Positions 1 to 64,000 of a stretch of 64,000 bases of DNA are shown in pieces (the stretch's first letter is position 1; the number at the start of each line of letters is the position of its first letter). A program made the translations under genes and the position numbers. The notes below the pieces were generated by a model. That model did no database searches and was not told where the DNA came from. It saw only the letters and a program-made list of their open reading frames with translations. Source of the stretch: Vicia villosa (taxonomy: Eukaryota > Streptophyta > Magnoliopsida > Fabales > Fabaceae); contig NW_026705929.1 in the NCBI RefSeq assembly GCF_029867415.1, positions 300,886 through 364,885 of the forward strand. Direction: 5' to 3'.

Positions 1-408
1 TTTAGGCTTAGTTAGAATTTAGGTTTTAGTATATTTTAGGCTTGAATTAGAATTCTTTTAACCCATAAAAACTCATAAAAAATAGTAGTATTTTTTAGGT
101 TGATTTTTGCACTAACGCTTGAATCGTTTCCTTCATGATTTTGTACCATTTTCATGTTATTTTTGTATAATTGTTGTGTGATTTTGTTGCTTAGCTTTTG
201 GCCATATTTTTGGCCTACTTTGTTAATACTATTTTAATGCTCCTTTTAGAATTTAGTCACCATGTTAACATTAGACTTAGACTAGAATAACAACATAGAT
301 TAGAAAATAGGTTTAGTTCCCTTCTCATTTTCTTTTTTCTTTTCAACTTTTAAAATACTTAATAAAATACCGACAAGGATCATACCGTTACTATATTTCA
401 TAGTAGGA

Positions 409-690
409 AAGAAATGATTGGGGCGTAGGCCCCGATGTATGTTCTTTTCTACTTAGCGGGGAAGAAATGATTGAGGTGTGAAGCCTCGGTGTATTTCTTA
501 ACCATTATTTAGAGAAACGATTGTGGCGTAGGCCTCGATGTGCATTCTCTAAATATTCACAAAAGAACTCCTTTTTGTATTTCCTTTACTTAGCGGAGAA
601 GAAATGATTGAGGTGTGAAGCCTCAGTGTATTTCTTAATCGCCATTTAGAGAAACGATTGTGGCGTAGGCCTCGATGTGCATTCTCTAAA
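409..690 (+). repeat. Array of five imperfect hairpin repeats in the LTR
   Basis: Five units of about 38 bp start near 410, 462, 511, 599 and 648. Each has an outer inverted repeat (AGAAAT/ATTTCT or AGAGAA/TTCTCT) and most have an inner one (GGGGC/GCCCC or GAGG/CCTC) around a GTGTGAA or GTA core. Units 2-3 are repeated almost exactly as units 4-5. Outer arms change in matching fashion between unit types. Confidence 0.75.
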
Positions 691-1180
691 TATGCAAAAC
701 AAAACTCTTTTTGGTATGATCTAAGTCACAAAGTTAAAATCCCCATAAAAAACACCAATCGAAAACACATAAAACACTAATAAATGGTCAGATTTAAAAC
801 AAAGTAAGGAAGTGATGCGAAGCCTTGTAGTAGGTCTTCGTCATCATGGAATTACCCTCAAAGACACAAACCAATCATTTCTTTTTCTTCTTTCTAAGGG
901 CATGTTATCTCCGCTCTATTGCATCCTAGGCGATCCCTTATGCAAGAGCGCGAGCGTTAACTCCGCCCAACTAAAAAACACAAAAACAAACAGAAAATCG
1001 TGAGCCGAGCTACGGTAACTCTGATTCCTGAAAAGGATACGTAGGCAGCGGGGTAGGGCCCGTGCGAGTACAATTCTTTATTTTCCCTACATTTTTGCAT
1101 TCATTCGCATATAGACATAGACATAGTTTACACCCTTTAGATAGAAACAAACATAGGTGGATACCATCGAGTACGATGGG

Positions 1181-1210
1181 CGCGAGGGGTGCTAATACCT
1201 TCCCCTTGCG
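1181..1210 (+). other. Conserved U5 stem-loop, first copy
   Basis: CGCGAGGGG at 1181-1189 pairs with CCCCTTGCG at 1202-1210 (9 bp, one G-T wobble) around the loop TGCTAATACCTT. The same loop with different stem bases occurs at 9468-9500, 42545-42576 and 61047-61078. Confidence 0.75.
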
Positions 1211-1352
1211 TAACAGACTCCCGTACCTTGATTCTCTGGTCGTGAGACCTTGTTCCTTCCTCTGTTAGGTTTCCTGGTATTCCTTTCCCTTATGGGATAA
1301 ATATATTGGTGGCGACTCTGTTCCTTTTTCGCGAGCGTGCGACAGATGGCAA

Positions 1353-3278
1353 ATGATCTTAACAGAGTATGACATCCAGTACACTTCACAAAAAGCGATC
1401 AAAGGAAGTGTGGTAGCTAATCATCTGGCTCATCAAGCAGTGGATGATTATCAAGCATTGAATTTTGACTTCCCAGATGAAGATATTATGCTAGTTACTG
1501 ACTACAAACAACTAGGACCAGAGGAAGGACCCGAGCTAGGATCCCGATGGACTATGGTTTTTGATGGAGCCTCTAATGCACTTGGCAATGGCATCGGAGC
1601 TGTGATCATTTATCCTGCAGGAGGACATACACCATTCACTGCCAGATTATGTTTCAACTGCACTAACAATATAGCCGAGTATGAAGCATGTATTCTGGGT
1701 CTCAAAGCTGCAATCGATCTAAGAATCAAGTTCCTGGAGGTCTACGGGGACTTGGCTCTTGTAATTTATCAAGTCAAAGAGGAATGGGACACGAAGCACC
1801 CGAATCTAATTCCTTACAAAGAATATGTGCTGAGATTGATTCCTTATTTTGAAGAAATCACTTTTAAACATATCCCGCGAGAAGAAAATCAACTAGCTGA
1901 TGCCCTAGCTACCATGTCATCTATGTTCAAAGTCAGGTGGGACAATGAGGCGCCAATGATCACCATTTACAGACAGGATGAACCAGCCTATTGCAATGAG
2001 ATTGATACCGAAGGAATGGAAGAAAAACCATGGTTCCAGGAAGTAAAAAGATATCTCGAAGTCCAAGAATACCCTGAAGGGGCATCCATTAACGATAGAA
2101 AGTTTCTACGAAGATTTGCTGCCAAATTCTTTCTAAGTAATGGAATCCTGTACAAACGAAACCATGACTCGACTTTGCTTCGTTGTGTGAACAAGAAGGA
2201 AGCAGAACAAATTATGGAAGACATACACGATGGTGCTTTTGGTACTCATTCAAGTGGACATACAATGGCTAAAAAGATCTTAAGAGCAGGTTATTACTGG
2301 TCTACCATGGAGACAGACTGCCATCGTCACTCCAGAACTTGTCACAAATGCCAGATATATACCGACAAAGTACATGTACCTCCAGTCCCATTTAACGTCC
2401 TAACGGCTCCTTGGCCTTTTGCAATGTGGGGTATTGATATGATTGGAGAAATCAAGCCTACTGCTTCCAACGGACATCTTTTTATCCTAGTCGCTATTGA
2501 TTACTTCACAAAGTGGGTAGAAGCAGCCTCGTTTGCTTCAGTCACCAAGAATGTTGTGGCCCGGTTTATCGAGCATAATCTCATTTGTCGGTATGGCATT
2601 CCTGAAAGGATCATCACAAACAATGGCACAAATTTAAACAACAAAATGATTACTGAACTCTGCACACAGTTCCAGATCAAACATCATAATTCCTCTCCAT
2701 ATCGACCAAAGATGAATGGCGCGGTAGAAGCTGCCAACAAGAACATCAAGAAGATCATACAAAAAATGACAGTAACCTATAAAGACTGGCATGAGATGTT
2801 ACCTTTTGCTCTTCATGGTTATCGCACATCAGCGCGTACTTCAACAGGGGCAACTCCATTCTCCTTAGTCTATGGTATGGAGGCAGTTCTTCCAATTGAA
2901 ATTCAGATTCCTTCCCTAAGGATTATGAAAGAAGCCGATCTAGATGAAGACGATTGGATTCAGACTCGGTTGGACCAGATAAACTTGATTGATGAGAAGA
3001 GGCTCGCAGCTATTTATCATGGTCAGTTGTACCAAAAGCGTATGATCAAAGCCTTCAACAAGAAAGTCAAAAGTCAGGCATATCAAACCGGTGATTTGGT
3101 TGTCAAACGTATCATTTTACCACAAGGTGATCCCAGAGGCAATTGGACTCCCACTTATGAGGGACCATTTGTAATCAAGAAGGTATTCTCCGGAGGAGCC
3201 ATGTTGCTTACCACTATGGACGGCGAGGATTTCCCACACCCTGTAAATACGGACATAGTCAAAAAGTACTTCGCTTAA
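1353..3278 (+). pseudogene. Truncated Ogre pol: RNase H (second domain) and integrase
   Basis: An open frame of 641 codons that matches the C-terminal half of the Ogre B Pol at 50361-53826. Frame continuity with the RWQM residues just upstream shows it begins inside the tail of the first RNase H; the first ATG is not a native start. Residues about 65-195 are the second RNase H of the Tat/Ogre group, with its acidic residues in FDGAS, NIAEYEA, YGDLAL and LADALA. Residues about 270-560 are the integrase: HHCC zinc region ending CHKCQ, catalytic core with WGIDMIG and the glutamate in NGAVEAANK. The second catalytic aspartate is lost: the core reads IITNNGT where Ogre B has IITDNGS. With no gag, protease or RT this is a defective remnant, although its frame is still open. 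Confidence 0.88.
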
Positions 3279-3289
3279 AGAAAAGCTCG

Positions 3290-3436
3290 CTAAGTTGAAA
3301 ACCTGAAAGTGCGACTTAGGCAAAAAAAATGAGCGTCTCGGTGGATTGAAAACCTGAAAGGGCGATCCAGGCAAAAATTAGAGACTAAATAAATAATAAT
3401 TATCCCGGTAAGCTGAAAACCTGAAAAGGCAGCTTA
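3290..3436 (+). other. Three GAAA-loop RNA hairpins after the integrase stop
   Basis: Three units at 3290-3319, 3342-3369 and 3409-3436. Each has a 7-8 bp outer stem (CTAAGTTG/CGACTTAG, TGGATTG/CGATCCA, TAAGCTG/CAGCTTA), then AAAA, then a 3-bp inner stem closed by GAAA (CCT-GAAA-GTG, CCT-GAAA-GGG, CCT-GAAA-AGG). Each is followed by GGCAAAA. The first lies 12 nt after the stop. Stems differ but keep pairing, which suggests selection on RNA structure. Confidence 0.8.
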
Positions 3437-4602
3437 GGCAAAAGTTAGGGAATAAAGCGTACGACTATGTCCCGTTTGGCTACCTACTCACCTTCAAGGT
3501 TCAACACATCAAAGGCACCAATCAGTCCAATCACTTTCTTCCAACAAGTGAGGGATGAGATGCTCGAAGACAGATTGGCAATAGCAGAGTTGAAACTTGA
3601 CTGGATTGTTTTAACATAGTTATTTCTCTTTATAAGTACTTTTCAAAGTTTTATGACAATTTCCTACTACTAGGATTTTTGTCTCGTACTAATCCGCCTA
3701 TTATGGCTCTCTTTCAAAATCAATGCAGCTCATGCTCAAAATCAATGTTTTCACTTTTTCTGTTTTAAACACGTAAATGTCCCAATGATAATTTTGAATG
3801 AACATATGCATTTGAATATGATTGATGTTTATAAGAAAAACAGGAATAGCAGTCAGGTAATGTCCCAATCGTCTGGACATCATCCCAAAACCAGCATCAG
3901 AAGAAAAGTTCCCCAACAGAAATGCGTTTCTCAGCAGATTCCTCAAATGAGATTTTTCTCTCCAACAAAGTGATTCGAGAAACCTTATTCCCCAGCAGGG
4001 CTGTTCAAGATCACTACCCCTAGAACGTGTGATCCTCCACACCGAGGCTTGGTCAAATAGTGCATCGGAGGATTACACATCTTTCTTATTCAAGGTGCAT
4101 CAAAATCAGAACTTTCAAAAACGGTAGTCAAATATCCCTCAACAGAACACCCTGGTCCGTAAGGAAGTTCCCCAGCTGAGTGTACTCGAACAAGATAGCA
4201 AAGATCATCAACAATCACAATGCCTTCGTTTCCAAAATAGCAAGCAGGGATTTATTTTCCCAACCAGAAGTTTGATACGCTCTAAACTGCATAAGTCATA
4301 CATCATACGCATATTCATACATAGCATATAATGTTTCATGACAAACACATACATAACATGCACGTTTCTCATTTAGTTTGAGAATCTCAACATATACATT
4401 ACATGCATCATGACATTGCATGTTACTAACTTGATTTTTTCAGGTGGACGAATATCCTCAGCAAAGTTATTCTCAATCACATGCAGTGTTCCCCTGGATT
4501 CTATTCAGACGAACATTCCTCTCAGATAATGATCAAGCCAAAGATTCAAACTGAAGAGATATCTCTTTTCGAACCACCTATCAACTCAAAACAAGCAACA
4601 CA
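3437..4602 (+). other. Ogre C 3' UTR, non-coding
   Basis: No supportable gene. Short frames on both strands have no motif. The segment contains several TTCCCCA(G/A)C words (for example near 3908, 3988 and 4154) that resemble the 3' end of the arginine tRNA usually used by Ogre elements, and otherwise unstructured AT-rich sequence. Confidence 0.6.
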
Positions 4603-5165
4603 GATCTAAGTCGATACCTTGGACGGTTCCTTAATGATCAACCTTCAAAGATCCAAAGTGGATACCTTGGACGGTTCCTTAATGATCTACCTTCAGATCT
4701 AAGTCGATACCTTAGACGGTTCCTTAAAGCAGTCAATCTTCAAGATCCAAAGCGGATACCTCAGACGGTTCCACAACGATCAACCTTCAAAGATCCAAAG
4801 CGGATACCTCAGACGGTTCCACAATGATCAACCTTCAAAGATCTAAAGTGGATACCTCAGACGATTCCTAATTGATCTACCTTCAGATCTAAGTCGATAC
4901 CATAGACGGTTCCTTAAAGCGATCAACTTTCAAAGATCCAAAGCGGATACCTCAGACGGTTCCACAACGATCAACTCTCAAAGATCCAAAGCGGATACCT
5001 CAGACGGTTCCACAACGATCAACCTTCAAAGTTCCAAAGCGGATACCTCAGACGGTTCCACATGGATCAACTTTCAAAATCTAAAGCGGAAAAACTTTGG
5101 ACAGTTCCGTAACGATCAGCCTCTAAGATTTAAAGCGGTAACCTCGGACGGTTCTGTAACTGTCA
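4603..5165 (+). repeat. 48-bp minisatellite in the Ogre C 3' UTR
   Basis: About 12 tandem copies of a roughly 48-bp unit, recognised by the recurring core GGATACCTCAGACGGTTCC followed by a GATCAACCTTCAAAGAT(C)C tail. Central copies are nearly identical and the outer copies diverge (GGTTCTG, ACAGTTCCG). Established knowledge: Ogre 3' UTRs are hypervariable and can seed satellite repeats in Fabeae. Confidence 0.9.
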
Positions 5166-5428
5166 ACGCAGAGGTTTTCAAATCCTTCATCAAGATATAA
5201 TCAATGGATTCATTCTGATGAACAAAACATCAAAACATTTGATAGATGGCATCTGAAAGCCCATCTCAGGTAATGTTTCGATCTGCCAACAACATTTCTC
5301 AGACAACATTCAAATGCAATTTCCAACATCACTTCTGGTGGAGGTAAGTGCAAATTTTCAGGGCATCTAAATATTCAATCATCTTCTACCTTCAGATTCC
5401 AATCACTCTCTTCAGGTTTAAGAAGATT

Positions 5429-5441
5429 GAATAGGGGCAAC
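5429..5441 (+). other. Polypurine tract of Ogre C
   Basis: GAATAGGGGCAAC lies immediately before the LTR start TGTTATACCC. The Ogre B tract (AAATAGGGGCATC before TGTCATACCC) has the same layout. Confidence 0.8.
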
Positions 5442-6000
5442 TGTTATACCCGAAAATTTGCCCGCATCTTTTTCAGAAAGAAGGCAACAGACTTCTGTCT
5501 AAAAATTGGGAGTTTCATATAGTCTTGGATTTTATTTCACAAATATCCTGATTTTTGAATACTCGGTTTTTAGAATATTTCTTATACGGTATTTTGGTTC
5601 GCTGTTGAATTTATTCTTACACAAACTCCAAGTACTGTTTATCACTTCACACACGCTGTTTATTTGAGATTTATTTGCAGATAAATAGTACTGACGCAAT
5701 TGGTACAGAATTAAATTTTGCAGGCGCAAAGTCCAGGGATTCAGACTGTACTGATAACAAGTAAATTATTATTAGTTTTTGTTTCCCACTAATTTTTGTA
5801 CTATATTATTATTTTCAAAATATCTTCTATTATTTTCAAAATCTCTTCCTTTCTTTTCAAATCAAATCCTAACTTTATTCCATACATCTTTCTTTTCAAA
5901 CCCTACCATACACTTTCTTTCAAATCCTACTACCACTCAAATTTTCCTTTTTTGTACGGAATCACTTCATTCCCCAACGTCTCTATCCTTCTTTTCACTC

Positions 6001-6008
6001 TATAAATA
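6001..6008 (+). promoter_or_regulatory. LTR TATA box
   Basis: TATAAATA follows a pyrimidine-rich tract 560 bp into the LTR, where an LTR promoter is expected. Transcription would start near 6030. Confidence 0.7.
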
Positions 6009-6100
6009 CCTCTCATTTTTTCCATAAATTCTCACATCAAATTTCAACTCATTTCTCAAACTTCTACCTCATAATTATTTTCTCTTCTTCCCCGGCAAAA

Positions 6101-6268
6101 ATGGCAAAGTGGATGGATACATTTTTTCTTATGGTCATCACTATTTTGGTGGTGGTCATATCCTTTTTATGTCTGCATAGTCCTGAAAAATGCGGACCTG
6201 GGTTGCTTACACTTCCGTTCATTTATATGTTGCTATTTATAGCATGTGTTTTTAATCGTCATTTTTAA
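6101..6268 (+). CDS. Small LTR-encoded protein with two predicted membrane helices (55 aa)
   Basis: The first ATG downstream of the TATA box, in favourable context (A at -3, G at +4: caaaaATGGC), opens a 55-codon frame ending in TAA. The product starts MAKWMDTFF and has two strongly hydrophobic stretches: residues about 8-26 (rich in L, V, I, F) and about 37-52, separated by a short loop HSPEKCGPG. This is the layout of a small hairpin-type membrane protein. I recognise no family and assign no function. It may be a leader reading frame that limits translation of downstream frames, or chance hydrophobic coding in a T-rich LTR. It would be present in both LTRs of an intact relative. Confidence 0.4.
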   Translation: MAKWMDTFFLMVITILVVVISFLCLHSPEKCGPGLLTLPFIYMLLFIACVFNRHF

Positions 6269-9200
6269 AGTTTGTCGTATCTTTCGCTTTCAAATAATGT
6301 ACTGTTTATTTTATTTGTCGTACTATTCATTATATTATGTAATATTTGTACTGTCAGTATTAAATATCGTACTATCTGTCGTACTGTCGTTTAATTATCA
6401 AGATAATATTATGTGTGTTTATTGCTAGTTAAATATTTATTCTTCTGTGCATTAAATATTTTTCAAGGTTATTATCCGTAATTTCGTTCGCGTACCATAT
6501 ATTTTATTTATTTATTATGTTTATGTTTTTCTAACAACTCATGTAAATAAATTTTCACCATTAACACAACAAAAACAAAGAAATAAAAAATTAACTTTAA
6601 CTGTTAAGTTTTCACTTTAACTGTTACGTTAATGTTCGGACAGCCAGTTGACAGTCAAACCCACTGACAGCACAATTCTCCGTGTTTTGTACCATCAATC
6701 AAGTCAATCTTTTGCATTTCAAAATTCCAAGATTTTTGTTCTAGAAGTCTTCTGATAATCACATGCTCAGCAGAGGCTCAGCACTGCACAGAAATCAGGT
6801 ACGCTTAACTGTCTCCTACACAAACAGTCCCTAACTAGGTTTTTTGTTTTTTTTCAGGAGAACAAGTTTTTTTGAGACCTCAAATGGATTTCATGGACCT
6901 CCATATGTCTCAAAGTACCACCAGACAAATTTTCAAACTTCAATTCGCTCAGACGCACAGTCAGCAGCTCAAACAGTCAATAGGCGACCAGTTTGACCGA
7001 AAAGTCAACAGACAGTCAAAAATGAAATTTTTTGTCAACATCCATATTTTGTCAAAAGATTCATCATTTGAACAATGGTTGATCATAATTCATCAAGAAA
7101 AGATCAAAAATCAACAAAACCCTAAGTTTCAAAATTAGGGTTTTCTCCTAAAAAGTCAACTGAACTTTGACCGGCCATAACTCTCTCCTCGTTCATTCAA
7201 AAAATTCCAACCAAAGTTTGTTTTGAAGGAAATTCAATTAGCTTTCAAATACAATTGATCCCATGGTCATTGGATTCACCATTTGAAAAATATGAGCTCA
7301 AACATTACAGGTCATTTTCAAAGTCAACAAAAAGTGGTTTTTTGTCAAAGGCCATAACATCAAGATAACTTCTCCAAATGAAAAAAAGTTTCCAAAGTAG
7401 CTTGTAGAGGACATCTTGGGGTTTCTAAAAAGTACAAGAACTCCTTCATATGATCAAAATTGAGGGAGATATGCCTTGTTGAAGTTGGCTATTTTTTGGG
7501 AAAATGCATGAAACCAACATTGATCAAAAATGTTTTTTTTCCAAAAGAGGCCAAGTTTTCATGATCCAAACATGATTCTAATGATGCTAAGGGCCTCCCA
7601 CGACACACACGAAAATACACCAAGGAATAGCCAAGAAACTCACAAAATTCTCAAAAAATATCAAAACTTTGTAATTTTCATTTTTTGGTTTTCAGCCATT
7701 ATCAATACAAACTAATTGTCCTAATCATCTTCTGAGACATAATATAGTAAGTTGGGATCAAAATCCATGGCTGAAAGTACTTGAAACGATCATACTCATG
7801 CTCTCCGATTGGCTTAAATGTTCGTGATCCATATCTCATTCATAAGCATATATAAATTATATCTAACATTTTGTTTGAGTTTGTGAAGTGATTTAGAGTA
7901 GCTTTGACGTACAACATGGAAGCATAGGTCCCTGAAACAAGCTTGGCCATGTTCAACCGTGTTTAAACTTATTGCTTCGAATCTCTTGATACGAACACTT
8001 TTAGAAAAAACCAAGGCCACCATCGTGTTCAAGAGGTTCGAATTAGGTGGATAGGGTGTTCCTTGCGTTTTAAAACTAACAATTTTGCAGGTTTCAAAAG
8101 TCACCTCGCCGGAGAAGAAGACCCGAAACACTGTTCCGGCGGTCAACAAGTCCAAGGGGGATTGACTGGCTTGCGTGGCGTTTCCTCCTTCTCTCATTGG
8201 CTGGTCAAACGTTGACAGCATGCGTGGCAAAATCAAATAACCTGATTGGCTCTGGTTTAAGTCGTGGGCCCCACATGACTTAAATTTAAAAAAAAAGTAG
8301 AAACAATTGAACTGGGCCTTGCACGAACTGATTTCCACACCCCTGGTTTCTAGCCCAAACGCATCTTTTGAACTAAAATCAGTTCTTTTCCAAATTTACT
8401 TGATACACCCCCCAGTTTAAGTTAATTAAATCATTTTAATTTTTACTTTTAAATTAATTCAACCAATCAAAAACACCCAAAAAATATTTTCCTTTTAATT
8501 TAGGTTTTATCATCTAATTTTGGGACATAAAAATTATTTTTGTTTATTAGGTTTAATTATTTGTTTAATTAATTAGTTAATTAACTTAATAACCTCAAAA
8601 AACAATTTCAAAAATCACAAAAATTAATTTTGTTTTAAAATTAATTAACAAACAATTTGAACATATTTTAGACTTAATTTTTCTTAGGTTTAAATTTTAT
8701 TTCTAATTCTTAATTTTTTAATTAAATTAATTATGCATTAATTTTGATTAAAATCAACCATCCAAAAATCCAAAAATATTTCCCCTTTATCTTATTGCAA
8801 TTTAAATTCATAGATAAGTGTATAGGTTGTCAAATTCATGTAAATAGTGTAGTTTACATTTCTCGCACAATCGATGTAATAGCGTAGATTTATTTTCCGC
8901 ATTTTACATTCCCGCACTTTAATTTCTGTACATATAAAACTGCGTGTATGTCAAAAGATAAAAACTGAAGCATTAGGTCACTAATTTCAAAGACAAAAAT
9001 ATCTGAATCAAAACACAATCACACTTGCACCTCTTAGGGTAATCCCTCTGTTACTCTTTTCAAAATCAATTCTACTGTTTCAAATACAATTCAAATAATT
9101 TCTTTTTGTATCCAGTCAAAGAAAATTTTCTAAAAGCAAATAGGAAAGGACCTTATAAATTTAGGGTAGATCTCCTAATTGCTTGCTCAAATCAAAACAA

Positions 9201-9467
9201 CAAATGTTTCACATATCACTGTTTTTCAAAACAAAACTTTCAAAAAAGACAATACTTTGTATATATCCAAACAAGGATCATTACGAAGTTAAAGATCTTT
9301 TTTTCAAAACATCTTTCGAAAGATAAAACACTTTGTATACATCCGCACAAGGATCATTACAAAGTTAATTTACAAAGGTATTTTAAAACCACATACAAGC
9401 ATTTCAAAGCAAGACAAATGATTCAAACAAGTGAGCTAAGCAATTAAGAGCCCATGGATAACCATGG

Positions 9468-9500
9468 ATACAAAGGGGTGCTAATACCTTCCCTTTGTAT
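9468..9500 (+). other. Conserved U5 stem-loop, second copy
   Basis: ATACAAAGGG (9468-9477) pairs perfectly over 10 bp with CCCTTTGTAT (9491-9500) around GTGCTAATACCTT. The loop matches the copy at 1181-1210, while the lower stem is entirely different. Confidence 0.8.
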
Positions 9501-9665
9501 AACCTACCCCCGAACCCAAAATCTCTTAAAGGTATTTTTCTGTTTCTTTTATAAACCTTTCCTTAATTGGATAAAATAAAAGTCAATGGCGACTCTCTGA
9601 TTTTCAAAACTCAAAAATAAAAAGAAGAGTCAGTTCGTATCTCACGAGAAAAACCGAGGACGACA

Positions 9666-10879
9666 CCCAACAACAATATCATGACAACAAAAACCAAATC
9701 ACTATAACATCAACTTAACAAGATTACACGACGAATACACCCAACTTCACCATCAACCAGCAACCCTTATATCATCTGTATAAACTCGGCAAGTATTCAT
9801 AGGAAAATACCATATCTCTGGCACTTCGTTCTCATCTCAACAACCCACTAAATCAAACATGTAGATCAAGACATAGCATTCTACTATACTCCCGATACCT
9901 AGTTCTTCACCTCTAACAAACACATATGCATAGCAACTGCGCCACCTTACACATCCGCTGCGCAACTCTGATAATCCATCTTAAGTCACTGTCCACATTA
10001 AATATTTTCGTCAACTACATGGTTCACAATTCTTAATCTAGTTCAGACTTCCTTAAACATCCATCACAAAATCGTTGTTCACTCGACATTCTCAATCCTT
10101 CACTTCGCGATGATATCTCTCCTATAAACCAGCTCCTCCGACCTGTTCATTACTTCTCAACTATTCATGGATACTTTTCCGTTAATTTACACCAACCAGA
10201 GAGCAACTATTTCCACGACATAACATCCATCACTTTACGCACTATCAAGCTAGCAAGATACGTCTATGCCATCCAATCACGATTTCGTCTACTATCAACA
10301 AGAGATTAAGGGTGATCAAGTCCTCAATTTTTCATTAGATAGCCGACAACCATAATGGAGTATAAACCATCATTTCCAACATTAATAACTTTCTTTTCCA
10401 ACTTGTACTCATATCACCAGAAGCACTATAATTCCATAATTCACTAATCTTCTAAAATCATTCGGGAAAAAAAACTAACACCGACGTCTTGCAGCTACCT
10501 TTTTAAACACCTCTGACTATACATCAGAACAAAATTCATGTACGCCATTATCAACACTTCTTATTATTGAAATCATACTCATCTCTTTGCATCCTCAAGT
10601 CTTACTCGCGTTTCAGAATGTTTCAACAACTTCAACAGCTTATACTACTGTCTCAAACACTTATAATAATCCTACAGCAAGGTCTACCACAATACTTCAC
10701 TAAATCACTGATCCAACATCGACATCTTACGCAAGGCTGCTAAAACAATAACTTCACCTTTCATCAGCAGCGCCGGAACATCGCAAATTCTAAATTCCAT
10801 CTTCTAGAATTTATTCTTGTTACTTAACAGTTACCTTCAGAAACATCCGTAACTTGAACATCAATCTCTACATTGCTCC
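9666..10879 (-). other. Unassigned interior of the decayed Tekay-type element
   Basis: No coding frame, tandem repeat or terminal repeat seen on either strand. It lies between the Ogre C LTR and the gag relic at 10880-11433, in the place where the rest of the minus-strand Tekay-type internal region should be, but I see no protease, RT or integrase motif in any frame. It is probably a non-coding interior of a non-autonomous derivative, or very decayed sequence. Confidence 0.4.
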
Positions 10880-11433
10880 TCATCCTTCAAGTAGTGAACA
10901 TCAACAATTCCTGCTCACCCTCCACCTTAATCGCTACATTTACTAGCTGGTCCATCATAATGCTGATAGAATTTAGCCAACTCACCAAACTTAGCAGCAT
11001 ACTCAACAACCGACTTATTCCCTTGTCTCAGGTTAAGGAATTTGATTTCCTTCTTGCCACAAACATCCTCAGTAAAGTACTTCCTCTAGAAATCCCTATG
11101 GAACACAACCCAAGTGACCTCCTCACCATTATCCTCAAACCTCTAATGAGTCTCTAGCCACCAGTTATCAGCCTCGACTGCTAGCATATGAGTCTCATAC
11201 TAAACCTTCTGATCTGGAGTACAATCTATCACACGGAAGATTCTTTCAATCTCCTTCAGCCAGGTCAATGGGCCATCACGATCATGCGTACCCTTGAAGA
11301 CAGGTGGATTCTCCCTCTAGAAGGTAACCAAATTGCGAGACACAGCTTTCTCACCAAGGTTCGGCTGATGCTTCAAAGCCTGAGCCATAGCCTCTAATGC
11401 AGCAACAATTGCAGCATCATTCCTCCCAGCCAT
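10880..11433 (-). pseudogene. Tekay-type gag relic
   Basis: Reading the minus strand from the ATG at 11433 gives MAGRNDAAIVAAL, then RENPPVFKGTHD, LTWLKEIERIFRVID and LAVEADNWW, matching the start of the Tekay gag at 22233 (MAGRNDAAIAAAL, KNPPVFKGTHD, TWMKEMERIFRVMD, LAVEADDWW). At least four in-frame stops interrupt it (after LVTF, after DQKV, after ETH, after HRDF), and the match fades near 10930. It is the 5' coding end of the minus-strand element whose LTR is 13549-17446, separated from that LTR by the solo LTR at 11444-13439. Confidence 0.85.
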
Positions 11434-11443
11434 CTAAACTCGT

Positions 11444-13439
11444 TGTAACACCCCTCTAATACCCCGCATAAATATTTAACAATACTCAGAGTAACATGAA
11501 AAAAGGCATTACAACTTCCATATAATTAAACAATACTCATGTCATGCCATAAAAGAGAACGTCAAACCAAACTTATTCAGATCATCATGTTAACACAGCG
11601 GAATTATATTTAACATCTGAATAATCAAACAACCAGTCATAGACTTAAAACACCAACATAAGCAATCCACCCAGATAAAAGAGTTTAACAAGTAACTCTA
11701 AACCACGTTCCCAGTGTTACACGACCAGAGCATGACACGGACCCGACTGACTCTAACGAACTACTTGAAGAGTTAATCCTCACCAAGTACGAGAGCTACT
11801 CCTCAATCTAAAAAATAACAACAGTAAGGGTGAGTCTCATTCACATTTAACTAATGTTATAAGATATAGATAATAAAATATCAATCACATATCATTCATC
11901 CAATTACAGTTACGATCAGATTCCCAAACACACAATTAATCACAACCAATACACAATCACACGTATTATAACATTGGACAATCTTCCATTCATGTTATAA
12001 TAACACAAGTAACCTAATGCAATGCAACTACATGCATGTGGTACCAAAATCTGGGATAACCCATCTCACCTATCCACTATCGTCAAGGATACGGCAACAC
12101 CCACTCACTAATTCCACACAACGGGAATTAGCTACCACTGATCCACCATCATCAAGGATCAGCCACGTAATGATTATGAAATGCATGTATCAATCGTAAC
12201 ATGCTCATCATCCACATAAACCAACCAAATGTCATAATCATCAACAAATACAGTAATCAATAGCCACACATAGTTATGCTATCCTCAACCAAATAGAATA
12301 CATATTTTACATCAACAATTTATGTATAACAAACACCAGTTACAACCACGACCTCATAACGGTAAACATTCATTAATGTACCTGTACGCATAAACCACCA
12401 CAATTAAATAAAATCGAGTGTTTTTAAAATAATTTCGGCTCATGACCCAAAACACTATTTTATTATGCAAATCATTTGATTAGTTTTACTATGCTCAAAA
12501 TGGCACCAAAATCTGATTTACGGTTTAAAAGTTATGCCTCTTTAAAACTATCCAAAATGGACTGTCAGTAACAGCACACGGCGCCAACATTGGTTCGCAG
12601 CGCGAACTGAGCGAGTAAAAAATTCCTTAACCTTCTGCCAAGCACTTCGCGGCGTAAACATGTGTTCGCGGCGCGAAACGAGAAAGAAGTACGCCTTCGC
12701 GGCGCAACCATGTGCTCGCGGCGCGTACTGAATACATCAAAACTTCCTGGCTTTCTGCCAAGCAGTTCGCAGCGCCAACCCCTTGACATGGTGCGAACTG
12801 GCAATTTCCAGGAATCCAAATCGCAGAAAACAGCCTATGATTCTATCCTTACTTCACCGAATCATTACCAAACTGATTCCATTTTTACCAGATTTCACGT
12901 ACAGTAAAACAACACATATTATAACACACATCCAACACACAATAAGCACCTATTAACATCATATCAGTATTTAACATCCAGAATTAACCAAATCGTGTGA
13001 TTTTCATCAAATTGTCCCAATCCCAGCCTAACATCCTAAAACCTAAACGTAACTCAATTGATACAAACAAACATGCCCAATCTATCCTACTACCTATAAC
13101 CCCATAATAGAAGATAAATGCAAGAGTCCCCCTTACCTGAAGGTTGATTCTTCGCTCTTCCTCTGTCGCACTTCTCTACTTATCTTCTCTTTTCACGTTC
13201 AAGCTTTTTCTCTTCTCTTGGTTCTATTCTTCTTTTCTCACAATCCATCTATTTTGTGGAAAAAATAAAATAAAACCATTTTAATTAGTAATAGGGCCTA
13301 CCAATACACCCCCCTCTTTACTAATCACGACTTAAGCCCATTTGCTTAATTCCTCAATAGCTCTCAATAATTCCAAATAATTCCCCATAATTCAATTAAA
13401 TTAATTTAAAATTAAATTATGAAAATATGGAGTGTTACA
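11444..13439 (-). repeat. Solo LTR of a Tekay-like family, with target duplication
   Basis: A 1996-bp sequence with TGTAACACCCC at its left end and AGTGTTACA at its right, flanked by perfect 5-bp duplications CTCGT (11439-11443 and 13440-13444). No internal region remains, so it is a solo LTR left by LTR-LTR recombination. It is inserted in the leader of the older minus-strand Tekay-type element, just ahead of the gag ATG. Orientation is taken from the GGGGTGTTACA-type 3' end of Tekay LTRs. Confidence 0.92.
12577..12800. repeat. Array of CG-rich palindromes (TTCGC-ggc-GCGAA type)
   Basis: About eight copies, arranged as pairs. The best copies are GTTCGCAGCGCGAAC (12593-12607) and GTTCGCGGCGCGAAAC (12664-12679). 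Pairs include 12646/12665 and 12696/12715, spaced 19 bp. The surrounding LTR is AT-rich, so the CG-dense block stands out. Confidence 0.8.
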
Positions 13440-13532
13440 CTCGTCACTACAATACAAACAATGATCAGAACAAGTAATAATACTCGATTGTTAACTAACT
13501 ACAAAACGATACTTGGCCAGACAGAACGACCT

Positions 13533-13544
13533 GCTCTGACACCA
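13533..13544 (-). other. Primer-binding site (initiator methionine tRNA type)
   Basis: On the minus strand TGGTGTCAGAGC begins four bases inside the LTR end at 13549. It corresponds to TGGTATCAGAGC of the Tekay element at 22122 with one change. It shows that the LTR at 13549-17446 is a 5' LTR on the minus strand. Confidence 0.85.
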
Positions 13545-14729
13545 CTAATGTAACACCCCAAATCTACCCAGCGGTTTATAATACAAATCAGAGTGCAAAA
13601 TTCCAAACAACATGAGGTGTCACATTACGACTTGAAAACAGTCACATAAAAGCTCATTACACCGATACATAACACATATCAATAGGGATAAATCATAGCA
13701 ATTAATAGTCTCAAAACCAACTCAACTTTGACAAACAATGCAGCAGAATTCAGCAAATCATAAACTTCAAAAGTTAGCATATCGGTCTAACTTGAAAAAC
13801 AACAAGTCATAATCCTCTTCATAAAATAACACATAACTCATACTTAAAACATTACAAAAGGAAACAAGTGTCAATCCCTCCGAGTGCTATGTATCAGAGC
13901 ATAGGACACCGACTCGAGCTACAAACGGTAACGGCTACTCATCTTGGTTACCTGCACGTTACCAACAAAGGGTAACATTCAAACAGAAGGGGTGAGATAT
14001 CAAAGAATATAAAGGAACATATGATAATACTTATAGCAAAGATAAGATCATACATATTTCACCATTTATCATCTTTAAGCAACTTGCATCATAACAACAA
14101 GGTTATTAATCATCTATAACAACATGTTCAAATTCACGACTATATCATTAACCAATTATAACATTCACTTCATAAACACAACGACTCAAATGCAACTTAA
14201 ATACGACTCAACATTATGCACATGCATGTGGTACCATTTGGAGAAAAACTCTCGTCTCAAACATTTGCCACTTGGGCCATCGTCGTAGCCATTTTCAGGC
14301 TAATAGTCACTGTTGCCATTTTGAGGCCGTCGTCGTTGCCATTTTCATGCTAATAATTACTTATGCAATGGATGTGAATCAATGATGCACATCCACAAAA
14401 CACAACATTCATAATACATAACAATACCGTCTCAACAACATCGACTCAATGCCAAGATTTCAATGGCAACAACAAAATCATTATTATTAGAGTAATTCAT
14501 CACTTCTCAACCACGTCTTTAGGACATACAAACATACACAATTATTCAACTTCACAATACATCACCAAATGGGGAAAAGTACAATTCAAGAAAAGTTTTC
14601 AAAATTCATTCCAATCATTCTCATTAGATAGACATTGATTTCAGCTTTATGGAGGTTCAAACGGTGAGTAAAAAGGAGTTACGGATCAAAAGATACAGCA
14701 AGTAGAAGTTTCAAAAAGTTTTTGACAAC

Positions 14730-14890
14730 AAAGTTCGCTTAGTGGGCTTCAAGCGCGCATTGCAGAACTAAAAACAGAAGCGAACGCTTTTTGCAGCTCC
14801 GCTTAGGGGGCCAATCTCGCTTAGCGGACTCGCAATTTTCAAAATTCTTCCCAGACTTTGCTTAGGGGGCCAGTCTCGCTTAGCGGACGT
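14730..14890. repeat. Paired CGCTTAGCG palindromes in the LTR
   Basis: Pairs centred near 14801/14819 and 14860/14878, with weaker copies near 14734/14752. The right-hand member of each pair is near-perfect (CGCTTAGCGGA). Pairs are spaced 18 bp, and the two pairs are 59 bp apart. It is the same palindrome as in the Tekay LTR at 20693-20816. Confidence 0.75.
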
Positions 14891-15381
14891 GCCATTATGC
14901 TGAAAAAATAACAGCAATCTCAGTTCTGCGAAAAGCTATTCCACTACTCCAAAATCACTTCCAGTCAATAATTAACAACACATATAACCATTATTTAACA
15001 TCTATTAACAACAATCATCATCAAAACATGTTTAGAACCACAAATTTATAGAATCTAGCATAAACCCTAACAATTTCAATTTCACAAACATGGTTACTAA
15101 GCATATAATCAAAACCCCACCATAATCTATCATCATACAATCCCTTATCATGAAAGAATCCCACCCTTACCTTGGGTTTTGGATTGAAGACAACTCTAGC
15201 TTCAACTTTGTGATTTGACCTAGCTTTCTCTCCTCTTCCCTTCTTTCTCTTCTTTTCTCTTTTTTCACCAAATGATTTTCTAATTTTCTATTTTCTCAAT
15301 TTCCCTTGTTTTGTTAAACTTAATAACTTATTATTACTAATGGGCTCTAATTAGCACCTCTCACTTACTAACACTAACACT

Positions 15382-17296
15382 TGTAACACCCCTTTCTAAA
15401 CCCGCAGCAATTTGATAAAATTATTCAGAGTACATGAAAATAAGGGTGCCACAATTCAATAATAAATTAAAACATCATTCAGTTATGTCATGCATTCACT
15501 GAGGCAATCATCAATTAAAAACATTTCATGTTAACACAACGGAAATTAAGTCATATGGATTAAGTTTAAAATCTTTAAAACTAATCCTTCGAAACATCAA
15601 AACACAGCCAGAGTTATAAACCATAAACTCTAAAACATCACGTCCCCAGTGTTACAAATATCAGAGCATGACACCTGACGCTAACTAAACAACTGACTCA
15701 AGAGCTAATCCTCACCGAGTCGAATAGCCGCTATCCTCAATCTGAAAATGACAACATGTAAGGGTGAGTCTCATCATAATTAACAAATGTTATAAGGTTT
15801 TAAAGCAATAACACATCATAGCTGCATCGTTCACCCAATTGTTTCATAAACAGACATTCAGACAAGTTTCATCATCACAAACAATCAACCAACACATCAT
15901 CAATATTTATAACACTGGAATACATCCAATCATGTTATAAAAGTATGCATATGTATGAACCGACACTATGCATGTGGTACCAACATTATCAAATGGGAAT
16001 AACCCATGACCGATCCAACATCATCAAGATACAGCCCTGCCAGCACAGATTCCACACAATGGAATCATGCCCTTTACTGATCCAACACATCATCATGGAT
16101 AAAACATCATCAATGAATATGAATGAATGCAAACATACATGAACATACTTATACCATTGTCAAGTCTATGAGTAACATCATCAAATACTCATTTCATCAT
16201 CATCATCAAGCATGTTTATATATATATATATATACACATCATTGTATCACAATCACATCATTAATCATCAGATAGATTATTTTATAAGGTTCGTTTAGCT
16301 CGAAACGGCACACAACGGACCAACGGTTCAAAAGTTATGAACTTTCCAATGATACATCATTTTTTCAAAAATCATCAGTCTAGCGGGTTACAGAAAAAGC
16401 GTAACGGGTTACAAAGAACAAATTTAAAAAAAAACAGTTTCAGCCGTAACCGGTTACAAGGAAACCGTAACCGGTTATGCTTGACGTAACTCTATTCGCT
16501 ATTATTTCTGCATGACCGTAACCGGTTACGAACAACACCGTAACCGGTTACGAACTCGTAACCAGCCCACAAACCCCATTTTTCACAACCGTAACCGGTT
16601 ACAAGCCCGACCATAACCGGTTACATCACCTGTAACAGCAAAAAAAGCCCTTTTGACAGCAACTTATTTCCATCCAACACAACCCAAATCGAATCATTTC
16701 GACCATACACGAAAAACAGGATCAATTCACAATTATTCCATGTTATTTCATGCCTCAACAACACATTCAAACATGATCAAATATCACAAAAAAGCATTTA
16801 CACATAATTTATCAATTTGAACCATAGCAACACAAACATCATGGATTCTAGCCAAATGATCAATCATCATCCAAATTGACTCAAATCCCTAACTCTATCA
16901 TATGAATCAATCGATACGAATTCTACATCTATTTTATGCTATCAACCCCTAACCCGATAATAGATGTTAACCAGATAAGTCCCCCCTTACCTTAGCCAAA
17001 TTCTTGAATTGAGTCTTCTTCCTCTTTGATTCTCTTTCACGTTCTTCAGCTCCTCTTCTCACAGCTTCCTTTTCACGTTCTAATTTTCTTTCTCCTCTTT
17101 TCCTTATTTTATGAAAACACAAAATAACTTAGTAATGGGCTCCTTCACATTACACCCCCCACAGTGCTAACTTCACGAATGGCCCAACACTACATTTTAT
17201 TATTTCTTTCCACATAATTCCAATAAAATGCTAATTTAAATTAATTAATTTAATACTTAATTAAATTAATTAAATAAGAAATTCTGGGATGTTACA
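15382..17296 (-). repeat. Solo LTR nested in the older LTR, with target duplication
   Basis: A 1915-bp sequence with ends TGTAACACCCC and GGGATGTTACA and perfect 5-bp duplications ACACT (15377-15381 and 17297-17301). Its first 100 bp resemble the solo LTR at 11444 (CAGAGTA(A)CATGAAAA, GTCATGC), so both belong to related families. It sits inside the LTR at 13549-17446 and is therefore younger than that insertion. It contains a short TA repeat at 16216-16235. Confidence 0.93.
16380..16640. repeat. Paired GTAACCGGTTAC palindromes
   Basis: Near-perfect 12-bp palindromes at 16446/16467, 16518/16540 and 16591/16613, plus a mutated pair at 16380/16401. Within-pair spacing is 21-22 bp and the pairs recur every 66-73 bp. 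A half-copy (CGTAAC or TGTAAC) follows each of the last three pairs by about 18 bp. Confidence 0.9.
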
Positions 17297-17479
17297 ACAC
17301 TAAGTTAGGCCCAATTACTAAAATCTCACTAAATCATTACTACTAATTCTTACTAAAACAACATAAAACCAATTAATCACATAATTAACAAATAATTCAC
17401 ACAACCAACAATAAAATAAATAATTAAAATTAAAACGGGCGTTACAATGCTTATGTGTAATGTTGAAAAGGTTGTCTAT

Positions 17480-18510
17480 TGGATGGAGCAACTTCCAATC
17501 TTCATCCTCGATTGAAGTTTTTCTTTGAAAGTTGTTGTTTGGATATTGCCCAGGCCTTGGTTGATTGCCTAGATAATTTTACCTCCATATCTGTTGGGTG
17601 GAGAAATCCATTTGGATTACCTCCATTACATAGTTTTCAAAATTCAATATGCCTTTATTGAGGCATTCCATGCATCTCCTTTAATTGTTGCGACAGTTTA
17701 GACAACTACTTTGTCAGCTCATCCATTGCTTGCATTAACAATTTTTTTATGCTAGAATAACATCATTGGTATTCAGCTCAATGATACCACTCTTTCATTG
17801 AGCAGGGTTTCCATTATGTTATCTTTAATGATCACCGAGTTCCATTCTCTCAATGATAACAATTGCATCTTTTATGTTCTTGGACATTAGAGAAACCTCA
17901 TAAGTAAGATCTAGTAACAACTTTGGTTGTTGTTGTTGTATCCCATTTATGAGGACGTGTATCTGTGTAAGCTCATTGAAACCTTGGTTTGGACATCTTC
18001 TTAGCATGAACTTTCACCTCTCCACCCTTCATAGAGTGTTTTAGCTGCTCCTTGGTAGAACACCGAAAATGTTATCTTGGCTTCCATGAATATTTTGTAA
18101 GGAAAAAAATATGTTTAAGAACTTTTCCTCTAATGCATTCCAATTTGTCATTATCGATTTTGATTGGTCTAGATACCACTACTTTGATTTTCCAATTAGT
18201 GGATATGGAATCAATCTTAGGGATATTGCTTCCTCTTTAGTCTCCAAGCGTCCCCAAAATTGCATAAAATATTGTAAGGTGTATGTACAGGTGTTCATGA
18301 CCTAAACCTACAAAAGGGTTGGCATATATAAGTTGTAACAGTCCCATTTTCATTTCTGTTTGATAAACATTTCTTTGTGGTATAGCTATGTATGTTAGAT
18401 GTCTTGGTCTATTGTGGCATGGCATGCCACCAGTGTTGTTTCCATTATTGTTATTGTTGTTTTGATTGTTATTATAAATGTCGGCCATGTTTTCTTGTTT
18501 TAACACAAAA
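17480..18510 (-). pseudogene. Relic of an Athila-like Ty3 gag
   Basis: Read from 18506 downwards on the minus strand, fragments in shifting frames resemble plant gag of the Athila type: an N-terminal ADIYNNNQNNN stretch, a segment reading GHEHLYIHLTIFYAILGTLG, then LRLIPYPLIGKSKWYLDQS, then RRCPNQGFNELTQIH with LLLDLT, SLMSKN and AIVIIERM. Several frameshifts and stops separate them. No protease, RT or LTR of this element is identifiable nearby. Its right side is cut at about 18566 by the truncated Tekay copy. Confidence 0.65.
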
Positions 18511-18566
18511 GAATCTTCTAGATCTAGTGATTTGAGCTTTCAACTCTTCCTTTATGATCTTTCGAG

Positions 18567-19457
18567 TGGTTCACATCAGATTTAAGGAAAGGTTTACAAG
18601 AGGCTCTAGGTTCTAAGTTGAGGTTGAGTTCGGCGTATCATCCTCAGACAGACGGTCAGACCGAAAGGACTATTTAATCGTTAGAAGACTTCTTGAGAGT
18701 GTGTGTTCTTGAGAAGGGAGGTTCGTGGGATACTTATCTTCCGTTGATAGAATTCACTTACAACAACAGTTTTCATTCTAGTATCGGAATGGCGCCTTTT
18801 GAAGCACTGTATGGTCGTAAGTGTGGAACTCCGTTATGTTGGTTTGAATCGGGCGAGAGTGTAGTACTCGGACCTGAGATGGTAAGAGATACTACGGAGA
18901 AGGTGAAATTTATTCGTGAGAAGATGAGAAGTTCACAAAGTAGGCAAAAGAGTTATCATGACAAGCGAAGGAAAGATTTGGAATTCCAAGATGGTGATCA
19001 TGTATTCTTAATAGATACGCCTATGACGGGTGTTGGACGAGCTTTGAAATCGAGGAAGCTTACTCTGCGTTTTATTGGTCCTTATTAGATATTGGAGTGA
19101 GTGGGCAAAGTTGCGTATCGGGTGGCATTACCGCCAAGTCTTGCTAATTTGCATGATGTGTTCCATGTGTCTCAGTTGAGGAGATACATTGCGGATCCAT
19201 CCCATGTGATTCAGATGGACGATGTGCAAGTGCGTGAGAACCTGAAGGTTGAGACGATACCGGTGCGTATTTAGGATCGTGAGATTAAGACTCTAATAGG
19301 CAAAGAGATCGCCTTGGTGAAGGTCGTGTGGTCAAGTGCGGCAGGTGAGAGTTTGACCTGGGAGTTGGAGAGTAAGATGTGAGACTCCTACCCTGAGTTG
19401 TTTGTAGCAGGTAACTTTTTATTTTCGAGGACGAAAATCTTTTAAGTGGGGAAGGGT
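18567..19457 (+). pseudogene. Truncated Tekay integrase C-terminus and chromodomain (left copy)
   Basis: Parallel to 25732-26616. It begins abruptly inside the integrase core just before [15 protein letters not shown], retains the catalytic glutamate region DGQTERT, then the SIGMAPFEALYGRK and HVFHVSQLRRYI regions, and ends with a chromodomain (VVWSSAAGESLTWELE). Stops occur after TERTI, after FIGPY, at R-I-stop-DRE and at SKM-stop. It keeps the glutamine codon in DDVQV where the right copy has a stop, so the two copies have decayed separately. It ends with the polypurine tract AAGTGGGGAAGGG before the LTR. Confidence 0.88.
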
Positions 19458-19731
19458 TGTAACGCCCGTAAATGTGTTTTTCTGTTTAATTATGATGTTT
19501 GATGTATTTTCCTAAATTTTACCGTTTTTGAGTTGTGTCAGTCGGTAATAGTTCGGTATAGTAGATTATTATTTAATCAATGATTATTATTTAATCAATG
19601 ATTTTTACATTTTCGGTAGTAGATTTATATATGACGTGTTACATTGTGTTTTGGGGTTTTTTGGAGCAATTAGGTTTAGACCGTAAAGTAGATATTTTAG
19701 TTAGATATTTTGACTGAATAGAAAGTAGGGG

Positions 19732-20129
19732 TGTAACACCCCGATATCCGCTGCACGCATCAACCGTGTCGGCCAACCGAGCATGTTACCGGCTTAATCA
19801 ATAATCCCCCCTAGGTCCGCTTATCGGCTGCCCAGGAAATATTGTTTTTGCCTCCCGCAGGAATCGAACCATGTACCTAGGGGTTAAGTACATATTCATA
19901 GCAATTCCTGCTACCACTTGAGCTACTCCTTTTAATGTAACACCCCGATATCCGCTGCACGCATCAACCGTGTCGGCCAACCGAGCATGTTACCGGCTTA
20001 ATCAATAATCCCCCCTAGGTCCGCTTATCGGCTGCCCAGGAAATATAGTTTTTGCCTCCCGCAGGAATCGAACCATGTACCTAGGGGTTAAGTACATATT
20101 CATAGCAATTCCTGCTACCAATTGTTACA
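19732..20129 (-). mobile_element. 398-bp TSD-flanked insertion with tRNA-like Pol III boxes (TRIM- or SINE-like)
   Basis: An insertion inside the Tekay 5' LTR: the 3' LTR has the empty site (GTAGGGGG at 26893), and the insertion is bounded by AGGGG duplications (19727-19731 and 20130-20134). It has TGTAAC...GTTACA ends and consists of two direct copies (19732-19935 and 19936-20129). On the minus strand the left copy has a perfect A-box match TAGCTCAAGTGG (19925-19914) and a B box GGTTCGATTC (19870-19861) with 43 nt between them. The right copy keeps the B box (20074-20065) but not the A box. The ends and the 5-bp duplication are LTR-like, the promoter boxes SINE-like. I recognise no named family. 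Confidence 0.6.
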
Positions 20130-20692
20130 AGGGGGATATAGAAGTGAGGTAGAAATAAGAAGATAAGAGAGAAAACCAGTAAAAGGAAGAAAAGAAAGAA
20201 ATAGAGAGAAAAGTGAGAAGAGAAAGAGGAGAAAAACAAAGAGAAAGAGAAGAAGAGATTTTGTGAGAAGATCAAACCAAGCTAGAATCTAACCAAGGTA
20301 AGGGGGTGAATCTAATTTATCTTGGATGTATGATTCTTATAGTTTTGTTTTTGTTCTTGTTCATTTTCTATGCTTGACCAACAATGGTGGATTGTGAGTT
20401 TTGTGAGTTTTGAAGTTATAAACATGATTTTGTGGTGTGTATGTGTAGTATGATGATAGATATCTTCATTGATCATGTTTGTTTTCCATTTCTCCATGTT
20501 TTCTTGCTCATGAAGGAATTATTAGGTTATTAACATTTAGTAAATAAACCATGGATCATTGATTGTTAGAATGAATATATGGCATGTATGGATTGTGTAG
20601 CAGGTGTAGGGAAGCTTAATTGAGGTTTTGAGATGATTAGGTTGGGTTTAGCCGGTCTGTTGCAGAACTGATTTTTCTAGGTTTGCGCAGGT

Positions 20693-20816
20693 CCGCTAAG
20701 CGGCCCTGGGTCCGCTAAGCGGAGGTTCTTTTGCAGAACATATTCTGTGAGGGTCCGCTAAGCGGAGTTTCTGCATTTTTGACTATTAATTTTCTGTCTG
20801 GGTCCGCTAAGCGGAC
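20693..20816. repeat. CCGCTAAGCGG palindromes in the Tekay LTR
   Basis: Copies at 20693, 20712, 20755 and 20804; the first two are 19 bp apart. The 3' LTR keeps only the last two recognisably (27497, 27546). Intervening sequence repeats a TTGCAGAAC word. Confidence 0.85.
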
Positions 20817-21213
20817 AGTGTAAAATATAGTTTTTCCAAACTTCGTTTTGTTGTATCTTTTGGATCGTAGACCGTTTCTACGCGCCGTTTGAAGTGTAAT
20901 GGAAATTATTGAGTATGTTTTATGATAAAGAAGAGTGTGTTGGTGGTTGTATGAGTTTTGATAAATATATTTTTGTGAAATAATATTTACTAATCAGGTG
21001 TGTTTTGACGGTAAATGTGTGTTGTGTGATTATGAAAGCCTGAGTGGTATTTATGATGTATCCGTGTCGATTAATATAACCGGTGTGATGTGGATATGTG
21101 ACTGAGTTATATTATTGTTGTTGTTGTTATGTAATTGAGTCGTTTGTGAGCACAGCATAACATTTCAATATGTTAATGGCGGAATGCTATTAACAGGTGG
21201 CCTGAATTCGCAA

Positions 21214-21412
21214 CTTTTACAAGTAGGAGCTTAATGCTCGGTAAAGGTGTATTTGCTCGAGTGGCAAGAGGTCATCAGTGGGGGCTAAATGCTCGATGAC
21301 GGTTTGTCGTAGCTTACTGCTCGACAACGGTGTATTTTCCTGAGTGGAAAGAAGTCCCAACATAATGCTCGGCAAGGTGTATTTGTCATAATGACAAGGA
21401 GGAGTTTACTCC
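21214..21412 (+). repeat. Array of small hairpins with compensating stems
   Basis: Consecutive inverted repeats: CTTTTAC/GTAAAGG (21214-21247), TTGC/GCAA (21253-21267), GTCATC/GATGAC (21271-21300), TTGTCG/CGACAA (21304-21327), TTTCC/GGAAA (21336-21350), TTGTC/GACAA (21383-21397) and GGAGT/ACTCC (near 21401-21412). Two alternating types are seen: longer hairpins enclosing an (A/G)GC-taat-GCTC core, and short ones following GGTGTATTT with 5-7 nt loops. The array is repeated in the 3' LTR at about 27968-28165. Confidence 0.75.
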
Positions 21413-21872
21413 GGATTTGGGTACCACATGCATATGCATAGTCGAGTCTCATTCATCACTATCTTTCTTTACCATTATGTTCTCACTCGTTTATCGCATT
21501 GTTCATACATTGATTGTGGTTGACTTAGTGGATTACCTTGTTGTATGATTCTTGATGATACTTGTTGGCATTACTATATTTATCATGCTTTTTCATTATA
21601 AATTATATTCTCACCCTTCTGCTTTAATGTTACCTACTCGTGGGTAATGTGCAGGTGATCTGCAAGTGTAGGTGCTCTTTTAGTAGTCGTCTATTTTGGT
21701 GTCATCCGCTCATGATACGTAACACCTAGAGGGGATTGAACACTTATTTTGTAGATGATACTTATAGGATCCTTTTGATGTATATTTGATTTTTTGGATG
21801 TACTCATTATATGTATTTTGGATATCTTATCATACATTGTAATTTGGAGGAATACTGTGGATATGCTGTTTA

Positions 21873-21875
<3 letters not shown>

Positions 21876-21933
<58 letters not shown>
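21876..21933. repeat. TA microsatellite
   Basis: An AT/TA dinucleotide run of about 58 bp in the Tekay 5' LTR. The 3' LTR lacks it here but has a different TA run at 26765-26799. Confidence 0.95.
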
Positions 21934-21936
<3 letters not shown>

Positions 21937-22121
21937 AATACTGTCAAGTGTTTCTGAGAATCTTTCCTCTTTGATTATTTGTGTTACGCATCTTTCGCGA
22001 GAATGTTATTTTTGGTGATGTGGTTCCTTAAGTGTAATACCCTAATTATTTATATGAATTTAATTTTTATACTCTGATATTTGTACCTAATAGCTTGGGT
22101 AGAATTGGGGTGTTACATTAG

Positions 22122-22133
22122 TGGTATCAGAGC
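22122..22133 (+). other. Primer-binding site of the Tekay element
   Basis: TGGTATCAGAGC, complementary to the 3' end of initiator methionine tRNA, four bases after the LTR end. This is the usual primer for Tekay elements. Confidence 0.95.
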
Positions 22134-22232
22134 AGGTCGGTCTTGTCCGACCAAGTGTCGTGTCGTCTGGTCTAACCTTTCTTGTGTTATTCTTTGGGCT
22201 TACTTCTCTTGGTGTTATTGTGAAGATTAGTG

Positions 22233-22801
22233 ATGGCTGGACGTAATGACGCCGCTATTGCTGCTGCATTGCAAGCTATGGCTGAAGCTATGCATACAGA
22301 TGAGAATGCAAGGTCTCGGAGTTTAGCGACTTTCCAGAGGAAGAATCCTCCTGTGTTTAAAGGAACGCATGACCCCGAGGGAGCCTTGACTTGGATGAAA
22401 GAGATGGAGAGGATCTTTCGTGTGATGGATTACACGCAAGAGCAGAAAGTCAGGTATGGCACTCATCAGTTAGCTGTGGAAGCTGATGATTGGTGGCTGG
22501 AGGCTTTGGCAAGGTTAGATGCAACAGGTGAGGAGATTTCCTGGAGGTGTTCACAAGGGAGTTTTTGAGGAAGTATTATCCGGAGGATGTCCGAGGAAAG
22601 AAAGAGACTGAGTTTCTGGCATTGGTTCAAGGCAACATGTATGTGTCTGAAAATGCGGCAAAGTTTAATGAACTTGTGAAATTCTACCCGCACTTTGTTG
22701 GTGAGGGAGCAGAATTTTCTAAGTGCATTAAGTTCTAGAATGGGTTGCGTTCTGATATCAAGAAGGCGGTAGGGAATTAGAAGATTCGGGTATTTCCAGA
22801 T
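22233..22801 (+). pseudogene. Tekay gag, N-terminal and capsid region, frameshifted
   Basis: The ATG at 22233 starts MAGRNDAAIAAALQAMAEAM, the typical Tekay Gag start, continuing through NPPVFKGTHDPEGALTW and AVEADDWWLE. A frameshift near 22545 moves the frame to FTREFLRKYYPEDVRGKKE, the conserved retrotransposon gag block. Stops follow at 22738 (after CIKF) and near 22779 (after AVGN). Gag would form the particle and bind RNA. The lesions rule out a full-length product. Confidence 0.9.
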
Positions 22802-23689
22802 TTGGTGGACAACTATAGGATTTATGATGAGGATAACAATGCTCGTCATAAGGTGATTAATGAAAAGAGGAACAAGGGTCCGCAGAACCGTGGGAAGCCG
22901 TATGATGGAGGGAAGGGTAAGCAAAAGATGAGTTATGGACAAAGTTTTGGTGGGGGAGACGCTCCTGCTAAGATTGTATGTTTTAAGTGTGGTAAACATG
23001 GCCACAAAAGTGATGTCTGCAATAGTGACGCGAGGAAATGTTTCAAGTGTGAAAGGGAAGGACATATATCATCCGATTGTGCATCCAAGGGAGTAGTGTG
23101 TTTTAATTGTGGTGAAGAGGGACACATGAGCGGTCAATGTCCGAAGAAGAAGGTTCAAGCTGGTGGGAAGGTGTTTGCGTTGGCTGGAACTCAGACGAAT
23201 AAGGGTGATCGACTGATCAGAGGTACTTGTTTTATTAATGGCATTTCTTTAATTGCTATTATTGATACGGGTGCTTCGCATTGTTTTATAGCCGCTGATT
23301 GTGTTAAAAGATTAGGTCTTGTTCTGTCTAATTTGGGTGGTGAGATGGTTATCGATTTACCAGCAATGGGGTCGGTGACTACTTCTTTAGTTTGTGAGAA
23401 TTACCCGGTATCAATCTTCAATAAGGACTTTATTGTTGATTTGATTTGTTTGCCGATGAACGAGTTAGAAGTGGTTCTGGGAATGGATTGGTTGATGAAT
23501 AATCGTGTCCATATCGATTGTTATCATAAGTTGGTGAGATTTCCATTTCTTGAGAAAGATGCGGAATTTGGTGTCTTATCTACCAATGAGTTAAATCGAC
23601 TGTTAGCAGATGGGGCACAGTTGTTTAGTTTGTTTGCATCATTGACTGTGGAGGGTCCAGCTGCAGTTGGGGATTTTCTAATAGTGTGA
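22802..23689 (+). pseudogene. Tekay gag zinc knuckles and protease
   Basis: Continuation of the same polyprotein. A basic linker is followed by three CCHC knuckles (CFKCGKHGHKSDVC, CFKCEREGHISSDC, CFNCGEEGHMSGQC; residues about 59-114), which bind RNA. The aspartic protease follows, with its catalytic IIDTGASHCF (about residues 153-162) and the later VVLGMDWL signature. A TGA at 23687 interrupts the linker to RT; the same frame resumes with [10 protein letters not shown], so this is a point stop in a fused gag-pol frame. Confidence 0.9.
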
Positions 23690-24703
23690 GAATTTCCTGA
23701 AGTATTTCCTGAAGACTTTTCTGATGTGCCGCCGAAGAGAGAGGTGGAGTTTTCCATAGATCTAGTTCCTAGTATGAGGCCTGTGTCTATGGCACCATAT
23801 AGAATGTCGGCATCAGAGTTAGTGGAATTGAAGAATCAATTGGAAGAGTTGCTAGCAAAACATTTTGTAAGGCCTAGTGTTTCACCATGGGGAGCTCCAG
23901 TTTTGTTGGTAAAGAAGAAGGATGGAAGCATGAGGTTGTGCATTGATTATCGCCAGTTGAACAAGGTGACAATAAAGAATAAGTATCCGCTTTCTAAGAA
24001 TGAGGATTTGATGGATCAGTTGGTGGGAGCCAGTGTGTTTAGTAAGATTGATTTAAGATCTGGTTACCATCAGATTCGGGTGAAGGAGGAGGATATTCAG
24101 AAGACTGCGTTTAGGACTCGGTACGGGCATTATGAGTTTTTGTTGATGTCGTTCGGGGTTTCTAATGCACATGGTGTGTTTATGGAGTATATGAATCGCA
24201 TATTCCATGATCAGTTGGATAAGTTTGTTGTGGTCTTCATAGATGACATCTTGATTTATTCTAAGTCTCTGGAGGAGCATGAGGAGCATTTGCGTGTTGT
24301 GCTACAGGTTTTGAAGGAGAAGCAGTTGTATGCTAAGTTATCCAAGTGCGAGGTTTGGTTATCAGAGGTGAGTTTTCTTGGTCATGTGATTTCAGGTAAC
24401 GGGATTGTAGTGGATCCATCCAAGGTAGGTGCAGTGCTACAATGGGAGGTTCCGAGATCGGTTACTGAGATCAGAAGCTTCTTAGGTTTGGCGGGGTATT
24501 ACCAAAGATTTATAGAAGGATTTTCGAAGTTAGAAATTCCGTTAACTCAGCTTACTTGCAAGGGTAAGGCGTTTATTTGGGACATAGTTTGTGAAAGGAA
24601 TTTTGAAGAGTTGAAGAGAAGGTTGACTTCAACTCCGGTTTTGATTTTACCTGATCCAATGAACCGTTTGTGGTATATTGTGATGCATCGCATATGGGGT
24701 TAG
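23690..24703 (+). pseudogene. Tekay reverse transcriptase
   Basis: RT domain from [14 protein letters not shown] through [33 protein letters not shown] and the catalytic FIDD box ([13 protein letters not shown]) to the [12 protein letters not shown] thumb region. FIDD in place of YVDD is normal for plant chromoviruses. The frame is lost near 24670-24700, where a shift moves it to the RNase H. Synthesises element cDNA from RNA in the particle. Confidence 0.92.
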
Positions 24704-25839
24704 GTGGTGTTTTGATGCAGGAAGGTAAGGTGGTAGCTTACGCTTCGAGGCAGTTAAGGATTCATGAGAAGAATTATCCCACTCATGATTTGGAGTTAGC
24801 TGTGATTGTTTTTGTGTTGAAGATATGGAGGCATTATCTCTACGATGCAAGGTTCGAGGTCTTTAGTGATCATAAGAGTTTGAAATACTTATTTGATCAG
24901 AAAGAATTGAACATGAGGCAACGTAGGTGGTTGGAATTCCTGAAGGACTATGACTTTAGCTTGAATTACCATCCTGGTAAAGCTAATGTGGTTGCCGATG
25001 CTTTGAGTCGGAAATCTTTGCATATGTCCGCGATGATGGCGGAGGAGTGGAAACTTTTGGAGCAGTTTTGTGATCTTAGTTTGGTATGTGAATTGACATC
25101 GGATAGTGTGAAGTTAGGTATGTTGAAAGTGACGAATGATTTTCTGTCGACCGTTAGCGAGAGACAGAGGATGGATGTGAAACTGGTTGATTTGTTTATG
25201 GTGGCAAATCAAAGTGATGATGGCGACTTCAGAGTGGATGGTCAGAGTGTTTTGAGATTCCGTGGTCGGATTTGTGTACCTGATGATTCCGAGTTGAAAA
25301 AGATGATTTTAGAGGAAGGTCACAGGAGCAGTTTGAGTATTCATCCGGGAGCCAATAAGATGTATCAGGATTTGAAGAAGATCTTTTGGTGGTCTGGTTT
25401 GAAAAGAGATGTGGCTCAGTTTGTGTATGCGTGTTTGGTATGTCAGAAGTCAAAAGTGGAACATCAGCGTCCTGCAGGGTTGTTGCAACCGTTGGATATT
25501 CCAGAGTGGAAATGGGATAGTATTTTTATGAAATTTGTGACGAGTTTACCGAATACTGTGAGAGGTTTTGATGCAGTTTGGGTGATTGTTGATAGGTTGA
25601 CAAAGTCTGCTCACTTTATTCCTATTAACATCACTTTTCCAGTTGCGAAGTTAGCCGAGATTTATATCAAGGTGATTGTGAAACAACATGGTATACCGTT
25701 GAGTATTGTGTCGGATAGAGATCCGAGGTTCACATCATATTTTTGGAAAGGTTTACAAGAGGCTCTAGGTTCTAAGTTGAGGTTGAGTTCGGCTTATCAT
25801 CCTCAGTCAGACGGTCAGACCGAAAGGACTATTCAATAG
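24670..25839 (+). pseudogene. Tekay RNase H and integrase core
   Basis: RNase H (residues about 1-115) begins [14 protein letters not shown], includes the glutamate in THDLELAV and [10 protein letters not shown], and ends [10 protein letters not shown]. Integrase follows: zinc region ending CLVCQ, then the core with SDRDPRF (second catalytic aspartate) and DGQTERTIQ (glutamate). The position of the first catalytic aspartate reads IFMKFV; in chromoviruses this block normally has Asp after Met, so it is substituted by lysine. A stop (TAG at 25837) follows TIQ. The integrase is very probably inactive. Confidence 0.9.
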
Positions 25840-26604
25840 TTAGAAGACTTGTTGAGAGTGTGTGTTCTTGAGAAGGGAGGTTCGTGGGATACTTATCTTC
25901 CGTTGATAGAATTCACTTACAACAACAGTTTTCATTCTAGTATCGGAATGGCACCTTTTGAAGCACTGTATGGTCGTAAGCGTAGAACTCCGTTATGTTG
26001 GTTTGAATCGGGAGAGAGTGTAGTACTCGGACCTGATATGGTAAGAGAGATTACGGAGAAGGTGAAATTTATTCGTGAGAAGATGAGAAGTTCACAAAGT
26101 AGGCAAAAGAGTTATCATGACAAGCGAAGGAAAGATTTGGAATTCCAAGCTGGTGATCATGTATTCTTAAGAGTTACGCATATGACGGGTGTTGGACGAG
26201 CTTTGAAATCGAGGAAGCTTACTCCGCGTTTTATTGGTCCTTATCAGATATCAGATCGAGTGGGCAAAGTTGCGTATCGGGTGGCATTACCGCCAAGTCT
26301 ATCTAATTTGCACGATGTGTTCCATGTGTCTCAGTTGAGGAGATACATCACGGATCCATCCCATGTGATTCAGATGGACGATGTGTAAGTGCGTGAGAAC
26401 CTGACGGTTGAGACGATGCCGGTGCGTATTGAGGATCGTGAGATTAAGACTCTAAGAGGCAAAGAGATCGCCTTGGTGAAGGTCGTGTGGTCAAGTGCGG
26501 CAGGTGAGAGTTTGACCTGGGAGTTGGAGAGTAAGATGCGAGACTCCTACCCTGAGTTGTTTGTAGCAGGTAATTTTTTATTTTCGAGGACGAAAATCTT
26601 TTAA
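25840..26604 (+). pseudogene. Tekay integrase C-terminus and chromodomain
   Basis: Continues the integrase after the stop at 25837 (LRVCVLEKGGSWDTYLPLIEF, then SIGMAPFEALYGRK and HVFHVSQLRRYI) to a second stop, TAA at 26386 (MDDV-stop, where the left copy has CAA). A chromodomain follows (residues with LRGKEIALVKVVW and SLTWELESKMRDSYPELF). In this clade the chromodomain directs integration to particular chromatin. Its position and sequence identify the element as Tekay/Del. Confidence 0.9.
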
Positions 26605-26616
26605 GTGGGGGAGGGT
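26603..26616 (+). other. Polypurine tract of the Tekay element
   Basis: AAGTGGGGGAGGGT immediately before the 3' LTR start TGTAACG. Confidence 0.85.
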
Positions 26617-26761
26617 TGTAACGCCCGTAAATGTGTTTTTCTGTTTAATTGTGATGTCTGATGTATTTTCCTAAATTTTACCGTTTTTGAGTCGTGTCAG
26701 TCGGTAATAGTTCGGTATAGTAGATTATTATTTAATCAATGATTTTTACGTTTTCGGTAGT

Positions 26762-26801
<40 letters not shown>

Positions 26802-28715
26802 CGTGTTACTTTGCGTTTTGAGGTTTTTCGGAGCAGTTAAGTTTAGACCGTAAAGTAGATATTTTAGTTAGATATTTTGAATGAATAGGAAGTAGGGGGA
26901 GATAGAAGTGGGGTAGAAATAAGAAGATAAGAGAGAAAACCAGTAAAAGGAAGAAAAGAAAGAAATAGAGAGAAAAGTGAGAAGAGAAAGAGGAGAAAAA
27001 CAAAGAGAAAGAGAAGAAGAGATTTTGTGAGAAGATCAAACCAAGCTAGAATCTAACCAAGGTAAGGGGGTGAATCTAATTTATCTTGGATGTATGATTC
27101 TTATAGTTTTGTTTTTGTTCTTGTTCATTTTCAATGCTTGACCAACAATGGTGGATTGTGAGTTTTTTGAGTTTTGAAGTTATAAACATGATTTTGTGGT
27201 TTGTATGTGTAGTATTATGATAGATATCTTCATTGATCATGTTTGTTTTCCATTTCTCTATGTTTTCTTGCTCATGAAGGAATTATTAGGTTATTGACAT
27301 TTAGTGAATAAACCATGGATCATTGATTGTTAGAATGAATATATGGCATGTATGGATTATGTAGGAGGTATAGGGAAGCTTATTTGAGGTTTTGAGATGA
27401 TTATGTTGGGTTTAGCCGGTCTGTTGCAGAACTGATTTTTCTAGGTTTGCGCCGGTCTGTTGCGGAGGTTCTTTTGCAGAACATTTTTTGTGAGGGTCCG
27501 CTAAGCAGAGTTTCTGCATTTTTGACTATTAATTTTCTGTCTGGGTCCGCTAAGCGGAGCTCAAGCGGACAGTGTAAAATATAGTTTTTCCAAACTTCGT
27601 TTTGTTGTATCTTTTGAACCGTAGACCGTTTCTACGCGCCGTTTGAAGTGTTATGGAAATTATTGAGTATGTTTTATGATAAAGAAGAGTGTGTTGGTGG
27701 TTGTATGAGTTTTCATAAATTTATTTTTGTGAAATAATATTTACTAATCAGGTGTGTTTTGACGGTAAATGTGTGATGTGTGATTATGAAAGCCTGAGTG
27801 GTATTTATGATGTATCCATGTGGATTAATATAACCGGTGTGATGTGGATATGTGACCGAGTTATATTATTGTTGTTGTCGTTATGTTATCGAGTCGTTTG
27901 TGAGCACAACATAACATTTCAATACGTTAATGGTGGAATGCTACTAACAGGTGGCCTGAATTGGCAATTTTTACCAGTAGGAGCTTAATGCTAGGTAAAG
28001 GTGTATTTTCCCGAGTGGCAAGAGGTCATCAGTGGGGGCTAAATGCTCGATGACGGTTTGTTATAGCTTACTGCTCGACAACGGTGTATTTTCCTGAGTG
28101 GAAAGAAGTCCCAGCATAATGCTCGGCAAGGTGTATTTGTCATAATGACAAGGAGGAGTTTACTCCGGATTTGGGTACCACATGCATATGCATAGTCAAG
28201 TCTCATTCATCACTATCTGTCTTTACCATTATGTTCTCACTCGTTTATCACATTGTTCATACATTGATTGTGGTTGATTTAGTGGATTACCTTGTTGTAT
28301 GATTCTTGATGATACTTGTTGGCATTACTAATTTATCATGCTTTTTCATTATAAATTATATTCTCACCCTTCTGCTTTAATGTTACCTACTCGTGGGTAA
28401 TCTGCAGGTGATCCGCAAGTGAAGGTGCTCTTTTAGTAGTCGTCTATTTTGGTGTCATCCGCTCGTGATACGTAACACCTAGAGGGGATTGAACACTTAT
28501 TTTGTAGATGATGCTTATAGGATCTTTTTGTATATGAATATTGTCAAGTGTTTCTGAGAATCTTTCCTCTTTGATTATTTGTGTTACGCATCTTTCGCGA
28601 GAATGTTATTTTTGGTGATGTGGTTCCTTAAGTGTAATACCCTAATTGTTTATATGAATTTAATTTTTATACTCTGATATTTGTATAACAGCTTGGGTAG
28701 AATTGGGGTGTTACA
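26617..28715 (+). repeat. 3' LTR of the Tekay element
   Basis: TGTAACGCCCG to GGGGTGTTACA, 2099 bp. It has the empty site for the 398-bp insertion and a TA run at 26765-26799 absent from the 5' LTR, and lacks the TA-rich stretch corresponding to 21780-21933. Many single-base differences from the 5' LTR indicate an older insertion than Ogre B. Confidence 0.93.
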
Positions 28716-29558
28716 TCTAGCTTGTTAAGCTCACGACCATACTTGCCTAGGGCACAAACCTTCATCTTGGAGTAGCCTAGCCTTGAAGTCTTCTTGACTA
28801 CCTGTGCTTGTTTACTGCACTTTGTGCTTATTTCTCACTTAGCCTAGATTTGCTGCCTATTTCTCGTTTAGTGCACTTTGTACATGTTTCTAACTTATCC
28901 TAGATTTCCAGCCCATTTTTCGCTTAGTGAGTCTAGTAACGACTTTGGTGCTTGAATGATGTATCTTGGTGTTTTCTTGGTCTTTTTTGCCTGTACTTAA
29001 TAAATACAAAGTTAAAAAATTCAAATAGGCGTTTAACCATATATAATTTTTTATAAATTAGGTTTTTTTTCATTGATTGTCTGTAAAACATGTTAATAAT
29101 GCATATTTTTGACACTTATCGGCCCATGTAAAATCTCTGTTTGGTTTTAAGATTATTTTGTGAAAAATTTCTTGTTTGTTGAGAAGGTTCATGGAAAAAT
29201 CCTTTAAAAAGCTCAAAGTGGAAACTCTAAAGAAAACTCTTAGGAATAGAATTAGTTCAAGTGGTTAGGTTGAACTTGCATAAATCTTTGGTGCACTCTA
29301 TCTAACTTTTCTCTCTTTATTTTTCAATGTTTATTTTAATTCCAATGCGTAACTCTTTCATCTTCATCTTAATGTTTACCTTATTTATATTCTCTAACAT
29401 AATTGTTTTATAAAAATATTAATTAGAATTTAATTAATCGCGAACTTCGAATATCAAAATTTACCACTATTCTGACTCTTGTATTTAGATTCACTCGCTA
29501 CTTGTGAAAAATTAGGTTAGAAAGTGCATTACTTTAGACACCGTTTAAATTCCTCTCA
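28716..29558. other. Intergenic or unclassified repeat DNA
   Basis: No credible coding frame. A block with repeated TTAGCCTAG and TTTCTCACTTAG-like words occurs at about 28760-28930. A possible degraded SINE A box, TAGTTCAAGTGG, lies near 29250 without a convincing B box. Otherwise AT-rich DNA. Confidence 0.5.
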
Positions 29559-29561
29559 TAA

Positions 29562-30292
29562 GACTATGTACAATTGAGGTGTTGAAAAAATTATTCAATA
29601 GTTGAATAGTTGCAGTGGATTAATTTGTGTTGAAAACATTCAACATGTTGAATGAGGATGAAGTAGGGGCCACTATAATACTTTGCAAAATTTTATTGAT
29701 TGTTGTAATTGTTTAAATTTTTATCCCACATTAATTATTTGAAATTAATTATTTTATTTTAAGTCAATTATTTATTTATTTTTATTTTCATCAAAATCTA
29801 TTATTTTTTCCTCTATAAATAGAGACTTGGTTTATTAGATGTGGACACAGGAAAAAAATTGAGATTTTTCTCTCTAAATTTTCTATTTAGCCTCAAGTAA
29901 AATTTTGTTTGTAGCACTAACAATCTTTTTAGTAAAATAGATCTCAATAATAACCTTTTAACATCCAAAATTCTACTAAAATATAAAATTAGAAAAATAA
30001 AATTCAAATAAGTTATTAAATTAGAAAAAAATTAACTCTTAATTATTTTAATTTAATTTCTATTAATAATTGTTATTAATATATAATCACAAAAACAAAA
30101 ACATAAAAAGAAAATATGAATATGAAATAAAAGTTGTGAGGTAGGGTGTTGAATTTTATTAAACAAAAATTATTGTAGTGAGTAAAAGTTAAATGAATAT
30201 TGAATTATTAGGTGGAAGAAAGAGAAGATGATGTGGAGTATAAAAAGTGAAAAATTAGGGTGTTGAATGCATAAATCATTTTGTACATAGTC
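29562..30292. mobile_element. Tourist-like (PIF/Harbinger) non-autonomous transposon
   Basis: A 731-bp AT-rich segment with terminal inverted repeats GACTATGTACAA / TTGTACATAGTC and a TAA duplication on both sides (29559-29561 and 30293-30295). A second inverted match (GAGGTGTTGAA near the left, TTAGGGTGTTGAA region near the right, on opposite strands) extends the similarity inward. No transposase. The TAA target is characteristic of PIF/Harbinger elements. Confidence 0.75.
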
Positions 30293-30295
30293 TAA

Positions 30296-30622
30296 ACGGT
30301 AAAATTCTTAAGGTGATTCACCTCATAAGCGGTGATTTTGGGTTGGGTTAATGACTTTGAGGTGTCAAAATCACCATGCCTTTGAATATGTCTCTCTCTA
30401 TAATACCCTATCTCTCATTCTATTTTCCTTTTTTTTTTTTACTTTCTCTTTCATAAGAAAATAACAAAAGTTATCTAAAATTACATAGCTCATCAAAGTT
30501 ACTTAATCCCTTCCCTTCCCGATGATTTTAGAATTGTTATTCCTCTTAAAAGTAGCGGCAATGTTGTTGTGATTTCTCTCAAAGGATCAAACTACTAATG
30601 TGGCTCTTCATATTTATTCAGC
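30296..30622. other. Non-coding sequence between the two MITEs
   Basis: No gene or repeat structure seen. Contains a T-rich tract and a GGTGATTCACC inverted repeat near 30312. Confidence 0.5.
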
Positions 30623-30624
30623 TA

Positions 30625-30884
30625 CTCCCTCCGTTTTTTATTATAAATCGTTTTAGACTTTTCACACAGATTAAGAAAAATAATAATTATTATACGAAAA
30701 TAAGAAATTATGAAGGTTTTTATAAAATTATCTTTCACTAATAACATGTGGAAGATAAATTTATATAATTGAAAGGAGAGAGAATAATAAATATTTAAAG
30801 ATATAATAGGAAAAATAATATTAATCGACTTATATTTAAATACAATTTTTTTCCAAAACGACTTATAATAAAAAACGGAGAAAG
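30625..30884. mobile_element. Stowaway-like MITE (260 bp)
   Basis: Terminal inverted repeats CTCCCTCCGTTTTTTATTATAA and, on the other strand, CTTTCTCCGTTTTTTATTATAA, flanked by TA on both sides (30623-30624 and 30885-30886). The CTCCCTCCGT end with TA target is the Stowaway (Tc1/mariner) signature. No coding capacity. Confidence 0.9.
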
Positions 30885-30972
30885 TATTTACTATATGTGA
30901 AACTTGGTGTAAAAGATTCGAGTCATCTTAGAGCATCCACATCAATATACCAATTTGGTGGCTTAAATATAC

Positions 30973-31414
30973 TGTTGTGAATTCAATGCCAAGAACAAAG
31001 TATAATACAAGGGAAGAATAAAGGACAAGAAAGAAGAGGAACACAAGATTGGTTATAACTGCTATTATTTTACTTTCTCTTAAAACAAGATTACAAGTTT
31101 ACAAGAATAACAAATAACCTCTCTCACCCCAAATTAGGATTTGCAGCTTAGCAATGATGAGAGACTAGTATGCTATTTATAATAAAACCTAACATACTAA
31201 CTAATGGGCTTTTTCCACAAGGCCCATTACACAAGCCAACTTAATAAACAAGCTAACTTAACAAATTAGGGTTAAACACTAAACCTAATTTAACATGCTA
31301 ACAACCCTAGCATCTTCGACACCAGCATGTGAACAACCTTCGACTTCATGCTTAATCATGTCGAACCAAGAAGCTACCCTTCGGCCATACTATAGTTCAA
31401 TCCAATATCTCACA
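30973..31414 (-). repeat. 3' LTR of the Tork-like copia element
   Basis: On the minus strand starts TGTGAGATATTGG at 31414 and ends TTCACAACA at 30973 (442 bp). The tract AAGGTGGAGATT (31415-31426) immediately precedes it, a widespread copia arrangement. Candidate target bases TATAC at 30968-30972. Confidence 0.85.
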
Positions 31415-31454
31415 AATCTCCACCTTGGACCTAACTCTACAACATCAAGGGAAC

Positions 31455-33199
31455 AAACTAGCTTTCTTCATGCAGCTTTATCAACTGCATACAGTGGAAA
31501 AACTTGCAGCTCGGCAATATCTTGGTGATCATATCAGCAGCATTGTCTTCAGTCGAAACCTTCAGCACTTGGACTTCTCCACGCTCGATTACTCCTCTGA
31601 CGAAATGCAGCCTCACATCAATGTGCTTAGTTCGCTCATGATAGGCTGAATTCTTCGACAGGTGTATTGCACTTTGACTATCACATTTAATAGTGATACC
31701 TCGACCTTGAAGTTTCAGCTCCTTCGCAAAACCTTCAAGCCACAATGCTTCTTTCACAGCTTCAGTTAGGGCAATATACTCGCTTCAGTGGTTGATAGAG
31801 CAACAACCTTCTGAAGTGTTGCTTTCCAACTAATTGCAGTGCCAAACATAGTGAAAACATATCCAGAAATAGATTTTCTAGAATCCATACAACCTGCATA
31901 ATCAGAGTCGGCATATCCTTCTATTACAGCTTTACTATCTTCACCCAAGGCTCCACCATAACTTAGGACTCTATTCAGAGACCCATTTATGTACCTTAAA
32001 ATCCACTTCAATGCTTGCCAATGAGCCTTTCCAGGGTTCGCCATGTACCTGCTTACAAGACTTACTCCATACATCAAAGAACCAACTATATTAGCATATG
32101 GGATGTTATTCATATAGGCTCTTTCGACATCAGTACTGGGACACTGGTCAATACTCAGCTTGAATTGAGGGTTTGTTGGAGTCACAACTGGCTTCGAATT
32201 CGACATACCAAACTTTTCGAGAATCTTTTGTAGATATGCCTCTTGAGATAAGCATAACTTCAACTTCTTTCTATATCTTCGAATGTCAATTCCAAGAATC
32301 CTGGAAGCAGCTCCAAGATCCTTCATATCGAACTCCTTATTGAGTTCAGCCTTCACCTTCGTCACATCTTCAACATTGTTGCTTGCTATGAGAATATCAT
32401 CCACATAAAGCAACAAAATAACAAATGAATTACCAGGTCGAAATCTGAAGTAAACGCAGTGGTCGAACTGACTTCTAATGAAACTTATGCGTGCCATGAA
32501 CTTGTCAAATCTCCTATTCCACTGTCGAGGAGATTGTTTCAGCCCATACAAAGATCTCTTTAACTTGCACACACAATCTTCCTTCCCCTTTTCGACATAC
32601 CCTTCAGGTTGCCTCATCAGGATCGTTTCATCTAGATCACCATACAAGAACGCAGTTTTCACATCCATCTGTTCCAGTTCAAGATCGAACTGTGCCACCA
32701 TGGCAAGCAACATTCGAATGGACCTATGCTTCTCAACAGGAGAAAACACATCGTTGAAGTCGACACCTTTTTTTTGAGTGAAACCCCTTGCAACTAACCT
32801 TGCCTTGTATCTTTTCGACATCACTCCTTCAATTCCTTCCTTAACTTTGAAAATCCATTTACAGTTGATTAACCTTGCCCCAGCAAGTTTCTTGATCAGT
32901 TCCCAAGTATGATTATCATGAAGAGATTTCATCTCATCATCCATGGCTTTCAGCCATTCAGTCTTATTTCGACTCCTCATAACTTCCTTGTAGTCTCTAG
33001 GTTCTTCGTCTAGAACCTCACTTGCAGAGATTAAGGCATAAGCTATAAGATCTTCATACCCAAGTCTCTGAGGTGCCTTGATGACTCTTCTCGACCTATC
33101 TCTTGACAATAGGTAGTCATCGTCAGTTTCCTCAACTTCCTCAGCATCTTCTGCTTCTTCTTTGACTTCATCAGGGATATGCAATTCAGCATCGACATG
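31455..33199 (-). pseudogene. Copia reverse transcriptase and RNase H, one frameshift
   Basis: From 33199 the frame runs through an acidic linker (VKEEAEDAEEVEETDDDY), then the RT: WKWIFKVK-like fingers, FSPVEKHRSIRMLLA, LEQMDVKTAFLYGDL, SLYGLKQSPRQWNRRF and the catalytic LLLYVDDILIAS. RNase H follows with YADSDYAGCMDSRKS. Near 31783, after LSTTEA, a one-base deletion shifts the frame; the tail continues separately at 31757-31458 (CDSQSAIHLSKN, ERTKHIDVRLHFVR). The catalytic residues are otherwise retained, so this is a lightly damaged copy, broken mainly by the SIRE insertion at its N-terminal side. Confidence 0.92.
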
Positions 33200-34742
33200 T
33201 GTTAGACGCTGGCCTTAGGATCTAGAGGGGGGGTGAATAGATCGTACACAGTTTTACGGAGTTAAACGACTTTTTAGCGGAAGTGATTCTGAATCGTCTC
33301 GCGTCTATTCCGAACCACTATCGAAACGATTGTATATGTGTTTAAAACCAGTCGAAGACTTGAGATAAGTGATAAGAGTATATGTTGCAGAATCAAAGCG
33401 TTGCTCTTATTGAAAATCAGATTAACTTCTTGTATGATGGACAATGTTTGCAATGCAGTAAGAGTGATAGAAACAAATATACAAACACTTGGTGATAATG
33501 ATCAAATTGATGGTGATTCAATATGTGATGGATTGTGATGTTTATATAGGTTCTTAATTCACAATCTTAACACTTGAATCGTTGATCAATTTGCTATTAT
33601 AACCAAATACGAACAAAATGTAAATGAAAAAGTAGAAGCGACAAGAACACGATATTTGTTTAGGCAGTTCGTCGATCGTCCTCGCTACGACTACGTCTGC
33701 CCCCAATTCCAAATTGAAATTGGGTAATCTTTCATTAATGTTGAAAGAAGTATATACAAAGAAGATAACAAAGCGATAAACGATAAACCAATTATGTCGA
33801 TCCTTTGAATCTTCTTCCCCCTTAATCTTGAGCAAGATCAAGGTTATCCAAGAGCTTCACTTTGATTCCCTTTTGCAGTGTCTTGATTCCTTGAACTCCC
33901 CGTTCCTCAATCGTTACACTCAGCCGAATCCTCAATGAACGCCTCTTGATAAAAACCCCCAAGAACCACCCGTCGTGGAGGACAAAACCCGCAGATTTTA
34001 TTCACCAGCAAACCCCACAAACCTTCACCCACTAGGAATCTTCAATTCCGTTCCATGGACGTTATCGAACTCATCACTAACCCGCAACGCAAGAATGATT
34101 ATGTGTAATTGTGTTGGAGATGATGAAGAACGAAGATGAGAAGCGTTTGTGTATCTTTCAGTCGTTGGTGTTGCTTTGAATAATGAACCTTGGACAATAT
34201 ATATGATAGCTTGACAGTTGGAGATGAGAGAAACAAATTTTTTGGCATTCTTGATCAGTTAGGTCGACCTCTTGTAGAGCTTAGGTCGACCTAGCAGTGC
34301 TTGCAGAATTTTGCTCCCAGTTAGGTCGACCTGTTTAAGGAGTAGGTCGACCAGAATCCTCTTCAAATGCATTCTGGGGACATTTTCTCAGATTAGGTCG
34401 ACCTAGTTGTTGTGTAGGTCGACCTAGCAGACTGGTATGTAAATTTCATCAATTTAGGTCGACCTAGATGATGTGTGAGTCGACCTAGCAGAAGTATATG
34501 GATTTTTCTCCATTTTAGGTCAACCTAGGTTGACAGTAGGTCGACCTAACTGCTGCTTTTCTGCATTCTTCTTGTTTTGCTTGTGTTGAATCAACCTATA
34601 AGCATAATAGGTCGACCTGTTCTGACATGAGTGATCAATGCTTGCTTTTCTTTGAGTTTTCTGCTTCCACCTTGTTGCTTGTATTCTTATTGAGTTTGCC
34701 ATGAATCAAAAACATCTTTGTGATTGTAATCTTGTATTCACA
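33200..34742 (-). repeat. 3' LTR of the SIRE/Maximus-type element
   Basis: On the minus strand starts TGTGAATACAAG (34742) after AAAAAGGGGGAGTA and ends GCGTCTAACA (33200); 1543 bp. The promoter-proximal U3 side carries the GGTCGACC array (34259-34617). Confidence 0.85.
34259..34620. repeat. Six pairs of TAGGTCGACCTA palindromes at two-turn spacing
   Basis: The 8-bp core GGTCGACC (or a one- or two-base variant) starts at 34262/34284, 34324/34345, 34396/34417, 34457/34478, 34518/34539 and 34589/34610. Within-pair spacing is 22, 21, 21, 21, 21 and 21 bp. Pair-to-pair steps are 62, 72, 61, 61 and 71 bp, so they differ by about one helical turn. Nine of the twelve cores are intact. Confidence 0.93.
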
Positions 34743-34757
34743 TACTCCCCCTTTTTG
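34743..34757 (-). other. Polypurine tract of the SIRE-type element
   Basis: On the minus strand CAAAAAGGGGGAGTA lies next to the LTR start TGTGAATAC. Confidence 0.8.
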
Positions 34758-35200
34758 ATGATGGCAAACCAGTAGTCGAGGCTTTGGTAGTAAGAGATAA
34801 AGACTCAACAAAGCTCCCCCGTACATTCAGCATCTATTTCTCAACAAGGCAATCTCTCAACAAAGCTCCCCCGTACACTCAGCATCTATCTCCCCCTTTG
34901 TCAACATCAAAAAGAGATACAATGAAAATAGAAGAGTATCGAGAGAAACATAGATAAAATACTAGCATTCATAAAAAAGGTAGCCAGTGATAGCATGAGG
35001 GTCAAATGAGCAAGAGCGATATGTGTATGAAGTCACTATAAGCATGTTAATTGATAGCATATTATAGTATCAATAATATTTTTGGAAGTGAACAACAATA
35101 ACGTTACCGCTTTCTCAACTTTAATGGCAGCATCAATGTGGAATGACGCCTAGCTAGATGATGAACTACCTTTACGCTAAGAAAAATGTTAGCAAAAGAG

Positions 35201-35236
<36 letters not shown>

Positions 35237-35268
35237 AAAGGAATAATATTAAGAGAGAACAAACGTAA
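34758..35268 (-). other. SIRE 3' UTR with a TA microsatellite
   Basis: No reading frame of note. Contains a near-duplicate CAACAAAGCTCCCCCGTACA word at about 34806 and 34858, and a TA run at 35203-35232. Confidence 0.6.
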
Positions 35269-38200
35269 TTAGCCCAAGTTAGAGATATCGAGTATCCTTA
35301 ATTCCCTACGAATGTTGAAGTATTGCTCCGTTGCTAGAGGTTTGGTGAAGATGTCAGCTAGTTGCTTCTTGCTTTCTACATGTTCAAATGTAACGTCTCC
35401 TTTCTCTACATGATCTCGTAGAAAGTGATGTCTTATTTCAATATGCTTGGTACGTGAGTGTAAGACAGGATTTTTACTCAAGTTTATGGCACTTGTGTTA
35501 TCGCACATGATAGGTATGCGATCAAGCTTAATACCAAAGTCAAGAAGTTGTTGCTTGAGCCATAATATTTGTGCACAGCAGCTTCCAGCAGCTACATATT
35601 CTGCCTCAGCAGTAGATAATGCAACCGATACTTGTTTCTTGCTATGCCAACTTATCAATGAATTTGAGAATAGATGACACGTTCCACTGGTGCTTTTTCT
35701 ATCGGATTTGCAGCCAGCAAAATCTGAATCGGAGAATCCTACCAAATGACACTCATTTCCCTTTGGATACCATAGGCCATATGTAGTAGTTCCACGTAAG
35801 TATCGCAGAATTCTTTTGACAGCTTTCAAGTGAGATTCTTTTGGACAAGATTGATATCTTGCACACATACACACACTAAACATGATGTCTGATCTTGAGG
35901 CAGTAAGATACAATAGTGAACCTATCATACCTCGGTATAATTTCACGTCAACCTCTTTACCTTTCTCATCTTTGTCTAGATTAGTATTTGTTGCCATAGG
36001 TGTGTCAATTTCTTTTGCTTCACTCATTCCGAATCTTTTGAGCAGCTCCGTACAGTATTTAGTTTGATTCACAAACGTTCCATGACTGAGTTGCTTGATT
36101 TGTAGGCCAAGGAAGAAATTTAGCTCACCCATGAGACTCATCTCAAATTCACTCTGCATAAGCTTAGAAAAATCTTTGACAAGTTTTGCATTAGTCGACC
36201 CAAATATAATGTCATCTACATAAATTTGGACTAAGAGAATATCTTTATCTTTTCTTTTAATAAAGAGAGTAGTGTCAACTTTACCCCTAGAGTACCCTTG
36301 ACTAAGGAGAAATTTGCTAAAACGTTCGTACCAAGCCCGAGGGGCTTGTTTAAGACCGTATAGAGCACGTTTCAGCTTATAGACATGAGTTGGATACATG
36401 TAATTCTCAAAGCCGGGTGGCTGAGCAACATAGACTTCTTCATTTATATAGCCATTTAGAAAGGCACTTTTAACATCCATTTGGAATAGTTTGAAGTCTT
36501 TAGAACAAGCATAAGCAAGTAAGAGACGAATAGCTTCGAGACGTGCTACAGGAGCGTATGTCTCTTCATAATCAATACCTTCCTCTTGATTATAACCTTG
36601 GGCAACTAATCTATCTTTGTTTCTAGTAATAACGCCGTTTTCATCAAGTTTGTTACGAAAAACCCATCTAGTGCCTATTACTTGATGATCTCCCGGATGA
36701 GGGACTAAGTCCCAAACATCATTCCGTTTAAATTGGTTTAATTCTTCTTGCATGGCCATTAGCCAATGCTCATCAAGTAATGCATCCTTAGCGTTTTTCG
36801 GCTCAACTTGTGAAACAAAAGCAAAATGATGACAGAAGTTACTTATCTTTGAGCGTGTTGTAACCCCCCTTGAGATGTCTCCTATTATATTGTCAATTGG
36901 ATGGTCTTTCACATTTGTCCAGGCCTTGGGAAGTTCTTCATTGTTTGTGATGCTTTCTTTTTCATTTTCATTGTGAGACTCGTCTTTCTCTCTCTCAGCA
37001 TCTTTCTTTACAATACTTTCATTCTCGTCTTCCTTATCCTTGACAATGTCTTCAGTGGACGGACCTGCACCATTAAATGAAAGACCTTTCTCGACATATT
37101 TTGCATAAGATTCATCAAAAGACACGTGTACTGACTCTTCTACTATAAGTAATCTCTTATTATATATCCGATATGCTTTACTAGTTTGTGAGTAACCAAG
37201 GAATATGCCCTCATCAGCTTTAGCATCGAATTTACCAAGATTATCCTTACCATTGTTCAAAACAAAACACTTGCAACCGAATACATGGAGATGAGATACA
37301 TTTGGTTTTCTACCTTTTAGTAATTCATAGGGAGTTTTGTTCAGTATAAGACGTATTATTATCCTATTCAAAACATAACATGATGTACTAATCGCGTCAG
37401 CCCAGAAATACTTTGGTAGATTACCCTCATTCAGCATTGTTCTTGCCAGCTCCTCTAGAACCCGATTTTTACGTTCAACTACTCCATTTTGTTGAGGTGT
37501 TCTAGGAGCTGAAAAGTTATGCTCAATTCCATGTTTATCACAGTATTTTTCAAAAAGAATGTTTTCAAACTCTCCACCGTGATCACTTCGAATTGCAACT
37601 ATTTTGTTGTTCATTTTGTTTTGACATAATCTTGCAAATTGTGTGAAAGCTGGAAAAGTTTGATCCTTACTAGGTAAAAAGATTGTCCAACAAAATCTCG
37701 AGTAATCATCGACAATGACAAAACCATAGGTGTTTCCACCTATGCTTTTAGTCCTTGAAGGGCCAAAGAGATCCATGTGAAGTAGTTCAAGAGGGCGTGA
37801 TGTTGAAACCACGTTCTTTGATTTAAAAGAGATTTTTGTTTGCTTTCCCTTTTGACAAGCATCACATAAATGATCTTTTGAAAACTTTATTTTAGGTAAG
37901 CCGATTACTAAATCTTTTGAGACAACTTTATTAAGTAAGTCAAAATTTATGTGGGCGAGACGTCTATGCCAAAGCCATGAGTCTTCGCTCAGAGCAACTA
38001 GACACTTGGTACTAGACTTAGATACCTCATCCATGTTTAGCATGTATATGTTGTTTACTCTTAAGCCCTTAAACATAATGTCTCTTTTCTTAGTATGTTC
38101 TATTGTGCAGCCAGAATTTGTAAACATTACTTTAAAATCTTTGTCACACAATTGACTTATACTTAAAAGATTATGTTTAAGACCTTCTACTAGCAGCACA

Positions 38201-38297
38201 TCAGTTATAGTAGTGGTAGAAGGGTTACCTACACTTCCTTTACCAAGTATGGCTCCCCGATTGTTATCTCCATAGGTGACATACCCCTTTTTCTTTG
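35269..38297 (-). pseudogene. SIRE/Maximus polyprotein, N-terminally cut: protease end, integrase, RT, RNase H
   Basis: A continuous frame of about 1009 codons from 38297 to the stop at 35269. In order: end of the protease (GYVTYGDNNRGAILGKG, the active-site part is cut off), the GAG-pre-integrase zinc region (WHRRLAHINFDLL ... CDACQKGK), integrase core with catalytic HMDLFGP, AIRSDHGGEF and NGVVERKNR, RT with FQMDVKSAFLNG, YGLKQAPRAWYERF and QIYVDDIIFGS, and RNase H with FSDSDFAGCKSDRKSTSG and STAEAEYVAAGSCC. The sequence is typical of SIRE/Maximus. No stop or shift is visible, so the only lesion is the Ogre A insertion at 38298. An apparent start at 38310 lies in Ogre DNA and is not real. 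Confidence 0.93.
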
Positions 38298-39950
38298 TGT
38301 CATACCCCAATTTTTGACCTAAGATACCACCTCATATCATTTGCACATGCATCATTTGCATCTCTAACAAATTGCATAGCTTGTGTTTGTTACTTGTGAC
38401 TCAGCAGGATTTAATCAGGAAATCACTCATCAGTACAAGCAACAATCAACTAGGGTTTTGTTCTCCCTTCATCTCAAAAGAACCATCTTCATCAACAATC
38501 AACATTTGGTCCTAAGAGATTCACTTCAACAAGCTCAGGGACTTTGAATCAACCAAATTAGGGTTTTGACTGAAGACAGCATACTCTTGACTTTTGCTCA
38601 GGGTTTGACCTAATGACTTGGGACATGACCTCAAGGCCCCAAGTGAATCATTTTGACCTAATCCATTGGCTCAGAACATCTCCTATACAAAGATTGATCA
38701 GACAAATCCTCAGATCAGGGTTTTTGAACTATCAGGGACTGAAATCAGGGATCACATTTGGGAAACCCTAAAAATCCCCAGGAAGTCAATAAAAGGTTTC
38801 AATCATCTTCAAATAATCCCTATGACAATATACAATGGAAATTGTATCTCAATTCAAGACCTACAGTCATCAATTTCATCTGGTCGACAATTAGGGTTTT
38901 TGACCTGATTCACTGAACAACTGACTTTTTAATCGGAACATGATGCCATAATTTAAACCATGGCTCAAGGTCCTCCAAAAACTCAATTTTCTTCATTCAA
39001 TCACTCATTCTTTGCAAGATAAATTCATGTTCAGGGATGTTTTCAAATAAAGTGCGCCATTTCCATTTGTGTGATTCAAGAGTTTTGATTGGAATCTATT
39101 TCAAGATTTTGGCCTATGGATTCATCATGGTGAAGAAAATTGTTTCTTATGGATTATTTGAAAGATGATACAAGTTTGAAACAATTCATGAAAATTGCAA
39201 GAAATATCTTTTAGTCCATTTGTTGAAAGATTATTTCAAGTATGGTTTATAACCATAAATTCAAGAATTAAAAGTCCATTGGTGCAAGAACATTCTTCAA
39301 AGGATCATTCAAAGGAATTTAAGAATTGATTCAAGACATAGAAATTGCATTCAAATTCATTCAAGAAATATTCATGTTTCATACATTTCCATTCAAGGAT
39401 TCTAAGAGAAATTCAAACATTACAAGTGAAGTTCTTTTACATGAACAAAGTTCTAAATTTCAAATGCATTACAAGTGGACTTTATCCAAAATTCAAGAAT
39501 TACAAAATTCCATTCATTATTCAAGAATACAAAGTTTCATTCATACAAAGTTGGAATTACAAGAAAAAAGAAAAATAAAACTTCAAAGACATTCTTGAAT
39601 TCTTCAATCTTCAAAGTCTTCATTCTTCAAGTTCAAGATTCTTCATTCTTTCTTCAAGAGTTCTCATGTGACATGAAAAAGAAAACAAAAGAGGGGTGAA
39701 ATTAGCAAAAGTCAAAGAATGCCAAAGAGAGATTTTTATGTCATAAAATTCTACAACTTAGAGATATCATAAAATGACATAAAAATTTACCCACATGGCT
39801 TATTTGTCACAAGGATAATGACATAAGGAATATATTCTTATTCTTATTCTTACAATGATGAAGAATATTCTTATTCTTATTCTCATGCTTGCAATGACCA
39901 TAACCTTCCAACAAAGCTTCTTAATTCCTAACATATCCCTAAGTTTTTCC

Positions 39951-39958
39951 TATAAATA
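39951..39958 (+). promoter_or_regulatory. TATA box of the Ogre A LTR
   Basis: TATAAATA 1.65 kb into the LTR, matched in inverted orientation in Ogre B at 46666-46659. Confidence 0.7.
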
Positions 39959-42154
39959 GAAGTGTTATCTTCATTGCAAATCACACAAAAAAAGCAACTT
40001 AAGTTCTTGCTTTCTCTCTTTTCATAATTTTCAAAAAAAGTTCCATAGTTACAAAGGAGGGGAGAAGGCAGCCAATGTTCTGTAACTTCTAAGTTACAAA
40101 ATACAAAAGAAGGAGGAAGAGGGAAGGCCTTCATACCTTGCTTTCTAGCAGCCTTCAACGATGGCTCCCATCTTCGAGCCTCCATAGATGAATCTTCAAC
40201 ATCTTCGCCGCAGGTAAGCCTCTTTTCTTTCACTCTCCATATTTCCATTAACCATTGATTGTACCTGCAGCAGTTCAAAATTCAGCAACAACAACAGTTG
40301 CGATAGCATCACAACAACAATTCAGAATCAATCTCAGCAACATCAACAGTTCACCACGGTTCTGAATCGTTCAAACAAAAGCAAAATTCAGCTTATAATC
40401 AATAGCAGTCCTGAGTCATGATTCAGAACAACATCAAAACAATTAAGAATCGGTTCAGGTTCACACCAACTTTGAACACAAATTCAAAGCAGTAGCAGCG
40501 ACATGTTCAAAGGTTCAAAACGCAGCAATCACAGTCAATTCCAGAAGCTCAGAGAATCGATACATACCTCAGCACATAAATCCGGCAAAAACCTCCTTGC
40601 CGCAGGTAAGTCGATTTCATCTTCACTCTCAATGTTGAATTCAATTGCTGCTATGAATATCATTCTGGTGTGTTGTCTGAAACCGAAAATAGGGAAACAT
40701 GAGTTTGTTGCTATACTGTAACATAAGGAAAAATTGAATAGCAAGAAATTTATTTGTGTTACCTCAAGCCATAAGCTTCCTTGCTGGTTAACTGAGAGAG
40801 AAAAACGAGTGAGAGGGAGAAGCTTTTGCTGTTGTTGTTTTTTTCGTTTCAACGAGAGAGTGAATCCGCGAGAAAGATGAGGATGAAAACGAAAAAATCC
40901 GCCATGGTTGAACCTCAGTAAACACCATTGGTTGTTCACCGTGAGAAGAGTGAAATCGAGTTGATGTTGTTGTTGTTCACCGCGAGTGATTAAGAGAAGT
41001 TGTTGTTGTTATTTTTCAAACGAGAGAGAACAGAGAGACGATGAGAAATCGCGAGCAGAGAGAGCTTTGGTTTTTTTGTTTTTGTTCCTCCTTTGTTTTT
41101 GTTCGTGAACGATGAAGAGAGGGGGGGGGGCAATTTGGCCTCTTTGTTTCGTTTTCTAGGGTTTTCTCAACCCAGGTGTGTAGTAACATGGGCGGATCCG
41201 GGTCACACTGACCCGACCCGGTCCGGCCCAGTTCTTTTTTTTTTTATTTATTTTTATTTCAGCTCTCTGCAATTGGGCTGCACCCTCCATCTGAATTGCA
41301 CCCCCCTCAAGCCCAATTGTTAAGTTCTTTTAAACTAATTTTCTTTTAGTTTTCTTTTGAAAATTGTTTTCATAAAAAGACTTAATATTTTAATTAAATA
41401 TAGGATATAGTTTATTTTTTCTAATCCTTATTGAAAAAACTCCAAAAAATATTTTAGATGCATATTTGATTTTATGTTTTCTAATTATTTTCTTTTTCCA
41501 TGAAAAAACACAAAAAAATATCTTTTCTTAGATTAATTTTGTTTGAATTTGATATTCTCATATAATTTTGTGTAGTTAATCATGTAAATTTTATTTGATT
41601 ACTGTTACACATATCATTTGAATTTTCTCACTTCATCCGAGACTTCGAGATTATTTCTCTGTTGTTCTCTGGCTTTGTCTGTTTGTTTGGTCTTCCATTT
41701 GCTGTAGAAATCTATAAACAATTACTGGATGGTCATGGAATATTGAAAGCTGTGAGCTCATCCGATGTTCTATTCTGCTGGTGTGGATGCTTAACATCTG
41801 TTGGGATCCCAATTTATTCCAAGCACATCACTTGAGGATCACGGTAACACCGCAAACTCAGAAATCCAATTTTCTCATTCTTCGAGGTAAGCCTAAAATT
41901 CAATCAACTGTTTTCACAACAGTAATCAGTTCACTTTCAAATCATCCATTGTTTTTCAAAACAGTGGGGCCTCTCGAATATTAGAGAGTGTAAGTCCCGC
42001 TCCTTTTTCTTTTTTTTTACAGTTTTTCTTCAAACAGAATAAACTTTTCAAAATAACAAACTTTCAAACAGTTTTTCAAACGACGCGTCTGTAAATGAAC
42101 AATCAACCATGTTTTGTAAATAAAACACGGGCCTCCACGTAGGTATAAGTCCCA

Positions 42155-42270
42155 AGCCCTTTTGTACATACCCATTCCTGCACATGAAATTGGGTATTTC
42201 ATCGTACACACCGTTTTGTACATACCCATTCCTGCACATGAAATTGGGTATTTCATTGTACACACCGTTT
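42155..42270 (+). repeat. 54-bp tandem duplication in the Ogre A LTR
   Basis: Two copies of a unit containing TGTACATACCCATTCCTGC and GAAATTGGGTATTTCAT. Ogre B has a single copy at the equivalent place (about 44000-44060 and 62512-62570). Confidence 0.9.
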
Positions 42271-42544
42271 TGTACATACCTCGATCAGTTTGATTTTTAA
42301 ATAACAAACCAAAAATGAAGGTTTCTTTAAATCTTCCCAAAAATACCATGGGCCTCCTGTCGCGGGGAAAAATCGTTGTCTTTTTTCGGGATGAGACACC
42401 TGATGCCTTCTTTGGGCTCGAGTGCTCAAAAAATGATTTTTCTTTTGTACGGACCAAACTTTTTATTGTTTCCAAAAGAGGAAAAGGAAAAAAGTTGCAA
42501 TAACCTAAAAGTGGGGGAGAGATCTTTGGGTAAGAGGGTTGGTT

Positions 42545-42576
42545 ATACGAAGGGAAGGTATTAGCACCCAACGTAT
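42545..42576 (-). other. Conserved U5 stem-loop, Ogre B 3' LTR
   Basis: In sense orientation ATACGTTGGG pairs with CCCTTCGTAT (8 of 10 bp, two T-T mismatches) around TGCTAATACCTT. Identical to 61047-61078 in the 5' LTR. Confidence 0.75.
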
Positions 42577-43044
42577 CTATAGTACTCTATAGGTTTCTTT
42601 GTTTTGTTTTTCATTCCATATTATTGAGAGGTTCTTTGTGAAATAGGTGGGACCTAAGGTGTTTGTTTGATTATGCTCGCAAAGATCATCGCGATCCTCT
42701 GCATACATATCCCCTAGAGGGAATCAGAGCATCTGTAGCTCGGGGTCTACGGGTGCTAAGGTTTGAGTGGTTTTTTTGTTTTGTTTTGTTTTGTTTTGCT
42801 CGCCAAGGATCGACCTTGTGCCTACGTATTCTCAAAGGGATGTTGAGAAAGTCAGAGCAATCGTAGTTCCCACTTATGCTAGTGGAAGCAAAGGATAAGA
42901 GACAAATGTCATCTAAATGTTCGATGTATCTAATCTATATCATCACATACATCTGTTTGATTTTGTTTGAAAATCTTTTCATTATAAGCCCGGGGCCATG
43001 CCACTTAGGGTGCTTAGAATGATAAAGATGTTTTTGTTGTTTAA

Positions 43045-43246
43045 CCAGCCTTGTGGCAAAATCTTTCAATGAAGTCAGCTTTGTGACAAAAAGTTTTGAT
43101 TAATCAGCCAGCCTCGTGGCAAAAGTTTCAATGAAGTCAGCCTTGTGACAAAAACTTTGATTAATCAGCCAGTATGGTGGCAAAACTGTTTGATTGATTA
43201 GCCAGCCTTGTGGCAAAAAAGTTTGATTGATTAGCCAGCCTTGTGG
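43045..43246. repeat. Hairpin repeats GYCA-GCYTTG-TGRC in the Ogre B LTR
   Basis: Seven short hairpins about 30-37 bp apart: ACCA/TGGC, GTCA/TGAC, GCCA/TGGC, GTCA/TGAC, GCCA/TGGC and two more GCCA/TGGC, all with a six-base loop, mostly GCCTTG. Stems switch between C-G and T-A at the second pair. The 5' LTR has the same block at about 61550-61760. Confidence 0.8.
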
Positions 43247-46200
43247 CAAAAAAAAAAGTTTGATTTATTGATTGTTTGTGATGATATAGCAGAGATACTC
43301 CTATCATAGAGATGATAAATGTCTAATCTCCTAGGGTATTTGTTTTGGATATTGGGGATGCTTATAAGAAGCCCGTGGGTCCTTGTACGAAGCCCAAGAG
43401 GAGGCTATCCGAGGGTCCTTGCATTATAAGCCCAAGAGGAGGCTATGGGAGGGACAATCCAGGGTCCTTGCATTGTAAGCCCAAGAGGAGGCTATGGGAG
43501 GGTCACTCGTTTGTACAAAGCCCAAGGGGAGGCATGGTATAGTTGGTCTGAGCTCTTAGAGCGATTTCACCGAGAAACCATACTCTATGTCCTAACCTAA
43601 ACTAGTGGAGATTCTTTGCACGAAGCCCAATAGGAGGCTATGGGGAACCTAGTGTTGTACTAAGTTGAACAAGCACACATATCACACATATGAACAAACA
43701 TGAACAAGTATGAACAAACATGAACAAACATGAACAAGTTATGAATAATTATATATATGACACAGTGTGTGTATATAATGGAGTTTATGAAGGAAATATA
43801 CCTGTAAGCATGATCCATTTATATACACGAGGGCTCGGGACTCATACTCGGGGAGAGACCCACTTGAGTTTATTCAAAGCTATGTAAACAGGTATCTACA
43901 AAGGGCTTGGGACTTATACCTACATGGAGGCCCATGGTATTTTTGGGAAGATTTAAAGAAACCTTCATTTTTGGTTTGTTATTTATAAATCAAACTGATC
44001 GAGGTATGTACAAAACGGTGTGTACAATGAAATACCCAATTTCATGTGAAGTAATGGGTATGTACAAAAGGGGCTTGGGACTTATACCTACGTGGAGGCC
44101 CGTGTTTTATTTACAAAACATGGTTGATTGTTTATTTACAGACGCGTCGTTTCGCTTTTGAAAAACTGTTTGAAAGTTTGTTATTTTGAAAAGTTTATTC
44201 TGTTTGAAGAAAAACTGTACAAAAAAGAAAAAGGAGATGGGACTTACACTCTCTAATATTCGAGAGGCCCCTGTTTTATTTTCATAAAACATGGTGGATG
44301 GTTTTGAAAAAAAGATGTGAGATTTATTGTTTTAAAAACAGTTTGAAAAGTATTGTTTTGAAAAAGTTTTCTGTACAAAGAAAAACTGTAAAAAAGAAAA
44401 AGAGTGGGTCTTATACTCTCTAATATTCGAGAGGCCCCACTGTTTTGAAAAACAATGGATGATTTGAAAGTGAATTGATTACTGTTGTGAAAACAGTTGA
44501 TTGAGTTTTAGGCTTACCTCGAAGAATGAGAAATCAGATTTTCTGAGTTTGAGGTGTTACCTTGATCTTCAGATGTTAGGCATCCACACCAGCAGAAAAG
44601 AACGTCAGATAAGTTCACAGCTTACAGCATTCTTTGATCATCCAGTAATTGTTTAAGGAATTCTACAACAAATGGAAGACCAAACAGACAAATCCAAAAG
44701 ACAACAGAGAAATAATCTCGAAGTCTTGGATGAAGTGAGAAAATTCGAGTGATGTGCAATAATAATCAAATAGAAATTTAAATGATTAACTACACAAGAT
44801 AACATGAAAATATTAAATTCAAAAGAAAATTAATTCTAAAACAAGATATTTTTGTGATTTTTCATGAAGGAAGAAAATAATTAGAAAACATAAAATTAAA
44901 TATGCATCTAATATATTTTTGGCATTTTTAATAAGAATTAGAATAAAACACACTTATAAACATATGAAAATATTAAAAGAAAACTTTTAATCTTAAAACA
45001 TATTTTTTTGTCATTTTTAATAAGGATTAGAAAATCAAAACTAAATCCTATATTAAATTAAAATACTTAATCTCATGAAAATATTTAGAAAGAAAAAAAA
45101 AAGTTAAAAGAGAATTAGTTAAAAAACTTAATTGAATGGGCCAGGGGGGTTTAAAATCTGAAAGGAGGTGCATGGCCCAATTAAATTAAAGCTGAAAGAT
45201 AAAAAAAAAACTAGGCCGGACCGGGTCGGGTCAGGGTGACCCGGATCCGCCCAACTCATGTCACAAACTGCTGGGTTGGGTTTGAGAACCCTAAATCGTG
45301 AAGAGAGGCAGCGCCTCCTTCTCTCTTTCTCGTTCCTTCTCACAACAAAACAAAACCAGAGAAAAAAAACTCTCTTCTCTCTCGATCGTTCCTTCTCTGT
45401 GTGAACAACAACAACGATTCTCACCCGGTTCATGCTCTCTCTCTGGAGCTCACAGTCGTGAACAGCAACAACAACAACGAAGCACCCTCTCTCGGTTTTG
45501 CTCACTCTCTCATTCGCTCTCGCCGTGAACAGCAACAACAACAGCTTCGAGTTTTCAGCGGCCATGGAATGAGCTTGAAGAACTCAGGTATGTTTCTTCC
45601 CAAATTTCGTTTTTGTTTTCTTTTTAATGATAGCTCAATAATCGCTCATTCATCTTTCTCGGTTATTCACTGTGAACAAACAATGACAACAACCTCTCGG
45701 TGCCGCTCTCGGCTTTCTCTGAGTTTATGAAGAACAATAACAGCAACTACCGAAAAGAAGATCTACGGCAGCCGTGGGAGGAGTTCTCATAGGTATTGAC
45801 AGAATATGTCAAACTTACAAGGATAACCTTAATCCTATTTCAACTTGATTTTACCATGCTTATGAACAGGGGCAAAAAATCTGAGTAATTTTTAATCTTT
45901 GTTGTTTCAAATTTTAACTCTATTCTGTGATATGTGATGTAGCAGTGATAGCTTACAGATTATATTCTATTTCCTAATCTTATAGTGTCTGAATATTTGT
46001 AGAGTTACAGCATCAATTGGCAGTGAGTGATATAAGAGTGGAAGTAGAAAAAACTTACCTGCGGCAAAGAGGTTTTTTGCCGGATTTATGGCCGAGGTAT
46101 GACTTTGATCCTTCTTGCTTATGAAACCGAACTGTTGTTATCGATGTTGTTCTGAGTTGTTGGATTAATTGTTGTTCTGCTGCTGTTTTTGAATTGTTGC

Positions 46201-46658
46201 AGAAAGTTTGTTGATTGAAGGTGGTATGAAGATGAAAGTTGGATGATGAGGATGATTGATGCGTTGATACGGGGCTGCAACTAAAGGTATGGTTTTGAAT
46301 CTCTTTTCTTTTTTCTGGAAATTCGGGTGGTGTTATTGAAGAACAATTTTGAGCTTGTTACTAACAACTTTGAGTTTGTTACTAACAACTTTGAATTGTT
46401 GTTACTAACAACCTTTTTTTTGAAATTGTTGTAGGCTTTTTTGATGAAGATGACACCACCTCTCTTTGGATTGTGGGAGACTTGAAGTTCAACTTCAAGT
46501 GGTTGGAAGCTTGAAGATGAATATCTTCAAGTAAGGTATGAAGAACTACCTTCTCCTCCTTCCTTACTTTGGAACTAAGAAACTTTAAAATTATGAGAGA
46601 AGTGAGAAAGCAGGTAGTTAAGGTTGCTTTTTTTCTTTGCAATGAAGAGAACACTTCT

Positions 46659-46666
46659 ATTTATAG
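46659..46666 (-). promoter_or_regulatory. TATA box of the Ogre B 3' LTR
   Basis: TATAAATA on the minus strand, 1.6 kb from the LTR start. The functional copy in the 5' LTR lies beyond the window. Confidence 0.7.
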
Positions 46667-48265
46667 GAAAAGCTTAGGATGTGTTTGGCAATTGGTAATC
46701 TTGATTAGCAAGTTTCAATCATGGCAAGAATAAGAATAAGCATATATTCTTCATCTTTGCGAGAATAAGAATAAGAATATATTCTTCATCATTGCAAGAT
46801 AAGAATAAGAATATTCTTTATGAGATTTTTCTCTTGCAAGTGGCATGAAAAATATCTCTTTGATTCTTTTCTCTTTTTTTTGACTTATTCTTATTGAATT
46901 ATTTTGTTGAACCTTTGCTAATCTCACCCCTCTTTTTGTTTCTTTTTTCATGTGACATGAGTATTCTTTGAAGAAAGAATGAAGAAACTTGATCTTGAAG
47001 AATGAAGACTTGAAGAATTCAAGAATTGCATTTGAAGTTTTATTTTTTTCTTTTCCTTGTAATTCCAACTTTGTATGAATGAAACTTTGTATTCTTGCAA
47101 ATGAATGGAATTTTGTAATTCTTGAATTTTAGATAAAGTTCCTTTGTAATTCATTTGTTCCATGTAAATGCTTGAACTTCTTTTAGAACTTGAATGAAAT
47201 TTGAATTCCTTTTGAATGTTGAAAATTTGAATGAACCCTTTTTGAAAGGAATTGGTAGAATATCCTTGAAGTAATGAAGTTTTGAATTTTCTTGAATGAA
47301 CTTGAACTTAGAAATTCAATTCCTTTTGAATAGAAAATAATAGGAAATCCTTTGAATTTTAGGCCTTGAGACATGTTCTTGCCATCATGGATCTTTGAAA
47401 TAATATTGAACTTGAAATTATTGAATTCATGGTCTTAGAACCATGCTTGAAAATAATCTTTCAACAAATAGACTAAAAGATATTTCTTGCAATTTTTCCT
47501 GAATTGTTTCAAACTTGTACCAATTTCCAAATAATTCATATGAATCAATTCTTCACCATGAGCACTCCATGAGCCTAAAAAACCAAGAAATATATTCCAA
47601 GCAATCCATGTGCCGATTCCTTGAACAAATTCCAAACTAATCTCTTGAATCGCACAAATTGAAAATGGCACACTTCAAATGAACACAAATTGATGACTAT
47701 GGATCTTGAATTGAGATACAATTTCCATTGTATATTGTCATAGGGATTATTTGAGGATGATTGAAACCTTTGATTAACTTCCTGGGGATTTTTAGGGTTT
47801 CCCAAATGTGATCCCTGATTTCAACCCCTGATAGTTCAAAACCCTAATTCTGAGGATTTGTCTGATCAATCTTTGTGTAAGAGATGTTCTGAGCCAATGG
47901 ATTAGGTCAAAATGATGCACTTGGGGCCTTGAGGTCATGTCCCAAGTCATTAGGTCAAACCCTGAGCAAAAGTCAAGAGCATGCTGTCTTCAGTCAAAAC
48001 CCTAATTCAGTCGATTCAAAGCTGTTGAGTTTGTTGAAGTGAATCACTGAGGACCAAATGTTGATTGTTGATGAAGATGGTTCTTTTGAGATGAAGGGAG
48101 AACAAAACCCTAGTTGATTGTTGCTTGTACTGATGAGTGATTTCCTGATTAAATCCTGCTGAGTCACAAGTAACAAACACAAGCTATGCAATTTGTTAGA
48201 GATGCAAATGATGCATGTGCAAATGATATGAGGTGGTATCTTAGGTCAAAAATTGGGGTATGACA

Positions 48266-48278
48266 GATGCCCCTATTT
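48266..48278 (-). other. Polypurine tract of Ogre B
   Basis: AAATAGGGGCATC in sense orientation, directly before the LTR start TGTCATACCCC. Confidence 0.85.
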
Positions 48279-48571
48279 AAGTTTCTTCAACCTGAGATAT
48301 GAAGATTGAAAATCTTCATTTTGATAGGGTGGAAGAGACTTAAATATCAGAAGACGCAAATTTTGGACCTAAGATACCAAAATTGCAAATGATGCAAGGA
48401 TATCTTTACCGAGGGATATCAAGGACTGACTCCGCTGGGGAAAAGAGATTGGGAAGGATGTCTCAATCCGTTTTAGGAAGAGAATCCGTTTTTGTTTTTT
48501 TCGGGAAAGCAAGTGTATGCTTCACCGGGGAATGATAGCTTTGTAAAAAACTTACCAATCGACATTATCGA

Positions 48572-48867
48572 CTATCAACACAGGGATAGACTTGTTTAAT
48601 AATGCGAAGGTGAAAGGTATGAAACTGTGTTACCGACTATCAGCATGGTGATAGACTTGACAAGGTAAAAAGAGTTTCAAAGGTTCGGTTAATATTACCG
48701 ACTATCAGCATTGTGATAGACATGTTGAATAATATAACCAGAACAAAAGGTTACCGACTACCAGCTTTGTGATAGTGGTTCTAAAGACATGATCGATTAT
48801 CAGCCGAGTGATAAAATGATCTTGGAGACTTTGCTAGGGAAATTACTGGTTATTCAGCCTTGTGAAT
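48572..48867. repeat. Six hairpins with CTATCA/TGATAG stems in the 3' UTR
   Basis: At 48572-48589, 48637-48654, 48702-48719, 48758-48775, 48797-48814 and 48852-48867. Stems are CTATC/GATAG, CTATCA/TGATAG (twice), CTACCA/TGATAG, TTATCA/TGATAA and ATTCA/TGAAT. Loops are six bases in copies 2-6 (GCATGG, GCATTG, GCTTTG, GCCGAG, GCCTTG). First three copies are 65 bp apart. Confidence 0.85.
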
Positions 48868-49529
48868 GGTAATAAGACCCTGATTGTCAAATGGTCTTCA
48901 TGATTGATTTCCTTGAGAGGAAAAGGCTTTTGAAAGAGACATAAGCTGCTCAGATGATGAGGCTATTGCTTATTGTCTGTTTTTCACGACTCTGTTTGAG
49001 GAATCGGAACTTGAATCTTTGGTAAAGACAGGGTTCTAACCAAGAATGAATTGGAAAGAAATAGTCAAACAAGACTTTATACCCAATGAGGAATGAACTC
49101 GAATGGGTGTTTTCTCCTTTGTTTTAAGAGGAGAAACTAAAGCAACCTTCTTCCACGAGGAATGATCTCAGTGGGGAACTGGAGAAAGAAGATGTTCTTT
49201 CTGCTTATGGGTGACGACCTACTTGGAGAGACGACACGCCCATATTTGTTTCTTTTCCTTCTTTTTTTCTTTTTCTTTTTTTTCTTGAGGATAGATATAT
49301 CCTGAACAAGTGATTTTAAGCAGACATTGAAAAAAGCGATGATGCATAAATGATGCAAATATGTACGAATGATGAATGTCATGAATGTAGCATGCATGCT
49401 GACAATACTGACAGACAAAAGAGTATATACTGGAGAGGGACCAACGTCGCAATACAACCAGATACTTGGCAAATGTTCTTCAACACGGTGTAGAAAACAC
49501 GGGTGATGAATGATGCTTCGTGCTTTAAA

Positions 49530-49640
49530 CTTCTCTGGGGAAGATTGGCATCTTTACTGGGATGGAAGAGCTTCTTCACTGGAGATTGGAATCTTCGTCA
49601 CTAGGGATAAAAGACCTTCTTCACTGGGGATAGAAGAACT
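49530..49640. repeat. Short repeats complementary to the Ogre B primer site
   Basis: About five degenerate copies of CTTCACTGGGGA on the plus strand, the exact one at 49619-49630 and a one-mismatch copy at 49574-49585. A further copy with one change (CTTCACCGGGGA) is at 48520-48531. In element RNA these read TCCCCAGTGAAG, complementary to 12 nt of the primer site at 60837-60848. Confidence 0.75.
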
Positions 49641-50190
49641 TCTTTACCTCGAGGGATAATTGCTTCAAGAATTCTTTTCTGGGACAAGAATACCGTTGTC
49701 TCAACAAATTTTCAGGGAGAACCCTTTTGCTCATCCTATGGAGACGACTGCTGATGTTCCTTCCGTTGTTCACAACTCAAAGGAAAGTTTCGCTTTTATT
49801 TTGAAAAAGAAAAGTGAAGTAAATTCATTTAAAACTTATTTTTTCTTTTTTTTCAAAAGTGAATAACACAATTAAAGCGTCATTTTGCAAGCTGAAAGAA
49901 ATTAAAGATTGCAAACAAATGGGCACAGGGCTCAAATTTATTTAATAAGATGGAAATCAGCTAAAGGCGTGATTCCATAGAGTATTTACAAAAGTTGGAA
50001 ATGGTAATTATGCGGAAAAGGCTACATTGAAAGCAATAACCACTATTCCCCCTAACAACTTTAAGTTCCAACTGTGCTTGTCGCTTCAGATTGGCGATGA
50101 TTCGATCGTAGATCCTTTGATGAAAAGACGATTCCGGTGACGAAGTAAGGACTGATGCAGTTACTTTGTCATAAATCCCTAATTTTTGCC

Positions 50191-50337
50191 TAGATTGCCC
50201 TTTCAGGTTTTCAATCTACCAGGATGAATTTTTTTCTGTTTATTGTCTCTAATTTTTGCCTGGACCGCCCTTTCGGGTTTTCAGTCCACCGAGACGCTCA
50301 TTTTTGCCTAAGTCGCCCTTTGCGGGTTTTCAACTTA
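50191..50337 (-). other. Three GAAA-loop RNA hairpins after the Ogre B integrase stop
   Basis: In sense order: 50337-50309 (TAAGTTG/CGACTTA, inner CCC-GCAAA-GGG), 50288-50261 (TGGACTG/CGGTCCA, inner CCC-GAAA-GGG) and 50218-50191 (TAGATTG/CAATCTA, inner CCT-GAAA-GGG). Each has AAAA between outer and inner stem and is followed by GGCAAAAAT. The first is 23 nt after the stop. Same design as 3290-3436. Confidence 0.85.
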
Positions 50338-50360
50338 CCGAGCTGTTCTTTTATATATTT

Positions 50361-53300
50361 TTAGACAAAGTATTTCTTGACTGCATCAGCATTTACAGGA
50401 TGTGGGAGTTCATCACCATCCATAGTTGCAAGAGTCATGGCGCCGCCAGAAAATGTTCTTTTGACAACATATGGGCCTTCGTAATTAGGAGACCATTTGC
50501 CCCTGGAATCTGGTTGAAAAGACAAGATCTTTTTAAGCACGAGGTCGCCTTCTCGAAATTCACGAGGTCGAACCTTTTTGTTGAAGGCTTGTTTCATCCT
50601 TGCTTGGTATAACTGTCCATGGCATAGAGCAGTCATACAATTTTCTTCGATTAAGTTCAACTGATTGTATCTGCTTTGACACCATTCAGCCTCTGATAAC
50701 TTAGTCTCCATGAGGACTCTCATTGATGGGATTTCAACTTCTACGGGGAGCACAGCTTCCATGCCGTATACTAGAGAAAAGGGAGTTGCCCCTGTTGAAG
50801 TACGCACTGAAGTACGGTACCCATGTAAAGCAAATGGCAGCATTTCATGCCAATCTTTGTAAGTGACGACCATTTTCTGGACGATCTTCTTAATGTTCTT
50901 GTTGGCGGCTTCAACGGCGCCGTTCATTTTTGGTCTGTAAGGAGAAGAGTTATGATGCTCAATCTTGAATTCCTCACACAAATCTTTCATCATTTTGTTG
51001 TTCAAGTTTGAACCATTGTCAGTAATGATCTTGCTGGGAATACCATATCGGCAAATGATGTTAATCTTGATAAACCTCACAACCACTTGTCTTGTAACAT
51101 TGGCATAAGATGCTGCTTCGACCCATTTGGTGAAGTAATCAATTGCTACCAAGATGAAACGATGACCGTTTGAAGCTTTTGGTTCGATCATTCCAATCAT
51201 GTCGATACCCCACATGGAAAAAGGCCATGGAGATGAGAGAACGTTGAGTAGAGTCGGTGGCACATGGATCTTATCTGCGTAGATCTGGCACTTGTGACAT
51301 CTCTTCACGTGTTTGTAACAATCAGATTCCATTGTCAACCAATAGTATCCTGCTCTTAAGATCTTCTTGGACATTGCATGCCCATTTGAATGAGTTCCAA
51401 AGGACCCTTCATGCACTTCATGCATTAACATGTCTGCTTCGTGTCTATCCACGCATCTGAGCAAAACCATGTCGAAATTTCTTTTGTATAGCACATCTCC
51501 GTTCAGGAAGAAACTGCCAGAAAGTCTCCTTAGAGTTTTCTTATCTTTGTTTGATGCCCCAAGTGGGTACTCTTGAGTTTGAAGGAAGCGTTTGATGTCG
51601 TGGAACCACGGTTTATCATCGATGACTGCTTCGGTTGCAAATACATAGGCGGGTCTTTCAAGGCGCGTAATTCTGACTGTAGGCATATCGTTCCAATGAT
51701 TGACTTTGAACATGGAAGATAGAGTGGCCAAGGCGTCTGCCATTCGATTCTGATCTCGAGGTATATGATGCAATTCAACCTTGTTGAAGAAAGTCAACAG
51801 ACGTCTTGCATAATCTCTGTAAGGAATCAAGCCAGGGTGGTAAGTTTCCCACTTGTCTTTGATTTGGTTGATCGCGAGGGCTGAATCTCCATATATGTCG
51901 AGGATCTTGATCCTTAAGTCAATGGCTTCTTCGAGACCCATGATACAAGCTTCATATTCTGCGATGTTGTTGGTGCACTCAAATAGCAATCTGGCGGAGA
52001 ACGGGATATGAGTACCCTTGGGAGTGATGATGATTGCCCCAATTCCATTGCCAAAAGCGTTTACTGCTCCATCAAAAATTAGGCCCCATCTTGATCCGGG
52101 TTCAGGACCTTCTTCAGGTAACGGTTCGTCACAATCTTTCATCTTCAAGTACAAGACATCTTCGTCAGGAAAGTCAAGCTTGAGAGATTGATATTCATTA
52201 ATTGGTTGATGCGCCAAATGATCGGCGAGAATGCTTCCTTTGACCGCTTTTTGAGCACGGTACTCAATGTCATACTCAGATAACAGCATTTGCCATCGGG
52301 CAATCCTTCCTGTTAAGGCAGGCTTTTCAAAGACATACTTGATCGGATCCATTTTGGAAATTAACCAAGTAGTATTGTTGATCATGTATTGGCGGAGACG
52401 TTTTGAAGCCCAAGCCAAAGCACAACATGTTTTTTCGAGCATGGAGTAACGAGACTCACAGTCTGTGAATTTCTTACTCAAGTAATAGATGGCATGCTCC
52501 TTCTTACCAGTTTCATCTTGTTGCCCAAGCATACAACCCATGGATTCTTCCAACACGGTAAGGTACATGATTAGTGGTCTTCCTTCAACCGGAGGAATCA
52601 ATATTGGTGGTTCTAACAAGTACTCTTTGATACTGTCAAACGCTTTCTGGCAATCTTCAGTCCATACAACCCCTTGATCTTTGCGGAGAAGCTTGAAAAT
52701 TGGCCCACAAGTAGCAGTCATTTGAGAGATAAATCTGGAGATATAGTTCAATCGTCCGAGAAATCCTCTTACTTGCTTTTCAGTTTTTGGTACAGGCATC
52801 TCTTGAATAGCTCTGACTTTGTCGGGATCTACTTCAATACCTCTTTGGCTGACAATGAAACCCAAGAGTTTTCCAGATCTAACCCCAAAAGTACATTTGT
52901 TAGGATTCAAACGAAGCTGATATTTCCTTAATCGTTGAAACAACTTCAAAAGGTATTCAATATGTTCTTCTTCTGTGCTGGACTTGGCTATCATGTCGTC
53001 CACATAAACTTCTATTTCTTTATGCATCATGTCATGAAAGAGAGTAGTCATTGCCCTTTGGTAAGTTGCGCCTGCATTCTTCAATCCGAACGGCATCACT
53101 TTGTAGCAAAAGGTACCCCATGGGGTGATGAAAGATGTCTTCTCCATGTCTTCGGGAGCCATCTTGATCTGATTATAACCAGAGAACCCGTCCATGAAGG
53201 AAAAGACGTTGAACTTAGCGGTGTTATCGACCAGCATGTCGATATGTGGTAATGGAAAGTCATCTTTTGGACTGGCCTTGTTCAAGTCACGGTAGTCAAC

Positions 53301-53826
53301 ACACATTCTGACTTTGCCATCCTTCTTTGGAACTGGCACAATGTTGGCCAACCATTGAGGATACTCGGAGGTGACTAGAAAACCTGCGTCGAGTTGCTTT
53401 TGAACTTCCACTTTGATCTTGTTAGCCATATCAGGGTGAGTCCTTCGCAATTTCTGCTTAACTGGCGGACATTCTGGCTTCAATGGCAAGTAATGCTGAA
53501 CAATATTGGTATCCAACCCAGGCATGTCTTGGTAGGACCAGGCAAACACGTCAACATATTCTTTGAGAAGGTCTGTCAACTTACTCTTGATATCAGCATC
53601 AAGCAGCGATCCAATGGTCACTTCTTTTTTGTCTTCTTCAGAACCCAAGTTGATCTTTTCTAAAGGCTCTTTGTGAGGCAGAATGGCTCTTTCCTCGTGC
53701 TTAAGTAATCGAGAGATCTCGTCCGGGATCTCCTCTTCTTCCTCTTCTTCGGCTTCGAACACAGGAAACTCAAAGTTGGGAGAGGGCATAGGGTTATTGC
53801 ATTCAATGGGTTTATCAATAGTAAAT
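50361..53826 (-). CDS. Ogre B Pol exon: reverse transcriptase, two RNase H domains, integrase
   Basis: Open from the predicted splice acceptor at 53826 to the stop at 50361; an ATG at 53834 lies in the intron and is probably not used. Numbering residues from that ATG: acidic linker about 20-75; RT about 130-310 with VPVPKKDGKVRMCVDY, FSFMDGFSGYNQI and catalytic YVDD at 277-280. A first, Ty3-type RNase H whose usual first aspartate is missing (MYLTVLEESMGCML) is followed by a second RNase H retaining its acidic residues (FDGAVNAFG, NIAEYEA, YGDSALA, MADALA); the dual arrangement is characteristic of the Tat/Ogre clade. Integrase has an HHCC region ending CHKCQ and an intact triad in WGIDMIG, ITDNGSN and NGAVEAANK. 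No stop or shift is seen. It is translated only as a fusion to Gag-Pro after splicing. Confidence 0.95.
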
Positions 53827-54184
53827 CTGCACATGTGATTTATATTTATTTCAGAAAATTTATGAATGCAAGAGTGTATGCAGATTTTTTTGAAAAGCTT
53901 TTTTTTATTTTATTTTGGTTTTTTAGGATTACCATTTCCAGAAAAAAAAGCAAAAATAAAACATATAATGTAGGGAATTCAATATGACACTTTATTTATG
54001 ATTCATTTTTGAAACAAAGCCCTAAACACAAACTCATTTGTCTTGGGCAGGACAAAGAGGGAAACTTTTAAAACAAAGCCCTATACACAAAGTTATTTGG
54101 GCGGAACATTTAAAAGCAAAGCCCTATAAAACATCTCTCTGCTTTGGGCAAGGCAGGAGGTCAAAATAACAGCGAGGTGATTAC
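53827..54184 (-). other. Ogre intron between gag-protease and pol (358 bp)
   Basis: Predicted donor GTAATC at 54184 overlaps the gag-protease stop codon (54183-54181). Predicted acceptor CATGTGCAG ends at 53827 after an AT-rich tract. Joining the exons keeps the reading frame and removes the stop. An intron at this place is an established Ogre feature; the exact sites here are read from sequence, not from transcripts. Confidence 0.85.
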
Positions 54185-57100
54185 TTTGAGCGGCGAACAA
54201 TATTCGGAACGTCGACAGCTTTCCAGTAGCAACGAACTCCTCTGTGTATTATGTATTCAGGAAAATTCTCCCCAGAATTATCTTCAGTATTGACATTGAC
54301 CGCTGGTCGAGCAGGATTTGAAGGTCCTGGTTTGTCAACCTTGTTCTTTGTAGAGTCGAAACAGTCTTCTTCTACTTCTTGAAGAGCATAAGACGAGTCA
54401 CAATCTCCAGAATTTTCAGGATGTATTTCCCAGTCTTCAGGATGAAGAGACTCATTGTCAGCGACACTTTCTGAGTCAACTGCGGGATCATCTTCCCCTT
54501 CGTCTTCAAAAATGGCATTTATGTGATAATAACCATCATCAGGATTATTAATCTTGGCAGATGCATTGAATCCGAAATCTTCAGTAATTTCAGGCTGCTG
54601 AGAAAATTGACAGGGCTGATAAACCTCTTCTGGTTGACCATTATATTCAAAGGAATCTCCCCATCCAGTTGGTTGAATATCCTCAATCGCAATCTTGTAA
54701 CTTTCAGGTGCAGTATATTTTACCATATAATCAAATTTTCCACTTGGTTGTCCCAAGGTGTCCCAGATCTCTGCAGGAACAGGCTCAATTTCTTTGCCTT
54801 TGGATTTCTCTGAAGGAGGATGTGGTTCTTCCTGAGATATGTATCCTGAGTCATTGAGATAACATTTCCATTCTTCTTCAGGATCGGGTAAACCTTCTTC
54901 GATGCATTCTTCGATAAGGACATTAACCTCTTGAGGAATTGGGTTAAGGAATCCTCCACTAATGAATGTTTCTTTGATCGGACGAAGGGTTTCAACCTTC
55001 TTAGTGCAGTTGGAGAATGTTGGTGAACATCCGAGACCCGCTCTAGTTTCATTCTTGGTAGGGATCACAACTTGCCCCCAGCCAGTGGTAGTTCCATCTT
55101 TCACTAATTTTACCGCCTCTTTGTAAGAAGAGATCGATGCTTTCTTTTTGGAAGATTCGTCTTCTAAAGAGAGACCTTGGAACTGGGTTCCTTCCACATC
55201 ATCAGCACTGATAAAAGAGAAATTGGACAAATGACTCACCATCAAGGCTTGTTCTCCACTTATCGTTACTAATTTTCCATTTGTTACAAATTTTAACTTT
55301 TGATGGAGCGTAGAAGTTACTGCCCCTGCTTCATGGATCCATGGTCGTCCTAACAGACAACTATAAGCAGCTTGAATGTCCATGACCTGGAAAGTGATTT
55401 GAAATGTATGTGGACCAATTGTCATGGGAAGGTTGACTTCGCCGATAACAGATTTTCGCGACCCATCAAATGCTTTGACAACTACACCACTGAACTTCAT
55501 AGGCATTCCTTGGTAAGACAAGCGAGCAAGAGTCGTCTTTGGCATCACATTCAAGGAAGATCCGGTGTCTACCAACACATTGGACAAAGAGTCTGACTGA
55601 CAGTTCATAGAAATGTGCAAGGCAAGATTGTGATTTCTACCCTCCTCGGGGAGTTCTTCATCACAGAAGCTTAAATTGTTGCAAGCTGTTATATTGGCTA
55701 TTATCCCATCAAAGTGGTCAACAGTCACATCATGATCAACAAAAGCCTGATCCAAAACTCTCATCAGGGCTTCCCTGTGTGCTTCTGAGTTTAAAAGCAA
55801 TGAAAGTATCGAGATCTTCGAAGGAGTCTGCATGAGCTGATCCACAATCTTGTATTCACTTCTTTTGATAAGCTTCAAAATTTCATCAAAGTCAGGATTC
55901 ACATTGGTTCCACTGGACTGACCAACATCAGTGTTTGTATTACTGACAGGAATTTCCACAGGATTTCCTACTGGAACATTGGCAGGATTTTGTCCGGTTG
56001 CAGGAGCAACAGGTTGCTTTGGAGGTAGTGGAGTATACACACGTCCACTTCTTGTTACTCGACTCACATCAGCGATATTCACAACAGATGAAAGAGTAGG
56101 TAAAGGAACTTCTTGTCCATTCTTTATCATGGTAGCATTGTAGTTGTATGGAACTGCCTTGTCAGAGTCATAAGGAACAGGTCCAGGTAGACAAATGATC
56201 AAAGGAGTAACAGGAACCTTCGGTTTGTTATAAGTAACTTCCATGCGCTCAGGCATGTTGAAATGAGGAACGATGACGTTAACTGTAGGCATTTCCGAGT
56301 TGATATCTGAGACTAAAAGCTCATGTGGATAGCATCCTATCATGTTAACTTCATTTTCATTCCTATTTCTGTAGATCTGAATAGTACCATTATCCAACAG
56401 TACTTGGAGATCTCTTCTCACAATCGAACATCCGTGAGGATCTACACAACATATGCTACAGGAACCATAGTGATGCTGGCGAAAATTCTGCCCTCGACAG
56501 AGAGTAGCGTGCATTTGTACCAAATTGGCTCTTGAGTGATTGATATTATAGACTCTATATGGACCAGGACATCCATACACCATGTTTACAACATGCCCTC
56601 CATGATTGGGTAGCGGATTTGCTTGCACATTAGGATTCAAATTTCTGAAAGAGAGGAGATTAGATCTTACCAACCTCTGAACTTCATGTTTCAAAGCTAT
56701 GCAATGCTCGAGATCATGGCCAGGTGCTCCTTGATGATAAGGGCATGAGACCTCAGCTTTGTACCACCATGGTAGTTTCTCAGGTACGGGTGGTGGTGCT
56801 TTAGTTTGAACAAGACCTCTTTCAATCAAAGCAGGATACAATTCTGTGTATGTCATTGGAATCGGATCAAACTGTGGATCTCTTTGTACACGGTTCTGAT
56901 TATTATTAAACTGTTGAACCTGTGGTCGAGGCTGTTGCTGAAACTGCGGAGTAAATCCCGGATTCGGTGTTGTATTAACGGCTGGTGCGATAGCAGCTAC
57001 CTGTCGTTGACGATTGACATTTCCTCTTGGCTTTCCTTGGGATACCATGTCAACACTTTGTTCTTTCTTCTTTGGGAAACCACTTCCAAACTTTTTGGTT

Positions 57101-58203
57101 CCACTCGAAGATCCACCTTCTTTAGTTAGACGTCCGGTTCGGACTCCTTCTTCTAGACGCATCCCCATGTTTACCATCTCAGTGAAATCACTTGGAGCAC
57201 TAGCAATCATGCGTTCATAATAAAACGGGCTGAGAGTATTCAGGAAGATCTTTGTCATCTCTTTCTCTTTTAACGGTGGATTAATCTGAGCAGCAGTTTC
57301 TCTCCATCGTTGGGCATACTCTTTGAAAGTTTCATGGTCTTTCTGAGCCATGGATCGAAGCTGATCTCTGTCCGGAGCCATATCCGAGTTATACTTGTAT
57401 TGTCGGACAAAGGCCTCGCCTAGATCGTTGAAAGTTCGAATATTGGTGCTATCCAAACCTGTGTACCACTTCAGTGCGGCACCAGTCAAACTGTCTTGAA
57501 AGTAATGGATAAGCAACTGATGATTATCTGCATAAGTAGACATCTTCCGGGCATACATCACAAGATGGCTTTGTGGACAAGAACTACCTTTGTATTTCTC
57601 AAAGTCTGGGACCTTGAACTTAGCTGGTATTTGTACACTGGGAACCAAACATAGCTCCTGGGCATTCTTTCCAAACAAATCTTTTCCCCGAATAGCTTTG
57701 ACTTCCAGCTGAATCTTGTTGAATTGTTCTTGGAGATCTCCTACAAGATTACGCTGATTTGTGCTATCACCCTGATCATGATAAATCTCATTGTCTCCGT
57801 AAGGAATAGTGTGAACCATAGGAGTCGGAACCGTCATAGTGGGTTGAGAAAGTGCCATAGTGACTTGAGAAAAAGTTACCCCTGAATGTGGAATAAATGC
57901 TGAACCTTGCGTAGCAGGCGCTTCAGTTGTAGCTGTTTGAACCCCAGAGAAATTATGGCGGAATCCTGTACCAAAGCTGAAAGGCGTGCCCCAACCTTCT
58001 GGCATGGAGAAAGATGGAATACCGAACGCAACTGTAGAAACTGTAGTGACTTCAGATGTTACCGTTGCTTGACTGTTGGGTGGCGGCGGCTGATTTTGTG
58101 CGGCCATCAAGGAGTCAACCAGAGTAGTAAGACTTTCCAACTTTTCCTGAAGAGTGGTCACTGTACCACGGAGCTCAATATTCTCTTGTTCAGAGTGTTC
58201 CAT
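54181..58203 (-). CDS. Ogre B Gag-protease (1340 aa)
   Basis: The frame starts at the ATG at 58203 (MEHSEQENIEL). Residues about 5-37 look like a coiled coil (LRGTVTTLQEKLESLTTLVDSL). About 38-135 are low-complexity, rich in P, T, S and Q. The capsid-type gag block is about 200-355 (LVMYARKMSTYADNHQLLIHYF, AALKWYTGL, YAQRWRETAAQI). A zinc-knuckle-like CPYHQGAPGHDLEHC is at 487-501, with histidine in place of the second cysteine; a further cysteine-rich patch is near 569-592. The aspartic protease has DTG at 879-881 (LVDTGSSLNVMP) and the later LLGRPWIHEAGAV. The C-terminal region is acidic. The frame is uninterrupted. Without splicing it ends at the stop at 54181; with splicing it continues into RT. 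Confidence 0.95.
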   Translation of the reverse strand: MEHSEQENIELRGTVTTLQEKLESLTTLVDSLMAAQNQPPPPNSQATVTSEVTTVSTVAFGIPSFSMPEGWGTPFSFGTGFRHNFSGVQTATTEAPATQGSAFIPHSGVTFSQVTMALSQPTMTVPTPMVHTIPYGDNEIYHDQGDSTNQRNLVGDLQEQFNKIQLEVKAIRGKDLFGKNAQELCLVPSVQIPAKFKVPDFEKYKGSSCPQSHLVMYARKMSTYADNHQLLIHYFQDSLTGAALKWYTGLDSTNIRTFNDLGEAFVRQYKYNSDMAPDRDQLRSMAQKDHETFKEYAQRWRETAAQINPPLKEKEMTKIFLNTLSPFYYERMIASAPSDFTEMVNMGMRLEEGVRTGRLTKEGGSSSGTKKFGSGFPKKKEQSVDMVSQGKPRGNVNRQRQVAAIAPAVNTTPNPGFTPQFQQQPRPQVQQFNNNQNRVQRDPQFDPIPMTYTELYPALIERGLVQTKAPPPVPEKLPWWYKAEVSCPYHQGAPGHDLEHCIALKHEVQRLVRSNLLSFRNLNPNVQANPLPNHGGHVVNMVYGCPGPYRVYNINHSRANLVQMHATLCRGQNFRQHHYGSCSICCVDPHGCSIVRRDLQVLLDNGTIQIYRNRNENEVNMIGCYPHELLVSDINSEMPTVNVIVPHFNMPERMEVTYNKPKVPVTPLIICLPGPVPYDSDKAVPYNYNATMIKNGQEVPLPTLSSVVNIADVSRVTRSGRVYTPLPPKQPVAPATGQNPANVPVGNPVEIPVSNTNTDVGQSSGTNVNPDFDEILKLIKRSEYKIVDQLMQTPSKISILSLLLNSEAHREALMRVLDQAFVDHDVTVDHFDGIIANITACNNLSFCDEELPEEGRNHNLALHISMNCQSDSLSNVLVDTGSSLNVMPKTTLARLSYQGMPMKFSGVVVKAFDGSRKSVIGEVNLPMTIGPHTFQITFQVMDIQAAYSCLLGRPWIHEAGAVTSTLHQKLKFVTNGKLVTISGEQALMVSHLSNFSFISADDVEGTQFQGLSLEDESSKKKASISSYKEAVKLVKDGTTTGWGQVVIPTKNETRAGLGCSPTFSNCTKKVETLRPIKETFISGGFLNPIPQEVNVLIEECIEEGLPDPEEEWKCYLNDSGYISQEEPHPPSEKSKGKEIEPVPAEIWDTLGQPSGKFDYMVKYTAPESYKIAIEDIQPTGWGDSFEYNGQPEEVYQPCQFSQQPEITEDFGFNASAKINNPDDGYYHINAIFEDEGEDDPAVDSESVADNESLHPEDWEIHPENSGDCDSSYALQEVEEDCFDSTKNKVDKPGPSNPARPAVNVNTEDNSGENFPEYIIHRGVRCYWKAVDVPNIVRRSK

Positions 58204-58514
58204 TACTCTTCTTCTGCTTGAACGAGTATTGTATCTGTGTTCTGATTGCGAGCGCGGTCGAGAAACTTTGAGACGCGACAGCTTGACGATCTATTGGAGA
58301 AAGATCCAAAAGATGAGACTCTATACAACAGACTCGATATGCAGAATGATGTATGCAAAAAGAAGTTTTATGATTTTTCCAAACATTTTAAAGATTATTT
58401 CCTTGCAAACATTTGTACACAAACAAATCTTTTATTCATTCATTTTTTTTTATTACAATAATGGGAAATGTTACAACATTGGAGCGTAGCTCCTTACAAA
58501 AAGCTAAACAAATC
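58204..58514 (-). other. Spacer between ORF1 and gag-protease
   Basis: About 310 bp, no long frame in sense orientation. It separates ORF1's stop from the gag ATG, so Gag would need splicing, re-initiation or a separate transcript. The mechanism is not evident from sequence. Confidence 0.6.
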
Positions 58515-60038
58515 CTAAGCATCTTCATCAGACGAAGAACCAAATGCATTGTGCAGCTTGAGTTTCATGATTTCTTTCCCATAGCGAGCTTTCAATTCGG
58601 CCTTTTCAGTCCTTAGCTTGTCAACAATATTCTTCCAATCATCAGGAGTCGGAGCGTTGCTTGTTGAACCTTCAAGATTCTTCTTGCTTTCTTTGATGTA
58701 CCTCTTGATTGCAGCGTCTTTCTGACGAATCTTCTCATCTTTACTCATGAGCCATCCATCTTGATAATAGAGTGTTTCTTCGTGATATTTTACTCTTTTC
58801 TTCAACTTTCTATTTTCCACCTCAGTGCTACGAAATTTTTCTTCCCAAGCATCTTTTTCTATCCTCATCTTAGCCAAAGTGTCTTGGTATTCCTCCATAG
58901 CAGGAATGTTGGGTCGTTGAGACACTGTAGGAAACATGGGTTTTTCATAAGCATAAGGCATTTGGAACTCTTTTGCTCTTTTCTTTACCCAGCAAGTGTA
59001 GGTGTCCATGGCAATGCAATTTCTTTCCTCACCTTTTTCTTTCCATCGGACGTCGTACCAAGCTCTCACCATTCTCGCTTTCAAACTTTTAGGATTATCC
59101 CCTTCTCGGTAGAAGTAACCTTCCACTGTAGGACCAATGGGTTTAACTGAATTTGCATACCCGAGTTGTCGTCGGGCTAGGACCGGATTGTAGTTAATTC
59201 CTCCTTGCGTGCCAATGAGGGGTACGTTGGCAAACTCTCCACAACTATCAATGGTTTCTGTACCACAGCGAGCCAAGGTATACCAACGGATATCATTATT
59301 AGTAAGAGACATAAGTCTTCGAGGCCAACGCAAACCTTCTCGGTTTTCTGTGAAAATAGGAGACTGAGGTAAGTGTGAAACAATCCATTTGAACAACAAT
59401 GGTGCACAACATACAATGATTCCACCGCCTTGGCGATTCCTATGATGGATAGAGAAATACATGTCACCAAGTAAAGTCGGAACAGGATTTCCAATCAGAA
59501 AGATCTTTATGGCATTGATATCAACAAAGTTGTCGACATTGGGAAACAGAACCAACCCATAGATGAGCAAGGCTAGTGTAGCTTCAAAAGCTATCATGCT
59601 ACCAGTCTCGATGAAATCAAAGGCTTTCTTTACTAGGAAGTGTGAAGTTAAACCCGGGAGGTTTCCTTTGGTAGTCCAATTACTCTCTACTTCAGACTTC
59701 TTCATGTGGATACTTGATGCAATGACATGTGACTTAGGAATGGCTTCCAAACCATTGAAGGGTATCTTGTCAGACACAGGAATACCTAAAAGATTGGCAT
59801 ATTCTTCCAAGGTTGGTACCAACTGGTAGTCTGGAAAGGTAAAACACCGGTAGACGGGATCATAGAACTGAACCAGAGTCTTGAGAAGTCCTTCATCAAC
59901 ATGAGTGTTCAAGATAGGCAAAAGCTTTCCGTAACTTTTCCTAAAATTACAAGGATCTTGTACAGAAGATGCTAACTCTATCAGTCTTTCTACATCAGGC
60001 GCTTTGAAACCGTACTTTTTGGTATACCTTTTTTCCAT
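58515..60038 (-). CDS. Ogre B ORF1 protein (507 aa), function unknown
   Basis: The first long frame after the primer site, starting at the ATG at 60038 (MEKRYTKKYGFKAPDVERL) and open to 58515. An ORF1 upstream of gag is a defining feature of Ogre elements. Residues about 1-330 form a globular region with motifs FYDPVYRCFTFPDYQLVPTL, EEYANLLGIPV and FEATLALLIYGLVLFPNVDNFVD. These recall the plant mobile domain / DUF7745-like proteins of plant transposons, a family assignment made from memory of the motif and not searched. Residues about 370-500 are highly charged and likely coiled coil (KMRIEKDAWEEKF, VENRKLKKRVKYHEETL). The C-terminus is acidic (SSSDEDA). No enzymatic motif is visible. Confidence 0.9.
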   Translation of the reverse strand: MEKRYTKKYGFKAPDVERLIELASSVQDPCNFRKSYGKLLPILNTHVDEGLLKTLVQFYDPVYRCFTFPDYQLVPTLEEYANLLGIPVSDKIPFNGLEAIPKSHVIASSIHMKKSEVESNWTTKGNLPGLTSHFLVKKAFDFIETGSMIAFEATLALLIYGLVLFPNVDNFVDINAIKIFLIGNPVPTLLGDMYFSIHHRNRQGGGIIVCCAPLLFKWIVSHLPQSPIFTENREGLRWPRRLMSLTNNDIRWYTLARCGTETIDSCGEFANVPLIGTQGGINYNPVLARRQLGYANSVKPIGPTVEGYFYREGDNPKSLKARMVRAWYDVRWKEKGEERNCIAMDTYTCWVKKRAKEFQMPYAYEKPMFPTVSQRPNIPAMEEYQDTLAKMRIEKDAWEEKFRSTEVENRKLKKRVKYHEETLYYQDGWLMSKDEKIRQKDAAIKRYIKESKKNLEGSTSNAPTPDDWKNIVDKLRTEKAELKARYGKEIMKLKLHNAFGSSSDEDA

Positions 60039-60836
60039 AACTTAATCCTATAATGTTTGCAAAGAAAATTCTCTAAATTCTTTTGGAAAAATCATGTTTT
60101 TTTTTTTTTTTATGGAAAAAAGATAGGTTTTCTAATGAGTGTATGAATGCATGGATGCATGGATGCCACATATTCAAACATGGTAAAGCAAACATGGTAG
60201 CACAAACATGGTAATCACAAACATGGTAACACAAACATGGTAACGCAAACATGGTAACGCATAGGTTCAAAGGTCCAAAGTCACGAGCATGAGGTCAGAG
60301 AACCAAAAATGGGATAGTTCTAGTTAATCACCTGCACAACATGTTCTACTGATACGTCAGAGTCTACATTTTTCTTTCGGATATTACCGGCCTTCCACAA
60401 TTAAACTCATGAGCCAGTAATATTCTCAAGAAAAACTCGTCTGAGTGTGGTTCTCCGCATGACAACTAATCCAAGTCTTCACCTGAATAGTTTCTGCACC
60501 ACAACCTAATAAGGCCAGGATGGGTTGGGGTTCTACGGTCTCTCAGCTTCTACAGTTCAATGAAAGTAATAATGTCTTCGCTACGAAACATGCTAAACAT
60601 ATATTACCAACAAGGAACCTCCACTGAGCGGAAGGATTCTCAAGTGCGCCTGCACATGACTATACCCTCCACCTAATTTCTTATGTGTACTTAATCCGGG
60701 TTAGGATTTGTCCATAATGTATCACTTGTAACAGAACCACGCAAGTAACAGAACCAGAACCACACATATAACAAAAAATGAAATGAAAAAAATAAAATAG
60801 AATTAACCCTTCCTTTGGAAACAATAAAAAGATGGT
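60039..60836 (-). other. Ogre B 5' leader between primer site and ORF1
   Basis: About 800 nt without a supportable gene. Contains about six copies of an ACATGGTAACGCAA-like repeat (60176-60260), an A-rich tract near 60095-60113, and the leader arm of the U5-leader stem (60814-60838). Confidence 0.8.
60176..60260. repeat. Short tandem repeat in the Ogre B leader
   Basis: About six units of 14-17 bp with the core AACATGGTAA(C)GCA. Confidence 0.85.
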
Positions 60837-60978
60837 CCCCAGTGAAGTCGCCATTTTTCTGTCGCGGGGAAAAATCGTTGTCTTTTTTCGGGATGAGACA
60901 CCTGATGCCTTCTTTGGGCTCGAGTGCTCAAAAAATGATTTTTCTTTTGTACGGACCAAACTTTTTATTGTTTCCAAA
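60814..60978 (-). other. Long-range stem flanking the primer site (U5-leader)
   Basis: CTTTTTATTGTTTCCAAA (60961-60978, inside U5) is an exact 18-bp inverted match to 60814-60831 in the leader. After a small AA/A internal loop, GGACCA (60953-60958) pairs with TGGTCC (60833-60838). The primer site and LTR end lie in the enclosed loop. Confidence 0.85.
60837..60854 (-). other. Primer-binding site of Ogre B (arginine tRNA type)
   Basis: In sense orientation TGGCGACTTCACTGGGGA, five bases after the LTR end. The TGGCGACT start fits the arginine tRNA primer described for Ogre elements. Confidence 0.9.
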
Positions 60979-63900
60979 AGAGGAAAAGGAAAAAAGTTGC
61001 AATAACCTAAAAGTGGGGGAGAGATCTTTGGGTAAGAGGGTTGGTTATACGAAGGGAAGGTATTAGCACCCAACGTATCTATAGTACTCTATAGGTTTCT
61101 TTGTTTTGTTTTTCATTCCATATTATTGAGAGGTTCTTTGTGAAATAGGTGGGACCTAAGGTGTTTGTTTGATTATGCTCGCAAAGATCATCGCGATCCT
61201 CTGCATACATATCCCCTAGAGGGAATCAGAGCATCTGTAGCTCGGGGTCTACGGGGTGCTAAGGTTTGAGTGGTTTTTTTTGTTTTGTTTTGTTTTGTTT
61301 TGCTCGCCAAGGATCGACCTTGTGCCTACGTATTCTCAAAGGGATGTTGAGAAAGTCAGAGCAACCGTAGTTCCCACTTATGCTAGTGGAAGCAAAGGAT
61401 AAGAGACAAATGTCATCTAAATGTTCGATGTATCTAATCTATATCATCACATACATCTGTTTGAATTTTGTTTGAAAATCTTTTCATTATAAGCCCGGGG
61501 CCATGCCACTTAGGGTGCTTAGAATGATAAAGATGTTTTTGTTGTTTAAACCAGCCTTGTGGCAAAAACTTTCAATGAAGTCAGCTTTGTGACAAAAAGT
61601 TTTGATTAATCAGCCAGCCTCGTGGCAAAAAGTTTCAATGAAGTCAGCCTTGTGACAAAAACTTTGATTAATCAGCCAGTATGGTGGCAAAACTGTTTGA
61701 TTGATTAGCCAGCCTTGTGGCAAAAAAGTTTGATTGATTAGCCAGCCTTGTGGCAAAAAAAAAAGTTTGATTTATTGATTGTTTGTGATGATATAGCAGA
61801 GATACTCCTATCATAGAGATGATAAATGTCTAATCTCCTAGGGTATTTGTTTTGGATATTGGGGATGCTTATAAGAAGCCCGTGGGTCCTTGTACGAAGC
61901 CCAAGAGGAGGCTATCCGAGGGTCCTTGCATTATAAGCCCAAGAGGAGGCTATGGGAGGGACAATCCAGGGTCCTTGCATTGTAAGCCCAAGAGGAGGCT
62001 ATGGGAGGGTCACTCGTTTGTACAAAGCCCAAGGGGAGGCATGGTATAGTTGGTCTGAGCTCTTAGAGCGATTTCACCGAGAAACCATACTCTATGTCCT
62101 AACCTAAACTAGTGGAGATTCTTTGCACGAAGCCCCAATAGGAGGCTATGGGGAACCTAGTGTTGTACTAAGTTGAACAAGCACACATATCACACATATG
62201 AACAAACATGAACAAGTATGAACAAACATTAACAAACATGAACAAGTTATGAATAATTATATATATGACACAGTGTGTGTATATAATGGAGTTTATGAAG
62301 GAAATATACCTGTAAGCATGATCCATTTGTATACACGAGGGCTCGGGACTCATACTCGGGGAGAGACCCACTTGAGTTTATTCAAAGCTATGTAAAACAG
62401 GTATCTACAAAGGGCTTGGGACTTATACCTACATGGAGGCCCATGGTATTTTTGGGAAGATTTAAAGAAACCTTCATTTTTGGTTTGTTATTTAAAAATC
62501 AAACTGATCGAGGTATGTACAAAACGGTGTGTACAATGAAATACCCAATTTCATGTGAAGGAATGGGTATGTACAAAAGGGGCTTGGGACTTATACCTAC
62601 GTGGAGGCCCGTGTTTTATTTACAAAACATGGTTGATTGTTTATTTACAGACGCGTCGTTTCGCTTTTGAAAAACTGTTTGAAAGTTTGTTATTTTGAAA
62701 AGTTTATTCTGTTAGAAGAAAAACTGTACAAAAAAAGAAAAAGGAGATGGGACTTACACTCTCTAATATTCGAGAGGCCCCTGTTTTATTTTCATAAAAC
62801 AGGGTGGATGGTTTTGAAAAAAAGATGTGAGATTTATTGTTTTAAAAACAGTTTGAAAAGTATTGTTTTGAAAAAGTTTTCTGTACAAAGAAAAACTGTA
62901 AAAAAGAAAAAGAGTGGGTCTTATACTCTCTAATATTCGAGAGGCCCCACTGTTTTGAAAAACAATGGATGATTTGAAAGTGAATTGATTACTGTTGTGA
63001 AAACAGTTGATTGAGTTTTAGGCTTACCTCGAAGAATGAGAAATCAGATTTTTCTGAGTTTGAGGTGTTACCTTGATCTTCAGATGTTAGGCATCCACAC
63101 CAGCAGAAAAGAACGTCAGATAAGTTCACAGCTTACAGCATTCTTTGATCATCCAGTAATTGTTTAAGGAATTATACAACAAATGGAAGACCAAACAGAC
63201 AAATCCAAAAGACAACAGAGAAATAATCTCGAAGTCTTGGATGAAGTGAGAAAATTCGAGTGATGTGCAATAATAATCAAATAGAAATTTAAATGATTAA
63301 CTACACAAGATAACATGAAAATATTAAATTCAAAAGAAAATTAATTCTAAAACAAGATATTTTTGTGATTTTTCATGAAGGAAGAAAATAATTAGAAAAC
63401 ATAAAATTAAATATGCATCTAATATATTTTTGGCATTTTTAATAAGAATTAGAATAAAACACACTTATAAACATATGAAAATATTAAAAGAAAACTTTTA
63501 ATCTTAAAACATATTTTTTTGTCATTTTTAATAAGGATTAGAAAATCAAAACTAAATCCTATATTAAATTAAAATACTTAATCTCATGAAAATATTTAGA
63601 AAGAAAAAAAAAAGTTAAAAGAGAATTAGTTAAAAAACTTAATTGAATGGGCCAGGGGGGTTTAAAATCTGAAAGGAGGTGCATGGCCCAATTAAATTAA
63701 AGCTGAAAGATAAAAAAAAAAACTGGGCCGGACCGGGGTCGGGTCAGGGTGACCCGGATCCGCCCAACTCATGTCACAAACTGCTGGGTTGGGTTTGAGA
63801 ACCCTAAATCGTGAAGAGAGGCAGCGCCTCCTTCTCTCTTTCTCGTTCCTTCTCACAACAAAACAAAACCAGAAAAAAAAAACTCTCTTCTCTCTCGATC

Positions 63901-64000
63901 GTTCCTTCTCTGTGTGAACAACAACAACAACGATTCTCACCCGGTTCATGCTCTCTCTCTGGAGCTCACAGTCGTGAACAGCAACAACAACAACGAAGCA
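60860..64000 (-). repeat. 5' LTR of Ogre B (partial, continues past the window)
   Basis: Nearly identical to 42358-45488 of the 3' LTR. It ends (sense) CGCGACA at 60860. Contains the U5 hairpin (61047-61078), the hairpin repeats (about 61550-61760) and the AGCCCAAGAGGAGGCT block. Its promoter and U3 start are outside the window. Confidence 0.95.

What the first reader, a model, noticed from the sequence alone, without database searches (positions are those of the whole stretch)
50191..50337. Ogre B carries the same hairpin triplet with compensatory changes
All three Ogre B copies fit the plan. The middle copy is TGGACTG/CGGTCCA against TGGATTG/CGATCCA in Ogre C, a C-G to T-A swap at the same pair. 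The inner stem varies CCC/GGG, CCT/GGG and CCT/AGG, again preserving pairing. The loop is GAAA except one GCAAA. The two elements are clearly diverged in coding sequence, so the structure has been kept.
Basis: partly seen in the sequence, partly recalled or inferred. Interest (0 to 1): 0.9.

Follow-up and report, generated by a model that had tools for sequence, protein, structure and literature searches.

The report
Conserved RNA hairpin array in Ogre
Giant plant jumping genes called Ogre carry, just after their last gene, a row of small RNA hairpins whose shape has been kept while the letters changed, which points to a control element on the element's RNA.

Summary
Confirmed, and larger than reported. 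Both Ogre elements in the window carry three hairpins on the element's sense strand, starting 17 nt (B) and 6 nt (C) after the pol stop codon. Each is a longer module: outer stem P1 (4-5 bp), internal loop (GG against GGCAAAAAUUA), stem P2 (7 bp), AAAA bulge, stem P3 (3 bp), GAAA-type loop; modules 1 and 2 abut. The six copies form 86 of 90 pairs, with changes on both sides at 8 of 15 pair positions. The array is 86% identical between the elements, while fourfold-degenerate pol sites are 33% identical (51 of 153) and the rest of the 3' UTR hardly aligns. Antisense ORFs from a public protein collection (127 fetched, 4 named Medicago truncatula) cross the same array in other copies: 938 of 952 P2 pairs in 136 distinct hairpin words can form on the sense strand, a level no shuffle reached, and the non-Watson-Crick pairs are G.U on the sense strand. 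Copy number is not constant: two, three and four all occur. No Rfam match. Best reading: a cis-acting element of full-length Ogre RNA, CTE-like export (0.4) or packaging (0.3). The function is inferred, not tested.

The parts
50296..50344 (-). Ogre B module 1 (P1 GCUC/GAGC, P2 UAAGUUG/CGACUUA, AAAA bulge, P3 CCC/GGG, loop GCAAA); first P1 base 17 nt after the pol stop
50245..50295 (-). Ogre B module 2 (P1 GUCUC/GAGAC, P2 UGGACUG/CGGUCCA, P3 CCC/GGG, loop GAAA); abuts module 1 with no spacer
50175..50225 (-). Ogre B module 3 (P1 AUCCU/GGGAU, P2 UAGAUUG/CAAUCUA, P3 CCU/GGG, loop GAAA)
3284..3334 (+). Ogre C module 1 (same P1 and P2 as B1; GC in place of GG, one P3 pair broken)
3335..3385 (+). 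Ogre C module 2 (P1 GUCUC/GAGAC, P2 UGGAUUG/CGAUCCA); abuts module 1
3402..3452 (+). Ogre C module 3 (P1 AUCC/GGGA, P2 UAAGCUG/CAGCUUA, P3 CCU/AGG)
50361..53834 (-). Ogre B RT-RNase H-integrase ORF; its TAA stop (50361-50363) precedes the array
54181..58203 (-). Ogre B gag-protease ORF; lies 346 nt upstream of the listed start of the RT ORF, where pea and Medicago Ogre have an intron (PMC6317226 passages)
58515..60038 (-). Ogre B extra ORF 1, DUF7745
1353..3278 (+). Ogre C RNase H-integrase ORF, TAA stop at 3276-3278
48268..48279 (-). probable polypurine tract of Ogre B; 3' LTR begins about 48265 (read by eye; the matching stretch before the Ogre C LTR is at about 5430-5441)

Best explanation
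Shown here: the array is a selected RNA structure on the sense transcript of Ogre elements, built of repeated lollipop modules (P1, GG against GGCAAAAAUUA internal loop, P2, AAAA bulge, P3, GAAA-type loop), with modules 1 and 2 abutting and the array starting a few to about 20 nt after the pol stop. Stem letters are free to change; bulge, loop and A-rich internal loop are kept, as expected of a repeated binding site. Inferred: it is a multivalent docking site that sets the fate of the full-length, intron-retaining Ogre RNA. Most likely it recruits host export factors, as CTE, RTE and MTE elements do in animal retroelements, so that unspliced Ogre RNA can leave the nucleus. I hold the structural claim at about 0.95 and the export role at about 0.4.
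For: Structure: 86 of 90 pairs and two-sided changes at 8 of 15 pair positions on six copies; 98.3% against 88.3% shuffled; in other copies 261/266, 567/574 and 110/112 P2 pairs possible on the sense strand, 0 of 500 shuffles in each of three classes. Strand: allowing G.U on the sense strand adds 48 pairs to the Watson-Crick count (890 to 938), allowing it on the other strand adds 4. Constraint: array identical at 144 of 167 aligned positions, fourfold pol sites at 51 of 153, other 3' UTR with one 28-nt match. Geometry: last spacing 47-49 nt in 49 of 54 three-module ORFs, which fits the zero-spacer joint of modules 1 and 2. Place: first P1 6-20 nt from the pol-end anchor in 26 of 30 ORFs. Export: Ogre transcripts are only partly spliced (PMC6317226 passages); animal LTR elements export such RNA by structured elements (PMC12786077 section 2.2; PMC7551171 passages).
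Against: No functional data. PMC12786077 (section 2.2) says plants do not use the NXF1 receptor that CTEs bind and that export of plant LTR-element RNA has not been studied directly, so the animal model cannot be carried over as it stands. The array would sit on spliced and unspliced RNA alike. Presence in intronless Tat lineages was not tested. P1 is less well supported than P2 in other copies: at H2 478 of 500 cells pair against 266-417 when slid, but shuffles reach the distinct-word count in 31 of 500; at H1 and H3 they do so in 124 and 150 of 500, and P1 shows no clear strand bias (sense/antisense 153/148, 162/158, 141/143). Split by position, the P2 sense test weakens to 20, 3 and 23 of 500.
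Confidence: 0.4

Rival explanations
1. Packaging signal: the modules are read by Ogre Gag or by the ORF1 protein and bring the genomic RNA into particles.
For: Repeated lollipops with fixed loop letters suit a coat-type binding site (inference). The gag-protease ORF has no CCHC knuckle by pattern and no zf-CCHC Pfam hit, unlike the other Ty3-type element of the window, so structured RNA could be needed for recognition.
Against: Known retroviral packaging signals lie near the 5' end (recalled). The array is on spliced and unspliced RNA alike, so it would not by itself select genomes.
Confidence: 0.3
2. Stop-codon-linked element: protects RNA with a roughly 2-kb 3' UTR from nonsense-mediated decay, or acts as a switch because a ribosome ending at the pol stop touches module 1.
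For: The first P1 lies 17 and 6 nt after the stop in the window and 6-20 nt from the pol-end anchor in 26 of 30 ORFs (in 8 of the 30 the anchor letter is F or I, so a stop there is not shown; 3 of the 30 are wrong anchors). Rous sarcoma virus has a stability element after a stop (PMC2925335, listing and start of abstract).
Against: In turnip crinkle virus an unstructured stretch after the stop protects and a stable hairpin there raises decay, although a readthrough structure also protects (PMC6277124 passages). Position may simply reflect that the rest of the 3' UTR is hypervariable.
Confidence: 0.15
3. No RNA role: a DNA-level repeat or palindrome array, an antisense RNA, or a peptide.
For: The modules are repeats; the antisense strand is open in many copies, and four such ORFs are annotated as Medicago truncatula proteins. 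In Ogre B the pol frame stays open for 20 codons past the stop, to the end of module 1.
Against: Two-sided stem changes and G.U on one strand only. In Ogre C the pol frame stops again after 4 codons, and 4-nt and 5-nt loops shift the frame.
Confidence: 0.03

Closest known systems
[quoted passage not shown] RTE of IAP; MTE of MusD
   Same: Structured cis-acting RNA of an LTR retroelement whose RNA keeps an intron; CTE has repeated internal loops; position between last gene and 3' LTR (recalled).
   Different: CTE is one long stem-loop of 150-175 nt with two internal loops that binds NXF1 (PMC7551171 passages); here there are separate lollipops. The AAGACA motif that those passages name for the gamma-CTE is absent from both arrays. 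Export not tested.
Rous sarcoma virus RNA stability element
   Same: RNA element directly after a stop codon of a retroelement (PMC2925335, listing).
   Different: It follows gag (recalled); here the array follows pol, the last ORF. Decay not tested.
3' UTR tandem repeats of Ogre/Tat elements
   Same: Same region between pol and 3' LTR; repeated units (PMC7004042 passages).
   Different: Those are hypervariable and unrelated between elements; the hairpin array is the conserved part and has compensatory changes.
Retroviral packaging hairpins
   Same: Short hairpins with tetraloops in tandem (recalled).
   Different: Near the 5' end in retroviruses (recalled); here at the start of the 3' UTR. 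Packaging not tested.

Membership tests
Ogre (Tat clade of plant Ty3/gypsy) | extra RNase H domain between RNase H and integrase | tested here: met
   Ogre B pol: RT_RNaseH 419-521, RVT_3 597-704, rve 871-968; criterion from PMC6317226 passages.
Ogre (Tat clade of plant Ty3/gypsy) | gag-protease and RT-RNase H-integrase in two ORFs with a gap between | tested here: met
   54181-58203 and 50361-53834, 346 nt apart; published mean gap 274 bp. Splicing itself not tested.
Ogre (Tat clade of plant Ty3/gypsy) | extra ORF upstream of gag | tested here: met
   DUF7745 ORF at 58515-60038; the domain named for 57% of Ogres in PMC6317226 is the plant mobile domain, not this one.
CTE/RTE/MTE export elements | lies between last ORF and 3' LTR (recalled) | tested here: met
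   Array starts 17 and 6 nt after the pol stop, about 2 kb before the LTR.
CTE/RTE/MTE export elements | one long stem-loop with two internal loops (CTE) | tested here: not met
   Separate lollipops in the RNAfold structures of both elements.
CTE/RTE/MTE export elements | promotes export of unspliced RNA | not testable with these tools
   Needs a reporter assay.
any Rfam 15 family | reaches a family's gathering score | tested here: not met
   Whole window 0 matches; 49500-50700 at E up to 10: 8 sub-threshold matches, none over the array. The Ogre C array was searched at gathering level only.
RSV-type stability element | after a stop codon and blocks nonsense-mediated decay | tested here: inconclusive
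   Position met; effect on decay not testable here.
ENE triple-helix element | U-rich internal loop that clasps a poly(A) tail (recalled) | tested here: not met
   The internal loop is A-rich on the strand that pairing marks as the RNA.
retroelement packaging signal | bound by Gag and needed for packaging | not testable with these tools
   Needs binding and particle assays.

The most novel reading that the evidence does not exclude
The first RNA transport or packaging element of a plant LTR retrotransposon: a spacer-free pair of lollipops plus one or two more, set so that a ribosome finishing pol touches the first module. Translated, spliced RNA would have its array disturbed, while untranslated, intron-retaining RNA keeps it folded: a physical switch between the mRNA and the genome role, read by a plant adaptor in place of NXF1.
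Probability: 0.2. Interest if true: 0.88.

Novelty: new variant of a known kind. Interest (0 to 1): 0.72.

Why it matters
Ogre elements make up a large part of many legume genomes (recalled), and how plant retrotransposon RNA that keeps its intron is exported has not been studied directly according to PMC12786077 (section 2.2). A conserved RNA module with a clear consensus and fixed geometry is something that can be deleted, moved to a reporter and used as bait for the protein that reads it. It also marks the end of pol in these elements and explains some annotated proteins that are antisense translations of the array.

Tried and rejected
DNA relatives. The hairpin pattern gave 0 hits in viral contigs and 7 in genome contigs, all in bacterial records; all 7 were read and none has the GGCAAAAA flank, so I take them as chance. 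Viral-contig scans with the pol C-terminus, the RT domain and the hairpin profile confirmed no relative. blastn to plasmids and phages: no match. No nucleotide sequence of a further Ogre copy was therefore available; the wider test rests on antisense ORFs read back through codon sets, where counts are upper bounds for real and shuffled data alike.

Rejected readings: sense peptide and stop-codon readthrough (Ogre C stops again after 4 codons, loops shift the frame; but Ogre B stays open for 20 codons); antisense RNA or DNA cruciform (G.U on the sense strand only); chance palindromes; known Rfam RNA. Folding energy is not used as an argument (Ogre C z -0.55).

Selection effects. The second and third protein searches used profiles holding hairpins, so module counts are biased upwards; the first used an ORF with about one and a half hairpins, and 8 of 8 hits carry at least two. 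One search reported 202 proteins at E up to 1; 120 were listed, 82 never seen. The scan is permissive: by eye the fourth module of P0018, P0033, P0039, P0077 and P0091 and one of P0052 are false, which leaves five convincing four-module ORFs (P0025, P0075, P0081, P0108, P0126). Hairpin words were picked by patterns on the core, which in class C4 also restrict two residues that overlap the stem. In one search the small classes L5 (4 words, 116 of 500), A4 (3, 500 of 500) and C5 (3, 500 of 500) gave no signal; L5 and C5 were not rerun.

Literature. One 13-letter string of copy B1 is in 0 held papers. Searches on Ogre or plant LTR elements with hairpin, stem-loop, transport element, packaging signal and secondary structure listed no such element by title and start of abstract; one search showed 20 of 170 papers, 15 of 16. 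The word hairpin does not occur in PMC11963269 or PMC6317226. Steinbauerova 2008 is not held; Neumann 2003, Macas and Neumann 2007 and Macas 2009 were not looked up, so an earlier description there cannot be excluded.

Full report
What is there. The window is plant DNA, of legume type as far as the relatives show: four of the fetched proteins that cross the same array are named Medicago truncatula. Ogre B lies on the minus strand: ORF1 with DUF7745 at 58515-60038, gag-protease at 54181-58203, RT-RNase H-integrase at 50361-53834. Its LTR stretches are 99.2% identical over 3142 aligned positions, the 5' LTR running off the window, so it is a young copy. Ogre C, on the plus strand, keeps the RNase H-integrase end of pol at 1353-3278. 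In both, three hairpins follow the pol stop.

The observation. The Ogre B hairpins and the B-C swap are as described, except that CCT/AGG belongs to Ogre C copy 3. On the MAFFT alignment of the six copies the P2+P3 structure pairs 98.3% of 60 cells against a shuffled mean of 88.3% (0 of 500), and sliding the partners by one to three columns drops this to 20-53%. Four of 10 pairs have two-sided changes, which 44 of 500 shuffles also reach, and pair types number 7 against a shuffled mean of 9.4. The six copies are related, so this alone is not proof.

A larger module. RNAfold draws an outer stem around each hairpin in both regions. Each module is P1 (GCUC/GAGC, GUCUC/GAGAC or AUCCY/GGGAW), an internal loop of two bases (GG; GC in C1) against 11 (GGCAAAAAUUA or GGCAAAAGUUA; 9 in B1, 12 in C1), P2 of 7 bp, four bulged A, P3 of 3 bp and a 4-5 nt GAAA-type loop. 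Together 86 of 90 cells pair, and 8 of 15 pair positions show two-sided change. P1 alone pairs 27 of 30 cells; 8 of 720 reassignments of the 3' strands, the true one included, do as well, against a mean of 21.7. In both elements the 3' strand of module 1's P1 is followed at once by the 5' strand of module 2's P1.

Constraint. In pol the two elements share 64.9% of amino acids over 638 positions and 51 of 153 fourfold-degenerate sites. The array is identical at 144 of 167 aligned positions, with 8 gapped columns. The other 3' UTR parts (1910 and 1994 nt) share one 28-nt match at 86% (E 2.6e-4) near their LTR ends and otherwise only hits with E of 0.47 or more. The blastn comparison of the two slices runs through pol and the array and stops at 50176/3451.

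Relatives. No plant nucleotide collection could be searched. The antisense strand of the array is open, and a protein search with the antisense ORF 50256-50612 found 8 ORFs, all crossing at least two hairpins: five have three, two start after the third, one has two because two are fused (reading; scan). A profile search gave 27 proteins and a hairpin-centred profile 202 at E up to 1, of which 120 were listed; P0001-P0127 were fetched in all. A permissive scan finds three modules in 65 of 127, two in 47, four in 10, one in 4, five in 1; with at most two mismatches it is 54, 58, 6 and 8, none in 1. In the 54 three-module ORFs of that stricter set the last spacing is 47-49 nt in 49, and the first is 60-76 nt in 47. 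The tight last spacing is what the spacer-free joint predicts. Four ORFs read as two such pairs (48, 70, 48 nt in P0075, P0081, P0108, P0126).

Covariation in the relatives. For three frame/loop classes I asked, over all codon choices, how many of the seven P2 pairs can form in each distinct hairpin word. Sense strand: 261/266, 567/574 and 110/112, 0 of 500 shuffles in each. Watson-Crick only: 233, 551, 106. G.U allowed on the other strand: 235, 552, 107. So the other pairs are G.U on the retroelement's sense strand (48 extra) and hardly on the other (4 extra). C-to-T decay hits both strands alike and would leave A.C as often as G.U, so the bias argues for selection on the sense RNA. Caveats: the counts are upper bounds, the words are not independent, and when hairpins are split by position the sense shuffle test weakens to 20, 3 and 23 of 500. 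P1 at H2 can pair in 478 of 500 cells against 266-417 when slid, but its shuffle test is marginal (31 of 500) and at H1 and H3 not significant (124 and 150 of 500), and P1 shows no clear strand bias. P1 thus rests mainly on the window copies.

Place. In 30 ORFs with a recognisable antisense pol end the first P1 starts 6-20 nt from it in 26, 39 nt in one, and 89-104 nt in three that are wrong anchors; the anchor letter is L, as for an antisense TAA, in 19 of 30. In the window the distances are 17 and 6 nt. The covariance model finds no seventh copy in the window, so no other part of it, the second Ty3-type element included, carries the array.

How it most likely works. Kept loop, bulge and A-rich internal loop, free stems, two to four repeats: this is the pattern of a multivalent protein docking site (inference). 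In pea and Medicago the stretch between gag-protease and RT of Ogre is an intron that is removed from only part of the transcripts (PMC6317226 passages), so the element must export and package an RNA that cells tend to retain. Animal LTR elements use structured RNA that recruits export factors (PMC7551171 passages; PMC12786077 section 2.2). The latter section says export of plant LTR-element RNA has not been studied directly and that plants do not use NXF1. I put CTE-like export first (0.4), packaging second (0.3), a stop-linked stability or switch role third (0.15). The turnip crinkle virus work gives mixed support for the last (PMC6277124 passages). None of these roles was tested.

Known or new. 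No Rfam family reaches its threshold in the window, and none overlaps the Ogre B array even at E up to 10. A 13-letter string of the array is in no held paper, and five literature searches listed no such element. Key older Ogre papers were not available or not looked up, so prior mention is possible. I file it as an RNA family not in Rfam, of a known kind: a cis-acting structured element of an LTR retrotransposon.

Noticed in passing
P0019, P0043, P0073, P0083: Antisense translations of the hairpin array are annotated as Medicago truncatula proteins (hypothetical, uncharacterized or 'transmembrane protein').
   Followed up: partly
P0096: An ORF runs from what looks by eye like a copia-type RNase H frame into an antisense copy of a hairpin pair, as if one element were nested in another.
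   Followed up: no
window 1-1346 and 5441-9600: Ogre C looks rearranged: an LTR end with a primer-site-like stretch is joined directly to the RNase H part of pol, and the LTR after its 3' UTR is again followed by a primer-site-like stretch at about 9590; the two LTR pieces do not match each other.
   Followed up: partly
window 41740-42357: An inverted piece similar to the Ogre B LTR (about 81-82% identical) lies directly beyond the end of the 3' LTR.
   Followed up: no
window 54181-58203: The gag-protease ORF of Ogre B has no CCHC knuckle by pattern or Pfam, while the other Ty3-type element at 22802-23689 has two.
   Followed up: partly
window 4613-5154: A 48-bp tandem repeat (about 11 copies) in the 3' UTR of Ogre C, of the hypervariable kind known from Ogre.
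   Followed up: no
window 34250-34620: Many copies of a short palindromic AGGTCGACCT-type motif in a degenerate 61-bp repeat.
   Followed up: no
window 20700-21110 and 27460-27860: Repeated GGTCCGCTAAGCGGA-type palindromes in the direct repeats (probable LTRs) of the second Ty3-type element.
   Followed up: no
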